The position numbers and the translations under genes are program-made. The notes under the pieces were generated by a model. It was given only the letters and a program-made list of their open reading frames with translations. It searched no databases and was not told where the DNA came from. Positions 1-64,000 of a DNA stretch of 64,000 bases are shown piece by piece. Origin of the DNA: Verrucosispora sp. WMMD573. GTDB lineage: Bacteria; Actinomycetota; Actinomycetes; Mycobacteriales; Micromonosporaceae. The stretch is taken from the NCBI RefSeq assembly GCF_027497175.1, contig NZ_CP114901.1, positions 3,348,001 through 3,412,000 of the forward strand, in the 5' to 3' direction. The first letter of the stretch is position 1, and the number at the start of each line of letters is the position of its first letter.

Positions 1-62
1 CACGTTGCAGGTCGAGCCACGCGATGCCGAAGGCATCTGCGGCGGCGCCCACTGGTGAATCG

Positions 63-131
63 TCAGCGCAGCTGGGCATCGTTCACCAGGATGTCGACCG
101 TGCCCAGCTCGTGCTCGGCGATGTGTCGACT
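63..131 (-). pseudogene. Remnant of a short-chain dehydrogenase/reductase (SDR)
   Basis: On the minus strand a frame ending in TGA (65-63) reads IAEHELGTVDILVNDAQLR. This resembles the mid-domain SDR segment 'LGxVDILVNNAG', but the NNAG motif has become NDAQ and a stop follows at once. No Rossmann start or YxxxK motif lies on either side, because the YccF gene ends just upstream. I infer a decayed fragment. The match is only about 19 residues long, so chance cannot be excluded. Bases 1-62 show nothing I can support. Confidence 0.35.
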
Positions 132-132
132 A

Positions 133-513
133 TCAGGGCGCGGGTACGACCTCCTGACCCAGCGGCCAGATGGCCGCCGGGACGAGCTTGAAGTTGGCCA
201 CGCCGAACGGGATGCCGATGATGGTCAGGCAGAGGCCGACGCCGGCGACGATGTGCGAGAGCGCCAGCCACCAGCCGGCCAGCAGCACCCAGATGATGTT
301 GGCCAGACCCGAGGCCACCCCGACGCCGGGCTTGGGTGCCAGGGTCCGGCCGAAGGGCCACAGCGAGTATGACGCCAGCCGCAGCGACGCCACGCCGAAC
401 GGGATGGTGACGACGAGTACGAAGCAGATCAGGGCGGCGATGCCGTAGCCGACCGCCAGCACCAGGCCGCCACCGAAGATGAGCCAGAGCACGTTCAGCA
501 GGAATCGGATCAT
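133..513 (-). CDS. YccF-domain inner membrane protein
   Basis: A 126-residue membrane protein with two related halves. Each half carries a hydrophobic helix followed by an IPFGVA motif ('VTIPFGVASLRLASYSLWPFGR' region and 'IIGIPFGVANFKLVPAAIWPLG' region), which is the signature of the YccF family. The molecular function of YccF proteins is not established. I chose the ATG at 513 (MIRFLLN) because the hydrophobic N-terminus begins there. An in-frame GTG at 540 would add nine residues. The gene stands alone at the left edge, downstream of the cellulase gene on the same strand. Confidence 0.85.
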   Translation of the reverse strand: MIRFLLNVLWLIFGGGLVLAVGYGIAALICFVLVVTIPFGVASLRLASYSLWPFGRTLAPKPGVGVASGLANIIWVLLAGWWLALSHIVAGVGLCLTIIGIPFGVANFKLVPAAIWPLGQEVVPAP

Positions 514-576
514 GAGCCCATGATGACCGCCGCGCGCCACCGGCCACCCGGTGGGCGGCCGGTGGCGCGTGGCGGG

Positions 577-2691
577 TCAGCCGGTGACCCCGGTGACGTT
601 GCCGCCGGACCGGGTGACGCGGTAGGTGACCTGGGCACCGCTCCAGAAGTGGAAGGTGAGGGTGACCGCTGCCCCGTCGCGGACCTCGCCGAAGAAGGTG
701 TCGGTCAACGTGATCCGGTTACCCGGGTAGTCGGGGCTGAAGGCCACGTCGAACTCCTTGAACGACGTCCAGTCGTGCGGGCCGGCGTTGCTGCCGTCGG
801 CGTACCTCGCCTCCATGGTGGCGAGCTGGTCACCGCGGAACTGGGTCGGGATGGCGAAGGCAGCGGTCGTGCCGGTGGCGTTGGAGAGCACCGGCGTGTC
901 GTAGCTGATCACGTCGATCCGCCAGGGCACACCGGCCGAGAAGCGGGCCTGGAGGCTGGCGTTGACCCCGTACGCCCGGTTGCCGACCAGCCGGGTGAGC
1001 GCGCTCGCGGTGATGGTGAGCTGGTTGCCGGACACCGTGTAGTCGGTGCCCTGCACCAGGTTGGTGCTGCCCTGGCGCAAACCCTGGAAGGTGGTGCCGT
1101 TCAGGTTCAGGGTCAGCGACTTCGCGGTGATCGAGCCGGTACGCGGCACGTACACCTGGTCGGACGACGCGGTGCCGGAGCGGGTCGTCCAGCTCGACTT
1201 GATCTGTGCCCACAGCTCCGGGTCCTTCCACTGGAAGGCGACCCGGTCGAAGTGCTGGCCGTTGTCCCAGAGCTGGGTGGTGATCCGCTTGGATCGCGCG
1301 TAGTGCCCGAGGAACTCGAAGAACTTGAGCTTCTCGCCCTGCTGGATGGTGCCGGTGTGCCGGTCGAAGCCGAGCAGCCCGTACTCGCCGATGACGACCG
1401 GGATGTTGCGGGTCACGAAGGCATTGTGCACCCGGTCGAACGAGTCGGTCAGATCCTGCTGGGTGGTGGCGTCGAAGCGGGTGCCACCGGCGACGTTGAC
1501 GCTGAACGGCCAGTACCCGTAGAAGTGCACGGTGGCGATCAGGTTGCGGTCGTTGAGCTGATTGATCGTCGTGGTCAGCTCGTTGATCCGGGCCTGCTCG
1601 GATGAGGTGTGCAGGGTCGGCAGGACCAGCATCCGGGTGGCGTTGGTGCCGCCGGAGGCGCGTACGATCCGGTGGAAGTTGACGTTCAGCTCGTGCAGCA
1701 GCTCCGCGTTCTGGGCGTCGCCGGAGCTGTTGGCGAACTGCGGCTCGTTGACGCTCTCGAAGTGCAGCCTCGGCGAGTGGTCCCGGAACGCGGCGGCGAT
1801 CTGGGTCCACAGCGCGTTGTAGCGGTTGAGCACCGTGGTCCGGTTCGTCGGCATCTCGTGGATCCACTGCCACGAGTCGTGGTGCAGGTTGATCATCACG
1901 TAGAAGCCGTCGTCCAGGGCCCAGCCGACGACCTCCTTGATGCGGTTGAGCCAGGCCGCGTCGATGGTGTACGACGGCGCGGGCCCGTGGTGGTTGCTCC
2001 AGGTCACCGGGATCCGGATGCTGTTGAAGCCCTGCGCCCGGATGGCGTCGAGCTGCGCCTGGGTGACGCGTGGGTTGCCCCACGCGGTCTCGTCGGCGCC
2101 GACCGCGTCGAAGGTGTTGCCGAGGTTCCAGCCGGGCTGCATCGCGGCCACGTAGGCCATCGGGTCGCCGGCCGGCGGCGGGCTGGTCGGTGGCGGGGTG
2201 CTCGGCGGTGGCGTGCTCGGCGGCGGGGTGGTGGTCGGCGGCGGGGTGGTGCCGACGCTGCCGGTGCAGGTGACGCCGTTGAGGGCGAAGGTGGTCGGTG
2301 CGGTGTTGCTGCCGGACCACGAACCGTTGAAGCCGAACGAGACGGTCTGGTTGGTGCCCAGCGCGGCGTTGTAGCTGACGTTGCTGGCGGTGACGTCGTT
2401 GCCGGAGGAGGTGACCGTGGCGTTCCACGCCTGCGTGACCCGCTGCCCCGAGGGGAACGTCCAGGTCAGCCGCCAGCCGTTGAGCGGGTCGCCGAGGTTG
2501 GTCACGGCGACGTTGGCGGTGAATCCGCCCGGCCACTGGCTGGGGGCGGAGTACGCCACCCGGCATCCGGCCGCCGCGTGCGCGGTGCCGGCGGTGATCA
2601 GGCCGGCTCCGGCCAGTAGTGCGGCGACGCCGCTGACGACCAGGCCGAATCGCCAACGTGTCCTGCGTAGTGTGCCCTTCAGCCCAGCCAT
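577..2691 (-). CDS. Secreted modular endoglucanase, CBM2-GH5-X2-CBM46
   Basis: A 704-residue secreted beta-glucanase. Residues 1-40 form a signal peptide (RR, hydrophobic core, AHA-A cleavage site). About 41-145 is a CBM2 cellulose-binding module and 146-175 a Pro/Thr linker. About 176-505 is a GH5 catalytic domain, with the acid/base Glu316 in VNEP and the nucleophile Glu436 in IGEYG. About 511-600 is an X2 (Ig-like) module and 605-704 a CBM46-like domain. The GH5-X2-CBM46 order is that of subfamily 4 enzymes such as Bacillus Cel5B, where CBM46 helps bind xyloglucan and beta-glucan. Here a CBM2 is added at the N-terminus. The gene is monocistronic with its own promoter at 2773-2802. Confidence 0.93.
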   Translation of the reverse strand: MAGLKGTLRRTRWRFGLVVSGVAALLAGAGLITAGTAHAAAGCRVAYSAPSQWPGGFTANVAVTNLGDPLNGWRLTWTFPSGQRVTQAWNATVTSSGNDVTASNVSYNAALGTNQTVSFGFNGSWSGSNTAPTTFALNGVTCTGSVGTTPPPTTTPPPSTPPPSTPPPTSPPPAGDPMAYVAAMQPGWNLGNTFDAVGADETAWGNPRVTQAQLDAIRAQGFNSIRIPVTWSNHHGPAPSYTIDAAWLNRIKEVVGWALDDGFYVMINLHHDSWQWIHEMPTNRTTVLNRYNALWTQIAAAFRDHSPRLHFESVNEPQFANSSGDAQNAELLHELNVNFHRIVRASGGTNATRMLVLPTLHTSSEQARINELTTTINQLNDRNLIATVHFYGYWPFSVNVAGGTRFDATTQQDLTDSFDRVHNAFVTRNIPVVIGEYGLLGFDRHTGTIQQGEKLKFFEFLGHYARSKRITTQLWDNGQHFDRVAFQWKDPELWAQIKSSWTTRSGTASSDQVYVPRTGSITAKSLTLNLNGTTFQGLRQGSTNLVQGTDYTVSGNQLTITASALTRLVGNRAYGVNASLQARFSAGVPWRIDVISYDTPVLSNATGTTAAFAIPTQFRGDQLATMEARYADGSNAGPHDWTSFKEFDVAFSPDYPGNRITLTDTFFGEVRDGAAVTLTFHFWSGAQVTYRVTRSGGNVTGVTG

Positions 2692-2993
2692 GACGCTCCT
2701 CGCGTGGTGATGGTGTCAACGGGGTGGCTGGCCGGGCGTCGCCGGGCCACCGGAAACACCCGGCCGGCTCGCACCATAAGTTGGGATCATGAACTTTGTC
2801 AATCGACGTACCACGATTTATCTGCTTTCTGTGCAGGTGAGGGCGGTGGTTCGGCGGGAAAGCGCACCGGCGAGGCGCACCGGAACGGTTGGGACCTGGG
2901 CGTCCGGCGGATCGGCGACGGCACGCTGGCCCGGTCCCGGCGGCCGGTACGGCGGGCAGCGAATGAGCGTGGCCTGGCGGGGTAGTCGGCGGC
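2692..2993. other. Intergenic region between divergent cellulase and FUSC genes
   Basis: About 300 bases hold the promoter of the minus-strand cellulase gene (listed separately) and the upstream region of the plus-strand FUSC-like gene. I looked for a CebR-type operator (TGGGAGCGCTCCCA) and did not find one. No convincing promoter is visible for the plus strand. Confidence 0.6.
2773..2802 (-). promoter_or_regulatory. Sigma70-type promoter for the cellulase gene
   Basis: On the minus strand TTGACA (2802-2797) and TATGGT (2778-2773) are separated by 18 bp, about 80 bases upstream of the cellulase start. The -35 box is a perfect consensus, which is uncommon in DNA this GC-rich. The start of transcription is inferred, not observed. 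Confidence 0.6.
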
Positions 2994-4217
2994 GTGGCGG
3001 CGGAGGACGACGACAGGGGCTGGGCGCGTCGTGCCGGCGGCCGGATCGAGGCCGGGGTCGCCGAGACCGTCGGCGGCCTCAGTCGACGCATCGGCTGGCG
3101 GGAGCGACGCCGGAGCCTGGAGTTGTACGCGATCCTCGCCGTTCAGGCGGGCGCGGCCGCCGCGCTCGCCTGGACGCTGGCGCACGAGCTGCTGAACCAC
3201 CCGTCGCCGGTGTTCGCCCCCAGCGCCGCCGTCGGCACCATCGCCGCCGCGATCGGCCGGCGGACCCGCCGCACCCTCGAACTGCTGGTCGGCGTGCTGG
3301 CCGGTCTACTGGTGGGTGACGCCCTGATCATGGTGATCGGCACCGGACCCTGGCAGATCGGCACCGTGGTCGCCCTGGCCATCCTGCTCGCGCTGAGCAT
3401 GAGCCGGGGTGGCGCGGTCGTCACCCAGGCCGGCGGCACGGCGGTGCTGATCGCCACCCTCTCGCCGATCCAGCGGGGGCTTGAGGTGCCCCGGGTCATC
3501 GACGCGGTCATCGGCGCGATCTCCGCCGTGGTGGTGGTGGCCGTGCTGCCGGTCAATCCGGTGCGGATCATCCAGCGGGCCGCCCGCCCCCTCTTCGCCG
3601 CCCTGATCGAACACCTGCACAACGCCGCGGATGGGATGTCCCGGGGCGACGCCGCGGCAGTGGCCGCGGCCCGGGACGGGTTGTACGGCCTGAGCCCGCA
3701 ACTGGCCCTGCTCAACGACGCGGTCTCCGGTGCACGGGAGGCGGTGGCGGTGTCGCCGGCCCGCTGGCACCGACGAGCTGAGTTCGAGCACTACCAACGA
3801 GGTACCCGCTACCTCGACCTGGCCGTCGGGGGCGGCCAGGAGATGCTGCGCCGGGCGGCCACCGCGGTGCGCGACGAGGAACCGAATCCGGCCGGGCTGT
3901 CGGCCGCGGTGCACTACTTCGGCGACGCCCTGGCGTTGCTCCAGGTCGAGGCGGAGAGCGGGCAGCACACGAACCGGTCCGAGCAGTTGGTCCTCAAGGC
4001 GGTCGACCGGGCAGCCGAGGCGTACGACGAGGGGGTGGGCTTCTCCGGCAGCGTGGTGGTGGCCCAGATCCGTACCGTCGCCACCGACCTGCTACGCAGC
4101 CTCGGCTGCCACGACGAGGAGGCCGTCGCCGTGATCCGGCGACGCTTCGAGGCAGAGCGTCACGAGCTGCGGCGTCACGAGGGAGAAGGATCGCCAGCCG
4201 AGCGGAAGGCGGCGTGA
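2994..4217 (+). CDS. FUSC/aromatic-acid-exporter-like membrane protein
   Basis: A 407-residue protein starting at GTG. After about 40 charged residues come several hydrophobic segments between residues 45 and 185 (AILAVQAGAAAALAW, LLVGVLAGLLVGDALIMVI, VVALAILLALSM, VIGAISAVVVVAVLPV). A long helical cytoplasmic half follows. This half-FUSC layout is typical of actinobacterial proteins annotated as aromatic acid exporter or FUSC family. The substrate is unknown. The start is uncertain, since only a weak ribosome-binding site precedes the GTG and an earlier start is not excluded. It converges with the lipoprotein gene at 4234. Confidence 0.75.
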   Translation: MAAEDDDRGWARRAGGRIEAGVAETVGGLSRRIGWRERRRSLELYAILAVQAGAAAALAWTLAHELLNHPSPVFAPSAAVGTIAAAIGRRTRRTLELLVGVLAGLLVGDALIMVIGTGPWQIGTVVALAILLALSMSRGGAVVTQAGGTAVLIATLSPIQRGLEVPRVIDAVIGAISAVVVVAVLPVNPVRIIQRAARPLFAALIEHLHNAADGMSRGDAAAVAAARDGLYGLSPQLALLNDAVSGAREAVAVSPARWHRRAEFEHYQRGTRYLDLAVGGGQEMLRRAATAVRDEEPNPAGLSAAVHYFGDALALLQVEAESGQHTNRSEQLVLKAVDRAAEAYDEGVGFSGSVVVAQIRTVATDLLRSLGCHDEEAVAVIRRRFEAERHELRRHEGEGSPAERKAA

Positions 4218-4233
4218 GCGGCCCCGGCCGGGC

Positions 4234-4761
4234 TCAGAGCCGCCCGGCGACCGTCCGGGCCAGCTCGGTCAGCGGCTTGTCGTACTTGGCCGGGTCGTCC
4301 AGCCGGACCAGTCGGATGGCCACCCATACCCCGGCGGCGTGTACGAAGACCGCGCCGTCCTCCAGGTACGCCTCGTCCCCGATCCCGGACAGCGTCTCGA
4401 ACTCGTGGTCGAGATCGCGGTCGACGTCGAGGATCTTCTTGGCCCCGTCGCCCACGTAGACCTCCACCTGCGCCAACGGGCCCGAGACCGGCCCGCTGTA
4501 CGTGCAGGTCTCGCGGACCGGCACCGGATCCTCCAGGGGGGTGCCCGCCAGCTTCTCGGCGTCCTCCTTGGGGACCAGGGCGCAGGCGTCGACAGGCGGC
4601 GCCTCGGTCGACGGCTCCGCTGCCTCGGTCGCCTCGACGGGCGGCGCCGGCTGCGCTGCCTCGGTCGGTGGCGGGGGCGCGGCGGCGGGTTCGGCGTTGC
4701 CGCCGCAGGCGGTGAGAGCGGCGACGGCGACGGCCGTCGCGACGAGCTTGCGGTACCTCAC
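4234..4761 (-). CDS. DUF3558-like lipoprotein
   Basis: A 175-residue lipoprotein with an N-terminal signal ending in the lipobox LTAC (lipidated Cys), then a Pro/Ala/Glu-rich spacer. The C-terminal domain begins VDACALVPKEDAEKLAG, the usual opening of DUF3558-type domains ('DxCxLL...'). The GTG start at 4761 is supported by GAGGAGA about seven bases upstream. It lies 23 bases after a similar lipoprotein gene (4785-5303), so the two probably form one operon. It is anchored outside the membrane. Its function is unknown, although this family occurs widely among actinobacterial surface lipoproteins. Confidence 0.8.
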   Translation of the reverse strand: MRYRKLVATAVAVAALTACGGNAEPAAAPPPPTEAAQPAPPVEATEAAEPSTEAPPVDACALVPKEDAEKLAGTPLEDPVPVRETCTYSGPVSGPLAQVEVYVGDGAKKILDVDRDLDHEFETLSGIGDEAYLEDGAVFVHAAGVWVAIRLVRLDDPAKYDKPLTELARTVAGRL

Positions 4762-4784
4762 GGTCGTCTCCTCGGGGCCTGGTG

Positions 4785-5303
4785 TCACCGGGGGAGGGCG
4801 TCGAGCAGCCGGCGTACAGCCTGCTCGTAGCCGTCGGGCTGGGCGCCGAGGCGCTCGAAGCTGCTCAACGTCACGGTGAAACTGCCAGCGCCGCCGACGA
4901 GCACCGCCTCGGCGCCGATGTCCTTGACCGCCAGATAGCCCTTGCCGTCGCCGTCGAGGTCCGTCACCGTCCGGTAGGTCTGCTCGGCCTGTTGGCGCTG
5001 AAAGTCGTAGGTCGTCTCGCCGGCCAACTGGGATGCGGTCGTCACGGACAGCGCCGCCACCCCCTTGCCGTCGCCGAAGCTGCAGTTGCCGTCGTCGACC
5101 ATGGACTCGCCGATCAACTCGGAGATCTGGGCCGCAGTGAACGGGCAGGGCGGGGCTTCGGTGCCGGCACCGTCGGCGGGCACGTCCGACTCGGTCTCCA
5201 CGTCCGCGCCGGGGCCGGCCGTCGGCGGCGCAGGTTCGGCGCTGTCGCAGCCGGTCAGCGCGAGCGCGGCCGCGAGCACTGCGGGCAGGATCAGTCGACG
5301 CAC
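4785..5303 (-). CDS. DUF3558-like lipoprotein
   Basis: A 172-residue lipoprotein. Its signal peptide ends in LTGC, followed by an acidic, Pro-rich spacer and a domain starting APPCPFTAAQISELIGESM. That opening matches the DUF3558-like start of the next gene, so the two look like diverged tandem paralogues. The GTG start at 5303 has AGAAGGGA five bases upstream. Longer in-frame extensions upstream lack a signal peptide. The function is unknown, with an extracytoplasmic location inferred from the lipobox. Confidence 0.8.
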   Translation of the reverse strand: MRRLILPAVLAAALALTGCDSAEPAPPTAGPGADVETESDVPADGAGTEAPPCPFTAAQISELIGESMVDDGNCSFGDGKGVAALSVTTASQLAGETTYDFQRQQAEQTYRTVTDLDGDGKGYLAVKDIGAEAVLVGGAGSFTVTLSSFERLGAQPDGYEQAVRRLLDALPR

Positions 5304-5490
5304 AGGTTCGGTTCCCTTCTGACACCAGGCCGCTACCGGCCGGGCTGTTCGAGCACCCGGCACGGACGATCGCCGCGCTGCTCGCGGCACGGATCGACCA
5401 GGGCCGGCAGCGGCCCGTCCGGAAGCCGGTCCGCCGGTAGTGACGTCTCGACGCTACGACCAGACGGCCGTCGAGGAATCCGGCGTTTCC

Positions 5491-8292
5491 CTAGCCTTTG
5501 GCCGTGCCGGTCGGCGCACCGGCCGTGGCCGCCGGTCGGCGTGACCGTTCGTCGGGTCCACCTACCCGCGCCAGCGCGGCACCCAGTTCCGCCCGGCGGG
5601 AGATGCCCAACTTGCGGTAGACCCGGGACAGGTTGGTCTCGACTGTCTTCGGGCTGACGAACAGCTCGTCGGCGATAGCCCGGCTGGTCCGTCCCTGCGC
5701 GGCGAGCCGGGCAACCCGCTCCTCGGTGGCGGTGAGGTCCGACGGCGCGGGCGGGCGCCCCCCGAGTCGGGCGGCCTCGGCGCGGGCTCGCCCGGCGAAC
5801 ACCGCCGCGCCCAGGGCGTCGAACTCGGCCGCCGCGGCGGCCAGCGCCTCCCGGGCCGGCCGCTTGCGGCGGGACCGGCGGTGCACCATGCCCTCGACCA
5901 GCAGACACCTGGCCCGGTCCAGCGGCAGGACCTCCGGCGGCACGGCGGCCCGCGCGGCGGCGAGGTCGTCCAGGGCGGCCGAGGGATCGACACCACTGGC
6001 GCTGTCCAGCAGGGCGCGGCTGCGCGCCAGCCCCAGCAGCGTCCACGGGCGGGGCAACCGCCGGTGACGTTCCGCCAGCCGGGTCAGGGCGTCGCTTGCC
6101 GTGACCAGGTCGCCGGCGCCCACACAGGCCTCGATCCAGTCGGTCTCGAAGCGCTGGGCAAGCGGCTCGGCCAGCCCCATCCGGTCGACCGTCGCGGCGA
6201 GCCGGCCGTACCCGGCTGCGGCGTCGGCCATCCGGCCGGCGCAGAGCGCGACGAACGCCGCCAGTTGCAGGTGGATCCGCCGGCACCAGTCGTCGTCGAG
6301 CTGCTCGGCCAGTCGGAGCCCCGCCTCGGCCACCCGCTGCGCCACGTCGAGTCGGCCGCGGAGCGCGTCGAGCAGCCCGGCCAGCCAGATTTCCGCGGTC
6401 GCCTCGGTGCCCAGCAGCTCACCGAGCTCGCGGGCGGCCGCGATGTGCCGTTCGGCAGTCGACCACCGTCCCGCGAGCAGCTCGGTCTCGCCGAGGTGTT
6501 TGAGCAGGTCGTACTGCGAGGGTTCATCTCCTCGCGCCGCTGCCAGGTCCAGCAGTCTGCCCAGCCGTCGGCGGGCCTGAGCCGGATCGTCGATCGACTT
6601 CCACCAGATCGCCGGGATCGTGCCGGCGAGCCATGACGGCTCCGGTCCCTCCATCTCCAGCGCCCGGTCGAGCAGTCCGACGCGAGGTGGTTCGCCGGCG
6701 CGTACCTCGTTGAAGAACAGGTGCAGCAGCGCCGCGGCGAGCAGTGCGCGGTCTCCCCCGGGGCCGGTGAGCAGGGCGATGGCTGCCTCGGCATGGGCCC
6801 GCGCCGGATCCGGCAGGTCGACGAAGAGCGCCAGGTGGGCGTGGATCCGGCCGGCCAGCGGTGAATCCGGGCGGGTTGCCGCCAGTGCCCGCCCGGCGGC
6901 CTCGACCGCCGTGCCGCCGGACTCGTCGGCGCTCCAGGCGACCACCGCGCGCAACAGCAGCGCCTCCGCGCGGACGTCGCCGCCGAACTCGGCGGCCACC
7001 GCCTCGGCGGCGACGCGCGCGCCCGGGTGGTCGCCGCACCCGAAGCGGCAGCGGGCCGACGCCAGCAGCCGCTGGCCCCGGCCGGCCTCATCGTCCGCCG
7101 GTGTGAGCCGTGCGGCCGACTCGTACAGGTTCGCGGCGGCCTCCGGCGCGCCCCGCGCGTGTTGCCGGGCGGCAGCCGCGGCGAGGGCGTCGGCGACCAC
7201 CGGGTCCGGCGTGGTCGTGCACAGGGCCAGGTGCCGGACCCGTTCGTCCGGATCGGTCACCACCTCGGCGAGCCGGCGGTGCAGGCCGCGCCGGACGCCG
7301 GGCGGGATGCCGGCGCGGACCGCGCCCGCGTAGACCGGATGGGTGAACTCCACCCGCGCCGCCCCGACCACCAGCAGGCCGGCCTCCTCGGCGGCATCGA
7401 ACGCGGCGGGGGAGATCCCCGCCGCGGCCAGGTCCCGAAGCAGGGGCACGCCGAGCAGGGCGGCCAGCCGTACGGCGTCCCGGCAGCGGGCCGGCAGCCG
7501 GGCGAGCACCTCACCGAGGAGTTGGTGCATGGACGAGGCCACCGGCAGATCCTGCGCCGGCTCCGGTGGCTGCGGCAGGCGCTGCACCGCGCGGGTGACC
7601 TCGATGGCGACCAGTGGATTGCCGGCAGCCTCCCGGGCGATCCGGGCGAGCAGGGAACGACTCAGGGTGGCGCCGACCCGCTCGCGCAGGACGTGGTGCA
7701 GGGCACCCACTCCCAGCGGGGCCAGTGGCAGCCGGGTCAGTCGGCCGGGACCGGAGTCGAGCCCGAGTGGCGCGATCCGCAGCGCCGACGTGTTGTCGGT
7801 GCGGCAACTGACCAGGGCGGACAGCCCGGGCGCGACCCGGCGCAGAGCGAACCGTAGCGCTCGTTCGCTCGGGCGGTCCAGCCACGGCGAGTCGTCCACG
7901 GCGACCAGCACCGGCCGGCCGGCGGCGAGCGCCGCCTCCAGCAGTGATCGGGTGGCGGCGCCGACCACCCGCTCGTCGACGGTCTCGTCGCTGTCCCGAG
8001 TGAGCAGCACCATCTCGGCCGCGACACGCTGCGGGCGCGGCAACTCCACCACCAGGTCCGCCAGCGGCCGGAGCAGGTCGGCGAGGGCGGCGAAGGGCAG
8101 CTCGGCCTCGCACTCGGTCGGCGCGCAGGTCAGCACCGACCAGCCGGCCCGCGTCGCCTCGGTGACCAGTTCCCGGAGCAACGTCGTCTTGCCGATGCCG
8201 GCCGGCCCCTCCAACAGCACCGACCCCGGCTCGCGCAGTGCGCGCCAGGCCTGGTCGAACACCCCGTCGCGGCCGACGAGCGTACCCCGCAT
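5491..8292 (-). CDS. Large ATP-binding LuxR-family (LAL) transcriptional regulator
   Basis: A 933-residue regulator of the LAL/MalT type. It opens with an AAA-like ATPase: VGRDG at the N-terminus, a Walker A motif GPAGIGKTT near residue 31 and a Walker B stretch VLVAVDD near 130. A long middle region rich in Ala and Arg looks like helical repeats. The C-terminal LuxR helix-turn-helix starts near residue 853 (LTATEERVARLAAQG, then SPKTVETNLSRVYRKLG). I chose the ATG at 8292 because the ATPase domain begins immediately after it. The target genes are unknown. LAL proteins often control catabolic or secondary-metabolite operons, and the adjacent AraC gene runs in the same direction. Confidence 0.9.
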   Translation of the reverse strand: MRGTLVGRDGVFDQAWRALREPGSVLLEGPAGIGKTTLLRELVTEATRAGWSVLTCAPTECEAELPFAALADLLRPLADLVVELPRPQRVAAEMVLLTRDSDETVDERVVGAATRSLLEAALAAGRPVLVAVDDSPWLDRPSERALRFALRRVAPGLSALVSCRTDNTSALRIAPLGLDSGPGRLTRLPLAPLGVGALHHVLRERVGATLSRSLLARIAREAAGNPLVAIEVTRAVQRLPQPPEPAQDLPVASSMHQLLGEVLARLPARCRDAVRLAALLGVPLLRDLAAAGISPAAFDAAEEAGLLVVGAARVEFTHPVYAGAVRAGIPPGVRRGLHRRLAEVVTDPDERVRHLALCTTTPDPVVADALAAAAARQHARGAPEAAANLYESAARLTPADDEAGRGQRLLASARCRFGCGDHPGARVAAEAVAAEFGGDVRAEALLLRAVVAWSADESGGTAVEAAGRALAATRPDSPLAGRIHAHLALFVDLPDPARAHAEAAIALLTGPGGDRALLAAALLHLFFNEVRAGEPPRVGLLDRALEMEGPEPSWLAGTIPAIWWKSIDDPAQARRRLGRLLDLAAARGDEPSQYDLLKHLGETELLAGRWSTAERHIAAARELGELLGTEATAEIWLAGLLDALRGRLDVAQRVAEAGLRLAEQLDDDWCRRIHLQLAAFVALCAGRMADAAAGYGRLAATVDRMGLAEPLAQRFETDWIEACVGAGDLVTASDALTRLAERHRRLPRPWTLLGLARSRALLDSASGVDPSAALDDLAAARAAVPPEVLPLDRARCLLVEGMVHRRSRRKRPAREALAAAAAEFDALGAAVFAGRARAEAARLGGRPPAPSDLTATEERVARLAAQGRTSRAIADELFVSPKTVETNLSRVYRKLGISRRAELGAALARVGGPDERSRRPAATAGAPTGTAKG

Positions 8293-8372
8293 GGTGCGAT
8301 TCTGGCACTTATGAGGCGGGGCGGCCATCGTGCGGACGGTGGCCCGCCGCGGGTGGTCGGTCAGGGTGGGCG

Positions 8373-9341
8373 TCAGGCGTGCAGGGTGCGGCTGGGCGGA
8401 AATCCGTAGGTGGCGTGGTAACGCGCGGTGAACCGGCTGTGGCTGAGGAACCCCCACCGGGAGGCGATCGCGGAGACGGTCTCCTGGCGGGGGTCGGCCT
8501 GCATCAGGTCGCGGTGGGCGCGGTCGAGCCGGACCCGGCGCAGGTGCGCCATCGGGGTGGTGTCGAGGTGTCGACGGAACGCCAGTTGCAGGGTCCGCAG
8601 CGAGACCTGGGCCGCGGCGGCGATGTCGGCCGCACCGATGTCGCGGTCGGCGTACTCCTCGATGAAGGCCGTGGCACGGCGGAGCGTGGCGGTGGTCGCG
8701 GCCCGCCGGTCGGTGGCGTGTGGCCAGCCGGCAGTGGAGTTGGGGAAGACCGCCAGGGCCGAGGCGGCCAGCATCCGGGCCGCGTTGGCGATGATCAGGG
8801 GCTCGCGGTACGCGTACGGGTTGCCCAGTACGACGTGGTTGAGGTAGCTGGTGGTGTGCCGCCACAGTCCGGCCAGCGCCGGGGAGGCGGGGGACAGACC
8901 GCAGAACTGGACCGCCCTCACCCGCCCGGCGGACGCGGTGCCGGTCACCCGGTCCAGCACGGAGAGGTCGAGCAGGCAGACGCTGACCCTGCCCGGCAGC
9001 CAGCGCAGCGAGCAGGAAAGGTCGGGGAGGGTGGCCAGGAAGACGTCGCCCGGGTTGTACCGGCCGTAGGCACCGGCGCCTGAGCGGTCGACGCGTCCGT
9101 TGAGGATCTCGCAGATCACCAGCGCGCCGGGCGGTTCGACATCGAGATCGAGCTGTGTGGACTGGTCCACCGACTCCAACCAGAACGGGCCCGCGTCGAC
9201 CCGTTGGTGGCGGAGCCGGTAGTGGACGCCGGGGGCGGCGCGGAAGGCGACCTTGGCGTGGTAGGCGTACGCCAGGAAGTCGTGGATCGTCTCCGGGTCG
9301 CGGCTGTCGAACCGGTGGGCAGTCGGAACCTTCGTCTTCAA
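8373..9341 (-). CDS. AraC-family transcriptional regulator
   Basis: A DNA-binding regulator with an N-terminal beta-rich, AraC-binding-like domain and a C-terminal AraC helix-turn-helix pair (AAQVSLRTLQLAFRRH and ASRWGFLSHSRFTARYHATYG). The ligand is unknown. The start is uncertain. I prefer the TTG at 9341, giving 322 residues, because GGAG lies five to six bases upstream and family similarity begins there (LKTKVPTAHRFDSRD). The frame stays open to an ATG at 9497, which would give 374 residues, but the extra residues look unlike a domain. The gene lies 80 bases upstream of the LAL regulator. Confidence 0.85.
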   Translation of the reverse strand: MKTKVPTAHRFDSRDPETIHDFLAYAYHAKVAFRAAPGVHYRLRHQRVDAGPFWLESVDQSTQLDLDVEPPGALVICEILNGRVDRSGAGAYGRYNPGDVFLATLPDLSCSLRWLPGRVSVCLLDLSVLDRVTGTASAGRVRAVQFCGLSPASPALAGLWRHTTSYLNHVVLGNPYAYREPLIIANAARMLAASALAVFPNSTAGWPHATDRRAATTATLRRATAFIEEYADRDIGAADIAAAAQVSLRTLQLAFRRHLDTTPMAHLRRVRLDRAHRDLMQADPRQETVSAIASRWGFLSHSRFTARYHATYGFPPSRTLHA

Positions 9342-9477
9342 TACGTCTCCATCGACCTGGACGGAGGGCGCTTCGGCACGCCGGGACGACGCCCGGCGAG
9401 ACGTGGTGGATCCGGAGAGCGATAGGACATGCAGAGCCAGGATTCCCATCGATGGTATCCACAAAGGAGGAAGTCCC

Positions 9478-9558
9478 ATGAAGTTTTCGCGGCGCATCCG
9501 TCGCGCCGGTGGATCTCGCTCGTTGTCGATGTCAGGGGAGTTTTCGTTTTCGGGCTAA
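9478..9558 (+). CDS. Possible 26-residue basic peptide with a strong Shine-Dalgarno
   Basis: AAAGGAGGA followed six bases later by ATG opens a frame that ends in TAA after 26 codons, starting MKFSRRIRRAGGSRSL. The ribosome-binding site is among the best in the window, which is the main evidence. The peptide is basic and Ser-rich with no hydrophobic segment. It lies divergent to the AraC gene, inside the latter's possible N-terminal extension, so the two annotations compete. It could be a leader peptide, a true small protein, or the start of a frameshifted gene: another frame just downstream encodes a hydrophobic stretch (WISLVVDVRGVFVFGLIG). I do not recognise a family. Confidence 0.35.
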   Translation: MKFSRRIRRAGGSRSLSMSGEFSFSG

Positions 9559-9671
9559 TCGGTACGGTCCGGCGTGCGCGCACCGGGCTAGCCGACGACC
9601 CTCCGTGGCCATGATCATGCGAAGGGTGTCGAACGAGGGGTAGCTGATCGACCAACGGGTGAAGGGGTGGG

Positions 9672-10331
9672 GTGTTGGAGACCAAGGATCCGACTGACAT
9701 CGTCCGACTGGCGACGGCTGAGGCGCGCCGGCGGATCGCCGGTGAGACAGACCTGACCGGCATCGTGGGATCTCGTACGTCCGACCTGGGTGGCGCCCTG
9801 CGGGACGTGCTGCGCGGTGCCCTGGTGGCGCAGCGGGTGTCGGCACCGACGCGACTGATCGCGCTCTGTCGCGACCTCGCCCTCGGGCCGGACGCCTTCG
9901 ACCTGCTGGGTCACCACCTGCTGGGTGCCCTGGTCGGCTACCGCCCGGGGCCGGACGCGCTGGTCCGGGTGGGCGGGGCGCTCGGCCTTGCGCGACGGGA
10001 ACTGTTCAACTGCCAACCTTCCGCGCCTGGTGATCCACCCCGGCCGGTCAGCCGGGTCGGCCGAGGCAACAGCGCCGCTGTCCGCTACCGCTCGGCCAAG
10101 CCGCCGGAGCACCTGCCCTCGCCGCCGAGCTGGACCTGCACCGGTTGCGGACAGGAGTGGCCGTGCGCGGTCAAGCAGAGCCAACTGCTCGCGGAGTTCG
10201 GCGGGGCCCGCGCCGCGCTCGCGGTCTACCTGGGCTCCTGTCTGCTCGCCGCCGCCCGGGACCTACCCGGGCTGCCGCTGGCCCGGGCGCGTAACCGCTT
10301 TCTCGGCTGGCTGCCCCGCCGGCCGTGCTGA
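9672..10331 (+). CDS. Unknown protein with C-terminal WPC motif
   Basis: A 219-residue protein starting at GTG, with GAAGG seven to eight bases upstream. The C-terminal part reads WTCTGCGQEWPCAVKQSQLL and then a helix with LAVYLGSCLLAAARDLPG. The 'WxC...G..WPC...LAVYLA' pattern recurs in many actinobacterial proteins, some labelled flavin reductase on weak grounds, and in this window again at 56634. The Cys residues might bind metal, but this is inferred. The N-terminal 120 residues are an Ala/Leu-rich helical region I do not recognise. It converges with the DivIVA-like gene. Confidence 0.7.
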   Translation: MLETKDPTDIVRLATAEARRRIAGETDLTGIVGSRTSDLGGALRDVLRGALVAQRVSAPTRLIALCRDLALGPDAFDLLGHHLLGALVGYRPGPDALVRVGGALGLARRELFNCQPSAPGDPPRPVSRVGRGNSAAVRYRSAKPPEHLPSPPSWTCTGCGQEWPCAVKQSQLLAEFGGARAALAVYLGSCLLAAARDLPGLPLARARNRFLGWLPRRPC

Positions 10332-10434
10332 GGAACCGTCCGCCGGTGGTCGACCGGCGGACGGGCTCAGGTTGCCGTCCGGCAGGCGTGCCCGGACAGA
10401 TCGATCGGCACCCCGCTCCGCTCGGGTGGCCCGA

Positions 10435-12171
10435 TCAGTTCGCTGCGGGCTCGGGCGCCCGGTCGGTGTCGTTTGCGGCTGGTGCCGCCGGCTCGTCCTG
10501 GTCGGACTGCTGGTTCGCCGGCTGGCCGGCGAACCAGTCGATGCCGCCCGGCCCGCCGGCCGCCACCGCCGCCGCCGCGCGAGCCACCGGATCCACCGAC
10601 GGGCGGGCACCGTGCTCCGGCCCGGCACCGACTTTGCCCGCGCCCGGCTGTGGGTTGCCCGGCCTGCCGGGCGCGGCTCCGTTGCGGTCCTGGCCTGCCG
10701 GGTCGGCGGGGTCGGTGACCGTCCGCTCCGGGTCCGACCCGGCCGGCTCGGCGTCCACCTCGGCAGCGGGGGCCGCCCCCTCGGCCTGACCACCGGCCGC
10801 CGAGGTCACCTCGCCGCCGCCCGCAGTGGCCGCGTCGGCACCGGTCCGGGTAACCCCGAGTCGGGCGGCCACCATGGGATACTCGGCGGTCTCGCCGCCG
10901 CCGGCCGCGGCTGCCATCACCGCTGCAGCCGCCAGATCGGCGACCCGCTTGGCCTCCCGCTGCACCCGGGCCCGGGTCTCCTTGGCGTGCCGCTCGGCGG
11001 CCTCGGCTGCCCGACGGACCTCGTCCAGCCGCTGACGCTCCGCCACAAGCTCGTGGCTGGTCTCCTCCAGCAGCTGCCGCAGCCGGGTCAGCTCGGCCTC
11101 GGTGGTGTCCTTGGCGCGGCGCGCCTCGTCGAGCTGCTGCTCGGCGTCGTCCAACTGCTCGTGCAACTGGGCCAGTGCCTGACGCTGTTCCCCGACCTCA
11201 AGCTGGACGGCGTGCAACTGTTCCTCGGCTGCCGCGGCCTGCTCGTCGCTGAGCTTGCGTACCTCGGTCGCCTGCTCGTCGGCGCGCTTGCGGATCTCCG
11301 CCGAGTACTGCTGGGCGTCGGCGATCATCGAGCTGACCCGCTGCTCGGCGGCGGTCCGTTGCGCGGCCAGCTCACGCTCGACGGCAGCCCGCTGCTCGGT
11401 CAGGTCCTCCTCGGCCGTGGCCCGCCGTTCGGCCAGTTCCTCCTCGACCGAGGCCCGCCACTGCGCCAGCTCCTGCTGACTCTTCGACCGGGCCGCCTGG
11501 ATCTCCTGGTGGATCTGGGTACGCGCCGAGGTGGTCAACGCCTCCGCCGCCGAACGGGCCTGCTCGACCTGCTGTCGGCACTGCTCGCCGATCCGCTGCG
11601 CCTCCTGTTGCGCACGCTCGTGCGCGGCCTCTCCGTCGGCGCGCAACCTGTCGGCTCGCTCGCGGGTCTCGGCCAGCTCCGCGTCGGCCGCCGCCCGCAG
11701 CTCGTCGTACTTCTTCTCGTGCTCGGCCCGCCGGGCGGCCAGTTCCTCCTCAAGGTCGGCCAGCGCCTTGACGGTGCGTTCCCGCGCGCTGGCGAGCGTC
11801 TTCTCCGCCTCCGCCTGGAGTTTGGTGGCCCGCTGGGTGTGCGTGTCGATGATCGCCGCGGCCTGCTTCTCGGCCAGGTCCAGGATCTGGCCGACCATCG
11901 GGCCCACGTCCTGGAAGGTGGCCTTGTCCACTTGCGCCGGTCGTTGCCGCAGCTCGACCATCTCGCTCTGGACCGCCTGGAGCTTTCCGCTCAACTCCCG
12001 TACGTGTGCGGTGGCCCGGTCCCGTTCCGCAGAAATGGCGGCGAGCCGGCCGTCCATCTGCTCGACATAGCGCTCGACCTGCCGTTTGTCGAACCCCCGC
12101 AGGGCGACCTCGAAATTTGGCCGCGAGGCCAGGTCGTCGCGGACTGCGAACGGCTCCTCGCCGATGGACAT
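10435..12171 (-). CDS. DivIVA-like coiled-coil protein
   Basis: A 578-residue protein. Residues 12-60 (FEVALRGFDKRQVERYVEQMD) form a DivIVA-type N-terminal segment of the kind that binds curved membranes. Residues of about 60-400 are an almost unbroken coiled coil rich in Ala, Glu, Arg and Gln. The C-terminal 170 residues are low-complexity, ending in Pro/Ala/Gly/Asp. Comparable actinobacterial proteins (the Scy and FilP class, often labelled cellulose-binding) are cytoskeletal organisers of polar growth. That role is inferred here. The ATG at 12171 has GGAGG about seven bases upstream. Length and composition fit a long polar scaffold rather than the essential DivIVA itself, which is usually nearer 300 residues. 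Confidence 0.85.
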   Translation of the reverse strand: MSIGEEPFAVRDDLASRPNFEVALRGFDKRQVERYVEQMDGRLAAISAERDRATAHVRELSGKLQAVQSEMVELRQRPAQVDKATFQDVGPMVGQILDLAEKQAAAIIDTHTQRATKLQAEAEKTLASARERTVKALADLEEELAARRAEHEKKYDELRAAADAELAETRERADRLRADGEAAHERAQQEAQRIGEQCRQQVEQARSAAEALTTSARTQIHQEIQAARSKSQQELAQWRASVEEELAERRATAEEDLTEQRAAVERELAAQRTAAEQRVSSMIADAQQYSAEIRKRADEQATEVRKLSDEQAAAAEEQLHAVQLEVGEQRQALAQLHEQLDDAEQQLDEARRAKDTTEAELTRLRQLLEETSHELVAERQRLDEVRRAAEAAERHAKETRARVQREAKRVADLAAAAVMAAAAGGGETAEYPMVAARLGVTRTGADAATAGGGEVTSAAGGQAEGAAPAAEVDAEPAGSDPERTVTDPADPAGQDRNGAAPGRPGNPQPGAGKVGAGPEHGARPSVDPVARAAAAVAAGGPGGIDWFAGQPANQQSDQDEPAAPAANDTDRAPEPAAN

Positions 12172-12489
12172 GCCCCATCCTCCGTAGGATCGAAGAGCGC
12201 CACGCCGGCGGGCCGGCGACGGATGACGCGCAACGTTACCGCTGCTCCGACTGCTCTGTCCTCCCACCCCGGTACGGATTTCGAGGCACCTGACGGGTGT
12301 GGCCCGGCACCGGCGTCCCGCCCGACCGCACTTGGCTGCTCATCCCGGGATCGCGCCAGGGGCCTGGCCGGGTGACGCGGTTTGACGTATCGACCCTGGT
12401 CGCCGGCGTGGAGAGGGGGCGGGTGAGCGCGAGGAAAGTGAACCATGCCCGCGTCTTGACAGGTACTTAGGTTAGGTTAACCTAACCGC
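12172..12489. other. Divergent intergenic region
   Basis: About 320 bases separate the DivIVA-like gene (minus) from the iron uptake operon (plus). The right end carries the iron-regulated promoter listed separately. No other gene or repeat is convincing, and no clear promoter for the minus-strand gene is visible. Confidence 0.5.
12456..12485 (+). promoter_or_regulatory. IdeR/DmdR iron box overlapping the siderophore-uptake promoter
   Basis: A perfect -35 box TTGACA (12456-12461) is followed by TTAGGTTAGGTTAACCTAA (12467-12485). This is an almost ideal actinobacterial iron box, the site of the iron-dependent repressors IdeR and DmdR. The box covers the position of the -10 region (TAACCT at 12478-12483, 16 bp spacing). 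Iron-loaded repressor should therefore block RNA polymerase, and the operon should be on when iron is scarce. The ATG at 12490 lies where transcription would be expected to start, so the message may be leaderless. Confidence 0.88.
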
Positions 12490-13323
12490 ATGTCGAGCGG
12501 ACTGATGGCGAACGACGCCGAGCAGAGCCTACGCGGCGTCGACCTGCGCCTGGGCTACCACGGCACCACGGTGGTGCACGGCGCTGCGATCACCCTGCGT
12601 CCCGGCAGGGTGACCGCACTCGTCGGGCCCAACGGCAGCGGCAAGTCCACCCTGCTGCGGGCGCTGGCCCGGCTGCATCCGCTCGACAGCGGCAGCGTGC
12701 TCTTCGCCGACGGCATCGCCGCCGCGGGTCTACCCGCCAAGGAGTACGCCCGCCGGGTCACCCTGCTCGCCCAGAGCCGGCCGGTGCCCAACGGCGTCAC
12801 CGTCCGCGACGTCGTCGGCTACGGCCGTCACCCCTACCGGGGCCGGTGGCGCGCGGACGACCCGGACGGCCCGGCCGCCGTCGCCCGCGCGATGGAGGTC
12901 ACCGGCGTCAACGCCATGGCCGGACGGCCGGTGGACGAACTCAGCGGCGGCGAACTCCAGCGGGTCTGGCTGGCCACCTGCCTGGCCCAGGACACCCCGG
13001 TGCTGCTGCTCGACGAGCCCACCACCTTCCTCGACCTGCGCTACCAGGTCGGGATTCTCGACCTGATGCGTGACCTCGCCGACGATCACGGTGTCGCGGT
13101 CGGCGTCGTGCTGCACGACCTCAACCAGGCCGCCGCCGTGGCCGACGAGGTCGTCCTGCTGCACGGTGGCCGGGTACGCGCCACCGGCACCCCGGCCGAG
13201 GTGTTCACCGAACACGACCTGACCGAGACCTACGGCATCCGGATCGAGGTCAGCACCGACCCGCTCAGCGGGCTGGTGACGACCCGCCCCGTGGGCCGAC
13301 ACCTGGCCCGAATCCCGGTCTGA
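12490..13323 (+). CDS. Iron-siderophore ABC transporter, ATP-binding protein
   Basis: A 277-residue ATPase of the FecE/FepC type that powers ferric-siderophore import. It shows a Walker A GPNGSGKST near residue 40, a Q-loop (LAQSRPVPNGVTVRDVVGYGRHPY), the signature LSGGELQRVWLA, Walker B VLLLDEPTTFLD and the switch His in VLHDLNQA. It is the first gene of a four-gene iron-regulated operon, 39 bases before the binding protein. No Shine-Dalgarno precedes the ATG, consistent with leaderless translation from the promoter just upstream. An internal ATG at 12505 is a possible alternative start. Confidence 0.95.
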   Translation: MSSGLMANDAEQSLRGVDLRLGYHGTTVVHGAAITLRPGRVTALVGPNGSGKSTLLRALARLHPLDSGSVLFADGIAAAGLPAKEYARRVTLLAQSRPVPNGVTVRDVVGYGRHPYRGRWRADDPDGPAAVARAMEVTGVNAMAGRPVDELSGGELQRVWLATCLAQDTPVLLLDEPTTFLDLRYQVGILDLMRDLADDHGVAVGVVLHDLNQAAAVADEVVLLHGGRVRATGTPAEVFTEHDLTETYGIRIEVSTDPLSGLVTTRPVGRHLARIPV

Positions 13324-13362
13324 GCACCTACCGATCACGACACCCACCCGAGAAAGAACATC

Positions 13363-14346
13363 ATGTCCCGTACCCGTGTAACCGCCCTGGTGGCCGCCGC
13401 CACCGCAGTGCTGCTGGCCGCCTGCGGCACCACCGAGAACACCACCGAGCCCGCCGCCACCAGTCCCGCCGCCAGCGGCCCGGTCACCGTCACCGACAGC
13501 CGCGGCAAGGAGGTCAAGCTCGACGCCCCCGCGACCAAGGTGGTCGGTCTCGAATGGGGCGAGGTCGAGATGCTGGTCAGCCTCGGCGTCATGCCGGTCG
13601 GGGTCGCCGACCCCAAGGGGTACGCGACCTGGGTCAGCGCCGCCAAGCTCGACGCGGGCGTCAAGGATGTCGGCACGCGCGGTGAGCCGAGCATCGACTC
13701 CATCGTGGCGCTGCAACCCGACCTCGTGGTCATGGAGGACGACCGCGGCGCCAACGTGATCACGCAGTTGGAGAAGTACGTCCCGGTCATCGTGACCAAG
13801 GGCAGCGACGCCTCGGACAACCTCGGCCGGATGCGGACCGACCTGAACATGATCGCCACCGCGGTCGGCAAGACCGTCGAGGCGGAGAAGCTGCTCGCCG
13901 ACTTCGACGCCGCCATCGCCGACGGCAAGAAGAAGATCGCCGACGCCGGTGCCGCCGGCAAGCCGTTCGCCATCGCCGACGGCTGGAAGGAAGGCAGCAC
14001 GGTCAGCATCCGGATGTTCGGCGAGGGCGCTCTGGTCTCCCAGATCGGCATCCAGCTCGGCCTCACCAACGCCTGGACCGGCGAGACCGACCCGGCGTGG
14101 GGCCTGGGCCAGACCGACGTCGAGGGCCTGACCGCGCTCAAGAGCCCGGACCTGCACTTCTTCTACAACGCCTCGGACGGCGTCGACGTCTTCGCCGACG
14201 GGCTGAACAGCAACGCCATCTGGAAGTCGCTGCCCTTCGTCAAGCAGGGCAACCTGCACCGGATGCCCGACGGCATCTGGACCTTCGGTGGGCCGCTCTC
14301 CGGCAAGCAGTACATCGACCAGCTCGTCAGCACCTACGCGGTGTGA
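13363..14346 (+). CDS. Iron-siderophore ABC transporter, substrate-binding lipoprotein
   Basis: A 327-residue lipoprotein with lipobox LLAAC and a Thr/Ala/Pro spacer, followed by the class III periplasmic-binding fold typical of FecB and FhuD. Landmarks are VTVTDSRGKEVKLDAPATKVVGLEWG at its start and the inter-lobe region with SIDSIVALQPDLVVMEDD. It should bind the ferric siderophore outside the membrane and hand it to the permease encoded next. Its GTG-TGA end overlaps the permease start by four bases (GTGA), indicating translational coupling. Confidence 0.94.
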   Translation: MSRTRVTALVAAATAVLLAACGTTENTTEPAATSPAASGPVTVTDSRGKEVKLDAPATKVVGLEWGEVEMLVSLGVMPVGVADPKGYATWVSAAKLDAGVKDVGTRGEPSIDSIVALQPDLVVMEDDRGANVITQLEKYVPVIVTKGSDASDNLGRMRTDLNMIATAVGKTVEAEKLLADFDAAIADGKKKIADAGAAGKPFAIADGWKEGSTVSIRMFGEGALVSQIGIQLGLTNAWTGETDPAWGLGQTDVEGLTALKSPDLHFFYNASDGVDVFADGLNSNAIWKSLPFVKQGNLHRMPDGIWTFGGPLSGKQYIDQLVSTYAV

Positions 14347-16448
14347 CCACGCTGTCCGCGCCCCCGCGTCCGGAGCCGGCTGTCCAGCCGGCTCCGGCCG
14401 AGCGCCCCTCCACTCCCCGCGTCGTCGGGATCTTCGTCGCCGCCACCGCGCTGGCGTTGGTGGTCGTGGCGGTGCACCTGACCCAGGGCACCTCCGCCGT
14501 GGGTGCGCTCGACCTGCTCCGCCTGCTGACCGGCGGGGACGACGAGACCGCCCGGGTGCTCGTCGCGTCCCGGGTGCCCCGGCTGCTCGCCGGGCTGACC
14601 ATCGGCGTCGCCCTCGGCTTCGCCGGTGCGGCACTTCAGTCGATCGCCCGTAACCCGCTCGCGTCCCCGGACACCCTCGCCGTCAACGCCGGTGCGCACC
14701 TGGCCATCGTCTCGGTCGCGGCGTTCGGCATCGCACTGCCCGCGTTGCCCGCCGGTGGCCTGGCCTTCTGCGGTGGCCTCGCCGCCGCCGGCCTGGTGAT
14801 GGCGATGTCGTCGGGCGGTCAGGCCGGCACCACCCGGCTGATCCTCGCCGGCTCGGCCACCGCGCTGGCGCTCAGCTCGGTGACCATGCTGCTGCTCCTG
14901 CTGTTCGAGCAGGCCACCATCGGCCTGTTCGCCTGGGGCAACGGCTCCCTGGTGCAGAGCGACCTCGACACGCTCACTCAACTCGCCCCCGTGATCGTGG
15001 CCGCCGTCGCGGCGCTGATGCTGTTCGGCCACCGTCTCGACATCCTCGCCCTCGGCGACGACACCGCCACCGTGCTCGGCATCGACGTACGCCGGACCCG
15101 GCTGATCGTCACCGTGCTGGCCGTGCTGCTGTCCGCCGCGGCGGTCACCCTCACCGGACCGGTCGGCTTCGTCGGCCTCTGCGCGCCGGTGATCGTCCGG
15201 CTGCTCGGTCCGCTGGTGCCCGGAGTTCACCGGCACCGGATCCTGCTGCCGCTGTCCGGCATGGCCGGCATCATCATCGTCCTCGGCTCCGACGTGCTGC
15301 TGCGGGCCCTGATGGGTGGCCAGGCCGGCGTCGACATTCCCACCGGCGTGGTGACCACCTTGTTCGGCGCGGGAATCCTGATCTGGTTGGCCCGCCGGCA
15401 CCGCGACGCCGGACCCACCCGCCGCCCAGCCGGCGGTCACGCCGCCGTACGCTCCGCGGCCTTCCACCGCACCGTGCTGGCGGTCGCCGCCACGGTCGTC
15501 GCCGGGGCGGTGCTGCTCGGCATGCTCGCCGGGGACACCTGGCTGTTGCTCGGCGACATCGTCAACTGGGTCAACGGCAGCACCGGGCCGGCGTACACCT
15601 TCGTGCTGGACCAGCGGTGGCCGCGCGTCGCCGCCGCGATGCTGGCCGGCGCGGCCCTGGCGGTCGCCGGCACCACGGTGCAGGCGGTCTGCCGCAATCC
15701 GCTGGCCGAGCCCGGCATTCTCGGCATCACCGCTGGTGCCGGACTGGGCGCGGTCTCGCTGCTCACCTTCGTGCCGCTCGCTGGCGTCTGGGCCGTCTCC
15801 GGGGTCGCCGGGCTCGGCGCCATGCTGGCCTTCGCCCTGGTCTACGGCGCGGCCTGGCGGGGCGGACTCAGCTCCGACCGGCTGGTCCTGATCGGCTTCG
15901 GGGCCTGGCAGGGCGGGATGGCGATGATCACTTTCATGATCGTGGCCTTCGATCCCTGGAACACCGGCAAGGCCCTCACCTGGCTCTCCGGCTCCACCTA
16001 CGGCCGCACCGCGACGCAGGTGCTGCCGGTGGCGATAGCCCTGCTGGTGCTCACCCCCGCCGTGGTCGCCGCCCGGCGCGAGCTGGACCTGATGACGCTC
16101 GACGACGACACCCCACGGGTGCTCGGCGTGCGGCTGGAACGCACCCGACTGGTCGCGCTCGGCGCGGCAGCCCTGCTCACCTCGACGGCAGTCTCCGCCG
16201 TCGGCGTGATCGGCTTCGTCGGCCTGGTCGCACCGCACGCGGCCCGGGCCCTCGTCGGCGGCCGGCACACCCGGGTGCTCCCGGTCGCCGCCCTGCTCGG
16301 CGCGGCCCTGGTCAGTCTCGCCGACACCCTCGGCCGCACCGTGATCGCTCCGGCCCAGATCCCCGCCGGGCTGGTCACCGCCATGATCGGCACCCCCTAC
16401 TTCGTCTGGCTGCTGTGGCGTTCCCGCGCCGCCGCCCCACCCCGGTAA
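14343..16448 (+). CDS. Iron-siderophore ABC transporter, fused double permease (FhuB-like)
   Basis: A 701-residue membrane protein made of two FecCD-type permease halves in one chain, about residues 25-350 and 370-700. Each half has the family landmarks: 'RVPRLLAGLTIGVALGFAGAALQ' with NPLASP in the first half, 'RWPRVAAAMLAGAALAVAGTTVQ' with NPLAEPGILG in the second, and the coupling segment 'GPVGFVGLCAPVIVRLLG' or 'GVIGFVGLVAPHAARAL'. FhuB of E. coli has the same fused layout, while most actinobacterial systems use two separate permease genes. The GTG start at 14343 overlaps the previous stop by four bases. Confidence 0.94.
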   Translation: MTTLSAPPRPEPAVQPAPAERPSTPRVVGIFVAATALALVVVAVHLTQGTSAVGALDLLRLLTGGDDETARVLVASRVPRLLAGLTIGVALGFAGAALQSIARNPLASPDTLAVNAGAHLAIVSVAAFGIALPALPAGGLAFCGGLAAAGLVMAMSSGGQAGTTRLILAGSATALALSSVTMLLLLLFEQATIGLFAWGNGSLVQSDLDTLTQLAPVIVAAVAALMLFGHRLDILALGDDTATVLGIDVRRTRLIVTVLAVLLSAAAVTLTGPVGFVGLCAPVIVRLLGPLVPGVHRHRILLPLSGMAGIIIVLGSDVLLRALMGGQAGVDIPTGVVTTLFGAGILIWLARRHRDAGPTRRPAGGHAAVRSAAFHRTVLAVAATVVAGAVLLGMLAGDTWLLLGDIVNWVNGSTGPAYTFVLDQRWPRVAAAMLAGAALAVAGTTVQAVCRNPLAEPGILGITAGAGLGAVSLLTFVPLAGVWAVSGVAGLGAMLAFALVYGAAWRGGLSSDRLVLIGFGAWQGGMAMITFMIVAFDPWNTGKALTWLSGSTYGRTATQVLPVAIALLVLTPAVVAARRELDLMTLDDDTPRVLGVRLERTRLVALGAAALLTSTAVSAVGVIGFVGLVAPHAARALVGGRHTRVLPVAALLGAALVSLADTLGRTVIAPAQIPAGLVTAMIGTPYFVWLLWRSRAAAPPR

Positions 16449-16476
16449 GCGCACCGACCCGACCCGGAGAGGCACC

Positions 16477-17388
16477 ATGACCCACACCCTGCCCGTCGCA
16501 CCCTGGCGGCTGTTCGCCGTCGAGGTTCGCGCGGTACGCCGGCTCAGCCCGTCCTTCGTCCGGGTCACCTTCACCGGCCCCGACCTGGACCGCTTCGCCG
16601 ACAACGGGTACGACCAGCGGATCAAACTGGCGTTGCCGCTGCCCGGCCAGACCGGCGTCCACCTTCCGCAGGGGCCGGACTGGTACGCGCAGTGGCGGGC
16701 CCTGCCGGATCACGAGCGCAACCCGATCCGGACCTACACGGTTCGCGCGGTCCGGCCGTACCTGAGCGAGGTCGACGTCGACCTGGTGCTGCACGGCGAC
16801 GGCGGACCGGCGACCCGGTGGGCCCGCCGGGTCAGCCCCGGCGACGAGATCGCCATCGTGGGCCCTGACTCGGCGTACGGCGGCGACCACGGCGGGATCG
16901 AGTTCCGGCCCCCGTCGACCGGGTGCCTGTTGCTGGCCGGGGACGAGACGGCGGTGCCGGCGATCAGCGGCATCTGCGAACGGTTGCCGCTGGACGCGCG
17001 CGGCCGGGTGCTGCTGGAGGTCCCGGAGGCCGGTGACGCGCAGTCGCTGATCACGCCGCCCGGCGTCGAGGTGACCTGGCTGCCCCGGGGTTCCGGTGGG
17101 TACGGCAGTCGGCTTGTCGCCGCCGTGGCCGCAGCCGCCGACGACCTGCTCGCCAGCGCCCCGCTCGACGGCAGCCGGCCGCAGTTGGTCGACGAGGTGG
17201 ACGTGGACCACGAGATCCTCTGGGAGGTGCCCGACGTACCCCCGGCAGCACCGCTCTACGCCTGGCTGGCCGGCGAGGCCGGCGTGATCCGTACCCTCCG
17301 CCGGCACCTGGTCGCCGAGCGCGGCCTGGACCGCCGCGCCGTGGCCTTCATGGGCTACTGGCGCGAAGGCCGCCCCGACCCCTCCTGA
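16477..17388 (+). CDS. Siderophore-interacting protein (FAD-binding ferric reductase, ViuB type)
   Basis: A 303-residue cytoplasmic flavoprotein that releases iron from imported ferric siderophores by reduction. The FAD-binding beta-barrel contains the diagnostic RTYTVRAV motif and the GDEIAIVGP segment. The C-terminal NAD(P)H-binding part has LLLAGDETAVPAISGICERLP and ends AVAFMGYWREGR. It is the last gene of the iron operon. It begins 28 bases after the permease with GGAGAGG upstream of the ATG, and is followed by a strong hairpin at 17409-17471. Confidence 0.94.
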   Translation: MTHTLPVAPWRLFAVEVRAVRRLSPSFVRVTFTGPDLDRFADNGYDQRIKLALPLPGQTGVHLPQGPDWYAQWRALPDHERNPIRTYTVRAVRPYLSEVDVDLVLHGDGGPATRWARRVSPGDEIAIVGPDSAYGGDHGGIEFRPPSTGCLLLAGDETAVPAISGICERLPLDARGRVLLEVPEAGDAQSLITPPGVEVTWLPRGSGGYGSRLVAAVAAAADDLLASAPLDGSRPQLVDEVDVDHEILWEVPDVPPAAPLYAWLAGEAGVIRTLRRHLVAERGLDRRAVAFMGYWREGRPDPS

Positions 17389-17408
17389 CCCCCCACCCCC
17401 ACCTCCCC

Positions 17409-17471
17409 TGTTGATCATGAGGTTGGCGGCAGTGTTGATCTCCGAAACTGCCGCCAACCTCATGATCAACA
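17409..17471. terminator. 25-bp perfect hairpin between convergent genes
   Basis: Two 25-base arms (17409-17433 and 17447-17471) are perfect inverted repeats around a 13-base loop. The left arm begins TGTTGATCATGAGGTTGG. C-rich bases on the left and G-rich bases on the right extend the outer symmetry. It sits between the convergent iron operon and phosphoesterase gene, so a bidirectional terminator is the simplest reading. The arms are far longer than a terminator needs, and a small mobile or repeated palindrome is the alternative. Confidence 0.75.
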
Positions 17472-17493
17472 ATGCGGGGGTGGGGTGGGGGTG

Positions 17494-18009
17494 TCAGGGG
17501 AGGGGGTGGGAGATGTTGCGGGCGTGGTCGGTGAGGGCGGCGGCGACGACCGTCGCCTCCACCGGGAGCACTTCGAGGCAGCGGCGTACGGCGGCAGCCA
17601 TCAACGCGTTCGGCACCCGCATGGACAGCGTGCAGTGCGGCACCCACCGGCCCGGCCGGTAGTGCTCCACCAGCGTCACCCCGCCCGCGACGAGCAGGTC
17701 GTGCACCCGCCGGTGGTGCGCCAGCAGTTCCGGGGTGGGTACCGGACCCAACCACAGCACCCGGCCGACGAACTGACCGGCGTGCTGGAACGACAGCCGC
17801 AGCGGTGCCGCCACCGTGGTGCCGGCCAGCGCCGCGGTGACCTGCTCCGGGTCGAAACGGGGCGCGACCGCGAGCGAGACGTGGGGGCGGTGCCGCTGCT
17901 CCAGCAGGGAGCGCATGCTCTGCACCCCCTCGCCCTCCAGCGCGTCCCACAGCACCCGGATCCGCCGGGTGGCGACGGTGTCCAGGTACAGCTCCAACGC
18001 GGCGACCAC
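17494..18009 (-). CDS. 2H phosphoesterase / 2'-5' RNA ligase family protein
   Basis: A 171-residue protein of the 2H phosphoesterase superfamily, which acts on 2',3'-cyclic or 2'-5' phosphodiester bonds in RNA or small nucleotides. The two catalytic H-x-S/T motifs are visible: HVSLAV near residue 43 and HCTLSM near residue 125. The size fits the family. The start, GTG or ATG near 18009, is followed by a typical opening helix. The substrate is unknown. It is a single gene, convergent with the iron operon across the hairpin. Confidence 0.88.
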   Translation of the reverse strand: MVAALELYLDTVATRRIRVLWDALEGEGVQSMRSLLEQRHRPHVSLAVAPRFDPEQVTAALAGTTVAAPLRLSFQHAGQFVGRVLWLGPVPTPELLAHHRRVHDLLVAGGVTLVEHYRPGRWVPHCTLSMRVPNALMAAAVRRCLEVLPVEATVVAAALTDHARNISHPLP

Positions 18010-18120
18010 ATGATCACTCTAGGGCGGCGTCCGAGGTAGGTCACCTCACGGCCCGGGCCGCGGCGACGCCGACCGTCCCAGCGGTTGCCGATCTGTCCGT
18101 TCGGCGGTCCACTGAATTAC

Positions 18121-19014
18121 ATGGGTGTCATCAAGGTTGGCACGTCCTCGTGGGCGGACCGGACGCTTGTGCGTTCCGGCTGGTATCCGCGCCAGGTCAA
18201 CACCCCGGCCGGTCGCCTGGGCCACTACGCCGACCGGTTCGGGCTGGTCGAGGTGGACACGTCGTACTACGCGGTGCCCGCACCGGAGACCGCGCAGGGC
18301 TGGGTCGACGCCACGCCCGACGGGTTCACCTTCAACGTCAAGGCGTTCAGCCTCTTCACCGGCCACCCGACGCCGGTCGCCACCCTGCCCGCCGACCTGC
18401 GCCCGACCGGCGGACCGACCCGGATCCGCCGGCGCGACCTGCCGACGGCCGCGTACGACGAGCTGTGGAGCCGGTTCCGGGCGGCGCTGACGCCGATCGC
18501 GGCGGCCGGCCGGCTCGGTGCGGTGCTGTTGCAGTTTCCGCCGTGGCTGGCCCGTGGCGAGGCGGCCCGGCGACGGATCATCGAGCTGGCGTCGCGCTGC
18601 CGGCCGTGGCGGGTGGCCGTGGAGTTGCGGCACGCCTCATGGTTCGACGGGACGGCGGCGCTGGAGACGCTGGCCTTCCTCCGTGACCAGGAGCTGACCT
18701 TCTGCTGCGTGGACATGCCGCAGGGGCATCAGGACTCGGTGCCGCCGATTCCGGTCGCCACCGCAGACCTGGCGATGATCCGGTTCCATGGCCACAGCAG
18801 CGCCTGGACCAGCGGCGACAAGGAGGACCGGTTCCGGTACGCCTACGGCGACGAGGAACTGCGCCGCTGGTCCGAGCTGCTGCTCGACCTCGCCGGCCAG
18901 GCCGACGAGCTGCACGTGCTGTTCAACAACTGCTGCGCCGGTCAGGCCCAACGCGACGCGGAACGGCTCGCCGGCCTGCTCGACGGGGCCACCCGGCGGG
19001 CCGTACCGTCCTGA
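18121..19014 (+). CDS. DUF72 family protein (YecE-like)
   Basis: A 297-residue TIM-barrel-type DUF72 protein. Family landmarks in order are VGTSSWAD at the start, VEVDTSYYAVP, FTFNVKAFSLFTGHP, LGAVLLQFPPWL, VAVELRHASWF, MIRFHGHSSAW and ELHVLFNNC near the end. The biochemical role of DUF72 proteins is unknown. I chose ATG 18121 (MGVIKVGTSS) because the conserved strand begins directly after it; an ATG at 18085 would add 12 residues. It stands alone between oppositely oriented genes. Confidence 0.92.
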   Translation: MGVIKVGTSSWADRTLVRSGWYPRQVNTPAGRLGHYADRFGLVEVDTSYYAVPAPETAQGWVDATPDGFTFNVKAFSLFTGHPTPVATLPADLRPTGGPTRIRRRDLPTAAYDELWSRFRAALTPIAAAGRLGAVLLQFPPWLARGEAARRRIIELASRCRPWRVAVELRHASWFDGTAALETLAFLRDQELTFCCVDMPQGHQDSVPPIPVATADLAMIRFHGHSSAWTSGDKEDRFRYAYGDEELRRWSELLLDLAGQADELHVLFNNCCAGQAQRDAERLAGLLDGATRRAVPS

Positions 19015-19033
19015 CCGGACGACGCGGTGGCGC

Positions 19034-19420
19034 TCACCCGTGCCAGGTCCCCTCCGGGTGCATCCCGGTCGCCTCCTCCAGCGCGTTGTCCGGCAGGTCC
19101 CCATCGGCGACGTCGTCGGGGAAGCTGCGCCGCGACGGCGCCGGGTCCGGCGGCGCCCCGGGCCCGGCCACCGGCGTACGGGTCGGCTCCACCGAGCCGA
19201 ACCCGTGCCGCCCGGCGGGCCGGTCCGTCGTGCCGTCGGCGAGGGGGGCGTCCGCGCGTCGTTCACCGCGTCGTCCCTCGGGCACCGCGGTCTCCTCGCT
19301 GCCCTCGTCCATCGGGGAGTCCTCGTCGGCACCCCACGGCGGATCCGCGTCGAAGCCGTCGGTGGTCCCCCAGGGTGCGACACCCTCGGGTGCCCGGTCC
19401 TGCCTGTCCCTGTCCGTCAT
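19034..19420 (-). CDS. Small disordered acidic protein of unknown function
   Basis: A 128-residue hydrophilic protein rich in Asp, Glu, Pro, Gly and Arg, with no membrane segment or recognisable domain. It starts at ATG 19420 with GAGGTGG seven bases upstream. Codon use matches the neighbours and it ends cleanly (GMHPEGTWHG). The frame on this strand is more convincing than any on the other. I do not recognise it; it may be an intrinsically disordered conserved actinobacterial protein. Confidence 0.6.
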   Translation of the reverse strand: MTDRDRQDRAPEGVAPWGTTDGFDADPPWGADEDSPMDEGSEETAVPEGRRGERRADAPLADGTTDRPAGRHGFGSVEPTRTPVAGPGAPPDPAPSRRSFPDDVADGDLPDNALEEATGMHPEGTWHG

Positions 19421-19510
19421 GGCCACCTCGCTGATCGGTGTCCGGTGGCCGCTCTGGGCGACACCGGCGCCGGGCACCTGTGGTGCGCTGGCGTTCGTGT
19501 GGTTCAGCCG

Positions 19511-20149
19511 TCAGCGGCCGGACATCGTCATCTGTCGGATCGCCTTGGCCGCCGCCATTCCGCCGGCGCCCTTGCCCATCGCCTTCGACGCGTGGCCCAT
19601 GCCGCCCACGCGGCCGAGCATGCCGCGCAGGACCTGCCCTGGCTTCTGCTGTTCACCCATGTAGGCGGTGACCACGATCAGGGCGCCGGTCAGGGCCGGG
19701 ATCGCCCATTGCAGCATCTTCAACTGGCGCTGGCACGACGCCACGTTCGCCGGGGTCTGCTGGTTCGGCTCGGTGACCCCTTCGACCGACGGCTGTCCGG
19801 CCTTGGCCAGCCGCATGCCGAGCAGTCGGCTGTACCCGGTGACCGCCAGAGCGCTGACGGTCAGCGCGGTCTTCACGGTGCTGGCCCGGCCGACCCCGGC
19901 CTGGGCGGCCATGCGTGGGCTCTCGGTCACCAGCTCGCCGACCGCCCCGGCGAGGTGGGCGCCGATGGCCGCCGCGTTGACCGGCGTCCACCGGCTCCAA
20001 CCGGTCGACGCAACCGAGAGTCGTTGGGTCGAGTCGCCCATCCGGGCCGCGGCACCGTTGACGCCGAAGGCACCCATCAGGGAGCCGCCGAACCAGGCCG
20101 CCAGGCCCAGGTCGTGCATCGAACGCAGTGCGGTGTGGCTGTCAGACAT
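19511..20149 (-). CDS. Membrane protein of unknown function
   Basis: A 212-residue protein starting at ATG 20149 after AAGGGGA. Near the N-terminus it reads LHDLGLAAWFGGSLMGAFGVNGAA-like sequence and PVNAAAIGAHLAGAVGEL. It has hydrophobic helices around residues 95-112 and 145-165 (MLQWAIPALTGALIVVTAYMG). The C-terminus is Gly/Met/Lys-rich. Similar proteins occur widely in actinobacteria as uncharacterised membrane proteins. No catalytic motif is visible. Confidence 0.75.
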   Translation of the reverse strand: MSDSHTALRSMHDLGLAAWFGGSLMGAFGVNGAAARMGDSTQRLSVASTGWSRWTPVNAAAIGAHLAGAVGELVTESPRMAAQAGVGRASTVKTALTVSALAVTGYSRLLGMRLAKAGQPSVEGVTEPNQQTPANVASCQRQLKMLQWAIPALTGALIVVTAYMGEQQKPGQVLRGMLGRVGGMGHASKAMGKGAGGMAAAKAIRQMTMSGR

Positions 20150-20255
20150 CTGGTCCCCTTCCACCGTGTCGGGCGCAGCGGCTTACCCAGGTTCGGGACC
20201 GCTAATCGCCCGGTTGGGGCGGGGTGAGCGAGTCGGGGTGGGACACTTCCCCGCC

Positions 20256-21128
20256 TCAGGTGCCGGTAGCTCCGTCACGCGCTGGGTAACCGAGGATTTC
20301 GACCAGGTTGCCGGTGGCGGCGGTGAAAGCCTCGTAGATCTCGTCATCGAAGTGATTGCGCCAATCGCCGGCCTTACCCTTCCGGTAGTGGGAGATCCGA
20401 CCGGAGTTCTCTTGTTCCTTCCGCATCCGCGAGAAGCTGTAACGGTCGAGGAGGTCCGCCAGCTCGGACGGCGGCAGGACAATCCCGCAGTGCCGCATGA
20501 GCTGATCCACCTCGTCGAGCTGCCGCTCGCCGGTCAGGGCTTCGTACCGGAACAGGCGGAACTTGTCCGACGGCTTCGCGATCGCCCACGACCGGAGACT
20601 CTTGAACAGGTTCCGTTCGGAGAGGCGGTTGATGGCGTACAGCATCCCCTCCTTCATTGACTTGTCCTGCAAGATTTTCCGAGCCTGCGGAATGTCGCCC
20701 ATCGGGGCATGCGAGTTACGTAGCGAGAAGTAACTCGAGACGACGATGTCACGGGGATCCCGGATGACGAAGAAAGCGCGATGGTTGTCGGATTTCGAAA
20801 TGGCCTGAAAGCGCTTGTAGGAGCGGAAGACGGCCAATGCCGCACGGCCCGGCGGGAGGTTGTGGAGACGGCCCTTGTAGAAGCGTGGATCGTACGGCAG
20901 CAGGCCGGAGTGGCGGTAGACGACGGGGTCGCTGAACAGCGCCTTCACCCACTGACTGCCCGTTTTGTGCACAGTGCAGTGATAGATGTTGTCGTATTCG
21001 CAGTGCGCGACCACCGGAACTGTCAGCCGCATCCGGGTGTTGTGGGCTTCCAGTTGTGCGCGTCGAATGACGACACGTACCGAATTGGGTGCGTGCTGCT
21101 TGGCGAAATCGAGCGTTCGATTGATCAT
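20256..21128 (-). CDS. Sulfotransferase family protein
   Basis: A 290-residue PAPS-dependent sulfotransferase. The 5'-phosphosulfate loop is HKTGSQWVKALFSDP (residues about 53-67). The 3'-phosphate site is VIRDPRDIVVSSYFSLRNSH. The C-terminal RKGKAGDWRNHF matches the conserved RKGxxGDWKNxF motif. The acceptor is unknown; a glycolipid, polysaccharide or peptide is possible. Its base composition is visibly less GC-rich than its neighbours and its codon use is more relaxed, which suggests acquisition from elsewhere. It stands alone, flanked by unrelated genes. Confidence 0.9.
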   Translation of the reverse strand: MINRTLDFAKQHAPNSVRVVIRRAQLEAHNTRMRLTVPVVAHCEYDNIYHCTVHKTGSQWVKALFSDPVVYRHSGLLPYDPRFYKGRLHNLPPGRAALAVFRSYKRFQAISKSDNHRAFFVIRDPRDIVVSSYFSLRNSHAPMGDIPQARKILQDKSMKEGMLYAINRLSERNLFKSLRSWAIAKPSDKFRLFRYEALTGERQLDEVDQLMRHCGIVLPPSELADLLDRYSFSRMRKEQENSGRISHYRKGKAGDWRNHFDDEIYEAFTAATGNLVEILGYPARDGATGT

Positions 21129-21306
21129 CGTCCGAACCTTATCCGTGTGCCTGCGAGACGAGGTTGATCCGGTGTCTGCTCGCCTGGGTCGTGTGTCGGC
21201 CGGAAACCTCCGGGCTGGGCCGCCAACAAACCGCTAGGAATATCCCTGACGGTCCTATTAATGTCAATCCCAGAGTGGATCTTCTCGGCTGCCCGGCGGT
21301 GCCCCG

Positions 21307-22161
21307 TCAGCGGGCCGGCAGGCTGGCCGTGAAGGCGGCCACCCGCGCGGCCAGCGGCCCGCCGGCGCGTACCCAGGTGAAGTGGTCCAGGTCGGTGCCC
21401 GGCGCGCCGTAGCGCTCACGTTCGACGGGAGCTGCGGTCAGCTTGGCGCAGAGCCGGTCCAGGGTGGGATGCGGGGTGTACTGGTCGCCGTCGACGCTGA
21501 TCGCCAGCACCGGGGTGTGGATCCGGCGTACCGCCGCCTCGGTGTCCACCCCGTCCAGTTCGGGGAAGCGCCCGGTGCGGGCGGTGTGCGCCCAGTCGCG
21601 GATCACCCCGCGTGCCTGTCGGCCACCGAAGCCCCACCCCGGCCAGACCCCGAGCAACCGAGCGGTGGCAGCGATGCCCTGCGTGTACGGCAGTACCCCG
21701 TACCGCCGGGTGCCGGTGAAGTCGCGCCAGTAGGGGATGCCGACCGCGATCAGGGCCAGCCCGTCAACCTCGTCCTCGCCGTGCAGGGCCAGGTGCAGCA
21801 CAGCGGCCTGACCGCCGAGGGAGTGCCCCAGCAGCAGGGTCCGCCGGCCGTCCAGTCGGGGTTTGAGCGCCGCCCGTACCGCCCCGATGTCGGCGGCCAG
21901 TTCCGCGTAGCCGTACCGGCAGCTACGACTCGACCGGGGTGTGCTCTCGCCGGTGCCGCGCAGGTCCGCCACGACCACGGCGAGCCCGGCGGCGCGCAGC
22001 GCGGCGGCGAACGGTCGGTAGTAACGGGCGCGGACCCCCATCGCCGGCGCGATCAGCACCACCGGGGCGTCGGCCACTGCGACGGGCTCCGGGTAGACCT
22101 GGATGCCCAGCCGGGCACCGTCGACCTGGACGAACTCCTGCTGGTACTCCACCGCGTTCAC
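21307..22161 (-). CDS. Alpha/beta hydrolase
   Basis: A 284-residue serine hydrolase of the alpha/beta fold. The oxyanion region is VVLIAPAMGVRARYYRPFAAALRAAG, the nucleophile elbow GHSLGG (Ser near 115), the acid is likely the Asp in VDGDQYTP and the His is in DHFTWV. The layout resembles 'predicted alpha/beta hydrolase' enzymes of the YheT/COG4757 type. The substrate is unknown. Translation starts at GTG 22161. Confidence 0.88.
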   Translation of the reverse strand: MNAVEYQQEFVQVDGARLGIQVYPEPVAVADAPVVLIAPAMGVRARYYRPFAAALRAAGLAVVVADLRGTGESTPRSSRSCRYGYAELAADIGAVRAALKPRLDGRRTLLLGHSLGGQAAVLHLALHGEDEVDGLALIAVGIPYWRDFTGTRRYGVLPYTQGIAATARLLGVWPGWGFGGRQARGVIRDWAHTARTGRFPELDGVDTEAAVRRIHTPVLAISVDGDQYTPHPTLDRLCAKLTAAPVERERYGAPGTDLDHFTWVRAGGPLAARVAAFTASLPAR

Positions 22162-22283
22162 AGCAACAGGTTACCGGCGGGTAGGTGCGGCTGGGGGCCA
22201 CCCCCGCCGGCACCGCATCGCAGCGATGGGTGCCCCGGAACCCGGCCGGGGTTCCGGGGCACACCGTGACCCGTCTGGTGCGG

Positions 22284-23540
22284 TCAGGAAACGCTTATCG
22301 CGCCGTTGGAGCCGCGTACGCAGGCGACCGAGCGGGCGGCGGTGGTGGCCGCGCCGGAGAGGCACTGGCCCAGTACCTCGTGCCCGGCGGCGTTCGGGTG
22401 CCACGACTCCTGGCAGGTCTGGAAGTAGCTCACACAGGTGTTGGCGATCCGCTGGATGGCGATCTTGTCCTTGCCGGAGAGGCTGGTCACGAAGGTTCCG
22501 TTCGGCGGGTTGTCCATCAGCCGGATCGGGGTGGCCAGGGTGCCGGTCGGGCTGTTCGTGTTCTCGCAGAGCCGGGCGCCGTCGAAGGCCCGCTGCACGT
22601 TGAGGTAGACCAGGTCGGCACCGGTGAACTCGGTGGCCAGGGTGTCCCGGGCGGAGCGCACGATGGTGCCGAGCCCCTGCGAGAACCGGTGACCGGGAGC
22701 GAGGCTGGCCTGGTGGATCGGGCAGCCGGCCGCGTACCGCTCGGCGCCCAGCGCGCGGAACTTGTCCCGGGTGTCGTCCCGGTTGTCCTCGGAGTGGTAG
22801 GTGGGGGCCAGGTCCAGCGGCAGCGGGTTGGTGTAGTCCTGCAACACCACCCGGTGCTGACCGTCGGCGTCCACCTCGCGCAGGGTGGTCAGGATCTGGC
22901 GTACGGCTGCGGTGGTCTCCGCCGTCGCAGCGGTGATCTGAGCGGCGGTGGCCAGGTCGGCGTCGGTGCACGGCTTCTGCTCCACCGGCCCGTTCAGGTA
23001 CGCCCAGAACTCCCACCAGCCGGTCCAGGCGTCGGCGATGAACCGGTTGGCACACTTCTCGGCGACGCCGCCGAAGGTGAACGAGCTGTTGTTCGAGCCG
23101 AGCCCGATCAGCACCAGGTCGATGTCGTGGGTCTGGGCGACCGCGCGGAGCTGGTCGAGTTGGGCGGCGACCTGCCGACCGTTCGTCCGGGCCGACGAGG
23201 CGGCGGCGATGTCGTGTGGCTGGCCGCCGGAGCAGGCCAGATTGAACCGGTTCTGGATGCCGGGCAGCGTCGCCCGGTGCAGCGAGGCGTTGGCCGAACG
23301 GTGACAGAAGAAGGCGTCGCTGTTGGGCGCTGTCCACCCCGGGAAACTCCGCGCCACGCCGGTCGCGTCGACCACCGGCTGATAGGAGCCGGCACCCTCG
23401 CCGCTGATGAAGCTGTCACCGAGGGCCACCGCCGCGGTGGGTGGTGCGGCCGAGGCGGCGGGGGCCGCGACGGCGGTGGAGAGGGTCGCCGCGGTGACGG
23501 CCAGGGCCATCGCGGCGGCGGTACGACGCAACGCGGACAT
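22284..23540 (-). CDS. Secreted SGNH/GDSL hydrolase
   Basis: A secreted esterase or lipase of about 418 residues. The signal peptide is hydrophobic Ala/Val-rich, ending near APAASA. Block I is ALGDSFISGEGAGSY with the nucleophilic Ser, a block III-like GLGSNNSSF follows, and block V is SWHPNAAGHEVLGQ with the catalytic Asp/His pair near the C-terminus. Cys pairs suggest disulphides. The exact start is uncertain among ATGs at 23552, 23546 and 23540; I prefer 23540 because GGGG lies six bases upstream. The substrate is unknown. Confidence 0.88.
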   Translation of the reverse strand: MSALRRTAAAMALAVTAATLSTAVAAPAASAAPPTAAVALGDSFISGEGAGSYQPVVDATGVARSFPGWTAPNSDAFFCHRSANASLHRATLPGIQNRFNLACSGGQPHDIAAASSARTNGRQVAAQLDQLRAVAQTHDIDLVLIGLGSNNSSFTFGGVAEKCANRFIADAWTGWWEFWAYLNGPVEQKPCTDADLATAAQITAATAETTAAVRQILTTLREVDADGQHRVVLQDYTNPLPLDLAPTYHSEDNRDDTRDKFRALGAERYAAGCPIHQASLAPGHRFSQGLGTIVRSARDTLATEFTGADLVYLNVQRAFDGARLCENTNSPTGTLATPIRLMDNPPNGTFVTSLSGKDKIAIQRIANTCVSYFQTCQESWHPNAAGHEVLGQCLSGAATTAARSVACVRGSNGAISVS

Positions 23541-23879
23541 CGGCATCCCCATCCGTTCATAGAAATGTGAAAGATCCTCTGGTGCGGTGATGAGATCACG
23601 CGGGTGTGACGAACGTCAACAGTGGGAAACATCTGTGACGTACGGGTCCAGCGGGGTCGCGGCGCTCCCGTGGCCGGCGTCGCGCACCGCCGCCGGGCAT
23701 AAGGCCGGCAGCCGGGACGTTGACGGCAACAGGTCCGCCAGCAGCGGCCCTCGGCGTGCCGGGCGGGTGTCCGCACAGGTTGTCGGGGCGTGCGGCTACG
23801 CTCGCTGCGGCGTGCCCGCGCCGGGCCGACCGCCGACGGCGCGGGGGAGCACATCGCCGAGACCGGGGAGTACGACCAG
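23541..23879. other. Divergent intergenic region before parE
   Basis: About 340 bases separate the SGNH hydrolase and parE. On the minus strand TTGACG near 23610 could be the -35 box of the hydrolase gene, but the matching -10 is poor. The parE side is uniformly GC-rich, and I see no clear promoter or repeat there. Confidence 0.4.
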
Positions 23880-25937
23880 TTGACCGCAGAGCCTGACAAC
23901 CTGTATGGGGCCGACGACCTCACACACCTTGAGGGGCTGGACGCCGTACGCAAGCGGCCCGGCATGTACATCGGCTCCACCGACAGCCGTGGCGTGGGTC
24001 ACCTCGTCAACGAGATTCTCGACAACTCGACCGACGAGGGCGTCGCCGGCCACGCCGCCGCCGTCGAGGTCGTCCTGCACGCCGACGGCTCGGTCCAGGT
24101 CGACGACGACGGCCGGGGCATCCCCACCGACGTGCACGCCCGCTCCGGCATCTCCGGCGTCGAGTTGGTGCTCACCCGCCTGCACGCCGGTGGCAAGTTC
24201 GGTGGCTCCGGCTACAAGACCTCCGGCGGCCTGCACGGCGTGGGCGCCTCGGCGGTCAACGCCCTGTCCCGCCGCTTCGACGTCACCGTGCGCCGGGGCG
24301 GCAAGGTGCACGCCATGTCGTTCCGGCACGGCGTGCCCGGCATCTTCGACGGCGACGGCCCCGACGCCCCCTTCACCCCCGGTCCCGGGCTCCAGGTCGT
24401 CGGCGCGATGAAGCGCGGCCACCGCACCGGCACCTCGATCCGCTACTGGCACGACCCCCGCTACTTCGAGACCGGCGCCACGCTCGACCACGACGCCGTG
24501 CGGGCCAAGCTGCGCCACACCGCCTTCCTGGTCCCCGGCGTCGGTTACACGCTGCGCGACCGCACCACGGAGGAGCCCACCGAGGAGCGCTTCCACTACC
24601 CCAACGGCCTGCTCGACATGGTGGAGTTCCTGGCACCGGCCGGCGACCGGCCGGTCTCCGGCACCCTGCTGGTCACCGGCGAGGGGACATACCGGGAGAA
24701 CGCCGCCGACGCCAACGGCGTGATGCAGTCGAACGTGCAGCGCCGGGCGGAGGTCGAGATCGCCTTCCGCTGGGGCACCGGCTACGACCGCACGGTCGAG
24801 TGCTTCACCAACACGATCCGCAACGCCCACGGCGGCACGCACCGCAAGGGCTTCGAGCGGGCCTTGGCGCGTACGCTCGCCGACGCCGTACGCAACACCC
24901 GGGGCCTGCTCAAGGCCAAGGAGGACGCGCCCACGCTGGACGACGTCCTGGAGGGCATGACGGCGGTGGTGCACGTCCGGGTGCCCGAGCCGCAGTTCAC
25001 CTCGCAGACCAAGGACGAGCTCTCCACCGCCGGCATCACCAAGGTCGTGCAGGGCCTGGTGGAGCAGCACGTCAAGTCCTGGCTGGACGATCGCAAGACG
25101 CGCACCGAAGCGCGTACCGTCCTCCAGAAGATCGTCGACGCGTCCCGGGTGCGCCTCACCCAGAAGCAGCAGAAGGACGCGGCCCGCCGCAAGACCGCCC
25201 TCGAAGGCGCGGCCATGCCCGCCAAACTCGTCGACTGCCGCGCCACAGGCATCGACAGAAGTGAATTGTTCATCGTGGAAGGGGACAGCGCCCTGGGCAC
25301 CGGGCGACTTGCCCGTTCTGCGGAATTCCAGGCGCTGCTGCCGATTCGGGGCAAGATCCTGAACGTGCAGAAGGCCAGCCTTCAGCAGGTGCTCGACAAC
25401 GCCGAGTGCGCGGCGATCGTGCAGGTGCTCGGCGCCGGCTCCGGACGCACCTTCGACCTGTCGACGCTGCGCTACGGGCGGGTGCTGATCATGGCCGACG
25501 CCGATGTCGACGGCGCACACATCCGGACACTGCTCATCACCCTCTTCGCCCGGTACATGCGACCGTTGATCGAGGCGGGCCGGCTCTACGCCGCCATGCC
25601 GCCCCTACACAAGATCACGACCAAGGGGCGCAACCCGGAGACCGTCTACACCTACACCCAGGCGGAGATGGAGTCGACGGTGCGCCGGTTCGAGAAGGCC
25701 GGCAAGCAGATCGTCACCCCGGTGCCCCGGTTCAAGGGTCTCGGCGAGATGGACGCCGACGAGTTGTGGGAGACGACCATGAACCCGGCCACCCGCGCGG
25801 TACGCCGGATCACCCTGGACGACGTCGAGGCCGCCGAGCGGATCCTCGAACTGCTGATGGGGGAGAAGGTCGAGCCGCGCCGCAACTGGCTGATCGACTC
25901 CGCCGACCGGGTCGACCGTGACGCCATCGACGCCTGA
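23880..25937 (+). CDS. parE: DNA topoisomerase IV subunit B (ParE)
   Basis: A 685-residue ATPase subunit of the type II topoisomerase that decatenates and relaxes DNA with ParC. The GHKL ATPase shows EGLDAVRKRPGMYIGS, EILDNSTDEG (Glu and Asn for Mg-ATP), DDDGRGIP and GGLHGVGASAVNAL. The TOPRIM domain has VEGDSALG and ADADVDGAHIRTLL. I prefer the TTG at 23880 (LTAEPDNLYGADDLTHLEGLD) with GGGGAG about ten bases upstream; a GTG at 23790 would add 30 residues unlike the family. It lies 31 bases before parC. ParE is chosen over GyrB because of this pairing and because the partner lacks a clear GyrA box. Confidence 0.9.
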   Translation: MTAEPDNLYGADDLTHLEGLDAVRKRPGMYIGSTDSRGVGHLVNEILDNSTDEGVAGHAAAVEVVLHADGSVQVDDDGRGIPTDVHARSGISGVELVLTRLHAGGKFGGSGYKTSGGLHGVGASAVNALSRRFDVTVRRGGKVHAMSFRHGVPGIFDGDGPDAPFTPGPGLQVVGAMKRGHRTGTSIRYWHDPRYFETGATLDHDAVRAKLRHTAFLVPGVGYTLRDRTTEEPTEERFHYPNGLLDMVEFLAPAGDRPVSGTLLVTGEGTYRENAADANGVMQSNVQRRAEVEIAFRWGTGYDRTVECFTNTIRNAHGGTHRKGFERALARTLADAVRNTRGLLKAKEDAPTLDDVLEGMTAVVHVRVPEPQFTSQTKDELSTAGITKVVQGLVEQHVKSWLDDRKTRTEARTVLQKIVDASRVRLTQKQQKDAARRKTALEGAAMPAKLVDCRATGIDRSELFIVEGDSALGTGRLARSAEFQALLPIRGKILNVQKASLQQVLDNAECAAIVQVLGAGSGRTFDLSTLRYGRVLIMADADVDGAHIRTLLITLFARYMRPLIEAGRLYAAMPPLHKITTKGRNPETVYTYTQAEMESTVRRFEKAGKQIVTPVPRFKGLGEMDADELWETTMNPATRAVRRITLDDVEAAERILELLMGEKVEPRRNWLIDSADRVDRDAIDA

Positions 25938-25968
25938 CCATCGCGTCTCTCGGAAGGAAAGCTGAGCC

Positions 25969-28900
25969 ATGGCACGCCGCAAGGAGACGAAGGTCGACCA
26001 CTCCGCGTTCGACCGGGCCGGCGCGCGGATCATCGACAACCCGCTGACCACCGAGGTGTCCGACTCCTACCTGGAGTACGCCTTCTCGGTCATCCACTCC
26101 CGGGCCCTGCCCGACGCGCGGGACGGCCTCAAGCCGGTGCACCGGCGCATCCTCTGGTCGATGTACGAGCAGGGTCACCGCCCGGACCGGGCGCACGTCA
26201 AGTCCGCCCGGATCGTCGGCGACGCAATGGGTAAGTACCATCCGCACGGCGACACCGCGATCTACGACGCGATGGTCCGGCTGGCGCAGGACTTCTCACT
26301 CAACGCGCCACTTATCGACGGGCATGGAAATTTTGGCAGCCCAGACGATGGACCGGCGGCGGCGAGATACTGCGTGACGGGCGATACCCGCATTCGCCTC
26401 GCGGATGGTTCGAGTCCTCGAATCGGCGAGTTGGTGGATCTCGCCCCCGACAGCGAAGCCGATGTCGATTTCGATGTGCTCGACAAGGATGGCAAGGCTG
26501 TTCGGGCGAGTAAGGTTTTCAACTCGGGCATCCATCCCACCATGCAGATCCGGACAGAAGCTGGATTTTCACTCCGAGGTAGTGAGAACCACCTGGTGTT
26601 GTGTCTGGAGATGCCGCTGGGCGTTCCAGTTTTCCAATGGCGACGGCTCGACGAGGTCGTACCCGGCACGGTGGTCTGCATCGCGCGCAATGCGTGGTAT
26701 CAGACCACCCCCACTGCCAGGGAGTACATGCTGGGAGTTCTCGGAGGTGCCTGGGTCTCCGAGGGGTTCGCAAGTGAATCGCGAGCGGGTTTCAACAACA
26801 CGGACGAACACTTCTTCGGCGAGGTTCTGCATGCCTATGACGAGGTCGTGGGCGGGCGGCGTTACGTCAGTGAGCGGCAGACCCGCCGTGATCGCAAACG
26901 CATTCAAGAGTTGGATGTCCAGGAGTACGCCGGAGGGATGACCGCTTTCCGTGCCAGCCCGCTGGCCGAACTCATCGGTCACCAGGCCCGTGACAAGTCC
27001 GTCCCACAGTTCGTCTGGGCTGGCGGATGGGGTGTGAAGCGTGCTTTCCTGATGGCACTGTTCGAGGGCGACGGCGGCGTCCGGGTGGCAAACGACAGCT
27101 TCACCATCCAGTACACGAGCTACAGCGAACGCCTTACTCGGGACGTTCAGGAGTTGTTGGCGGAGTTCGGCGTCATCGCCTGCTGGCGGCAGTACACGCG
27201 CCCCAGCGGCTCGGTGGAGCATCGGCTGGTCATCTCGGGGATGCGCAACATCACCGCGTTCGCGAACCGGGTCGGCTTTCTCCGCACGAAACAGGCGGTA
27301 CTGCACAGGGTGCTGAGGCGCTCTCCGCTGCGACCCCATCGACTCAGTCAAGACCACGTTCCGTTCGTGGCCGAGTATGTCCGCGGCGCGCTCGCCTTCG
27401 ACAAGCGTGGTTCGGGCCGAAAGTGGCTGACTCAGCACAACTTTGACCGCGTGGAGCGGTGGGAGACGGAGCGGCTACGCATCATCGACCGGATCAAGGA
27501 TCCCGAGATCCTCGCGACGATTCTGCCGGTGATGGACTCGGGATACCGCTTCGAGCGGATCGCAGAAGTGACGACATGCGAGCCTGCCGAGGTCTATTCG
27601 ATCAAGGTCGACACCGAGGACCACTCCTTCCTCGCAGGTGGTTTCGTCAACCACAACACCGAGGCCCGGATGTCGCGGGAGGCGATGCTGCTCGTCGGTG
27701 AGCTGGGCGAGGACACCGTCGACGTCGAGCCTAACTACGACGGCTCACTGACCCAGCCCACCGTGCTGCCGGCCGCCTTCCCGAATCTGCTGGTCAACGG
27801 TGCCGCCGGAATCGCGGTCGGGATGGCGACGAACATGATCCCGCACAATCTGGGCGAGGTCGTCGCGGCGGCCCGCTGGCTGATCCGGCACCCGAACGCC
27901 ACCCTCGACAAGCTGATGGAGTTCGTGCCCGGCCCCGACCTGCCCACCGGCGGCATGCTGCTCGGTCTGGACGAGGTCCGCCGGGCGTACGAGACCGGCC
28001 GGGGCGTGGTGCGGATGCGCGGCAAGGTGGAGATCGGGCCACTGGAGGGCAGCCGGGGCCGGCAGGCCATCACGGTGGTCGAGTTGCCGTACGGCGTCGG
28101 TGCGGAGAAGGTCATCGCCGCCATCACCAACGAGGTGACCAAGACCAAGCGGCTGACCGGGATCGCCGACGTCAAGGACCTCACCGACCGCGAGAGCGGC
28201 ACCCGGGTGGTCATCGAGTGCAAGGTCGGGGTCAACCCGCAGGCGCTGCTCGCCGACCTCTACCGGTTGACCCCGCTGGAGCAGTCCTTCGGCGTGAACA
28301 ACCTGGTGCTTGTCGACGGGCAGCCGCGCACCCTGGGGCTCAAGGAGCTGCTTGAGGTGTTCCTGGCCCACCGCTACGAGGTGGTGACCCGGCGCAGCGC
28401 GTACCGCAAGCGCCGGCGGGAGGAGCGGCTGCACCTGGTCGACGGGCTGCTGATCGCGCTGCTCGACATCGACAAGGTGGTGAAGCTGATCCGGGGCAGC
28501 GAGGACGCCCAGGCGGCCCGGAGTGGCCTGATGCGCCAGTTCAAGCTCTCCGAGATCCAGGCCAACTACATCCTGGACACCCCGCTGCGCCGGTTGACGA
28601 AGTACGACCGGCTGGAGCTGGAGGCCGAGCAGCAGAAGCTGCGGGCCGAGATCGCCGAGCTGTCCACCATCCTCGACGACGAGAACGTGCTGAAGAAGGT
28701 CGTCTCCGACGAGTTGGCCGCGGTGGTCAAGCAGTTCGCCGCGCCCCGGCGGACGACGCTTGTCGACGGTGACCTCAAGGAGGTGCTGGCCGCGTCCGTG
28801 CCGGCCGGTCCGTTGGAGGTGGCCGACGACCCGTGCCAGGTGATCCTGTCGGCGACCGGGTTGGTGGCCCGCACCGCGGCCGAGTCGGAGGAGTCCGCCG

Positions 28901-29739
28901 AGGGGCGTCGCCGGCACGGCCGGGTGAAGCACGACGCGGTACGCGCCGTGGTGCACTCCACCGCCCGGGGGCGGGTGTTGCTGGTGACCAGTGCCGGTCG
29001 GGCGTTCAAGGTGGATGTGCTGCCGCTGCCGGTGTTGCCGGAGCAGGCCGGCACGGTGTCGTTGCGGGGCGGGATGTCGGCCGCAGAGTTGGTGCCGCTG
29101 GAGCCGGGGGAGACCGTGGTCGGCCTGGCGCCGCTCGGCGCTTCCGCGGCGGGCTCTCCGGGGCTGGCTCTCGGTACCCGGCAGGGCGTGGTGAAGATCT
29201 GTGCCCCGGACTGGCCGGTGCGATCCGACGAGTTCGAGGTGATCGGGCTGCGGGACGGCGACGAGGTGATCGGGGCGACCTGGCTGGCCGACGGCGCCGA
29301 GACGCTCGCCTTCCTGACCAGTGCGGCCGCGCTGCTGCGGTTCCCCGCCGGGACGATCCGCCCGCAGGGGCTCAAGGGCGGCGGGATGGCCGGGATCGCC
29401 CTGTCGTCCGGGGCGCGGGTGGTGTTCTTCGGCGCGGTCCGCACCGACGATCCTGAGCACGGTGAGCCGATGGTGGTCACCTCGACCGGTGCGACGGTCA
29501 AGGTGACGCCGCTGTCGGCGTACCCGGCGAAGGGACGGGCGACCGGCGGGGTGCGTGCTCATCGGTTCCTCAAGGGCGAGACCGATGTGGTGGTCGGTTG
29601 GGTCGGTCCCCGGCCGGTGGGCTCGACGGCCAACGGTGAGGCGGTGGAGCTGCCGGCGGCCGACCCGCGCCGCGACGGCTCCGGCTTCGCCGTCATGCTC
29701 GGCCCAGCCGTGGTGGGCCACCAGATCGACCGCGAGTAG
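25969..29739 (+). CDS. parC: DNA topoisomerase IV subunit A (ParC) with embedded intein
   Basis: A 1256-residue precursor of the DNA-cutting subunit of topoisomerase IV. The extein is 827 residues, the normal size. The N-terminal breakage-reunion domain carries LPDARDGLKPVHRRIL and the active-site tyrosine at residue 134 (AAARY). The gene is interrupted there by a 429-residue intein (135-563), after which TEARMS continues. The C-terminal DNA-wrapping domain shows beta-pinwheel repeats, with only a degenerate PQGLKGGG in place of the GyrA box QRRGGKG, which favours ParC. It follows parE by 31 bases with an AGGAAAG ribosome-binding site. Splicing is needed to rejoin Tyr to Thr and restore the enzyme. 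Confidence 0.92.
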   Translation: MARRKETKVDHSAFDRAGARIIDNPLTTEVSDSYLEYAFSVIHSRALPDARDGLKPVHRRILWSMYEQGHRPDRAHVKSARIVGDAMGKYHPHGDTAIYDAMVRLAQDFSLNAPLIDGHGNFGSPDDGPAAARYCVTGDTRIRLADGSSPRIGELVDLAPDSEADVDFDVLDKDGKAVRASKVFNSGIHPTMQIRTEAGFSLRGSENHLVLCLEMPLGVPVFQWRRLDEVVPGTVVCIARNAWYQTTPTAREYMLGVLGGAWVSEGFASESRAGFNNTDEHFFGEVLHAYDEVVGGRRYVSERQTRRDRKRIQELDVQEYAGGMTAFRASPLAELIGHQARDKSVPQFVWAGGWGVKRAFLMALFEGDGGVRVANDSFTIQYTSYSERLTRDVQELLAEFGVIACWRQYTRPSGSVEHRLVISGMRNITAFANRVGFLRTKQAVLHRVLRRSPLRPHRLSQDHVPFVAEYVRGALAFDKRGSGRKWLTQHNFDRVERWETERLRIIDRIKDPEILATILPVMDSGYRFERIAEVTTCEPAEVYSIKVDTEDHSFLAGGFVNHNTEARMSREAMLLVGELGEDTVDVEPNYDGSLTQPTVLPAAFPNLLVNGAAGIAVGMATNMIPHNLGEVVAAARWLIRHPNATLDKLMEFVPGPDLPTGGMLLGLDEVRRAYETGRGVVRMRGKVEIGPLEGSRGRQAITVVELPYGVGAEKVIAAITNEVTKTKRLTGIADVKDLTDRESGTRVVIECKVGVNPQALLADLYRLTPLEQSFGVNNLVLVDGQPRTLGLKELLEVFLAHRYEVVTRRSAYRKRRREERLHLVDGLLIALLDIDKVVKLIRGSEDAQAARSGLMRQFKLSEIQANYILDTPLRRLTKYDRLELEAEQQKLRAEIAELSTILDDENVLKKVVSDELAAVVKQFAAPRRTTLVDGDLKEVLAASVPAGPLEVADDPCQVILSATGLVARTAAESEESAEGRRRHGRVKHDAVRAVVHSTARGRVLLVTSAGRAFKVDVLPLPVLPEQAGTVSLRGGMSAAELVPLEPGETVVGLAPLGASAAGSPGLALGTRQGVVKICAPDWPVRSDEFEVIGLRDGDEVIGATWLADGAETLAFLTSAAALLRFPAGTIRPQGLKGGGMAGIALSSGARVVFFGAVRTDDPEHGEPMVVTSTGATVKVTPLSAYPAKGRATGGVRAHRFLKGETDVVVGWVGPRPVGSTANGEAVELPAADPRRDGSGFAVMLGPAVVGHQIDRE
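26371..27657 (+). mobile_element. Intein with LAGLIDADG homing endonuclease in parC
   Basis: This in-frame segment encodes 429 residues. It begins with Cys1 in block A (CVTGDTRIRLADG) and has block B with its His74 (SENH). It ends with blocks F and G (YSIKVDTEDHSFLAGGFVNHN), with the penultimate His428, terminal Asn429 and extein Thr+1. The centre holds a two-motif LAGLIDADG endonuclease: LGGAWVSEG (residues 124-132, catalytic acid Glu) and LMALFEGDG (227-235, catalytic Asp). All splicing residues are present, so it should splice. Its DNA is visibly less GC-rich than the exteins. The position matches the known intein site in mycobacterial gyrA. Confidence 0.95.
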
Positions 29740-29830
29740 CCGCCTGCTGCTCGACTGCGGCGTGCCGGAGCCGGCGGCGGGCAACCGGACGCACATCGCC
29801 ACCGTCTACTTGCGCTTCCCAGCCGGTGGA

Positions 29831-30466
29831 TCAGGCGACGCCGGCCGGGCGGAACTGGACGCTGACCCGGGGGCCGACCGGGCGGGCGGTCTTGGGGATC
29901 GCGTGCTCCCAGGTGCGCTGGCAGGAGCCGCCCATCACCACCAGGTCGCCGTGGCCGAGCGGAAAACGCAGGCTGCTCCCGCCGCCACGCGGGCGCAGCA
30001 GCAGCTGACGCGGCGAGCCGAAGGAGACGATGGCGACCATGGTGTCGATGTGGGCGGAGCGGCCCTGGGTGTCGCCGTGCCAGGCGACGCTGTCCCGGCC
30101 GTCGCGGTAGAGACACATCCCGGCGGTGACGAAGGGCTCGCCCAGCTCGTCGGCGTAGTGGCGGGTCAGCGCCGCGCGGGCGGCGGTCAGCACCGGGTGC
30201 GGTAGCGGCCGGCCGGCGCCGTACCAGCTGAGCAGCCGGGGCACGTCGACCTCGGCGTCGTACATGGTGCGTCGTTCGGCCCGCCACGGCACCTCGCGCA
30301 GCAGCACGTCGAGGACCTGGTCGGAGCCGTGCACCCAGCCGGGTAGGTGGTCGACCCAGGCGCCCCGGCTCAGCGGGTGCCGGCGCGGCTGCCCGGCCAG
30401 CGGGCCGAGGATGGGGGCCGCGTCGGTGACCTCCAGCATCGACGGCTGGTACGCGGTCTGCGACAT
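29831..30466 (-). CDS. AlkB-like 2-oxoglutarate/Fe(II) dioxygenase
   Basis: A 211-residue DNA-repair-type dioxygenase that would remove alkyl groups from bases by oxidative demethylation. Iron ligands are visible: His and Asp in WHGDTQG, the distal His in WEHAIPK, and the 2-oxoglutarate-binding Arg in PRVSVQFRP. The substrate loop contains MYDAEVDVPRLLSWYG. Size and motifs fit the AlkB family. It converges with parC and is divergent to the trpB operon. A true AlkB and an RNA- or protein-acting relative cannot be told apart here. Confidence 0.92.
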   Translation of the reverse strand: MSQTAYQPSMLEVTDAAPILGPLAGQPRRHPLSRGAWVDHLPGWVHGSDQVLDVLLREVPWRAERRTMYDAEVDVPRLLSWYGAGRPLPHPVLTAARAALTRHYADELGEPFVTAGMCLYRDGRDSVAWHGDTQGRSAHIDTMVAIVSFGSPRQLLLRPRGGGSSLRFPLGHGDLVVMGGSCQRTWEHAIPKTARPVGPRVSVQFRPAGVA

Positions 30467-30537
30467 GCCCGCAGCCTAGCAGGTAGTTAGAACACCAGTG
30501 CTACGGGATCGGCGGCCGGGGGAGTTGCAAGTGGCCG

Positions 30538-30579
30538 CCAACTGTTCTATAACTTTGGAAGGAGTTATAGAACAGTTGG
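30538..30579 (+). promoter_or_regulatory. 17-bp perfect inverted repeat before trpB (probable operator)
   Basis: ccaactgttctataact (30538-30554) and agttatagaacagttgg (30563-30579) are perfect inverted repeats around the 8-base loop ttggaagg. The repeat is AT-rich against a GC-rich background. It ends directly at the ribosome-binding GGGAG of trpB. The third gene of the operon encodes a GntR regulator, so this is most simply its autoregulatory operator. An RNA hairpin that hides or exposes the ribosome-binding site is the alternative. Confidence 0.7.
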
Positions 30580-30587
30580 GAGTTGTC

Positions 30588-31787
30588 ATGGAGGCTCTGG
30601 CACCGCGCGGCCGGACCGCCGCGCCCGTGGCCGGCCGGTTCGGGCGTCACGGTGGCCGGTTCGTACCCGAGCCGTTGATACCCGCGTGCGAGGAGGTCGA
30701 GGCGGCCTTCGCCGAGGCGTGGGCGGATCCGGGCTTCCGGGCCGACCTGGCGTGGCTGCAGTCGAGGTATGCGGGCCGACCGACGCCGCTCACCCCGGCC
30801 CTGCGGCTGTCGGTCGAACTCGGCGTGACGGTGCTGCTCAAGCGCGAGGACCTGGCACACACCGGCTCCCACAAGATCAATAACGTGCTGGGGCAGGCGC
30901 TGCTGGCGCGCCGGATGGGCAAGCGGCGACTGCTCGCCGAGACCGGCGCGGGAATGCACGGCGTCGCCACCGCTACCGCCGGTGCCCTGCTGGGCCTGCC
31001 GGTGACGGTGTTCATGGGCGAGCGCGACATCGAGCGGCAGGCGCACAACGTGTTCCGGATGCGGCTGCTCGGCGCGCAGGTCGTGCCGGTGCGGTCGGGC
31101 AGCCGGACCCTCAAGGACGCCACCAGCGAGGCGATGCGTCACTGGGTGAGCGTCACCGAGGACGCCTACTACTGCGTGGGCTCGGTCATCGGACCGCACC
31201 CGTACCCGTGGATGGTTCGCGAGCTACAGGCGGTGATCGGGCAGGAGGCCCGACAGCAGTGCGCCGAGCAGTTGCCCGCCGGCACACCGCAGCACGTCGT
31301 CGCCTGCGTCGGTGGCGGATCCAACGCCGCCGGCACCTTCGCCGGGTTCGCGGACACCTCGGCCCGCCTGGTGGGGGTCGAGGCGGCCGGCGGTGCCGGC
31401 GCGGCGCGGGGTGAGGTCGGCGTGCTGCACGGATTCCAGTCGCTGTTCCTCCAGGACGAGCAGGGTCAGATCCGCGAGGCGCGGTCCGTGGCGGCGGGCC
31501 TGGACTATCCCGGGGTCGGGCCGGAGCACGCCCACCTGCGCGATCTCGGTCGGGCCGAATACGTCACCGCCACCGACGAGGAGGCGCTGGCGGCGGCGGT
31601 CCGGCTGGCCCGCGCCGAGGGCATCGTCCCGGCGATCGAGTCGGCGCACGCGCTCGCCTGGGTCATCCGGGCCGCCGGCACCACCGAGCTACCCACCGGC
31701 AGCAGCGTGCTCGTCACGCTCTCCGGACGCGGCGACAAGGACATACCGATGCTGATGACGTACCTGGGTGACGGGGAGGCGGAATGA
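30588..31787 (+). CDS. trpB: Tryptophan synthase beta chain
   Basis: A 399-residue PLP enzyme that joins indole and serine to make tryptophan. It shows GRFGRHGGRFVPE near the N-terminus, the PLP lysine in HTGSHKINN, the phosphate-binding GGGSNAAGTF and the C-terminal LSGRGDKD. All are intact, so it should be active. The ATG at 30588 follows GGGAG. It overlaps trpA by four bases (ATGA). No other trp genes lie nearby and a GntR gene follows, which suggests a second, separately regulated copy rather than the housekeeping operon. Confidence 0.95.
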   Translation: MEALAPRGRTAAPVAGRFGRHGGRFVPEPLIPACEEVEAAFAEAWADPGFRADLAWLQSRYAGRPTPLTPALRLSVELGVTVLLKREDLAHTGSHKINNVLGQALLARRMGKRRLLAETGAGMHGVATATAGALLGLPVTVFMGERDIERQAHNVFRMRLLGAQVVPVRSGSRTLKDATSEAMRHWVSVTEDAYYCVGSVIGPHPYPWMVRELQAVIGQEARQQCAEQLPAGTPQHVVACVGGGSNAAGTFAGFADTSARLVGVEAAGGAGAARGEVGVLHGFQSLFLQDEQGQIREARSVAAGLDYPGVGPEHAHLRDLGRAEYVTATDEEALAAAVRLARAEGIVPAIESAHALAWVIRAAGTTELPTGSSVLVTLSGRGDKDIPMLMTYLGDGEAE

Positions 31788-32590
31788 CAGCTCTGGAGAC
31801 CCGGCTGCGGCTGCGCCGGGACCGCGGGCGCAAGCTGCTCATGCCCTATCTCACCGGGGGCATCACCCCGGACTGGACCGACCACCTGCGCGCCCTGGCC
31901 GACGCCGGGGCGGACGCGATCGAGGTCGGCATCCCCTTCTCCGACCCCACCCTCGACGGCGTCACCATCCAGGAGGCGTCCGACGTCGCGCTCTGCCGGG
32001 GTGCCACCACGGCCGGCATCCTCGCCGACCTGTCGAGGAACCGGATCGAGGTGCCGGTCGTCGTCAGCACGTACGCCAATCTCGCGTTGCGTCGCGGCGC
32101 GGACCGGTTCTGCCGGGCCCTCGCCGAGGCGGGCGTGCAGGGCCTGATCGTGCCCGACCTGCCGCTGGAGGAGGCCGGCCCGACAGGCGCGGCCGCGCGG
32201 GCCGCGAACGTCGACCTGGCGTTGCTGGCCTCGCCCGCCACCCCACCACGACGGCTGCGGGACATCGCCGAGCGCAGCCGCGGCTTCGTCTACGCCGTCT
32301 CCCTGATGGGAATCACCGGCGAACGGGAGCAACTCGCCGCCTCGGCCGCCGGACTGGCGCGGCGCCTGCGGGGCGTCACGGACCGGCCCGTATTCTTGGG
32401 ATTCGGCATCTCGACACCGGCGCAGGCGGCTGCCGCGGCACGGGACGCCGACGGCGTGATCGTCGGCGCGGCGCTGATGCGACGCCTGCTCGACGGCGCG
32501 GACCCGGCGTCGACCGCCGGATTCGTCAGGTCCCTGCGCGCGGCGCTGGACGGCGTGCCGGCACGGACGACGGCGGACGCCGGAGGATAG
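31784..32590 (+). CDS. trpA: Tryptophan synthase alpha chain
   Basis: A 268-residue TIM-barrel enzyme that releases indole from indole-3-glycerol phosphate and channels it to TrpB. The catalytic Glu and Asp are present in the conserved stretch IEVGIPFSDPTLDGVTIQ. The phosphate-binding loop (GFGISTPAQAA, then ADGVIVGAAL) is intact. Translation is coupled to trpB by a four-base overlap. It is followed 16 bases later by the GntR regulator in the same direction. Confidence 0.95.
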   Translation: MTALETRLRLRRDRGRKLLMPYLTGGITPDWTDHLRALADAGADAIEVGIPFSDPTLDGVTIQEASDVALCRGATTAGILADLSRNRIEVPVVVSTYANLALRRGADRFCRALAEAGVQGLIVPDLPLEEAGPTGAAARAANVDLALLASPATPPRRLRDIAERSRGFVYAVSLMGITGEREQLAASAAGLARRLRGVTDRPVFLGFGISTPAQAAAAARDADGVIVGAALMRRLLDGADPASTAGFVRSLRAALDGVPARTTADAGG

Positions 32591-32606
32591 GAGGCGGGGC
32601 GGCGGC

Positions 32607-33374
32607 ATGGCTACCGGGCCTGACGTGCCTACGGCGCGCTACCGCACCATCGCCGCGGACCTCGCTGCCAAGATCCGATCCGGGGATTATCCGCCCGGCG
32701 CGGCGCTGCCCTCCCAGCGTGACCTCAGCGCCGCCTACGGCGTCACGTTGATGACGCTGCGGCAGGCGTTGCGGCAGCTCAGCGACGAAGGGCTGATCGA
32801 GCAGCAGCCCGGTCGGGGTACCTTCGTCACCCCGCCACACCTGGCGTACCGGCTCGGCTCGCTGCGCAGCTTCGCCGACGACCTGCGGGATCAGGGCCAC
32901 GAGGTGCGTACCACCGTGGTCGGCTGCGCGGTGCGTCGCCTGCCCGCGCGAGTCGCCGGTACGCTGCGGGCCGGCGCCAGCGAATCCGGGTTGCGGCTGG
33001 AACGGGTCCGCGCGTTCGCCGGCCGCCGTGCGGTGCACCAGGTCTCGTGGGTACGCGCTTCGCACGCCGCCGGCCTGCGTGAGGTGGACTTCACCGCGAC
33101 CTCCCTGTACGAGGCGCTCGCTAGCCGGGGTGTCTCGGTTGCCCGGGCCACCGAGACGATCCGGCCCGGCATCCTCGACGTGGCGCTGGCGGCGCACCTC
33201 GACGACGCACCCGGTGCAGCCGTGCTGATCAGCGACCGGACCACCTACACACTGGACGGCACCGCCATCCTCGCCGACCGGGCGACGATCCTCGGCAGCC
33301 TGATGGAGATCAACACCGATCGCGCCGCGCGGGGCCTGTCACTGCACTGGGGCGCCAGCCGCGACGTGCCGTAA
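32607..33374 (+). CDS. GntR-family transcriptional regulator (HutC/UTRA type)
   Basis: A 255-residue regulator. Residues 10-75 form the GntR winged helix-turn-helix (YRTIAADLAAKIRSGDYPPGAALPSQRDLSAAYGVTLMTLRQALRQLSDEGLIEQQPGRGTFV region). The rest is a UTRA effector-binding domain (LRLERVRAF..., DRTTYTLDG). HutC-type GntR proteins usually repress nearby genes until a small ligand binds. The AT-rich inverted repeat before trpB is the likely operator. The ligand is unknown; an indole or tryptophan-related compound would fit the operon. Its 3' end overlaps the convergent pseG-like gene by 36 bases. Confidence 0.92.
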   Translation: MATGPDVPTARYRTIAADLAAKIRSGDYPPGAALPSQRDLSAAYGVTLMTLRQALRQLSDEGLIEQQPGRGTFVTPPHLAYRLGSLRSFADDLRDQGHEVRTTVVGCAVRRLPARVAGTLRAGASESGLRLERVRAFAGRRAVHQVSWVRASHAAGLREVDFTATSLYEALASRGVSVARATETIRPGILDVALAAHLDDAPGAAVLISDRTTYTLDGTAILADRATILGSLMEINTDRAARGLSLHWGASRDVP

Positions 33375-34394
33375 CGCCTCCAACACCGCGTCCACCACCC
33401 GAGACCGGCCGCGTCCGTCCACGGCGGTCCAGGCGCGGGCGGACAGCTCGGCCCGGCGTGCCCCGTCGTCGAGCAGCCCCGCCAGGGTATGCGCGGCGGC
33501 CCGGGTCGCCGCAGCGTCGCCGGCCAACGCGGGCAGCTCACCGAGCCCGGCGGCCAGGCCCGCCGCCACCACCCGGTGGTACGACTCGCGCTGGTTGTCC
33601 ACCACGCAGACCAGCGCCGACGGCGCCCCGAGGCAGCACAGTTCCCAGGTGGAGGTGCCGGCGGCGCTGACCACCAGGTCCGCCGCGGCGATCAGGGTGG
33701 GCAGCGTACCGGTGGGTGGCACCGGCAGCAGCGACTGCCCGGCCCCCGGCGTCAGTCGGGCCATCCGCGCCGCCAGTTCGGGCCGGCCGACGACGACTGT
33801 GAGTTCCATCGGCCGGCCGGTCGACAGCAGCACCTCGGTCAGCACCGGTGCCGCGCCGGCCGCGTCGGTGCCGCCGAAGAAGGCCAGCACCGAGGCAGGC
33901 TGCACCGTCACCGCCGGCCGTGGGGCCGCCGGCCGGGCGGCCAGGACACCCTCACGCAGCAGGGCGTACCCGCTACCGGCGAGCAGCCTGCCCGCCGGCA
34001 CCGCCAGGTCGGTGGCGAAGTTCTGGTCCAGATAGAGGTCGGCGTCCTGGCCCCGGGTGTCCCCGTCCACGATGGCCAGGGTCAGCACCCCGGCGGCCCG
34101 TAGCGCTCCCGCACCTGCGGGATCCAGCTCGTACGAGTCGAGGACCAGCACGTCCAGGTCGTGTCGTCGGGCCGTGGCGACCAGGTCGTCCGGGCGGTCC
34201 GGGCCGGGGTGCAACGGGATACCCCGGGCGGTGAGCTGGTCGGCCGCCCAACCGACGCCGTCGACGGTGCCGAAGACCTCGACGATCGCGCCCCGGGCCT
34301 GGAACTCCTCACCGAGGGCGAGACAACGGACCAGGTGCCCGACACCGCGCAGTGGCCCGGCGTCACAGCGCAGTCCGACTCGTAACGTGCTCAG
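33339..34394 (-). CDS. pseG: PseG-like nucleotide-sugar hydrolase (SpsG type)
   Basis: A 351-residue GT-B-like protein related to PseG and SpsG. PseG removes UDP from UDP-2,4-diacetamido-2,4,6-trideoxy-L-altrose. The N-terminus LRVGLRCDAGPLRGVGHLVR carries the family's G-x-G-H-x-x-R-C motif with the catalytic His. No ATG, GTG or TTG occurs upstream of this motif; the first in-frame canonical start is a TTG at 34214, which would delete it. I infer initiation at the CTG at 34394, which overlaps the preceding stop as CTGA, just as the other junctions in this operon overlap as ATGA or GTGA. GGAGGAG lies immediately upstream. An ACG at 34388 is the alternative. Confidence 0.8.
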   Translation of the reverse strand: MSTLRVGLRCDAGPLRGVGHLVRCLALGEEFQARGAIVEVFGTVDGVGWAADQLTARGIPLHPGPDRPDDLVATARRHDLDVLVLDSYELDPAGAGALRAAGVLTLAIVDGDTRGQDADLYLDQNFATDLAVPAGRLLAGSGYALLREGVLAARPAAPRPAVTVQPASVLAFFGGTDAAGAAPVLTEVLLSTGRPMELTVVVGRPELAARMARLTPGAGQSLLPVPPTGTLPTLIAAADLVVSAAGTSTWELCCLGAPSALVCVVDNQRESYHRVVAAGLAAGLGELPALAGDAAATRAAAHTLAGLLDDGARRAELSARAWTAVDGRGRSRVVDAVLEALRHVAAGAPVQ

Positions 34395-35125
34395 CGCTCC
34401 TCCAACCGCTTCTGCCGGACGTCGGCGTTGATCGCGCGCAGCGCCGGTTGCCCGTCGAGCCAGTCGGCGAGCTTGGCCAGCGGCACGCTGACATCACCGA
34501 AGTGGTCGGCCACCGCGCGGACCAGATCCCAGTCGCGGGCGGTGTCGAGGGTGAGGCGCAGCTGCGAACGGTCCGGGGTGAGGGTCACGCCGAGCACCCG
34601 GAACACCTCCGGATGCGCGTACGCGTACGAGGTCACGTGCACCCGGTGATGGTCGGTGGCGAGCCGGTCGACGGTACGCAGCGCGTCCGCCCGGATGATC
34701 TCGACATCCAGACCCCGGGGGAGGGTGCGGGCGATCGACGTGCTGGCGTAGTCCAGCCCCGGCACGGCGCGGTACACCGAGGCGACCAGGCTGACGATCT
34801 CCGGGTCCAGCAGCGGACAGTCGGCGGTGAACCGCATCACCGCGTCGGCGGGATGGGCGTCCAGGGCGCCGACGAAGCGGGTCAGCACGTCCTCGACGGG
34901 GCCACGGTGCCAGGCGATGCCGAGCCGGTCACACTCGGCGACGACCGCGTCGTCACTGCTGTCGCTGCTGGTCGCCACCACCAGGTCGGCCAGCACGCCG
35001 CTGTCCTGGGCGGCCCGGACCACCCGGCCGAGCACGCTGCGCCCGGCGAGCGGGCGGAGCACCTTGCCGGGCAGCCGGGACGAGCCCATCCGCGCCTGCA
35101 CGATGCCGACGATTCGGTCCGTCAC
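34391..35125 (-). CDS. SpsF-type cytidylyltransferase (probable CMP-nonulosonate synthetase)
   Basis: A 244-residue nucleotidyltransferase of the SpsF family (COG1861). The N-terminal signature VGIVQARMGSSRLPGKVL binds the nucleotide, and TADCPLLDPEIV supplies acidic residues for metal. Within a pathway that also has PseB, PseC, PseG, PseH and PseI it most likely activates the finished nonulosonic acid with CMP, the step done by PseF in Campylobacter. This assignment is inferred from context. The GTG start at 35125 overlaps the previous stop (GTGA) and follows GGAGG by six bases. Confidence 0.85.
   Translation of the reverse strand: MTDRIVGIVQARMGSSRLPGKVLRPLAGRSVLGRVVRAAQDSGVLADLVVATSSDSSDDAVVAECDRLGIAWHRGPVEDVLTRFVGALDAHPADAVMRFTADCPLLDPEIVSLVASVYRAVPGLDYASTSIARTLPRGLDVEIIRADALRTVDRLATDHHRVHVTSYAYAHPEVFRVLGVTLTPDRSQLRLTLDTARDWDLVRAVADHFGDVSVPLAKLADWLDGQPALRAINADVRQKRLEER
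34397..34403 (-). promoter_or_regulatory. Shine-Dalgarno GGAGGAG deciding the pseG non-AUG start
   Basis: GGAGGAG lies on the minus strand at the end of the SpsF-type gene, two bases before the CTG (34394) and eight before the ACG (34388) of the pseG frame. It has no other downstream start to serve, which supports initiation here rather than at the internal TTG 180 bases on. Confidence 0.55.
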
Positions 35126-36951
35126 TTCTGTCCTCCCTGCTTCGCGGCGATGGCGGCGCGGGCCCGGCGTTTGGCGGCGCGGGCGCCGCGCCGGGCCATC
35201 CGGGCCGGGGTGATGGCCAGCCGCCCGACCTTGTAGCTCAGCGAACCGCTCAACAGATTGATCTTCGCCTCGGCCCGACGCAGCGCCCGCTCCCGCGAGG
35301 TGAGCAGGTTCTCCGTCCACCTGAGCAGCGCCGTCAGCCGGGTGTTCTCATCCTGCTGACGTAGCCACGCCTCGCGCAGCTGCTGATAGCTGCGGGGGCC
35401 AGGAGGCGGGTCGGTCGGACTGAGCGCCGACTCCACCTCCACCGCCGCCGCCGTGTCCTTCGCGGCCGTCTCCTTCGCGGCCTCGACGACGGCCCGGTCG
35501 AAATCGCGTCCGGCGACCCCGCCGAGCACGACGGTCAGCCCCGCCACGTCCAGCGTGGAGGTCCACGGGTGGGCGTAACCGCCGGTGAGCAGGTCGCTGG
35601 CGAATCGCCACAGCGTCCGGGCCAGCACCACCTCGACCGGTAACGGTGCCTCGGCCGGATGGCTCGGGTCGAGCACCGCCCAGCGGTCACCGTCGACGAC
35701 CAGGTTGTCCGCCCCGGCCAGGGCGACCGCCCCGGTCAGCCGTCCCTGCTCGGCCTGGCTGTCGAGCCAGTCGGCATAGCCGCGCAGCAGCCGGCGCAGC
35801 AGCGCCGTGTCGCGGCGCAGGCACCCGTCGAGCAGCAGGCTGCGCAGCAGACGCCCGTCGGGCACCGGGCCGTCAGGGGCGGCCGGCTCGCGGTCGGTCA
35901 GCTCCCGCCCGGCGTACGAGGCGTCGGGCACGGCGACGTCGGTACGGTGCCAGTGCCAGCCCTGTGGCCCGTCCCGTACCTCGACGACCGTGCCGCCCGC
36001 CGCCGCGTCGGCGACCAACGCCACCGGCAGCGGGGCGGGCACGCCGGGTCCCGGGTGTGCCGACGGGGCGACGCGCGGCAGCGGGTGCGCCGTGCCGCCG
36101 CTGTCGTCGGGCTCGCCGTCGGTCCGCTCGACGTGAGGCCGGCGGGCCAGCACCAGCCAGGACGGGGCCAGGTCGGCGGCGCGACCGGCGTGCAGGGCGT
36201 CCACGGCCAGCCGGGCCGGATCGGCGAGGACGAACCGGCCGGTGTACCCGTCGGTGCAGGCGGCGTGCAGCACCGCGTCGAACAACCCGCTGCCGGTGTG
36301 CCGAGCCAGCTCGTCGACGGCCAGCAACGCGGTGGTCAGGTCGGGACGCGGGTACCCGGCGTAGCAGGTGCCGGGGCGCATCCCGGCGGCGGCCAGCCGC
36401 TCGCGGGCCTGCCCCAGGCTCGCCGGACGGGCGACGTCCAGCACCCCACCGACGGTCCAGTCGGCATCGGCCCGGCCGGCGTACCAGCTCTCGGCGGCGA
36501 CCAGCCGGTGCACGCCGAGCGGGTTGTCCAGCCGCAGCAGCAGTTCACCGCCGGGGCGGACGGCCGCCACCAGGCGGGCCAGCAGACCGTCCCAGCCGAG
36601 CCGCTCACCCTCGACCGACTCGACCGCGTCCAGCCCGGCACCGGCGATCACCACGTCGTACTCCTCGCCGGCAGGCAGGCCGTGTGGGCCGCTCACCAGC
36701 ACCCGGTCCACCCGGTCGGCGAGCACCGCCGCGTCCGGGTAGCCGCGCAGCAGGCAGGTGATCCGGGCATGGGCGAGCGCGTCGAGCAGCGCCGGACCGT
36801 GTGGCCCGGCCAGCAGCACCCGGGCGCCGGCCGGCACCAGGCGAGCGGCCAATGCGGCGAGCGGACCGTCACCGGCTGGGTCCGTCCGGTCGGACCAGGC
36901 GAGCATCTCACCGCCGGGCAGCGTCACCGCCGACGCCGTCTCGGTTGTCAC
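35122..36951 (-). CDS. Multidomain protein: methyltransferase-like, kinase-like middle, coiled-coil tail
   Basis: A 609-residue protein I cannot name fully. Residues of about 25-230 resemble a class I SAM methyltransferase (GARVLLAGPHGPALLDALA, EEYDVVIAGAGLDAVE, VRPGGELLLRLDNP). About 380-500 contains a stretch recalling phosphotransferase folds (GYADWLDSQ..., ADNLVVDGDRWAVLDPS). The C-terminal 90 residues form a basic coiled coil with SGSLSYKVGRLAITPARMARRG, a tail often seen on actinobacterial surface-glycan enzymes. It is coupled by GTGA overlaps to both neighbours in the pse operon. A role in modifying or assembling the nonulosonate glycan is inferred. Confidence 0.75.
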   Translation of the reverse strand: MTTETASAVTLPGGEMLAWSDRTDPAGDGPLAALAARLVPAGARVLLAGPHGPALLDALAHARITCLLRGYPDAAVLADRVDRVLVSGPHGLPAGEEYDVVIAGAGLDAVESVEGERLGWDGLLARLVAAVRPGGELLLRLDNPLGVHRLVAAESWYAGRADADWTVGGVLDVARPASLGQARERLAAAGMRPGTCYAGYPRPDLTTALLAVDELARHTGSGLFDAVLHAACTDGYTGRFVLADPARLAVDALHAGRAADLAPSWLVLARRPHVERTDGEPDDSGGTAHPLPRVAPSAHPGPGVPAPLPVALVADAAAGGTVVEVRDGPQGWHWHRTDVAVPDASYAGRELTDREPAAPDGPVPDGRLLRSLLLDGCLRRDTALLRRLLRGYADWLDSQAEQGRLTGAVALAGADNLVVDGDRWAVLDPSHPAEAPLPVEVVLARTLWRFASDLLTGGYAHPWTSTLDVAGLTVVLGGVAGRDFDRAVVEAAKETAAKDTAAAVEVESALSPTDPPPGPRSYQQLREAWLRQQDENTRLTALLRWTENLLTSRERALRRAEAKINLLSGSLSYKVGRLAITPARMARRGARAAKRRARAAIAAKQGGQK

Positions 36952-37784
36952 GTCGTCTCCTCCTGCGGGTACGCCCACCCCAGCAGTTCCCGCAGCGCGG
37001 CGGGCGGGTGGCGGTGGTCGGTGCCCAGCTCGGCGTGGGCGATCGCGACGGCGGTCGGCAGGTGCACCTGTTCGCCGTGCAACTGCGGCCACTGCCGGCG
37101 GATTCGGGCGGTGCCGCCGAAGGTGGGGTCCTCGTCGGCCAGCACCATCGGATCGCCGTACACCGCCGGCTCACAGCCGGCCGCGATGCCGTAGAAGATG
37201 GCGCTGGTCAGCCGGTTGGACGCGACCCGGCGGTGCCGGCGCAGCTCGGCGAGCTGACGGTCCAGGAACTGCGGGTCGGTGTCTTTCCACCAGTGCCCGC
37301 GGTAGCCGTGGCAGATGACCCGGAAGCCGGCGTTCTCGTAGAGCCGCCGCACCCGCCGCATCCGGTGTTCGTGCCAGTACAGGCAGACCGTGACCGGGCC
37401 GGGTTCGGTGTCCCGGATGCGGGCGACCAGCTCCTTGTGGTCACCCTTGACGTGCTGGCCCTCCCAGCCGTGGAACGGGTACCAGATGGTGCCCTCCCGG
37501 GGCGGCCGGGGCTCCTCCTCCGGCCGCATGGCCAGCAGGTAGACGAACGGTGCCCCGATCACCGTGACGTTGCGCCGCCCGACCGACCAGGCCCGCCGCC
37601 GGGTCTGCTCGGACCAGAGCAGACTCGGCGTGCGCTCGGCGTACGGGTGGCCGGAGGCCAGGCCGTCGCCGATGTTCCAGCCGTGCTGGAGGTACCCGTT
37701 GATCCGGGGTGGGTGGCCGTCACCCAGACCCGCGTAGCGGGCCAGCACGTGGGCGTGACCGTAGAAGTGGTTGGCGTGGTGCAT
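36948..37784 (-). CDS. Unknown protein of the pse operon
   Basis: A 278-residue soluble protein. Notable segments are NGYLQHGWNIGDGLASGHPYAER near the start, IWYPFHGWEGQHVKGDHKEL, VCLYWHEHRMRRVRRLYENAGFRVICHGYRG in the middle and SNRLTSAIFYGIAAGCEPAVYGDP near residue 200. The last resembles the nucleotide-sugar side of a GT-B-type transferase or of TagF-like proteins, but no family is certain. It begins ten bases after pseC and overlaps the next gene by four bases, so it belongs to the operon and probably to nonulosonate transfer or assembly. Confidence 0.7.
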   Translation of the reverse strand: MHHANHFYGHAHVLARYAGLGDGHPPRINGYLQHGWNIGDGLASGHPYAERTPSLLWSEQTRRRAWSVGRRNVTVIGAPFVYLLAMRPEEEPRPPREGTIWYPFHGWEGQHVKGDHKELVARIRDTEPGPVTVCLYWHEHRMRRVRRLYENAGFRVICHGYRGHWWKDTDPQFLDRQLAELRRHRRVASNRLTSAIFYGIAAGCEPAVYGDPMVLADEDPTFGGTARIRRQWPQLHGEQVHLPTAVAIAHAELGTDHRHPPAALRELLGWAYPQEETT

Positions 37785-37794
37785 CGGGGATCCC

Positions 37795-38955
37795 TCAGGC
37801 GGCGGGCCGGAGCGAGACGCCGCGCAGGGCCGCGGCCAACGCGTCGATGACGCGGTCCTGGTCGGCGTCGCGCAGTCCAGGGTAGAGCGGCAGCGACAAC
37901 TGCTGGGCGTAGAAGGCCTCCGACACGGGGCAACTGCCGCGCCGGTAGCCGAGATCGGCGAAGGCCGGGTGCCAGTGCGCGGGGATGTAGTTGACCTGAA
38001 CGCCGATGCCGGCCGCGCGCATCCCTTCGTAGATCTCGCGGCGGCGCCCGTCGAGCACCCGGATCGGGTACAGATGCCAGGCCGGTGCCGCCCACTCCCG
38101 CCGGCCGGGCACGAGCACGCCGGGCAGGTCGGCCAGGGCCGCGTCGTAGCGGGCCACCAGTTCGGCGCGGCGGGCGAGGAAGGCGTCGAGCCGGCGCAGC
38201 TGGCTGCGACCCAGCGCGCACAACACGTCCGGCAGCCGGTAGTTGAGGCCGAACTCGTGCACCTCCTGGTGCCAGCCGCCCTCGTCCGGCCACCGTAGCT
38301 CGTCGGCTTCCCGGACCAGCCCGATGTTGCGGAACCGCCGGGCCCGCTTCAGCAGCTGCGGATCGGTGGTGGCGACCGCGCCTCCCTCGGCGGTGGTCAG
38401 GTTCTTGGTGGGGAAGAACGAGAACGTGGTCAGGTCGGCCAGCGACCCCACCGGCCGGCCCCGGTAGGTGGCGCCGATCGAGTGGGCCGCGTCGGCGAGC
38501 AGCAGCGCGTCGCTGCCGTCCAGCGCGGTGCGCAGCGCGTCGTAGTCGGCCGGGTGGCCCGCGTAGTCCACCGCGGCGACGACCTTCGTCCGCCCGGTGG
38601 TCGCCGCGGCCACCGCAGCCGGGTCCAGGGTGAACGTCTCCTCCTCCACGTCGGCGAAGACGACCCGCGCGCCGAGGGCGACCGCGCTGCTGGCGGTGGC
38701 CACGAACGTCATCGGCGGCACGATCACCTCGTCGCCGGGGCCGACACCGGCCGCCGCGTACGCCACGTGCAGCGCGGCGGTGCCGTTGGAGACCGTCGCC
38801 ACCCCGGCGCCACCGGCCCACGCGGAGATGTCCGCTTCGAAGGCGGCCACCTCCGGGCCGGTGGTGAGCCAGTCGCTGCGCAGGGCGGCGACCACGGCGG
38901 CCACGTCGTCGTCGGTCACCGACTGGCGTCCGTACGGCAGGAAGGAGAAGGTCAT
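37795..38955 (-). CDS. pseC: PseC-like PLP aminotransferase (DegT/DnrJ/EryC1 family)
   Basis: A 386-residue aminotransferase that would convert the 4-keto sugar made by PseB into UDP-4-amino-4,6-dideoxy-N-acetyl-altrosamine. It shows SNGTAALHVAYAA near residue 55, the motif VDYAGHPADYD, DAAHSIGA, and the PLP lysine in FFPTKNLTTAEGG. The C-terminal AWHLYPIRV and YIPAHWHPAF are typical of PseC and SpsC. It overlaps the end of pseB by four bases (ATGA), which fits sequential action. Confidence 0.93.
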   Translation of the reverse strand: MTFSFLPYGRQSVTDDDVAAVVAALRSDWLTTGPEVAAFEADISAWAGGAGVATVSNGTAALHVAYAAAGVGPGDEVIVPPMTFVATASSAVALGARVVFADVEEETFTLDPAAVAAATTGRTKVVAAVDYAGHPADYDALRTALDGSDALLLADAAHSIGATYRGRPVGSLADLTTFSFFPTKNLTTAEGGAVATTDPQLLKRARRFRNIGLVREADELRWPDEGGWHQEVHEFGLNYRLPDVLCALGRSQLRRLDAFLARRAELVARYDAALADLPGVLVPGRREWAAPAWHLYPIRVLDGRRREIYEGMRAAGIGVQVNYIPAHWHPAFADLGYRRGSCPVSEAFYAQQLSLPLYPGLRDADQDRVIDALAAALRGVSLRPAA

Positions 38956-39935
38956 GCCGCGATGCCGAGCATCTCACGCAGCTGGGGCACGGTGAGCCAC
39001 TGGTCGTTGGTGTCCGACTGGTACGCGAACCCGTCCGCGACCGGCTCGCAGCCGACGGGCGGCTGGTAACCCCAGGTGGCGATGGTCGGCTGCACGATGA
39101 ACCGGTCCTTGGCGATAAGCGTCCGCCGACTGTCGTCCGGGGCGATCATCTCCTCGTGCAGCTTCTCGCCGGGCCGGATGCCGATCTCATGGGTGGTGGC
39201 GTCCGGGGCGACCGCCTCGACCAGGTCGAGGATGCGCATGCTGGGGATGCGGGGCACGAACAGTTCGCCGCCCTGCATCTGGTCGAAGGAGTCGATGACG
39301 AACTGCACGGCCTGGTCCAGGGTGATCCAGAAGCGGGTCATCCGCTTGTCCGTGATCGGCAGACTCTTGCCTTCGGCGGCGAGCCGGCGGAACAGCGGAA
39401 CCACCGAGCCCCGGCTGCCGACCACGTTGCCGTAACGCACCACCGCGAAACGGGTCGGGTGCTGCGCCGCGTAGTGGTTGGCGGAGATGAACAGCTTGTC
39501 GCCGACCAGCTTGGTCGCGCCGTACAGGTTGATCGGGCTGGACGCCTTGTCGGTGGAGAGGGCGACCACCTTCTGCACGCCGGCCTCGATCGCCGCGTCG
39601 ACGACATGCTGCGAACCGGTGATGTTGGTGGCGATGAACTCCGACGGGTTGTACTCCGCGGTGTCGACCTGCTTGAGGGCGGCGGCGTGTACGACGTGGT
39701 CCACGCCGTGCATGGCCCGGGTCAGCCGGTGCCGGTCCCGGATGTCGCCGATGAACCAGCGCAGCCGGGGGTCGTCGCCGAGCTGCTGGCGCAGCTCGTA
39801 CTGCTTGAGTTCGTCGCGGGAGAAGACCACCACCCGGGCCGGATCGGTCTCGGCGAGTAGGTGCCGCAGGAAGGTCCTGCCGAAGGAACCCGTTCCCCCG
39901 GTGACGAGGATGGACGATCCGTTCAGCTCGCTCAA
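38952..39935 (-). CDS. pseB: UDP-N-acetylglucosamine 4,6-dehydratase (inverting), PseB-like
   Basis: A 327-residue extended SDR that dehydrates UDP-GlcNAc and inverts C5, the first step toward pseudaminic acid. The NADP-binding TGGTGSFGRTFL is near residue 12. VVHAAALKQV and NPSEFIATNITGSQHV follow. The active region shows STDKASSPINLYGATKLVGD, in which the catalytic triad region carries the Lys substitution typical of inverting dehydratases, and it ends with RPGEKLHEEM. It is the first gene of a six-gene minus-strand operon (39935 down to 33339). Confidence 0.94.
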   Translation of the reverse strand: MSELNGSSILVTGGTGSFGRTFLRHLLAETDPARVVVFSRDELKQYELRQQLGDDPRLRWFIGDIRDRHRLTRAMHGVDHVVHAAALKQVDTAEYNPSEFIATNITGSQHVVDAAIEAGVQKVVALSTDKASSPINLYGATKLVGDKLFISANHYAAQHPTRFAVVRYGNVVGSRGSVVPLFRRLAAEGKSLPITDKRMTRFWITLDQAVQFVIDSFDQMQGGELFVPRIPSMRILDLVEAVAPDATTHEIGIRPGEKLHEEMIAPDDSRRTLIAKDRFIVQPTIATWGYQPPVGCEPVADGFAYQSDTNDQWLTVPQLREMLGIAA

Positions 39936-40203
39936 CTGGTGCTCCCGTGTGTGTCGGATTCGCGGTCGGCCTCGGCCGGCCGGGTGCGAACGCTAGACGC
40001 GGCGGGTTAACGGGCCCATGCCCCGCGGTTAACCACGTGCCGTGCGGCGGTGAATGGCGGGCACCCGGTTGGCGAACACCTGCCGTCGTCACGGCGTGCC
40101 CGCCGACCCGCGTCGACCGGACCGTTAGCGTCTCGCCCCGACCGGGAACCGTGGCGCGTCCAGACGGCGGCTGCCTGCCCGGGACCGCCCCTGGGAGGAA
40201 AAG

Positions 40204-41964
40204 ATGACCGTCGAGGCCGAGACGACCCGGGCCGGGGAGACGGGCGGGTCGGTGGACCGGCGTGAGCCGGCGCGCCCCGGCCGCCGACGCTGGTTGGTCC
40301 CGCTGCTGCTGGTCGGCGGCTGGCTGCTCGGCACCGCCTGGCGGATCTGGGTGGCCCGCCACGCCAGCATGCCGTTCGCGCACACCGACGAGGACAGTTA
40401 CCTCACCACCGCCCGCGCCCTGGCCGGCGGTCCCGGCGGATTCAGCAGCGAGAACGAGACCCTGCGCCGGATCGGGTACCCGCTGCTCATCGCGCCGGCC
40501 TTCCTCCTCGACCGGGAGTTCCCCGACACCTACCTGCTGGTGCGGGTGATCAACGCGGCGCTGAACGCGACGGTCCTGCCGCTGGCGTACCTGCTCGGTC
40601 GCCGGCTGTTGGGACTGCGGCCCGGTCCGGCCCTGGCGGCGGCGGCCGGCGCGGCGACACTGCCGGCGGTGGCCTTCCACGCCACGATGGCGATGACCGA
40701 CGCGGTGCTCGGGCCGCTGCTGCTGGCCTGGCTGCTCGCCGTGCACCGGCTGGTCGAGCGGCCCGGGGCGGTCGCCGCGGCGATGTGCGGTGCCCTGGCC
40801 GGGGCGGCGTATCTGGTGCACTCGCGCGGGGTGGTGATTGTCGTCGGGCTCGCGCTGCTGGCTCTGGCGCTGGTCGTCCGCCGTCGGCTGGCCCCGGCCG
40901 CGCTGCTGGCGGCGGTGCTGCCGGTGGTGGCCGGGGTGCTCGGCAACGAGGCGGGCGTACGGCTGCTCGGCGATACGGTGCACCTGCTCGGCAGCCCGGC
41001 CGGTGGCAACGTGGTGCGGGCGGTCACCTCGGTCCGAGGGCTGTCGCAGGTGCTGGCGTCCGTCGGAACGCAGGTGTGGTACCTGACGGTGGTCACCTTC
41101 GGGCTGGCCGGGCTGGCCGGTGCCGAGGCGGTCACCCGGCTGTGCCGCCGGGGCGGTGCCGCCGCCAGGTGGACGTTCGGGGTGGCTCTGCTGACCACTG
41201 TGGGCGTCGCCGTCGGCGCGGAGGTCGTCCTGGCCGGGGTACCCGACCGGGTGCCGGACGCCATCTACGCCCGCTACGTGCAGATGTTCGCCCCGTTCTG
41301 GCTGCTGGTCGGCATCGGGCTGCTGTTCGGTACCGCGTACCGTCCGCTGCTGCGCCGGGCCGGCGCCACCGTGCTGCTGCTGGCGGCGGGCGGTGTGCTG
41401 ATCCACCTTCGTCTGTCGCAGGCCGCCGCCGATGGTGCGCCGCTGCGCTGGGGCGGGTTCAGCGCGCCGGACCTGATGGCCCTGACCGGCGGGTGGCGAC
41501 AGATGCGCCCGCTGGTCGGCTCCGCGATCGGGGTCGCCGGTTGCCTGCTGCTCGTGCTCGTGCTCGCGACCCGCCACCGGGTCGCGCGTACCCGCGTGCT
41601 GGCGGTCGTGCTCACCGCGCTGATCGTGGTCAACGTGGCGACCATGCAGGTGATCACGCAGCGGCTGATCCGCCCACTGGCGACGGCCGACACGCCCGTG
41701 CCCAGCGTGACCCAACTGGGGGTCCGGGCGCCGGAGCGGGTCGCCGCCTCCACCGGCGTGCCCTACCAGCTCCGGTACAACCTCAGCCACCAGGTGACCT
41801 GGACCGAGGTGCCGTGGTTCCGCGACCGGCCGCCGGCCGACGCGGAGGTGGTTTTCGCCCGTTGGGCGCCCGGCGAACCCGACGACTGGGACGGCACCCG
41901 GCACGGCTTTGTCCGGCTGGGCGGCGACCCGCAGCGTAAATGGGCCGGGTGGCGGCGCGGGTGA
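40204..41964 (+). CDS. Polytopic membrane protein, GT-C glycosyltransferase-like
   Basis: A 586-residue integral membrane protein with about 11-13 hydrophobic helices. The first extracytoplasmic loop carries HTDEDSYLTTARALAGG, the acidic motif placed where GT-C enzymes (ArnT, PMT and GT39 relatives) bind the lipid-linked sugar and metal. The C-terminal 80 residues form a soluble extracytoplasmic tail. It has a strong GGGAGGAAAAG site before the ATG. Divergent to pseB and near pseH, it may attach or transfer a sugar across the membrane. The donor and acceptor are unknown. Confidence 0.75.
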   Translation: MTVEAETTRAGETGGSVDRREPARPGRRRWLVPLLLVGGWLLGTAWRIWVARHASMPFAHTDEDSYLTTARALAGGPGGFSSENETLRRIGYPLLIAPAFLLDREFPDTYLLVRVINAALNATVLPLAYLLGRRLLGLRPGPALAAAAGAATLPAVAFHATMAMTDAVLGPLLLAWLLAVHRLVERPGAVAAAMCGALAGAAYLVHSRGVVIVVGLALLALALVVRRRLAPAALLAAVLPVVAGVLGNEAGVRLLGDTVHLLGSPAGGNVVRAVTSVRGLSQVLASVGTQVWYLTVVTFGLAGLAGAEAVTRLCRRGGAAARWTFGVALLTTVGVAVGAEVVLAGVPDRVPDAIYARYVQMFAPFWLLVGIGLLFGTAYRPLLRRAGATVLLLAAGGVLIHLRLSQAAADGAPLRWGGFSAPDLMALTGGWRQMRPLVGSAIGVAGCLLLVLVLATRHRVARTRVLAVVLTALIVVNVATMQVITQRLIRPLATADTPVPSVTQLGVRAPERVAASTGVPYQLRYNLSHQVTWTEVPWFRDRPPADAEVVFARWAPGEPDDWDGTRHGFVRLGGDPQRKWAGWRRG

Positions 41965-42029
41965 TTCCGCAGTGGTGGCCAACGTAACTCGTCGGCCACG
42001 TGAACAATGCGTGGACGGGAAACAAAAAA

Positions 42030-42590
42030 TCAGCGAACGCGGCGGTTGGCGCGCTCCAGGAAAATGGGTATCACGGTGATTTCCCGGCCGTCGTGGATCT
42101 CCTGGCGGCTGGGCCCCTCGACAAAACGGAGCCGCCGGTTCATCTGCCGTACCACCGTGTTGTGGGCGAGCACCTCGCCGTCGAGCCGGTCCAGCGCCAG
42201 CACGTCGAAGGCGTGGTCCACCGCCTCCCGCATCACCTCCAGCCAGGCAGGCAGCGTCTCGCCCCGCTCGGCCAGCCCCTCGGCGTCCAGGTAGAAACCC
42301 CACCCGCCGGTACGCGGGCCGGACAGCCGCAGGTCGAAGTAGGTGACCGCGCCACTGGGCACGCCGTCGCGCAGGTAGGTCAGCACCCGACGGGAGGGGT
42401 CCTGACGCACCGCCGACCACCACCGGCGGTGCTCCTCGGCGGTGATGACGTGACTGGTCTTGCTGACCTGTCGGTTGACCTCCTGATTACGCCAGGACAA
42501 CATCAGGTTAACGTCATCCTCGGTGGCGTCACGCAACACGTACCGCTCGCTTTCCGTCCCGTTTACCTGGTCACCGGGCACCCTAATCAC
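42030..42590 (-). CDS. pseH: PseH-like GNAT N-acetyltransferase
   Basis: A 186-residue GNAT acyltransferase. The opening LRDATEDDVNLMLSWRNQEVNRQ is shared by PseH and SpsD proteins, which acylate the 4-amino group of UDP-4-amino-4,6-dideoxy-AltNAc. TAEEHRRWW follows, then the GNAT core (GAVTYFDLRL, GGWGFYLD) and the acetyl-CoA-binding part (VLALDRLDGEVLAHN). The GTG start at 42590 follows AGGTGA. It is convergent with the GT-C-like gene and divergent to the ACP cassette, 27 bases from the ACP start. Confidence 0.88.
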   Translation of the reverse strand: MIRVPGDQVNGTESERYVLRDATEDDVNLMLSWRNQEVNRQVSKTSHVITAEEHRRWWSAVRQDPSRRVLTYLRDGVPSGAVTYFDLRLSGPRTGGWGFYLDAEGLAERGETLPAWLEVMREAVDHAFDVLALDRLDGEVLAHNTVVRQMNRRLRFVEGPSRQEIHDGREITVIPIFLERANRRVR

Positions 42591-42617
42591 GATTCACCTG
42601 GCTGTACACTCCGCCGC

Positions 42618-42869
42618 ATGAAGGAATTGAGTCGGGCGCAGATTCGCGACCTCATGGGCGAGGTGCTCAAGAACCAGGGCAAAGCGTTGCCCGCCGACGA
42701 CGCCGCCGATCTGCGCGAGGTTGGCTTCCGGTCGCTGGACTTCTCCGAGTTGGCGCTGCGCGTCGAGGACGCCACGGGGGAGGAGCTGAACTTCGACGCG
42801 CCCGGGCTGCGCCGGATCGCCACCGTCGGCGACGTGCTGGACTTCCTCGTCGAGTTGCAGCGGCAGTGA
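42618..42869 (+). CDS. Acyl carrier protein
   Basis: An 83-residue free-standing acyl carrier protein. The four-helix fold is recognisable, with the phosphopantetheine serine at Ser39 in GFRSLDFSELALRVED (the usual DSL is RSL here) and the closing helix IATVGDVLDFLVEL. Its acidic helices fit the family. It overlaps the next gene by four bases (GTGA). It opens a four-gene cassette whose members could load (adenylation), reduce (SDR) and prime (PPTase-like) this carrier. Confidence 0.9.
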   Translation: MKELSRAQIRDLMGEVLKNQGKALPADDAADLREVGFRSLDFSELALRVEDATGEELNFDAPGLRRIATVGDVLDFLVELQRQ

Positions 42870-44137
42870 GCGTCGAGACCGCCCCGCAGGCCCCCGTCCA
42901 GCCGGCCGGAGTGGACAATCGGATCGTCGTCGACGGTGCCACGCTCACCTGGCGTGACCTGCCGGAGCTGACCCTTCCCGGGCCCGCTGCCGCGCTGGCC
43001 CACTCGGCCCGGCACGCGCTCGCCGCCGCCCGGCACCACGCCGTGCACGGCACTGAGCTGCTGCTCAGCACGGCCAGCCGGGTCGACGCGGCGATGCGCG
43101 CGGAACTTCGCGACGCCGGGTTCGCGGTGACGGAACTGGGTGACGACCGCGCGGACGGGGACGCGACCGCGCCCGCCCCACGGGCCGCCGAGCCCGGCCG
43201 GTTGTGGCTGCTGACCTCCGGCTCCACCGGTCGTCCCAAGCGGGTGGGGCACACCCTCGAATCGCTCACCACCGTCCGGGGACAGCAGCCCGCGCGGACC
43301 TGGCTCTGCCCGTACGCCCCCGGCACGTACGCCTGGTGGCAGGTGGTCACGCTGTCGCTGACCCAGCCGGGTCAGCATCTGGTGGTGGTGGAACCCGATC
43401 AGCTCGACGACTGGCCGGCGCTGGCGGCCGAGCACGGTGTGGACGCCGCCTCCGGCACCCCCACCTTCTGGCGACGGGCCCTGCACCGTGATCCGGCCGG
43501 GCTGGCCCGGGTGCCGCTGCGTCAGCTGACCCTCGGCGGGGAACCGGTCGACCAGACCATCCTGGACCGGCTGCGGGAGCTGTTCCCGGCGGCCCGGATC
43601 TCCTGGATTTACGCCTCCTCGGAGGTGGGCGCGGCCATCGTGGTGCACGACGGGCGGGCCGGGTTCCCGGTGGAGTGGCTGGACCGGGCAGCTCCGGGCC
43701 GTCCCACCCTCGGGGTGCGCGACGGAGAGCTGGTGATCACCTCGCCGTACCACGGTGTCGGGCTGGACGGTCCGGTCCGCACCGGCGACCGGGCGCAGGT
43801 GAGCGGTGACCGAGTGCTGATCACCGGCCGGCTCGACGCGGACGAGATCAACGTCGGTGGCAGCAAGGTCTCCGCCGGTGTGGTCCGCGACGTGCTGACC
43901 GCGCATCCCCAGGTGGCCTGGGCCCGGGTCGCCGGTCGACGCGCCCCGCTGCTCGGTCACATGGTCGTCGCCGAGGTGGTGCCGGTCGGCAGCGCCACCG
44001 CGCCGGCCGAGGCCGGGCTGGACGAGGCGACGCTGGTGCGCTGGTGTGCCGACCAACTGCCCGAGTACGCGGTGCCGCGTCGGATCCGCGTGCTGACCGA
44101 GATTCCCGTCAAGGAGACCCTGAAGAGCGATGTCTGA
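42866..44137 (+). CDS. Short AMP-binding (acyl-adenylating) enzyme
   Basis: A 423-residue ANL-superfamily adenylating enzyme that would activate a carboxylic acid with ATP and probably load it on the adjacent ACP. Motifs are the P-loop LLTSGSTGRPKRVG (residues 115-128), YASSEVGA, VRTGDRA, the hinge region NVGGSKV and the C-terminal catalytic Lys near 420 (VKETLKSDV). The N-terminal domain is shorter than in typical 500-550-residue ligases, so the substrate is probably small. GTG start, coupled to the ACP gene; its end overlaps the SDR gene by eight bases. Confidence 0.88.
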   Translation: MSVETAPQAPVQPAGVDNRIVVDGATLTWRDLPELTLPGPAAALAHSARHALAAARHHAVHGTELLLSTASRVDAAMRAELRDAGFAVTELGDDRADGDATAPAPRAAEPGRLWLLTSGSTGRPKRVGHTLESLTTVRGQQPARTWLCPYAPGTYAWWQVVTLSLTQPGQHLVVVEPDQLDDWPALAAEHGVDAASGTPTFWRRALHRDPAGLARVPLRQLTLGGEPVDQTILDRLRELFPAARISWIYASSEVGAAIVVHDGRAGFPVEWLDRAAPGRPTLGVRDGELVITSPYHGVGLDGPVRTGDRAQVSGDRVLITGRLDADEINVGGSKVSAGVVRDVLTAHPQVAWARVAGRRAPLLGHMVVAEVVPVGSATAPAEAGLDEATLVRWCADQLPEYAVPRRIRVLTEIPVKETLKSDV

Positions 44138-44888
44138 CCCCACCACCCCCGCCCGACCCGTACCGCCCAGCACCGTGGTGCTCGTCTCCGGCGGTTCCCG
44201 CGGTCTCGGCCTCGCCATCGTCACCGACCTGCTCGAATCGGGCCTGAAGGTGGCTGCCTTCGCCCGTACCGTCACGCCCGAGCTGGCCAAGCTCGCCGAC
44301 ACCCATCCGGAGCGGACGCACGTCGGCTCGGTCGACGTGACCGACCTCGCCGCCGCGCAGACATTCGTGCGGGCGGCCGAGGAGCGACTCGGCCCGATCG
44401 ACGGCGTGGTGAACAACGCGGCCGTCGGGCAGGACTCGCTGCACGTGCACACCGCCAATGCCGACATCGCCCGGATCATCGAGACCAACCTGACCGCGCC
44501 GTTGCAGCTCACCCGGCTGGCCGTGCGGCGGATGCTGGCCCAGGGGCGACGCGGGCGGATCGTCAACATCACCTCGATCTGCGCGCAGCGCGGCTTTCCC
44601 GGCCTGGTGGCGTACTCCGCCACCAAGGGCGGGATGGACGCGGCGACCCGGTCGCTGGCCCGGGAACTCGGCGGGCGGGTGCTGGTCAACGCGGTCGCTC
44701 CGGGCTTCTTCGCCTCGGAGATGTCGGCGGTGCTTGGCCAGACCCAGCTCGACCAGATCGTGCGCCGTACGCCGACCGGTCAGCTGACCGAGCCGGAGGA
44801 GGTGGTGCCGGTGGTGCGGCTGCTGCTGCGCGACCAGACGAACATCAACGGCCAGGTCATCGTGGTCGACGGTGCCGCCTCGATCTGA
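44130..44888 (+). CDS. FabG-like SDR, probable 3-oxoacyl-ACP reductase
   Basis: A 252-residue classical short-chain dehydrogenase. The NADP-binding GGSRGLGLAIV is near residue 18. VDVTDLAAAQ, GVVNNAAVGQ, the Ser in ITSICAQ and the catalytic YSATKGG follow. The C-terminus FINGQVIVVDGAAS-like ending is typical of FabG. In this context it most likely reduces a 3-oxoacyl chain on the adjacent ACP to the 3-hydroxyacyl form. Starts at ATG 44130, overlapping the adenylation gene. Confidence 0.88.
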   Translation: MSDPTTPARPVPPSTVVLVSGGSRGLGLAIVTDLLESGLKVAAFARTVTPELAKLADTHPERTHVGSVDVTDLAAAQTFVRAAEERLGPIDGVVNNAAVGQDSLHVHTANADIARIIETNLTAPLQLTRLAVRRMLAQGRRGRIVNITSICAQRGFPGLVAYSATKGGMDAATRSLARELGGRVLVNAVAPGFFASEMSAVLGQTQLDQIVRRTPTGQLTEPEEVVPVVRLLLRDQTNINGQVIVVDGAASI

Positions 44889-45399
44889 TCCGCCGCACCC
44901 GTTGTCCCGCACCCACGACGGTGCGGGACAACGGGTCGGCGCCCTGCTCGCCGCCGCACCACAGCACCTGCGGGTGGCATCGGCGGCCGACTCGGGTGCC
45001 GCCGTCACCCGCAGCCACCTCGGCGACGGACGCTGTGTCGGCTGGTACGCCCCGCCGGTGCCCGGCTGGCGGGTCGCGATCGACGCCGAGCACGCCGCCG
45101 CCGCGCTACCCGCCGCGCTGGCCCGCCGGTTCGGGGCCACCGACTTCTGGGGCCGGTGGACCCGGGTGGAGTGTCTGGCCAAACTCGCCGACGTACCGGT
45201 GGCCACCTGGTGGCATCGGCACGGCCTGGAGGTGCCGTCCGGCACCGCGTGGCTGTGGCGCACCCTGCCGCTGACCGACCTGGTCGTCACCGTCGCCTTC
45301 ACCCCCACCAACCCGGCCGACCGCGCCGACCGCGCCGACCGGGGACCGCGCCGGGGGTCGCGCACTTTCCCTGATACTGCGGTGTCCGGTTCCGGTTGA
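44872..45399 (+). CDS. 4'-Phosphopantetheinyl-transferase-like protein
   Basis: A 175-residue protein. The segment DFWGRWTRVECLAKL matches the second PPTase core motif (W-x-x-x-E-x-x-x-K), in which Glu and Lys act on CoA and metal. VPGWRVAIDAEHAAAAL may hold the aspartate of the first motif. It is smaller than Sfp (about 225 residues) and the first motif is poor, so activity is uncertain. It starts at GTG 44872, overlapping the SDR gene end by 17 bases; a later start is possible. It could prime the cassette's own ACP. Ten bases separate it from the convergent terC-like gene. Confidence 0.65.
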   Translation: MPPRSDPPHPLSRTHDGAGQRVGALLAAAPQHLRVASAADSGAAVTRSHLGDGRCVGWYAPPVPGWRVAIDAEHAAAALPAALARRFGATDFWGRWTRVECLAKLADVPVATWWHRHGLEVPSGTAWLWRTLPLTDLVVTVAFTPTNPADRADRADRGPRRGSRTFPDTAVSGSG

Positions 45400-45409
45400 G
45401 GCCGCACCT

Positions 45410-46357
45410 TCAGGGAAGTTGCGAGGGCTGCCGCGTCTCCGCTCGGGCGCTGGTGCTGCGCAGACTCCAGGCGATGGACACGGCGATCGTCGCGACGATG
45501 ACGCCAAGGGTGACCGGGATGGGAAGCTTGCCGACCGGAGTCTCGGACAGGATGAGCTTGATCCCGGCGAAGGCCAGCAGCACCGCCAGGCCGTAGTGCA
45601 GGTGCACGAAGCGGCGTAGCAGCCCAGCGAGACAGAAGTACAGGCTACGCAGCCCGAGGATCGCGAACGCGTTAGCTGTCCACACGATGAACGTGCTGGT
45701 GGTGATGGCGAGGATCGCCGCGACCGAGTCGATCGCGAAGATCAGATCGGTGGTCTCGACCGCGATCAGGACCACGAACAGCAGGGTGGCGACCCGCCTG
45801 CCGTCGACCTGGGTGAGGAACCTGTCGCCGTGGTAAACCGGCTCGGTCGGCACGAGGCGGCGGACCAGGCGTACCACCGGGTTACGGTCCGGCGGAGTCT
45901 GCTCGTCGTGCCGGAACGCCATCTTGTAGGCGGTCACGATGAGGAACGCGCCGAACAGGTACGCGGTCCAGAAGAACGTCTCCAGCAACTCCGCGCCGAC
46001 GAAGATGAATGCGAGGCGGAACACCAGCGCACCGATGACCCCCCAGAACAGGACCTTGTGCTGGTACGCGGCCGGAACCCCGAAGTAGGCGAAGATCATC
46101 GCGAAGACGAACACGTTGTCGATGGACAACGCCTTCTCGATGAGATAGCCGGCGAAGTACGTGCCGGCCACGTCGCCGCCCTGCCACGCCCACAGGGTCA
46201 CCCCGAACAGCAGGCCGGCGGCGATCCAGATACCGGACCAGATCGCGGCCTCGCGGAAGCCGATGACATGGTTGTCGCGGTGCAGGAACAGGTCGACGGC
46301 CAGCATCGCGGCGATCGCCAGCATCAGCAGGGCCCAGACCCACCAGGAGACAGACAA
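45410..46357 (-). CDS. TerC-family membrane protein (metal exporter-like)
   Basis: A 315-residue integral membrane protein of the TerC/Alx family with seven or more helices. The conserved FAGYLIEKALSIDNVFVFAMIFAYFGVP and AVETTDLIFAIDSVAAILAI segments carry the acidic residues proposed to bind metal. Relatives such as Alx and MeeF export manganese, and TerC itself is linked to tellurite resistance. It starts at TTG 46357 after GAGAGG. The upstream leader looks like a yybP-ykoY manganese riboswitch and has a striking promoter, both listed separately. Confidence 0.92.
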   Translation of the reverse strand: MSVSWWVWALLMLAIAAMLAVDLFLHRDNHVIGFREAAIWSGIWIAAGLLFGVTLWAWQGGDVAGTYFAGYLIEKALSIDNVFVFAMIFAYFGVPAAYQHKVLFWGVIGALVFRLAFIFVGAELLETFFWTAYLFGAFLIVTAYKMAFRHDEQTPPDRNPVVRLVRRLVPTEPVYHGDRFLTQVDGRRVATLLFVVLIAVETTDLIFAIDSVAAILAITTSTFIVWTANAFAILGLRSLYFCLAGLLRRFVHLHYGLAVLLAFAGIKLILSETPVGKLPIPVTLGVIVATIAVSIAWSLRSTSARAETRQPSQLP

Positions 46358-46394
46358 CGGGAATACCTCTCGTCCGGCCGGATCCGTCGCCGAA

Positions 46395-46515
46395 CCCGGC
46401 GTTGCCGGACGAAGGTCTTCCCGGCCACCGATGCGGTGGCCGCGTCACCGGGGTCCGGATGGCCGGACCCGTACTGACGGCGACGCGCGGAACGTCGGGT
46501 ACTCCCCCTCGAACT
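46395..46515 (-). ncRNA. Putative yybP-ykoY manganese riboswitch in the terC leader
   Basis: The leader read on the minus strand contains GGGGGAGTACCC near its start (around 46509-46497), then CGTCAGTACGGGTCCGG with its paired CCGGACCC, GGTGACGC, and GGGAAGACCTTCGTCCGG near 46425-46408. I recognise this order from actinobacterial yybP-ykoY elements, which bind Mn2+ and often precede terC-like exporters. It begins about ten bases after the predicted promoter and ends about 40 bases before the TTG start. The boundaries are approximate. A covariance-model search would settle it. Confidence 0.72.
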
Positions 46516-46522
46516 GCGTACC

Positions 46523-46552
46523 AGTATTCACGAAGCAAGCTTCGTGTGTCAA
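46523..46552 (-). promoter_or_regulatory. terC promoter whose whole spacer is a palindrome
   Basis: On the minus strand TTGACA (46552-46547) and AATACT (46528-46523) flank exactly 18 bases, cacgaagcttgcttcgtg. These are a perfect inverted repeat (8-base arms, 2-base centre). The -35 box overlaps the stop codon of the upstream ion-channel gene. A palindrome filling the spacer is where a repressor, or a MerR-type activator, would bind. It indicates transcriptional control in addition to the riboswitch. Confidence 0.7.
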
Positions 46553-47655
46553 GGTCGCGTCTGTTCGTCCGGACGGGTCAAGCCGATCGGCGGGCCGTCC
46601 CCGGCGACCCCGAGCACCGACCAGCCGCGCAGCGCCGCGAAAAACGGCAGCGACTGGGAGAGCAACTCGCGGACCAATTCGTCGCCGCCCGGCAGTTGAT
46701 CGAATCGGGGCCCCAACTCGGCGACCAGCCGGGCGTGCAGCCGCCGTAGAACCTCGTCGGGATCCGCGTCGTCCGCTGCCGGCTCGCTGCTCGCCGGGAG
46801 CAGGTGACGGCCCAGGTAACGACTGGTGATGGTGTCCTGGAGTCGAAGCAGGGCGTACGCCAGTTCCTCCGCCCGGGGTCGCAGGCCGCGCCACGGTTCG
46901 CACCTGGCGGCCAGCAGCGCCGCGACGGTGACGGCGGCCATCTGTTCCAGGGCGGGCTCGATGTCGTAGTCACGGCGTCGGGGCCGGTAGGTCAGGGCGA
47001 CCAGTGGATACCGACGAACGGTGTCGTCGACCTCCCGCAGGCTCGCCGCCCAGGCCGTACACCGCTCCCGGGCCACGTCGACCCCCTCGTCGGTCAGGCT
47101 TCGGGCGAGTAGGCCCACCCCGTCGGTGCCGCGCACCTGGTCGTGGATGGTCAGCGCGAACCGGTTGCGGACCGTCAGCCCGGTGATCAGCTCGATGAGA
47201 TAGGTGGCCAGCGCGGCGAAGAAGCCGAAGCCGAGGGCACCGGCCGTCACGGCGAACAGCTTCTGCGCACCGGTGTCCGGGGTGATGTCACCGAAGCCGA
47301 GTACGGTAAGCAGCCCGGTGGCGTAGTAGAGGGCGTCGACGAACCCGGCCGGCCCGTAGCCGGCGACCCGGTGGTAGCCGTCCAGGTTCGGCCAGACGAC
47401 GAGCGCGACCCCGAGCGCCAGCGGCGCGAGCCAGGCGAGAAACGTGGCGGTGACCAGGATGGGTCCCGCCCAGACCAGCGGCGTGCGGCGAGGCGTACGA
47501 CGTCGGCCGGCGGCCAGCGACGAGGCTCGCCAGACCAGCCGCCGGACGGTACGGGCGACCGGTCCCTCCGCGTCCGGATGCAGCACGGTGAGCCAGACGT
47601 CGAACACCACCACGGCGATCAATGTCAGGCCCGCCGTCACCGCCACCAGGGTCAT
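46549..47655 (-). CDS. Two-TM potassium channel-like protein
   Basis: A 368-residue membrane protein. An N-terminal hydrophobic helix is followed by a second near residue 70 and a pore loop whose selectivity filter TVLGFGDITP (near residue 125) matches K+ channels. A further helix follows (LFAVTAGALGFGFFAALATYLIELI). The C-terminal 200 residues are a helical cytoplasmic domain with no RCK nucleotide-binding motif. I chose ATG 47655; an in-frame GTG at 47697 would add 14 residues. It lies 52 bases after pseI on the same strand and may be co-transcribed. Confidence 0.82.
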   Translation of the reverse strand: MTLVAVTAGLTLIAVVVFDVWLTVLHPDAEGPVARTVRRLVWRASSLAAGRRRTPRRTPLVWAGPILVTATFLAWLAPLALGVALVVWPNLDGYHRVAGYGPAGFVDALYYATGLLTVLGFGDITPDTGAQKLFAVTAGALGFGFFAALATYLIELITGLTVRNRFALTIHDQVRGTDGVGLLARSLTDEGVDVARERCTAWAASLREVDDTVRRYPLVALTYRPRRRDYDIEPALEQMAAVTVAALLAARCEPWRGLRPRAEELAYALLRLQDTITSRYLGRHLLPASSEPAADDADPDEVLRRLHARLVAELGPRFDQLPGGDELVRELLSQSLPFFAALRGWSVLGVAGDGPPIGLTRPDEQTRP

Positions 47656-47707
47656 ACCCAGAGGTATACCCGCCGGCCGGGAACCGCCACGACGCACCCC
47701 GGCACCG

Positions 47708-48754
47708 TCAGATCAGATCCCAGCTCAGCGCGGTGCCACGCGCCACGTCGGCGGTGAAGCGGCGGCCCAGCACCCGGTCGATCTCCACCGGGGGGAGTCC
47801 ACCGGCCGGTCGGATCGAGCGGACGTTCTGCACGGTCACCTCGTCGCCGGCGCGTACGTCCGCCACCACGTACAGCGAGCGCCGGAAGCGCAGGCCCTCC
47901 TGCTCGGCCGGCGTCGGCCCGACCGCCGTGCCGCCCAGTGCCGCGTACGCCCGCTCCGACTCGACCACCAGGGCGGCCAACTCGCTGGGGTTGAGCGAGA
48001 AGTCGGAGTCCACCCCGCCGTCGGCGCGGTCCAGCGTGACGTGCTTCTCGATGAAGCAGGCGCCGAGCGCCACCGAGGCCACCGGCACCCCGATGCCCGG
48101 GGTGTGGTCGGAAAGACCCACCGGCACGCCGAACGCGTCGGCCAGCACCGGGATCCGGCGCAGGTTGCTGTCTGCCGGCGGTGCCGGATAGGAGGCGGTG
48201 CAGGCCAGCAGGATGATCCCGCCCGCACCGCCGTCGCGGGCGGTCCGCACGGCGGCGTCGATCTCGGCCAGGGTGGCCATCCCGGTCGAGATGACCATTG
48301 GCTTGCCGGTGGCCGCGACCAGCCGGATCAACGGCAGATCGACCAGTTCCGACGAAGCGATCTTGTACGCCGGAGCGTCCAGTTCCTCCAGCAGCTCCAC
48401 GGCGGTGGAGTCGAACGGGGAGGAGAAGACGGTCAGCCCGAGGGCGCGGGCCCGCTCGAAGATCGGCCGGTGCCACTCGTACGGGGTGTGCGCCTTCTCG
48501 TAGAGCCGGTAGAGGTTCTGCCCGCCCCACAGCTCGTGCCCGCCGGAGATGCGGAACTCCGGCGTGTCCACGTCGATGGTGATGGTGTCCGGCCGGTACG
48601 TCTGAAGCTTCAGCGCGTGCGCGCCACTGGCCGCCACGGCATCCACGATGGACAGGGCGCGGTCCAGGTCTCCGTTGTGGTTGCCGGACATCTCGGCCAC
48701 CACGAAGGGGCGCTCTCCGGCGCCGACCAGATGCGACCCGATCTTGAACGTCAT
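47708..48754 (-). CDS. pseI: Pseudaminic acid synthase-like (NeuB family)
   Basis: A 348-residue enzyme that condenses the 6-deoxy hexose from PseG with phosphoenolpyruvate to make the nine-carbon acid. The TIM barrel shows VVAEMSGNHNGDLDRAL, the PseI-typical LKLQTYRPDTITID, FSSPFDSTAVELLEEL and HTPGIGVPVASVALGA-IEKHVTLD. The C-terminal SAF (antifreeze-like) domain starts near residue 285 (RRSLYVVADVRAGD). Its start overlaps the glycosyltransferase stop by four bases (ATGA). It lies about 8 kb from the main pse operon. Confidence 0.93.
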   Translation of the reverse strand: MTFKIGSHLVGAGERPFVVAEMSGNHNGDLDRALSIVDAVAASGAHALKLQTYRPDTITIDVDTPEFRISGGHELWGGQNLYRLYEKAHTPYEWHRPIFERARALGLTVFSSPFDSTAVELLEELDAPAYKIASSELVDLPLIRLVAATGKPMVISTGMATLAEIDAAVRTARDGGAGGIILLACTASYPAPPADSNLRRIPVLADAFGVPVGLSDHTPGIGVPVASVALGACFIEKHVTLDRADGGVDSDFSLNPSELAALVVESERAYAALGGTAVGPTPAEQEGLRFRRSLYVVADVRAGDEVTVQNVRSIRPAGGLPPVEIDRVLGRRFTADVARGTALSWDLI

Positions 48755-49893
48755 TCCGATCCGTTTCCGTGCGTGCTTACCAAGGTGCGGTCCTGGGCCG
48801 GGCTGCCCGGTGCCGGGGCCGACCCGCCTGTCGCGGGATCCCCGCCGGTGCTGCCGCGGAGCCGGCCGGCGAGCCGATGGGCCCGCCGCAGCGCCGCGTA
48901 CGCCAGGTAGCTGTCGCGGCCGACCAGCCGGTGCTTGAGCCCCGACACTCCGCCTGGTCGGGGGTAGCCGCCGCGGGGCAGGTACGTGCGGTAGTGCGCG
49001 GCGACCCGACGGAAGAAGTCCCGGCGCAGGTGCGGATGCAACCGGTCGTCGTTGCCGACCACCACCAGGAAGTGGTTCACCATCAGGTCGAACAGCTCGG
49101 CGTGCCAGCGTCCGTCCGGATGCCGGTGCCGCAGCCAGGCGAAAAGGCGGTCGTACTGCTCGAAGGCGTCGAAGTGCCGACCGCTACGCGTGGAGGTGAT
49201 CGCTCCCTGGCGGCCCTGACGGTACAGATAGCAGACCCGGTCCAGCACGCTGATGCGCTCCGCGCCGATCAGCAGCGGGTGGCTGAACGGGATGTCCTCG
49301 TACCAGCCGGGGTGGAAGCGCAGCCCCAACTCGGCCATGAACTCCCGGCGTACCACCTTGTTCCAGGCGGTGTGCTGCACGCGTAGCAGGTGCGGCCGGT
49401 CGGCCAGCCGGACCACGCCGGGGATCGCGCGCAGCAGCCGGCTGCTGGCGTCCACCTCCTCGCGCCCGCACTCGTGCACCCGCAGGTGGTCGACCATCAT
49501 CACGTCGGGGCGGTCCGCTCGTAGCCGGTCCAGCACGGCCGGGATCGTGCCGGCCGGCAGCCAGTCGTCGCTGTCGACGAACCAGACGTACCGGCCGGTG
49601 GCCACGTCCAGGCCCGCGTTGCGGGCCGGTCCGAGGCCGACATTGCGGTCCAGGTGCAGGACGCGCAGCCCGGGATGCTCGGCGGCGTACCCGCGCAGCA
49701 GGTCGCCGCACCGGTCCGGCGAGGCGTCGTCGACGGCGATCACCTCGACCTGAGCCGCCTCGGCAGGCGGGATGTCGCCGTGGATGGAGTCCAGGCACTG
49801 GCGCAGGTACGCCTCGACGCCGTAAACCGGCACGACGATGCTCAGCAGCGGCGTTGGCGTCGGCGGTGTGACCACCCGGAAACCTTCGGCCAT
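48751..49893 (-). CDS. Family 2 glycosyltransferase
   Basis: A 380-residue GT2 enzyme. The nucleotide-sugar fold has LLSIVVPVYGVEAYLRQCLDSI at the start, VIAVDDASPDR, NVGLGPARNAGL and the metal-binding FVDSDDW near residue 115. The C-terminal half contains basic helices (GLKHRLVGRDSYLAYAALRRAHRLAGRLRG) that may touch the membrane. Coupling to pseI by a four-base overlap suggests it works on the nonulosonate glycan, perhaps adding the sugar next to it. Start at ATG 49893, with only a weak ribosome-binding site. Confidence 0.88.
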   Translation of the reverse strand: MAEGFRVVTPPTPTPLLSIVVPVYGVEAYLRQCLDSIHGDIPPAEAAQVEVIAVDDASPDRCGDLLRGYAAEHPGLRVLHLDRNVGLGPARNAGLDVATGRYVWFVDSDDWLPAGTIPAVLDRLRADRPDVMMVDHLRVHECGREEVDASSRLLRAIPGVVRLADRPHLLRVQHTAWNKVVRREFMAELGLRFHPGWYEDIPFSHPLLIGAERISVLDRVCYLYRQGRQGAITSTRSGRHFDAFEQYDRLFAWLRHRHPDGRWHAELFDLMVNHFLVVVGNDDRLHPHLRRDFFRRVAAHYRTYLPRGGYPRPGGVSGLKHRLVGRDSYLAYAALRRAHRLAGRLRGSTGGDPATGGSAPAPGSPAQDRTLVSTHGNGSE

Positions 49894-50212
49894 CCGGGTT
49901 GACGAACCTGGAACCTGACGTGGCCGCGCACGGTGGAGTTTTTGAACAGCCGATGAGTGCCAGGTTAACGAGGGGGCACCTGTCCGACTGGAGGGCTGCC
50001 GGTGATCGATCTGGACAAATGTCGCAGCAGGCGTTGCTCCGGAGTGCGGCGGGGCGGCCGAGCCAGGCAGTTGCCTGCCAGCTACCCGAGGTAGGGTGCC
50101 CGGCGGGCCGCGCCGACCGGTTGCCTCCACGGGAGAACGGCTCCTGCCGTCATTCCGGCGGCCACGAGGAGATTGGCGTACGAGTGACGGGGTCGACAAC
50201 CGGGAGGTGGGC
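49894..50212. other. Divergent intergenic region, no clear element
   Basis: About 320 bases between the glycosyltransferase (minus) and the acyltransferase (plus). It should hold both promoters, but I cannot point to a convincing -35/-10 pair. Small frames here lack ribosome-binding sites and coding bias. Confidence 0.4.
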
Positions 50213-51601
50213 ATGACGAGCACGTCCCTCGCGCCGTCGGCGACCACCCCACGCGAGCGTACGGACGCGGACCGTCTGCCGTCGCTGACCGGGCTGCGGT
50301 GGATCGCCGCGCTGCTGGTCTTCGGTTTCCACGCCGGCACCATGCGCATCATCGCCGATCCCGGTCCGCAGGCGGTGGTGGGCGAGATCTTCACCCTGGG
50401 CCTGTCCGGGGTGCAGTTCTTCTTCATCCTCAGCGGCTTCGTGCTGGTCTGGTCCGCGCGGCCTGGTGCCTCCCGGCGCCGGTTCTGGCGGCGTCGGTTC
50501 GCCAAGATCTATCCCAATCATCTGGTGCTGTGGGCGCTGGCCATGCTGGCGATGCTCTGGTTCGCCGATCCGATCAACCCGGTGGCGGCGCTGGAGAATC
50601 TCCTGCTGGTGCAGGCCTGGGATCCGCGGCCGGGCCACTTCTACAGCATCAACAACGTCAGCTGGTCGCTCTCCTGCGAGCTGTTCTTCTACCTGTGCCT
50701 ACCGCTGGTGCTGCCGGCGGTGCGACGGGCCCGACCGTGGCTGCTGTGGGCTGTCGTGATCGCGGTGCCGCTGCTCATCCTGGCGCTCTGGCCCGGGCAG
50801 GCTCTGGTTCCGGAGCCGGATCGGTGGTGGTTCACCCAGGTCTTCCCGCTGGTTCGTTCGCTGGAGTTCTGGATGGGCGTGGCCGCGGCCGAACTCATGC
50901 TGCGGGGCCGCTGGCGGGGGCCCCGGCTCCCGGTGGCCAGTCTGATCTTCGTCCTGACCTGGGTGGCGGCCTCCCAGTGGATCCGGGCCGAGTTCTGGGC
51001 GGCGCTGCTGTCGGCGGCGTACGTCCTGGTGATCGCCGCTGCGGCCGACGCGGACGTGCACGGGCGGCGCTCGCCGTTGCGCTCCCGGACGATGGTCTGG
51101 CTCGGCGAGGTCTCGTTCGCGTTCTACCTGGTGCACGTTTTCGTGATCATGACGATCCTGCGGTTGACCGGCGACTGGGGTACCGGCCTGCCCGGCTGGT
51201 GGGGTCCGCTCGCGGTGGTCGGGTTCCTGCTGCTCACCCTGGGACTGGCCGCTCTGTTGCACAGGTACGTGGAACAGCCGATGATGCGTCGCCTGGCCCC
51301 ATCCCGACCGCCGCAACCCGGCCCGCCGGACGCGGCGCGTACCAGATCATCGGGCGCTGCGGCGCGACCTGTGTCGCCGGGCGGCGCGGTGCGCTCCGAG
51401 TCGCCGGGCGGCGCGGCGCGCTCCGAGCCGCCGGGCGGCGCGGCGCGCTCCGGGTCGCCGGGCGCGGCGGGTTCCGAGACGTCGCCCGGACCGTCGGTGG
51501 TCGGACTGCCCCGACAGCGGGCATCCCGGGACGGTGCGGACCCTGCCGGCGGCGTTGATCATAGCGGCGACCGTCCATCACGGACGGTAGGTTTGGAGTA
51601 G
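50213..51601 (+). CDS. Acyltransferase 3 family membrane protein (OafA/YrhL-like)
   Basis: A 462-residue membrane O-acyltransferase. It begins LPSLTGLRWIAALLVFGFHAG, which carries the family's catalytic His, then about ten helices, with GVQFFFILSGFVL and FYLVHVFVI typical of the family, and RYVEQPMMRRL at the domain end. Such enzymes acylate sugars of surface polysaccharides across the membrane. The last 75 residues are a disordered tail built on tandem copies of SPGGAARSE. ATG 50213 follows GGGAGG by six bases. Proximity to the pse genes and the ACP cassette suggests acylation of the same glycan (inferred). Confidence 0.9.
   Translation: MTSTSLAPSATTPRERTDADRLPSLTGLRWIAALLVFGFHAGTMRIIADPGPQAVVGEIFTLGLSGVQFFFILSGFVLVWSARPGASRRRFWRRRFAKIYPNHLVLWALAMLAMLWFADPINPVAALENLLLVQAWDPRPGHFYSINNVSWSLSCELFFYLCLPLVLPAVRRARPWLLWAVVIAVPLLILALWPGQALVPEPDRWWFTQVFPLVRSLEFWMGVAAAELMLRGRWRGPRLPVASLIFVLTWVAASQWIRAEFWAALLSAAYVLVIAAAADADVHGRRSPLRSRTMVWLGEVSFAFYLVHVFVIMTILRLTGDWGTGLPGWWGPLAVVGFLLLTLGLAALLHRYVEQPMMRRLAPSRPPQPGPPDAARTRSSGAAARPVSPGGAVRSESPGGAARSEPPGGAARSGSPGAAGSETSPGPSVVGLPRQRASRDGADPAGGVDHSGDRPSRTVGLE
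51374..51470 (+). repeat. 27-bp tandem repeat in the acyltransferase tail
   Basis: A unit of 27 bp (starting tcgccgggcggcgcgg) occurs at 51374, 51401 and 51428, with a partial copy at 51455. The period is a multiple of three, so the reading frame is kept and each copy adds nine residues (SPGGAARSE). Confidence 0.85.
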
Positions 51602-51700
51602 CCTGACCTGCCCGTATCGACGTACCCGGCGACGCGCCGGGCGATTTCGACACGCCCGTGGCTGGTGCGTCCCGGCCGGTCGTGGCGGTAGCGTGACGAC

Positions 51701-52345
51701 GTGCTTCCCGCCGCGCCCGCCCGTCCTCTGTGGTGGTTGGCGCGCTGGGCCGCGCGGCTGTTGACCGGGCTCGCGGTCGCCGCCGCCTTCACCCTCGGCC
51801 CCTGGGCACTGCCGGGGCACCCGGCCGCCGCCGACCGGTTCACGGCCACGGCAACACCGATCGAGACCTTCGTACCACCGACGTCCGCCGACTGGCACCA
51901 GGCCGCCCCCCTCGACCTGGCTGACACTCGCGGCCAAGCCGCACTGCTCGATCTGGCCGCACCCCTCGATCTGCCCGCACTGCTCGATTTGCCCGCACTG
52001 CTCGATCTGGCCGCCGCTCGCGGCCAAGCCGCACCCCTCGACCCGGCCACCGCTCTCCATCTGGCCGTGCCGTTCGATCTGGCCGCCTGCCTCGACCTGG
52101 TTGGCCTGGCGACGTCTACTTCGCGGTGTGCCGGTCACTCAGCGGACCCGGCCGGAGGTTGCGCCTCGTCGACCGCGCGGGGCGCCGACGATCCCACCGA
52201 CCCGGCCGGGGTGTCCGCGACACAGCCGACGGCCTGTGGTCGGTCCGGGCTGACGGCGCTCGGCAGCGTCGCTGCGCGCGTCACGCGGGTGCCGGCGGCC
52301 CCGGTCGGGGGCGTCCAGGCCGCCCGCGCCCCACCGCACGCCTGA
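51701..52345 (+). CDS. Hypothetical protein with TM segment and LLDLPA repeats
   Basis: A 214-residue frame starting at GTG 51701. Residues 10-35 (LWWLARWAARLLTGLAVAAAF) form a basic-hydrophobic signal or anchor. The middle has four near-identical six-residue repeats of LLDLPA type, encoded by an 18-bp tandem repeat. The C-terminal third is Ala/Thr/Pro/Cys-rich with weak coding character. I do not recognise it. Expression is plausible because the N-terminus looks like a real secretion signal, but the C-terminal part could be wrong or the gene may be decaying. Confidence 0.45.
   Translation: MLPAAPARPLWWLARWAARLLTGLAVAAAFTLGPWALPGHPAAADRFTATATPIETFVPPTSADWHQAAPLDLADTRGQAALLDLAAPLDLPALLDLPALLDLAAARGQAAPLDPATALHLAVPFDLAACLDLVGLATSTSRCAGHSADPAGGCASSTARGADDPTDPAGVSATQPTACGRSGLTALGSVAARVTRVPAAPVGGVQAARAPPHA
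51944..52015 (+). repeat. 18-bp tandem repeat, four copies
   Basis: Four consecutive 18-base units (ctgctcgatctggccgca and variants) begin at 51944, 51962, 51980 and 51998. They encode repeats of Leu-Leu-Asp-Leu-Pro/Ala-Ala on the plus strand. Looser copies flank the block on both sides. Confidence 0.85.
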
Positions 52346-52549
52346 TCTCCGGCGACCTTCCGTCGCGTCCGCACCGCTCGGTGCCGCACCCGCGCCGAGC
52401 ACCTGCCAGCCCGTTGCGTCAGCCGCGCCGTCGGCAGCTGCCAGAACGAGCGACACCGCCGCGCGAACCCGCAATCGCGCCGCAACGCCATTCGCGATCC
52501 GCTGCCGGTACGGCCACCGGCGCCGTACCGATTTCCCCGAGGTGCCGAC

Positions 52550-53308
52550 ATGGAGAAGACCGTTCTCTACCAGTTCCTGATCGAGGTGCCACGCGCCGCC
52601 GCCATCTGGTCGGGCCTGCTCGTGCTCGCGCTGGGCGTACTCACCGTGCTGGTCGCCCGTCCGGAGCCGGCCGAGCCGGTGGAAAGACCCGCCGACGAGG
52701 ACGCGCTCCGCGCCGCGACCGAGGAGGCCGACCTGCGCCGATACGCGGACGAGGTGGCGGTCGCGGCAGCCGGCGCCGGGCAGAACGCCGAGCGACGGCG
52801 TACGGCGTGGCGGGTAGCCCAGACGGAGCTGGACCGCGCCTGGGCCGCGTACGACCAGGCGGAGGCCGCCGCCCGGCGGCTGGCCGACGTCGCCGGACTG
52901 CCGACCCCACGCACCCCCCGAACCCCGGCCGAGTACGCGTCCCGCGAACGCTGGCTGCGCCGGGCTGCGATGGCCGCCCACTGGCGTGGTGACCTGACCG
53001 CCCGCCAGCTCAGCGACGTGCTGGCACGCCGGTCGGGCTGGGACCCCCGGCGTCACCCGGCGGAGCAGGAGGTGGTCCTCGCCCGGGTGGTGCGTGACAA
53101 CCGCCTGGCGGCCTATCGGTCGGCCGCCGAGCGGGAGCGGGAACTGTGGCGGGCGGCGGAACTGGCCGCCGAGGCGGCTCGCGCCCTCTCCGCCGAGGCG
53201 TACGCGGCCGCCGAGCGGCTCCGACCGAACCGGCTGCCCGTCTCCGGTCGGGCCACCGTCGGGCGACCCGGCCTGCTCCCGCGCTGGCGTCCGGCTCGCT
53301 TCGGCTGA
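52550..53308 (+). CDS. Membrane-anchored coiled-coil protein of unknown function
   Basis: A 252-residue protein. One N-terminal transmembrane helix (residues about 15-38, AAAIWSGLLVLALGVLTVLVA) is followed by a long Ala/Arg/Glu-rich helical domain that looks like coiled coil (AERRRTAWRVAQTELDRAWAAYDQAEAAARRLAD; ERERELWRAAELAAEAARAL). The C-terminus is basic. ATG 52550 follows GAGGTG. No catalytic motif is visible. It is probably a cytoplasmic domain tethered to the membrane, with unknown function. Confidence 0.75.
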   Translation: MEKTVLYQFLIEVPRAAAIWSGLLVLALGVLTVLVARPEPAEPVERPADEDALRAATEEADLRRYADEVAVAAAGAGQNAERRRTAWRVAQTELDRAWAAYDQAEAAARRLADVAGLPTPRTPRTPAEYASRERWLRRAAMAAHWRGDLTARQLSDVLARRSGWDPRRHPAEQEVVLARVVRDNRLAAYRSAAERERELWRAAELAAEAARALSAEAYAAAERLRPNRLPVSGRATVGRPGLLPRWRPARFG

Positions 53309-53560
53309 AATTCCGTGAGCTGAGTCACATTAGCCGGAAATTCGGTCACTGATCGTAGGTAAGGCGATTACCGCAGTAATCTCCACTGAGATTTCCACCG
53401 GCCGTCCGGTTGTTACCCGAAGGTGCCCGAAATGCCATCGGTCCCATTGGGCGACGGCAGTTCCCCGGTACCCGAAAATCGCCGCCCCAGATGATGTTTA
53501 AGCAGGTCAGGGTGGGTTGGCTTCGAGGTGACCGGCCAGTAGTGTCAGCGCGTCCGGTGC
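53309..53560. other. Intergenic region upstream of the ydaO riboswitch
   Basis: About 250 bases with lower GC than the rest of the window (for example the stretch around 53310-53400). It probably carries the promoter for the riboswitch-peptidase transcript. I could not identify a confident -35/-10 pair and no gene is supported here. Confidence 0.5.
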
Positions 53561-53726
53561 GGTAATCGATCGCAGGAAGCGACGCCGTACCGACCCGCTC
53601 AATCGTGATCTCACGAACCGGGGACCCACTGCACCACTGGGGTGAATCCGCGAGCCTCGACTCGCGGTAGGGCGTCTTCCCGCCCGAATCCGTCAGCTAA
53701 CCCGGTCGGCGGTGACGGAAGGAGTA
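53561..53726 (+). ncRNA. ydaO-yuaA (cyclic di-AMP) riboswitch
   Basis: The leader contains the conserved ydaO elements in order: CGCTCAATCG, TCACGAACCGGGGACCCA, TGGGGTGAATCC, GGTAGGGCGTCTTCCCGCCCGAATCCGTCAGCTAACC split across 53667-53703, and GGTGACGGAAGGAG at the end. These match the actinobacterial version that binds c-di-AMP and sits before cell-wall hydrolase genes such as rpfA. Here it controls the secreted C39-like peptidase gene about 240 bases downstream. In this class c-di-AMP usually turns expression off. The exact ends are approximate. Confidence 0.9.
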
Positions 53727-53963
53727 CCAACCCTCGTGCAGTCCGATGTGATCCCCCCGTTCCCCCGCCTCCACGGCACTGCGGTGCCCGTGCTCGCCGG
53801 CCCGATCGCCGCGAGCTGACCCCCGGTCATCGCCACCGCCCGGCCTTTCCGGGCGTACCCCTTGAACGGCCTGTCCCGCTCACCCGGGCGGTCGTCGGCG
53901 CCCTGCTGCCGACCCGACCGCCGGAGCCGGTGTGCCGTTCTCCCCTCAGCCCGTGGAGGAACC

Positions 53964-54809
53964 GTGAAGCACACCCTCTCCCGCCGGCTCCGCCGGCTGG
54001 TCACCGAACGCCCCTATCAGCTCGTTGCCGGCGCTGCCGTGGCCCTCGTCCTGGCCACCGGCACCGGAGCGGCTCTCGCCGGCACCGGAAACACCCCGGC
54101 ACCCACGCAGGCCACGACCGCCGCCGAACTGCGCAGCGACACGGTGGCCGCGACGAGTCAGGCGGAGGTCGCGCCGACGACCGCCGCACCCAGCAGCGCG
54201 GCATCCAGCAGTGCCGCGCCGGCCAGCGCAGCCGCCTCGCCGTCGCCGAAGGCCACCTCGGACCCGGACCTGGTAAGCAAGAAGGCGGCACCGAAGCCGC
54301 CGGCCTCGAAGGTTCTGAAGTACGACCACCAGGCCCAGACCAACGGCTACTACTGCGGTCCCGCCGCCGTGCGTAACGCGCTCAGCGCCGCCGGTGTCGC
54401 GCGTAGTCAGGACGCCCTGGCCAGCCAGCTCGGCACCACGTTCGCCGGCACCAACTCGGCCGAGGACACCACCCGCGTCCTCAACGCCGTCGTCAAGGGC
54501 GACCCGTACGAGACCACGATGATCCGTGGCGGTGCGGCCAGCCCGGCCCAGATGGACCAGCTCCAGGCGGACGTCGTCGCCGCCATCACCGACGGGCGGG
54601 GCGTCGTGGTGAACGTCGCCGGTTCCGTCACCGACAACGCAGGCCGCTGGCACTCCTTCCCGGGAGGCCACTACATCGCCGTGGTCGGCTATGAGGACTC
54701 CGGCCGCCTGGTGAAGATCGCCGACTCGGCCGACGCCTCGTACCCGTCGTACTGGATCAGCACCATCGACCTCGCCAACTGGGCCGCCACCCGCGGCTAC
54801 TCGGCCTGA
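53964..54809 (+). CDS. Secreted C39-like cysteine peptidase
   Basis: A 281-residue exported protein. The signal peptide spans about residues 1-38 (RRLRRLVTERPYQ, then a hydrophobic core ending ALAGT). A Ser/Ala/Pro-rich linker runs to about 120, followed by a papain-like C39_2 domain. The catalytic Cys is in QTNGYYCGPAAVRNAL, the His in GGHYIAVVGYED and the Asp in KIADSAD. It probably cleaves peptides or cell-wall crosslinks outside the cell. The GTG start at 53964 follows GGAGGA. Control by a c-di-AMP riboswitch links it to cell-wall or osmotic signalling. Confidence 0.9.
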   Translation: MKHTLSRRLRRLVTERPYQLVAGAAVALVLATGTGAALAGTGNTPAPTQATTAAELRSDTVAATSQAEVAPTTAAPSSAASSSAAPASAAASPSPKATSDPDLVSKKAAPKPPASKVLKYDHQAQTNGYYCGPAAVRNALSAAGVARSQDALASQLGTTFAGTNSAEDTTRVLNAVVKGDPYETTMIRGGAASPAQMDQLQADVVAAITDGRGVVVNVAGSVTDNAGRWHSFPGGHYIAVVGYEDSGRLVKIADSADASYPSYWISTIDLANWAATRGYSA

Positions 54810-54830
54810 TCGCATCGTCCCGCTGCACCC

Positions 54831-54862
54831 GGAAGCCCTCGGCCCGCTGGCAGAGGGCTTCC
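54831..54862 (+). terminator. Hairpin terminator after the peptidase gene
   Basis: ggaagccctc (54831-54840) and gagggcttcc (54853-54862) form a perfect 10-bp stem with a 12-base loop, followed by GTTTCGGG. It lies 22 bases after the peptidase stop. Confidence 0.8.
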
Positions 54863-54923
54863 GTTTCGGGTACGTCAAGCGGCGGGTCATGCTGGTTGCC
54901 GGGTCGACGTAGCTCGGGGTTCG

Positions 54924-55124
54924 TCAGGCGTGCGCGCGGTGCTGCTTCGCCAGGCCGACGAAGCTCGCCCAGGCCGCCGGGGTGAAGGCCAGCGTGGCGG
55001 CGTCGCGGTTCTTGGTGTCGCGGACCAGCACGATGCCGGGCAGGTTGTCGGCGACCTCCACGCAGTCGTTGCCGCTGGAGCCGCTGCGGGTGGACTTGCG
55101 CCAGGTCGCGCCGTTCAGATCCAT
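54924..55124 (-). CDS. DUF397 protein
   Basis: A 66-residue DUF397 protein. WRKSTRSGSSGNDCVEVAD and VLVRDTKNRDAATLAFTPAAWASFV are the diagnostic segments. DUF397 proteins are small partners, and in some cases antitoxin-like, of the HTH/DUF5753 regulators encoded beside them, and related pairs influence Streptomyces development. The start at 55124 overlaps the end of the upstream HTH gene by ten bases, so the two are co-translated. Confidence 0.93.
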   Translation of the reverse strand: MDLNGATWRKSTRSGSSGNDCVEVADNLPGIVLVRDTKNRDAATLAFTPAAWASFVGLAKQHRAHA

Positions 55125-55927
55125 GGCTTCACAACATCCTTCATGCGCTCGATCGACTGGCGGCCGGACAGTGCCTCGTTGCGCACCGTCTCCCACTTCG
55201 ACAGCAGGACACTCAGGTCGTCGTCCTTGTCGACCAGGACGCCGCCGAGTTGAGTGTCCAGATTACCCACCCAGCCGCCGTCCGCGCTCCTCGCCAGTAT
55301 GAAGGGGCCGGTCAGTCCATCGTGCATGGCGACGCCGGTGGGCACCAGGTGCACGCTGATGTTGGGCCGGGTGGCCAGCTCCATCAGATGGTGCACCTGC
55401 TCGACCAGCACGTCCTTCAGCTCCTCGTCGACCCGCCGCAGCACCACCTCGTCGATCACCGCGACGAGCTGGGGCGGGTCGTCCTGCTCCAGCACCGTCT
55501 GCCGGGCCATCCGGTTGGCCAGCCGACGCTCCACCCCCGCCTCGGTCAACGCGGCGTCGGTCCGGATCACCGCACGGGCGTAGCGCTCGGTCTGGAGCAG
55601 GCCCGGCACCAGCGTCGGCTGGTAACAGCGGAGCTGCCGGGCGTTGCGTTCGGCCTCCAGGTAGGGCAGAAACCACGCCGGCTGGCGCAGCACCTCGGCG
55701 GTCCGCAGCAACTCCTCGAACATGCCCCCGGTCTCCAGGACCTCGTCCGCCCGCTTCGCGTACGGCCGATCGAGCGGGCGGGTGCCCACCTCCACAGCGG
55801 ACACCAGGGACGCCGAATAGTTCGTCCGCCGACCGAACTCCTCCTGGTTCATGCCGGCGGCAGTACGCAGCCGGCGAAGCTGCGTACGGATCAACTCATG
55901 CAGGTCGGAAGGCTGCTCGCGTTCCAT
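55115..55927 (-). CDS. XRE-type HTH regulator with DUF5753 domain
   Basis: A 270-residue DNA-binding protein. The N-terminal helix-turn-helix is IRTQLRRLRTAAGMNQEEFGRRTNYSASLVSAVE. The C-terminal DUF5753 domain has FLPYLEAERNARQLRCYQPTLVPGLLQTERYARAVI and ISVHLVPTGVAMHDGLTGPF. These regulators pair with DUF397 proteins and control morphology or secondary metabolism in several actinomycetes. The target is unknown here. ATG 55927 follows GGAGGGG. The frame stays open upstream but without domain-like sequence. Confidence 0.93.
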   Translation of the reverse strand: MEREQPSDLHELIRTQLRRLRTAAGMNQEEFGRRTNYSASLVSAVEVGTRPLDRPYAKRADEVLETGGMFEELLRTAEVLRQPAWFLPYLEAERNARQLRCYQPTLVPGLLQTERYARAVIRTDAALTEAGVERRLANRMARQTVLEQDDPPQLVAVIDEVVLRRVDEELKDVLVEQVHHLMELATRPNISVHLVPTGVAMHDGLTGPFILARSADGGWVGNLDTQLGGVLVDKDDDLSVLLSKWETVRNEALSGRQSIERMKDVVKPWI

Positions 55928-56163
55928 GTCCCCTCCACCGGGTCTGTCAAGATCGCCAAGAGGCCGCCCAGCGCCGGATCGGGGCACCCGGACCCCACCG
56001 TGGCCAGCGTCGATGCCTTCCGACCGTAGTGCCGTCCTCACCAGACTGTCACGCAACGGGGCCGCTCCCATCCACAGGGGACGGGGCGGTTCTGTCCCGG
56101 GGTCGCCCGTGCGCCTTCCCCCGCGTCCGGGCGGCCCCTCCGATCGCCGACTGGGAGGTTGAT

Positions 56164-56637
56164 GTGCGTACCCGGGTTGCCTGGCACCTGTGCCCGACGA
56201 CGCTGCTGCCGGTGTTCTCGCCGGGGCAGCCGTTACTGCCGGAGTCCTCGCCGAAGCGGCAGGAGCAGCGCGGCTCCCGGCTGCCACCGCCTCAACCACG
56301 CATTGGCCGCTGCCCATTTCAGCATGACCCAACGCCGTCGCAGGGCCGACAGGCGTCGCGGGGCCGACAGGTGTCGCGGGGTGGGCAGGTGTCGCGGGGT
56401 GGGCAGGTGTCGCGGGGTGGGCAGGTGTCGCGGGGTGGGCAGGTGTCGCTCGGCTGGCAGGGGGACACGGGGGTGCCGGAGGATCAGCACGGCACGTGCC
56501 TGCCGCAGCGTCGGCGGGGTACGCACCTGCCGGATTGGATGCGGGAGCCGACCCGGCCGTTGCCGATGCCGCGTCCGGGGCGTCCCGGCTGGCTCACCCC
56601 GGGGCAGCAGTGGCGCGCCAACGGGGGCCGGTGGTGA
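56164..56637 (+). CDS. Hypothetical protein with expanded RGGQVS repeat
   Basis: A 157-residue hydrophilic protein starting at GTG 56164 after a strong GGGAGG. The N-terminus is VRTRVAWHLCPTTLLPVFSPGQPLLPESS. The middle is a run of six-residue repeats (RGGQVS) encoded by an 18-bp tandem repeat. The C-terminus is Pro/Arg/Gly-rich (PGRPGWLTPGQQWRANGGRW). I do not recognise it. It overlaps the next gene by four bases, so both are probably one transcription unit divergent from the HTH gene. Confidence 0.6.
   Translation: MRTRVAWHLCPTTLLPVFSPGQPLLPESSPKRQEQRGSRLPPPQPRIGRCPFQHDPTPSQGRQASRGRQVSRGGQVSRGGQVSRGGQVSRGGQVSLGWQGDTGVPEDQHGTCLPQRRRGTHLPDWMREPTRPLPMPRPGRPGWLTPGQQWRANGGRW
56345..56450 (+). 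repeat. 18-bp tandem repeat, about six copies
   Basis: A unit of 18 bp (ggtgggcaggtgtcgcgg) is repeated about six times. The first two copies are diverged (ggccgacaggcgtcgcgg and a variant), the middle ones are identical and the last is degenerate. The period keeps the reading frame of the surrounding gene. Identical central copies suggest recent expansion. Confidence 0.88.
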
Positions 56638-56993
56638 CCGCCGGCGGCTCGGGCGCCATCACCAGCCGACTGTTCCCACCCGAGCGGGGTCCACGTCCCC
56701 AACGTCCTTACCCCTTTGACGGCGAGGTGCCGCACACCCCGTTACGGCCGATATGGTGCTGCCGCGCCGACGGGCAACCCTGGCCCTGCGGGCAGGCCCG
56801 GCTGCTGCTGCGCGTCGAGTACGACGCCAACCTGCCCGGCCTGTCCATCTACCTCGCCGGCCTGATGTACGACGCCATGCGCGACCTCTACCACCTCAAC
56901 CCCCACAACGCCCCCACCCCCACCACCCTCTTCACCCGCTTCATAGCCTGGACCCGCCGCCAACCCCCTAGCCACCCCGACCACCACGACTAA
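56634..56993 (+). CDS. Small WPC-motif protein
   Basis: A 119-residue protein starting at GTG, overlapping the previous stop (GTGA). It carries WCCRADGQPWPCGQARLLL and then LSIYLAGLMYDAMRDLY. This 'W.C...G.PWPC..AR' and 'YLAG' pattern also occurs in the C-terminus of the protein at 9672-10331. Relatives are common in actinobacteria, often beside HTH regulators, and some are labelled flavin reductase without clear basis. The function is unknown. Confidence 0.7.
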   Translation: MTAGGSGAITSRLFPPERGPRPQRPYPFDGEVPHTPLRPIWCCRADGQPWPCGQARLLLRVEYDANLPGLSIYLAGLMYDAMRDLYHLNPHNAPTPTTLFTRFIAWTRRQPPSHPDHHD

Positions 56994-57005
56994 GCAGCGC
57001 AGAAC

Positions 57006-57028
57006 TCGAGATCTTGGACATCTTCCGT
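57006..57028 (+). repeat. Left arm of a palindrome split by the IS element
   Basis: The 23 bases starting cgagatcttggacatctt match, with one mismatch, the reverse complement of 58371-58393 on the far side of the insertion sequence. Removing the IS and one target copy restores a 23-bp hairpin with a short loop. This shows the IS landed in an intergenic palindrome. Confidence 0.85.
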
Positions 57029-57039
57029 TCCTCGTTAAC
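57027..57039 (+). repeat. Target-site duplication, left copy
   Basis: gttcctcgttaac is repeated exactly at 58361-58373, directly flanking the two ends of the IS element. A 13-bp direct repeat is in the range made by IS481-like elements. Confidence 0.85.
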
Positions 57040-58360
57040 TATTCAGTCCCATGACATCTGTCAGTGATGAAGTCCCGATACATGTGTCAGTTGGTAGGGA
57101 TCTTGGGCGGGCTGGTACATGGTGCCTGGCATGGCTTCTCGGCGGCATGTCTTGAACCTGCTCGATGCTCAGTTGGCTGCGGGGGTGCGGATCAATGTGG
57201 CCGAGTTCGCGCGCGAGCATGGTGTGTCCGTCCGTACGGTGTATCGGCATCAGGCGCGGATCCGGGACGAGGGTGAGTGGCATGCGCGTTCCCGGCGGCC
57301 GCACAGCAGTCCGCGGGTGACGCCGCCGGATCTGGATGCCTGGATCTGCAAGCTGCGCGCCGAACTCGGTCTGGACAATGGGGCCGATTTCATCCGTGAC
57401 GCCCTGATCGAGGTGCACGCCGCTACCGGTCCGGCATGGCGGGTGCCTGCAAGGTCGACGATCAACCGGGTCCTGGCCCGACATGACCTGCTCGAACGGA
57501 ACCCGGCGAAACGGCCGCGCAGCTCGTTCCGGCGGTTCGTCTACGCCCGGCCCAGGGACTGCTACCAGATCGACGCCACGAACGTTCGGCTCGCCGACGG
57601 CAGCCTCGCCGCGGTCTTCGACGTCCTGGACGACTGCACCCGAACCCTCGTCGGCTGTCACGCGACGATCGCGGAGACCGCCGAAGGTGCGGTCACCGCG
57701 GTCAGGCAGGCCTTCGGCGAGTACGGCGTCCCCGCGATCGTGTTGTCCGACAACGGCACCGCGTTCACCAGCCGACTCACCCGGCCCGGATCGATCTCCA
57801 CGTTCGTCCAGTGCCTCCTGGACCACAATGTCCGGCCGATCAACTCCAGCCCCTACCATCCACAGACCTGCGGCAAGGTCGAACGCCACCACCAAACCCT
57901 CAAGAAATGGCTGAGCACCCAACCCACCCCCGGCACCCGCGCCGAGCTGCAAACCCATCTGGACGTCTACCGCCGCTACTACAACACCGAACGACGCCAC
58001 AGCGCCCTACCACGACGCGCCACCCCCGCCCAGGCATGGACAGACGCGCCCAGCCTCGGCGGGCCCGCCAGCCTGCCCCTGCAGACCGACGCCACCCTGC
58101 ACCGCTGCCTCGTGGACAGCACCGGCGCCATCCGCGTCGCCGGGCACCGCACCAGCGTCGGCACCACCCACGCCGGCACCACCGTCACCGCCATCCGCGA
58201 CCAAAACCGGATCACCGTCTACCACCACGACGGCCAACCCCTCGGCCACTTCCACCTCACCCCCGACCGGAACTACATCAGCCTCACCCGAGCAGCATGA
58301 TCAACAACTCATGACACATCTATCGGGACTCCCCCTTGACACATGTCTCGGGACAGCACA
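57040..58360 (+). mobile_element. Complete 1321-bp insertion sequence (IS481-like)
   Basis: The element is bounded by imperfect terminal inverted repeats of about 50 bp. The left end TATTCAGTCCCATGACAT and the reverse complement of the right end TGTGCTGTCCCGAGACAT align from the first base, and both continue to AGTCCCGATAnATGTGTCA. A single transposase gene fills it. It is flanked by the 13-bp direct repeat gttcctcgttaac. Intact ends, an intact transposase and an exact duplication point to a fairly recent insertion. Confidence 0.9.
57119..58300 (+). CDS. DDE transposase, IS481 family-like
   Basis: A 393-residue transposase of the integrase-core (rve) type. The N-terminal helix-turn-helix is NVAEFAREHGVSVRTVYRHQARI. 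The catalytic triad is Asp in YQIDATN, Asp in LSDNGTAF and Glu in GKVERHHQTLK, with spacing typical of IS481 and IS3 relatives. NTERRHSALPRRATPAQAW follows. The frame is intact. The start is GTG 57119 or ATG 57131 (MASRR). It acts on the flanking inverted repeats. Confidence 0.92.
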   Translation: MVPGMASRRHVLNLLDAQLAAGVRINVAEFAREHGVSVRTVYRHQARIRDEGEWHARSRRPHSSPRVTPPDLDAWICKLRAELGLDNGADFIRDALIEVHAATGPAWRVPARSTINRVLARHDLLERNPAKRPRSSFRRFVYARPRDCYQIDATNVRLADGSLAAVFDVLDDCTRTLVGCHATIAETAEGAVTAVRQAFGEYGVPAIVLSDNGTAFTSRLTRPGSISTFVQCLLDHNVRPINSSPYHPQTCGKVERHHQTLKKWLSTQPTPGTRAELQTHLDVYRRYYNTERRHSALPRRATPAQAWTDAPSLGGPASLPLQTDATLHRCLVDSTGAIRVAGHRTSVGTTHAGTTVTAIRDQNRITVYHHDGQPLGHFHLTPDRNYISLTRAA

Positions 58361-58373
58361 GTTCCTCGTTAAC
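58361..58373 (+). repeat. Target-site duplication, right copy
   Basis: gttcctcgttaac, identical to 57027-57039. It also overlaps the start of the right palindrome arm (58371-58393). Confidence 0.85.
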
Positions 58374-58459
58374 GGAAAATGTCCAAGATCTCGGCGGATC
58401 GTCGCGGATCCTGTGCGCCAGGTGAAGCAGAGCAAGTGCGCCGTTCCGGCAGGGCCTGT

Positions 58460-58549
58460 CGCGCCAAGATCCGGGCAACTTCCCTGTTGCTGCTGCTTCG
58501 GGCCCGGCTGAGGCAGCAGCAACAGGGAAGTTGCCCGGATCTTGGCGCG
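58460..58549. repeat. 37-bp perfect hairpin
   Basis: The arms 58460-58496 and 58513-58549 are perfect inverted repeats of 37 bases around a 16-base loop. The left arm begins cgcgccaagatccgggcaac. No gene ends close enough to need it as a simple terminator. It is a third member of the long-palindrome class in this window, with a different sequence from the other two. Confidence 0.85.
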
Positions 58550-58575
58550 GGGGGCGCGGGGGGGCGGGGGCGCGG

Positions 58576-58682
58576 GGGCGGCGCGGTGGTGGGTGCGGTG
58601 AGGGCGGCGCGGTGGTGGGTGCGGTGAGGGCGGCGCGGTGGTGGGTGCGGTGAGGGCGGCGCGGCGGTGGGTGCGGTGAGGG
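58576..58682 (+). repeat. 26-bp minisatellite, about four copies
   Basis: The unit ggcgcggtggtgggtgcggtgagggc recurs at 58579, 58605, 58631 and 58657. The last copy has a single change. It lies between the hairpin and the methyltransferase gene. The region 58361-58757 contains no supported gene. Confidence 0.85.
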
Positions 58683-58757
58683 TGGGAACGGCGGGTGGGG
58701 GTGATGTGACGATCAGGGTGACATCGGCCTCGACGTTTACACATGTGCGGGGGAGTT

Positions 58758-59567
58758 ATGGGGGAGCAGGAGCCGTACGCGGGGCTGGCCACGACGTTCG
58801 ACACGGCCGCCGAGCTGTACGAGCAGGCCCGGCCGGGTTATCCGGAGCCGTTGTTCGTCGACCTGGCCGCGACGACGGGCCTGGTGACCGGGCCGGCCAG
58901 GGTGCTGGAGATCGGCACGGGCACCGGCCAGGCCACCCGTGGTCTGCTGGCGCGCGGCTGGCAGGTGGTCACCCTGGAACCGGGACGGGAACTGGCCGCG
59001 GTGGCGCGCCGCGTGCTCGCCGGTCGCGGAGACGTACGCGTCGTGGTGTCGCCCTTCGAGCGGTGGGAAGCCGGCGACCTCGCGCCGTTCGACCTCGTCT
59101 TCGCTGCCACGTCGTGGCACTGGCTGGTTCCGGAGGTCGCCTACCGCCGCGCCGCCGAACTGCTGCGCCCCGGCGGTCACCTGGCCATCGTGGCCACCGA
59201 GCACGTGTCACCACCCGGCGGCGACGACTTCTTCCGGCAGGTCGAGCGGATCTACGACGAGGTCGGCATGGGTGACGGGCAGGGCGGGCCGAAACCACCG
59301 GAGGCGATCGCGGCCCCCGATGCGGCGGCGATGGCGGGCAGCGACTTCTTCGCCCGTCCGACCGTGCACCGCTACGTCTGGAGTCGCGACTACACCGCCG
59401 AGGAGTACCTGACCCTGCTCTCCACGTACTCCGGTCATATTGCCGCCGCGCCCTGGCAGCGGCGGACCCTCTTCGACGGGATCCGGGAGATGATCGCCGC
59501 GCGCCCGGCCGGGACGGTACGCAAGCACTACCTGAACACCCTCCAGATCGCCGTACGCCTCGACTGA
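58758..59567 (+). CDS. Class I SAM-dependent methyltransferase
   Basis: A 269-residue methyltransferase. Motif I is VLEIGTGTGQATRGLL near residue 50. Motif II is VVTLEPGRELAAVARR, FDLVFAATSWHWL follows and motif III is LLRPGGHLAIV. The WHW at the substrate side is typical of the methyltransferase type 11 group. The C-terminal third is a helical lid. The substrate is unknown. ATG 58758 follows GGGGGAG. It stands apart from the teichoic-acid operon, which is on the other strand. Confidence 0.9.
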   Translation: MGEQEPYAGLATTFDTAAELYEQARPGYPEPLFVDLAATTGLVTGPARVLEIGTGTGQATRGLLARGWQVVTLEPGRELAAVARRVLAGRGDVRVVVSPFERWEAGDLAPFDLVFAATSWHWLVPEVAYRRAAELLRPGGHLAIVATEHVSPPGGDDFFRQVERIYDEVGMGDGQGGPKPPEAIAAPDAAAMAGSDFFARPTVHRYVWSRDYTAEEYLTLLSTYSGHIAAAPWQRRTLFDGIREMIAARPAGTVRKHYLNTLQIAVRLD

Positions 59568-59606
59568 CGGCGCACCCGCTGCGTGCCGCTCTGGCAGCAT
59601 GGCGAC

Positions 59607-59948
59607 GTGCTGATCTACAAGATCCTGCTGCCGGGCGAATGGGCCGAGTTCCAGGCTGCGGGCCGGTTCGACGGCTCACCGTTCGACCGGGACAGTGGCT
59701 TCATCCACTGCTCGTCGCGATCCCAACTGCCTGCCACGGCGGCGCGGGTCTTCGGCGACCAGCCGCAGCTTGTCATCGTCGCGCTCGACGTCTCCCTGCT
59801 CGGTGCCGCGCTGCGGTGGGAGGACGCCCCTAACGCTGGACCGTTTCCGCACGTCTACGCGGCGCTGCCGATGGCCGCGGTTCGCGAGGTCCACGAGGTC
59901 GCGGGTGCGGCCCGGGTGGACGAGGAGGTTTCCGCCGAGGGCCGGTGA
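59607..59948 (+). CDS. DUF952 family protein
   Basis: A 113-residue DUF952 protein. It begins LIYKILLPGEWAEFQAAG and contains the conserved DSGFIHCSSRSQL and the FPHVYAALPMAAV segment. The fold is known from structural genomics, but the function is not. GTG start at 59607. It follows the methyltransferase by 39 bases and may share its transcript. Confidence 0.88.
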   Translation: MLIYKILLPGEWAEFQAAGRFDGSPFDRDSGFIHCSSRSQLPATAARVFGDQPQLVIVALDVSLLGAALRWEDAPNAGPFPHVYAALPMAAVREVHEVAGAARVDEEVSAEGR

Positions 59949-59950
59949 CC

Positions 59951-61648
59951 TCAAGTGGTGGGAGAGACGGGCGCGGCGACCGCGGTGCGTTGCGCCGGTG
60001 CGGTCCAGGCCGGGTCCAGTTCGCGTCGGGCGGCGGCCAGGAAGACCTCGGCGTACGAGTCGGCGGGGAAGTCGCCCAGGTAGCGGCTGCGGGTGGCCCA
60101 GCGGGCCTCGGCGAGCGGATCGGTGTCGAGCAGCCGGGTCAGCACGTCGTCCAGGTCGGCCATGTCCCGGCTCAGCACGTAGCCGGCGGCGGCCAGCGGG
60201 AAGCGTTCGACGAACCGGTCGCCGTCGGTGCCCATGTCGGTCACCGCGTACGGCTTGCCCGAGTAGAGCCAGTCGGAGAGCACCCCGGAGACGTCGGAGA
60301 CCAGCGCGTCCGCGCGGTTGACGCAGTCGGTCAGGGTGAGCTTGCTCGCGGCGGCACCGTAGAGGTGCGTCCGGCCGGTGCGGGCCCGGTCGGCGGCGAG
60401 CAGGTCGTGCAGCCGCGCCAGTTGGCGGGACGAGGCCGGGTTCTGCGCGGTGTAGGGGTGGGCCCGCAGGATGACCGTGGCCCCCCGGTCCAGCAGGCGT
60501 CGGAGCAGGGGCTCCGCCACCGGCAGCGAGCAGTAGTCGGCGTCGGCGTTGTGCCCGGTCCAGGTGGGGGTGTAGAGCACCGTCGGGTTCGTCAGGCCCG
60601 GCGTCGGCCGCGAACGCACCTCGATCGCCTCGACCTGGGGACGGCCGACCACCACGAACTTCTCGGCGGGAATGTCGATCCCAGCCCGGGCGTACCGATC
60701 GATGGCCGCCTCACCGGCGACGAAGATCCGGTCGAAGATGGCCGAGACCGGGTTGGCGCTGGGGGCCTTGTCGCTGTCACCGTGATGCAACTGCACGTGG
60801 GTGAGTTGGGTGAACCTGATGCAGTGACTGTTCTTCGCGCCGTGGTTGACGTAGAACGCCACCCGCAGGCTCGGCACCAGCACCTCGTCCATGCTCCGGG
60901 TGGTGGGGCAGTAGACCACCGGGGCGGTGGTGGCCGCCGCGATGGTGACCAGGAACTCCGGCTCGCGCACCATCACCACGAAGGGTCGGCCGATCCGTTC
61001 CAGGTACGGCAGCCACATGGTGACCTGGTACTCGGAGCCGGGCGGGGCGGAGAAGTGCAGGACGAACTCGGGCTGGTGCCGGCGCAGCGCCCGGGCCACC
61101 GCCGACCCGGTCGGGGACGGCCGGAACCGACGCCGGGCCAGGTCGAGGGCGACGGCCGCGGCGGCGCCGCCCACCAGCAGCGTCGCCGCCAGGGCCACGC
61201 CCGCGGGCAGCCCGGTCAGCGCGGCCAGGGCCAGCAGACCGAGCAGTACGGCCACCGCGTCGCCGAGCACCGCCGCGACCTGCGGCACCCAGGCGCGTAC
61301 CGGAAGGTTGGCGGCGCGGATCTCCAGGTTCCCAGCCTGGCGCAGCGGACCGGTGAGCAGCACCAGGCCCAGCAGGACCAGGGCGGTCGCGGCCAGGGCC
61401 GGGTCGAAACCGGCGTCGAGTTGACGAGCGTAGCCGACCAGCACCCCGGCCGCGATCAGCGCGGTCTCCGCGACGTTGTCGGCACCGGGTCGCACCCGGC
61501 GCTCCCAGACCGTGGCGGCGAGCGCCACCACGGCCAGGCAGAGCCCCCAGGCGGTCGCTCCGGTGAGGGCGACCACCAGGAACACCAGGACCGCCCCACC
61601 GGTGGCCAGGCCCCGTGCGGTCAACTTCCGGACCAGCTCACCACGCAT
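59951..61648 (-). CDS. CDP-glycerol glycerophosphotransferase family protein (teichoic acid)
   Basis: A 565-residue protein. About six hydrophobic segments occupy residues 10-190. The rest is a TagB/TagF-type polymerase domain: YVNHGAKNSHCIRF and QLHHGDSDKAPSANP near the active site, FVAGEAAIDRYARAGI, VLYTPTWTGHN, ILRAHPYT and ADALVSDVSGVLSDWLYSGKPYAV. Such enzymes transfer glycerol- or ribitol-phosphate from the CDP carrier to a wall polymer. I chose ATG 61648; the frame is open a little further, without a good ribosome-binding site. It follows the cytidylyltransferase fusion in the same operon. Confidence 0.9.
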   Translation of the reverse strand: MRGELVRKLTARGLATGGAVLVFLVVALTGATAWGLCLAVVALAATVWERRVRPGADNVAETALIAAGVLVGYARQLDAGFDPALAATALVLLGLVLLTGPLRQAGNLEIRAANLPVRAWVPQVAAVLGDAVAVLLGLLALAALTGLPAGVALAATLLVGGAAAAVALDLARRRFRPSPTGSAVARALRRHQPEFVLHFSAPPGSEYQVTMWLPYLERIGRPFVVMVREPEFLVTIAAATTAPVVYCPTTRSMDEVLVPSLRVAFYVNHGAKNSHCIRFTQLTHVQLHHGDSDKAPSANPVSAIFDRIFVAGEAAIDRYARAGIDIPAEKFVVVGRPQVEAIEVRSRPTPGLTNPTVLYTPTWTGHNADADYCSLPVAEPLLRRLLDRGATVILRAHPYTAQNPASSRQLARLHDLLAADRARTGRTHLYGAAASKLTLTDCVNRADALVSDVSGVLSDWLYSGKPYAVTDMGTDGDRFVERFPLAAAGYVLSRDMADLDDVLTRLLDTDPLAEARWATRSRYLGDFPADSYAEVFLAAARRELDPAWTAPAQRTAVAAPVSPTT

Positions 61649-61682
61649 CTCGGTGTCGCTTTCGCGGTCGTGGTCGGACAGG

Positions 61683-63188
61683 TCAGCCGACGGCAGCGGC
61701 GCTGGCCGCCCGGTCGGTCTGGGCGGGCACGGCGACGGCGACCGGCGCCTCACCCGGCGGCCGGCGGACGTCGATCACCTGGCCGGTGAGATCCGAGATC
61801 AGCACGTCCAGCGACGACTGGGCGACGGTCTCGGCGGCGAGCAGCGTGTGCTCCGGTTCCGCGCCGAACGCCTTCGTCCGCATCGGGGTGGCGGTCCGCT
61901 CCGGGTTGATGACGTTGACCCGTACGCCGAACTCCGCCCACTCGTCCGCGAGCGCCTGGGTCAGGTTGACCAGCGCGGCCTTGGTGGCCGAGTAGAGCGC
62001 GTAGTCGGCCCGCCCACGGGTGTACGAGCTGGAGGTGTAGAGCAACAGCTGGCCCTTGGTCTGCTGGAGGTAGGGCAGGGCCTGCCGGGCGACGGTGACC
62101 GGGCCGACGAAGTTGACCTGGAGCACCCGGTCGATGGTCTCCTGGTCCATCTCGGCCAGCGCGCCCTTCTCCAGGATCCCGGCGGTGACCACGACGTGGT
62201 CGATCCGCCCGGTGGCCTCGAAGGCGGTCCGCAACGCGGCCTCGACGTCCTCGGGGCGCTCCACGTGGGTGCCGGTGCTGGAACGGCTGAACGGGAACAC
62301 CTGGGCGCCGTAGCGACGGGCCAGCTCCGTCAGGTCGTGGCCGATGCCGTAGCTGCCGCCGAAGACGACGATCGTGCGGCCGGAGACCTCCTCGCTGTAC
62401 GCGCGGTGGTCGGTCAGCCGCGGCACCTTGGCGGCGGCCAGCTGGAACAGCTTGTCGGCCAGGTGCACGTCGACCGGGTGGGTGACCTTGATGTTCTCGT
62501 CGGAGCCGTCGATCACCTTGATCGGGGTCTCCGGTAGGTAACGCAGCACCACTCCGCAGTCGTCGGTGGCGGCGAAGTTGGGGTCGCCCTCGGCCCGGCG
62601 GTACGCCTCCCGGATGGTGCCGGAGCGGAACGCCTGCGGGGTCTGACCCCGGCGCAGCGTGGCGCGCACGGGGATGTCGGTGATGCACTCGTTCTCGTCG
62701 ACCTGGATGATCGTGTCGGCCGACGGGATCGCCACGTCCACGGCCGAGTAGGTCCACAGCGCGTTCACGCACTCCCGGACGATCCGGCCGCTGAGCAGCG
62801 GGCGCACCGCGTCGTGGAAGAGGATGTTGCAGTCGCCCTCACCGACCGCGTCCAGCGCGACGCGGGTGGTGGCGTTACGGGTGTCGCCACCCTTGATGAC
62901 CTTGGTGACCTTGCGGAAGCCCGCCTTGTCGACGATCTTCTGCGCCTCGGCGACGTGCCCGGTGGCCATCAGCACGATGATCTCGTCGATCTCGGGCGCG
63001 GCCTCGAAGACGGCCAGCGTGTGCTCGATGATCGGCTTACCGGCGATCTTGAGCAGCTGCTTGGGAATGCCCAGACCCAGCCGGGTGCCGGTGCCGCCGG
63101 CCAGCACCACCGCCACCGTCCGTGAGGGTCGCCACGGCGTCCGGTCCTCCGACGTGGTACCCGGATCGGTGGTCTGGTCCTGCGTCAT
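61683..63188 (-). CDS. Bifunctional cytidylyltransferase-SDR (Bcs1/TarIJ-like)
   Basis: A 501-residue fusion. Residues of about 20-260 form an IspD/TarI-type cytidylyltransferase (VAVVLAGGTGTRLGLGIPKQLLKI, HDAVRPLLS, RRGQTPQAFR). Residues of about 270-490 form a short-chain dehydrogenase (IVVFGGSYGIGHDL, VVVTAGILEKG, YTSSSYTRGRADYALYSATKAAL). The same order is found in Haemophilus Bcs1, which reduces ribulose-5-phosphate and makes CDP-ribitol. Production of CDP-ribitol or a similar CDP-polyol for the neighbouring polymerase is inferred. ATG 63188 follows GAGG. Confidence 0.9.
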   Translation of the reverse strand: MTQDQTTDPGTTSEDRTPWRPSRTVAVVLAGGTGTRLGLGIPKQLLKIAGKPIIEHTLAVFEAAPEIDEIIVLMATGHVAEAQKIVDKAGFRKVTKVIKGGDTRNATTRVALDAVGEGDCNILFHDAVRPLLSGRIVRECVNALWTYSAVDVAIPSADTIIQVDENECITDIPVRATLRRGQTPQAFRSGTIREAYRRAEGDPNFAATDDCGVVLRYLPETPIKVIDGSDENIKVTHPVDVHLADKLFQLAAAKVPRLTDHRAYSEEVSGRTIVVFGGSYGIGHDLTELARRYGAQVFPFSRSSTGTHVERPEDVEAALRTAFEATGRIDHVVVTAGILEKGALAEMDQETIDRVLQVNFVGPVTVARQALPYLQQTKGQLLLYTSSSYTRGRADYALYSATKAALVNLTQALADEWAEFGVRVNVINPERTATPMRTKAFGAEPEHTLLAAETVAQSSLDVLISDLTGQVIDVRRPPGEAPVAVAVPAQTDRAASAAAVG

Positions 63189-63359
63189 TGCCGGTCCTCG
63201 CTCTCGGGGGTGCATGACTGTGGTGGGCAGGTGAACGGAAGGTTCCGCCGACGCGGCGACGGAGTGAACCATAACGCGCGGGCCGCGTCGTCCCAACGGG
63301 ACAACGCGGCCCAAGATCCTGGGCACGCTCGGCGACGTCGCCGCTCGTTCACCCAGACT

Positions 63360-64000
63360 CTACTTGCCGTTCGTAAATGCCTCGTAAGCCGCCAGCACCT
63401 CGCGAGTCGGGCCGTCCATCCGGATCTCGCCGGATTCCAGCCAGATGGTCCGTTCGCAGGTGTCCCGTACGGAGGAGAGCTGGTGGCTGACCAGGAACAC
63501 CGTGCCGGCGCTCTCCCGCAGCTCCCGTACCCGCTGCTCGCTGCGCTTGCGGAACGCCTTGTCCCCGGTGGCGAGGGCCTCGTCGATCAGCAGCACGTCG
63601 TGCTGCTTCGCGGCGGCGATGGAGAAGCGCAGCCGGGCCGACATGCCGGAGGAGTAGGTGCGCATCGGCAGCGAGGCGAAGTCACCGCGCTGGTTGATCC
63701 CGGAGAACTCGATGATCTCCGGAAGCTTGCGTCGCACCTCGGCCGGTGCCATGCCCATGGCCAGGCAGCCGAGCGTGACGTTGCGTTCGCCCGGCAGGTC
63801 GTTGAGCAGGGCGGCGTTCACGCCCAGCAGCGAGGGCTGCCCCTGGGTGTATACGGCCCCCCGCTCCACCGGCAGCAGTCCGGCGATGGCCCGCAGCAGG
63901 GTCGACTTGCCGGAGCCGTTGGTGCCGATCAGCCCGATGGCCTCGCCCCGGTACGCGGTGAACGAGACCCCGCGGACCGCGTGCACCTCCCGGACGTTGG
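63360..64000 (-). CDS. ABC transporter ATP-binding protein (polysaccharide/teichoic acid export), 5' end beyond the window
   Basis: A partial ATPase of the TagH/Wzt/RfbE class. The frame continues to the window end (NVREVHAVRG...), so its start lies outside. It shows Walker A GTNGSGKST, the Q-loop (NDLPGERNVTLGC), the signature YSSGMSARLRFSIA, Walker B VLLIDEALATGD and the switch His in VSHQLSS. The YSSGM signature is typical of polysaccharide exporters. It should energise export of the wall polymer made by the next two gene products. Confidence 0.93.
   Translation of the reverse strand, partial: NVREVHAVRGVSFTAYRGEAIGLIGTNGSGKSTLLRAIAGLLPVERGAVYTQGQPSLLGVNAALLNDLPGERNVTLGCLAMGMAPAEVRRKLPEIIEFSGINQRGDFASLPMRTYSSGMSARLRFSIAAAKQHDVLLIDEALATGDKAFRKRSEQRVRELRESAGTVFLVSHQLSSVRDTCERTIWLESGEIRMDGPTREVLAAYEAFTNGK

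Follow-up and report, generated by a model that had tools for sequence, protein, structure and literature searches.

A predicted acyl-loading cassette with its own PseH-like acyltransferase in pseudaminic acid loci of Actinomycetota

The N-acyl groups of nonulosonic acids determine how these sugars are recognized on bacterial surfaces, and to our knowledge it has seldom been established where the longer ones come from. In the AlmEFG and Dlt systems, a stand-alone adenylase, a carrier and an acyltransferase modify a surface glycan. They resemble the cassette described here in this respect, but they load amino acids, their acceptors are lipid A and teichoic acid, and their acyltransferases have other folds. 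Presumed precedents are Cj1307/Cj1308 of C. jejuni and ACP and ketoreductase genes in the flagellin glycosylation island of P. aeruginosa. We know of no PPTase-like gene in the tetronate set of V. cholerae O1. In that organism, according to the accessible parts of two reports, the 471-aa ligase RfbL (wbeL) activates 2,4-dihydroxybutanoate (PMC12208996, PMC3441752) and putatively loads either CoA or the carrier RfbK (PMC12208996). In the group II flagellar glycosylation islands of Aeromonas, a group that occurs in 98 strains, an acyl block lies between pse genes; its orf1-orf3 encode an acyl carrier protein (ACP), a 3-oxoacyl-ACP reductase and an AMP-dependent synthetase, and adjoin pseH (PMC7874193, accessible part). 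The same block includes luxE and luxC, for which fatty-aldehyde channelling or a liposugar has been suggested (PMC7874193). For A. baumannii, the available part of one source pairs the gene sets psaABCDEF and psaABCGHF with predicted sugars that carry an N-7 acetyl and an N-7 (R)-3-hydroxybutanoyl group, respectively (PMC9676051 Table 7).

The locus analyzed here lies in a window of 64,000 nt, the whole stretch of DNA that was analyzed, and all coordinates are positions within it. Its core is a cassette of four genes that overlap by 4, 8 and 17 bases, in that order. The ATG of the ACP gene lies 27 bases from the start of a divergent pseH-like gene.

42618..42869, + strand: acyl carrier protein, 83 aa (PF00550 over its cut-off; attachment Ser in GFRSLDF)
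42866..44137, + strand: short ANL adenylase of 423 aa, stand-alone, the predicted loader of the ACP with an acid (PF00501 and PF13193; fold neighbors)
44130..44888, + strand: FabG-like SDR ketoreductase, 252 aa (PF00106/PF13561; best NCBIfam match TIGR01830, below cut-off)
44872..45399, + strand: PPTase-like protein of 175 aa, an accessory component of the cassette (invariant motifs; fold matches; distant relatives weakly match PF01648)
42030..42590, − strand: PseH-like GNAT of the cassette type, predicted N-acyltransferase using acyl-ACP (best NCBIfam match PseH; tree grouping; Arg/Asn signature)

The same locus holds pseB, pseC and pseI, along with other neighbors.

34391..35320, − strand: cytidylyltransferase, probably PseF (PF02348, 94.0 bits)
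36948..37784, − strand: conserved protein adjoining pseC, with no Pfam or NCBIfam match (synteny in cassette and non-cassette loci)
37795..38955, − strand: PseC-like aminotransferase (TIGR03588 is the best match, 393.7 bits, below the cut-off of 423.5)
38952..39935, − strand: PseB, UDP-GlcNAc 4,6-dehydratase (inverting) (TIGR03589, 489.7 bits, over the cut-off of 407.75)
40204..41964, + strand: PMT_2-type membrane protein beside the cassette (PF13231, 28.7 bits), matched in 19 of 20 same-genus cassette loci (L039-L058)
47708..48754, − strand: PseI, pseudaminic acid synthase (TIGR03586, 464.1 bits, over the cut-off of 340.25)
48751..49890, − strand: family 2 glycosyltransferase (GT2) (PF00535; pseH sits between it and pseI in non-cassette loci, counts below)
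50213..51601, + strand: membrane acyltransferase (PF01757, 117.9 bits, cut-off 31)

Much of this anatomy had been proposed in a first-pass annotation. The set of ACP, adenylase and ketoreductase is borne out by Pfam matches over cut-off, and the coordinates agree with the proposed 27-base gap to the pseH-like acyltransferase. The predicted fourth, PPTase-like gene does encode a conserved protein with PPTase-like motifs and a putative PPTase-like fold, albeit one that lacks a family match of its own. The nonulosonate locus is now more precisely a pseudaminic acid (Pse) locus, given the PseB and PseI equivalogs over cut-off, and the membrane acyltransferase at 50213 is present as described. The claim that the arrangement is new holds in part. 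An ACP, a reductase and an AMP synthetase by pseH are already known in Aeromonas (PMC7874193), and RfbL/RfbK in Vibrio O1 (PMC12208996), as far as the accessible parts of these sources go; the PPTase-like gene, with its predicted PPTase activity, appears to be the newer part. The likeness to the Aeromonas block is one of domains only. The two may differ in luxE and luxC, which accompany the Aeromonas block and are absent from the 20 window proteins scanned, and a PPTase-like gene is unmentioned in the accessible part of the Aeromonas source (PMC7874193). The Vibrio rfbK/rfbL pair likewise combines a stand-alone ligase with a putative carrier (or CoA) in the acylation of a surface-sugar amino group, but its sugar is perosamine in the O-antigen rather than Pse. 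In A. baumannii, as here, a swap of acyl genes in the Pse pathway accompanies a change of the N-7 acyl group, but two genes are swapped and the available part of the source names no ACP or adenylase (PMC9676051). Among the open-licence papers listed by literature searches, none dealt with this cassette in actinobacteria or with the Pse of either Micromonospora or Kribbella.

The linkage of the cassette to pseudaminic acid is strong. In the host family, the adenylase is found in 25 of 200 genomes (its own included), all of them among the 66 with pseI (Fisher 2e-14, without correction for kinship). In a sample of the phylum, it is found in 3 of 346 genomes, all among the 12 with pseI. The E-value limits differ between these surveys, at 1e-40 and 1e-50 for the family and 1e-60 and 1e-80 for the phylum. 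The grouping of the genes exceeds chance: across 80 named loci, the adenylase is accompanied by an ACP in 78 and by a reductase in 79, and within the fetched stretch a pseH-like gene is present in 74 and pseI in 68. Of the genomes with no pseI in the stretch, 11 of 12 have it elsewhere, as do 5 of 6 for pseH, and 79 of the 80 named loci belong to genomes with both. A further 24 cassette loci overlap with the named ones (some are from the same genomes), and the totals of 99, 102, 103 and 104 used below contain duplicates. The first-pass annotation had named a cassette in relatives without sugar genes as the finding that would speak against its proposal. The co-occurrence survey with pse genes found this only at L150 (1 of 80 named loci), where the adenylase, with neither an ACP nor a cassette reductase, adjoins a TagF-like gene in a genome that has no match to pseI or pseH; the total of 104 cassette loci nevertheless includes L150, which has only the adenylase. 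In Kribbella, the cassette lies 5-7 kb away from pseH and pseI, and in L158 the latter two are on a different contig. In Kribbella L118, the genes that separate pseH from the cassette offer no hint as to which acid is used; one was scanned, with no match. The view that the ACP, the adenylase and the reductase function as a single module linked to pseudaminic acid is supported.

The PseH-like GNAT follows the cassette. In the PseH tree, cassette and non-cassette loci are split by a single change (100/99) among 96 distinct rows (identical sequences merged), of which 84 are from cassette loci and 12, all from one family, are not; the program flags long branches at the junction of the two PseH groups, both here and in the PseH tree of common loci. 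On 87 common loci, with identical sequences again merged, the PseH tree needs 1 change and the PseI tree 4, and the PseI tree rejects a single cassette clade (lnL 210 lower, p-AU 2.9e-100); this comparison covers loci with both genes, so L077 is left out. The PseB tree needs 3 changes (26 rows) with L077 coded as cassette-less, though its genome, G199, has a cassette on another contig. Pairwise comparisons follow the same lines: two same-genus cassette-less loci agree at 84% in PseI but at 46-49% in PseH, and Kribbella at near 62% in PseI and near 60% in PseH. Gene position changes as well. In 7 of 9 non-cassette loci (L077 and L070 are the exceptions), pseH is flanked by the GT2 gene and pseI, versus 0 of 54 cassette loci, and none of the fetched stretches holds two pseH genes. 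No resident pseH is present where the cassette is. At two positions of the protein, Arg and Asn are found in 99 of 99 cassette PseH sequences (duplicates included) and in 5 of 5 found later elsewhere in cassette genomes, versus Leu/Ile and His in 11 of 12 non-cassette sequences. On this sequence evidence, the pseH-like gene is part of the cassette, which is new here.

Canonical PseH of C. jejuni (4xpk) is the best PDB match of the cassette protein, and PseH is also its best NCBIfam family. The cassette type differs in that it scores below the cut-off of the equivalog TIGR03585 (60.5 vs 93.1 bits), hence “PseH-like”, has the Arg/Asn pair in the motif and groups apart. Loss of the CoA loop, R/Q-x-x-G-x-G, was considered as a possible marker for an ACP donor but then set aside, since non-cassette PseH proteins of the host family, compared with canonical PseH, are also without the usual loop and the motif Tyr. 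For the same reason, the motif change alone is no proof of an ACP donor. Nevertheless, the tree, the contrast with PseI, the signature and the replacement of the resident gene together support PseH as the likely client of the cassette acyl-ACP. The earlier argument for this role thereby gains a PseH lineage, a gene place and an Arg/Asn signature.

What the cassette loads, and for which acceptor, admits several explanations. The acyl-ACP may be made for another acceptor of the same polymer, through O-acylation by the 50213 protein or a glycosyltransferase step, with PseH a mere neighbor. This is unlikely. A PF01757 acyltransferase is indeed in the locus, and a homologue is found in 53 of 104 cassette stretches, but there is no match over 100 bits in the other 51 (some stretches are short), none in the Kribbella stretches among the matches listed, and a homologue in the cassette-less Micromonospora locus L063; moreover, PseH tracks the cassette in sequence and place. 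Hence the 50213 protein is not tied to the cassette, and its suggested role as an acyl-ACP client is rejected. The ACP scores 25.3 bits against PF00550 (cut-off 20.8), and GxxSLD is present in all 102 ACP homologues examined (duplicate genomes included). The adenylase scores above cut-off for PF00501 (67.3 bits) and PF13193 (44 bits) and, as in the ANL family, has an A3 loop, TSG(S/T)TGRPK, and Lys420, both conserved in 18 of 18 sequences; Lys420 aligns with the C-terminal Lys of CmiS6, and a pattern for the C-terminus that matched 75 of 104 was left unused. Its closest folds include HitB-HitD, PltF-PigG, DltA, IdnL1 and AlmE, and the first 10 Foldseek rows are nine adenylases that we take to be carrier-loading and one amide synthetase, McbA. 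Loading of the carrier rather than CoA is predicted from these mostly carrier-loading neighbors and from gene linkage. The adenylase may instead make an acyl-CoA, with the ACP loaded by fatty acid synthase and the genes grouped by a shared acyl pool with no loading line. Its best PDB profile match is a malonyl-CoA ligase, and CoA ligases make up many of its NCBIfam matches, none of which reaches its cut-off, but those fold neighbors, the overlapping genes and the coupling to one ACP in 78 of 80 loci make this explanation the most improbable of those considered.

It is scarcely more probable that the adenylase loads an amino acid, as do DltA and AlmE, such that the sugar is aminoacylated and the reductase has a separate job. 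DltA, AlmE, PltF and HitB are among the fold neighbors, which fits this idea, but in HitB and CmiS6, both beta-amino-acid adenylases, an Asp presumably holds the substrate amino group, and this residue aligns with an invariant Ala156, which weakly disfavors an amino acid, and a reductase is present in 79 of 80 loci. That reductase scores 156.7 bits against PF00106, has YxxxK in 102 of 103 homologues (duplicates included), and has 3-oxoacyl-ACP reductase (TIGR01830) as its best NCBIfam match, at 178.9 bits, under the cut-off of 297.75. The fourth protein raises a different alternative: it may have a PPTase fold without PPTase activity and serve the ACP as its partner or scaffold. Such a role is possible but rather doubtful, and compatible with the preferred explanation of an N-acylation module. 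No Pfam or NCBIfam model matches the window protein itself, PF01648 (cut-off 25 bits) included, and Pfam scans of 10 near relatives gave no PPTase match. The residue before its conserved Glu is Val, Ala or Thr, once or twice another, where usual PPTases have Lys. In addition, 24 of 103 loci show no copy of the gene in the 1.5 kb that follow the reductase, so the module can do without it, and the genome encodes three other PPTases over cut-off. Invariant D71, E73, E100 and K104 are hard to explain without catalysis, however. The metal-binding D-x-E and E-x-x-x-K in register define PPTases, and the protein has both, as invariant D71-x-E73 and W96-T97-x-x-E100-x-x-x-K104, in an alignment of 25 sequences and a broader one of 22 that share 10. 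Translations from L104, L154 and L201, which extended beyond a stop codon, were excluded from alignment. The protein is conserved (70 relatives at E<=0.001), and 5 of the 22 aligned relatives match PF01648 below the cut-off of 25, the best at 20.0 bits. Its fold matches are led by PPTases. An hhalign comparison puts the motifs in PPTase register, but the match is weak (E 0.012, probability 3.5%), and its profile took 15 of 32 PPTase loci that passed a motif filter already demanding PPTase-like motifs. A PDB search with the sequence or its profile found nothing, and none of the best 120 of 234 relatives from a profile search has a precomputed Pfam domain, so that search offers no bridge to a known family. 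The suggestive pointers to PPTases are thus confined to the more distant relatives, the fold and, weakly, hhalign. If active, the protein would rank among the smaller Sfp-related priming enzymes.

The cassette resembles a small set of enzymes for attaching an acid to a carrier, and it travels with its own sugar acyltransferase. We consider it fairly probable that the four genes, together with the divergent pseH-like gene, constitute a single exchangeable module for N-acylation, which would feed a hydroxyacyl group from the ACP to N-7 of Pse. The ACP would be primed by the PPTase-like protein where present and otherwise by another cellular PPTase. The ANL enzyme would activate a small carboxylic acid that lacks an amino group, then load it onto the ACP, and the FabG-like reductase would reduce the keto group of the ACP-bound acyl group, or of a precursor, to give a short hydroxyacyl-ACP, perhaps 3-hydroxybutanoyl-ACP, the acid being a guess. 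With this group rather than the acetyl of acetyl-CoA, the cassette-type PseH would then acylate the 4-amino group on the UDP-sugar that PseB and PseC produce. PseI would carry the group onward, so that it becomes the acyl group at N-7 of the pseudaminic acid in a surface polymer. We infer the acyl-ACP donor, the N-7 site and the order of reduction and loading. As a counterpoint, the reductase could serve the free acid. Also counted against this explanation are the absences of the PPTase-like gene, L150, the Kribbella spacing and the L158 contig split, the malonyl-CoA ligase match, the long-branch warning for PseH and the single family behind the 12 non-cassette sequences. A broader version is tentative, and we would sooner expect it to fail than to hold: that Actinomycetota have a nonulosonic-acid N-acylation module in which a GNAT is fed by a dedicated ACP with its own loader, reductase and a minimal PPTase of an unnamed family priming just that ACP, and that the incoming module takes the place of the resident pseH, so that the wall polymer comes to bear a different acyl group at N-7. 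In the accessible literature, nothing was found on the chemistry of any cassette-bearing organism, which also counts against the preferred explanation.

What are the implications for the organisms that carry the cassette? It probably puts an unusual acyl group on cell-surface pseudaminic acid. Kribbellaceae carry the cassette, and their main wall polymer is described, in the accessible part of one source, as a teichuronic or teichulosonic acid, so gene content and polymer chemistry are directly comparable in this family (PMC6113628). The clean replacement of pseH in step with the ACP-adenylase-reductase set would provide a genetic marker for acyl type, as well as a testable acyl-ACP donor for a GNAT.

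The cassette consists of four genes that overlap by 4, 8 and 17 bases in turn, and the start of the divergent pseH-like gene is 27 bases from that of the ACP gene.

42030-42590, pseH-like GNAT, divergent from the ACP gene
42618-42869, ACP, first cassette gene
42866-44137, adenylase, second cassette gene
44130-44888, FabG-like reductase, third cassette gene
44872-45399, PPTase-like protein, fourth cassette protein

The surrounding genes encode PseB, a PseC-like protein, PseI and a cytidylyltransferase, the probable PseF. The first-pass annotation had described a four-gene cassette beside a pseH-like gene, and that description is correct. No ketosynthase was found among the 20 window proteins scanned. 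These 20 also gave no PseG match, which makes a conserved 278-aa protein (36948-37784) a candidate for either a glycosyltransferase or a PseG replacement. It has no family match and adjoins pseC in both cassette and non-cassette loci. Between its gene and the probable pseF lies a gene for a 608-aa protein (35125-36948) that, at the limits used, matched neither Pfam nor NCBIfam. The cassette is separated from pseI by a TerC-family gene and by one read from sequence as ion-channel-like (45410-47697). One or both occupy the same place in close relatives, and in most other Micromonospora loci seen, pseI directly follows the cassette. The host genome is a single 6.5 Mb contig. It belongs with Micromonospora: its adenylase shares 94% identity with a Micromonospora sediminimaris protein, and its PseH shares 98% with a protein labelled Verrucosispora sediminis.

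The cassette is tied to pseudaminic acid (Pse). Among 200 Micromonosporaceae genomes, including the window's own, 25 have the adenylase (E<=1e-40) and 66 have pseI (E<=1e-50), and all 25 fall within the 66 (Fisher 2e-14, kinship ignored). The genus subset behaves likewise, with all 21 adenylase genomes among the 23 of 38 that have pseI. Across a phylum sample of 346 genomes, the adenylase (profile, E<=1e-60) was found in 3, all within the 12 with pseI (E<=1e-80). A scan of named genomes yielded 154 relatives. The fetched stretches of the best 80 of these 154 contain the ACP in 78, the reductase in 79, the PPTase-like protein in 57, a pseH-like gene in 74 and pseI in 68; the gene is elsewhere in the genome for 11 of the 12 loci without pseI and 5 of the 6 without pseH. 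Among the carriers are Micromonospora, Kribbella, Actinoplanes, Hamadaea, Actinocatenispora, Nocardioides and Knoellia. The sole exception for both genes is Nocardioides marmoriginsengisoli (locus L150), whose genome gave neither a pseI nor a pseH match. Its adenylase relative (61%; L150:8013-9239) stands alone behind a glycosyltransferase/TagF-like gene, has a different C-terminus and is perhaps a teichoic acid acylation enzyme. Separately, a genome labelled Streptomyces sp. SID13031 may be mislabelled, because both its PseH and its PseI group within Kribbella.

PseH belongs to the cassette module. In a tree of 96 distinct PseH sequences (84 from cassette loci, 12 from non-cassette loci), one branch with support of 100/99 splits the two groups, although the program warned that long branches meet there. 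For the 87 loci with both genes, the PseH tree needs one change (SH-aLRT 98) and the PseI tree four; forcing all cassette PseI into one clade is rejected (lnL 210 lower, p-AU 2.9e-100). The PseB tree (26 rows) needs three. Therefore, PseI tends to track its host organism, and PseH tracks the cassette. For example, PseI of Actinoplanes sp. KI2 (L117) and of Hamadaea (genome G061 and locus L059) is nested among cassette-less kin; PseH of L117 and of a named Hamadaea locus (L142) falls in the cassette group. Gene order looks like replacement of a resident pseH by the cassette pseH. In non-cassette loci, pseH lies between a family 2 glycosyltransferase and pseI in 7/9, the others being L077, a contig that carries pseI in a genome with the cassette, and L070, which gave no pseH match. 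The figure is 0/54 for cassette loci having these neighbors. The window's own glycosyltransferase and pseI genes overlap, and its pseH adjoins the ACP gene. No fetched stretch has two pseH genes together.

The two PseH types also differ at two positions of a stretch that we take to be GNAT motif B. Cassette PseH has Arg/Asn in 99/99 (duplicates included), as do 5/5 later-read PseH located on another stretch of cassette genomes. Non-cassette PseH has Leu or Ile/His in 11/12, the remaining one having no match (duplicates included). The Arg/Asn signature would suit a different acyl donor for cassette PseH; it is not proof, because both types in the family lack the usual CoA loop. In the phylum outside this family, five PseH-like matches came from cassette-less genomes. 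Tyr occupies the second of the two positions in four of them; the fifth stops short of that position. PseH of cassette-less family relatives (L063-L076) has His in place of this Tyr of other actinobacterial PseH, so its donor or mechanism may likewise be unusual.

What might the cassette make? The adenylase has a short N-terminal part, an A3 loop and a C-terminal Lys. The nearest folds to its structure model (mean pLDDT 76) include HitB with HitD, PltF with PigG, and DltA, with AlmE among the best matches in a second alignment. These are mostly loaders of separate carriers; CoA ligases are listed too, and the best sequence-profile match is a malonyl-CoA ligase. An amino acid is an unlikely substrate, judging from the alignment, because invariant Ala156 lies where HitB and CmiS6, two beta-amino-acid enzymes, have an Asp. 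In the Pse pathway, the 4-amino group of the UDP-sugar later becomes N-7. Most likely, the primed ACP would receive its acid from the adenylase, the FabG-like enzyme would reduce the bound acyl group (the order of steps is provisional), and cassette PseH would transfer it to the 4-amino group, placing it at N-7 of Pse. A tentative first guess for the acyl group is 3-hydroxybutanoyl. For Acinetobacter baumannii, PMC9676051 gives predicted sugars with an N-7 acetyl group for psaABCDEF and an N-7 (R)-3-hydroxybutanoyl group for psaABCGHF, which shows that a swap of acyl genes in this pathway accompanies a changed N-7 group.

Similar arrangements are known. According to published accounts, Aeromonas group II islands likewise have an ACP, a 3-oxoacyl-ACP reductase and an AMP-dependent synthetase adjoining pseH (PMC7874193), and in Vibrio cholerae O1 the acyl group of an amino sugar involves a stand-alone ligase and, putatively, a carrier (PMC12208996, PMC3441752). 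Hence, the "new arrangement" of the first-pass annotation holds only in part; overall, its observation is confirmed and its interpretation supported in part. As far as searches show, the new elements are an actinobacterial module with its own PseH, the evidence for resident PseH replacement, and the PPTase-like protein. Teichulosonic acids of Kribbellaceae may hold Pse with hydroxyacyl groups. Such acids are among the wall polymers of this family (PMC6113628). The cassette offers a good genetic handle.
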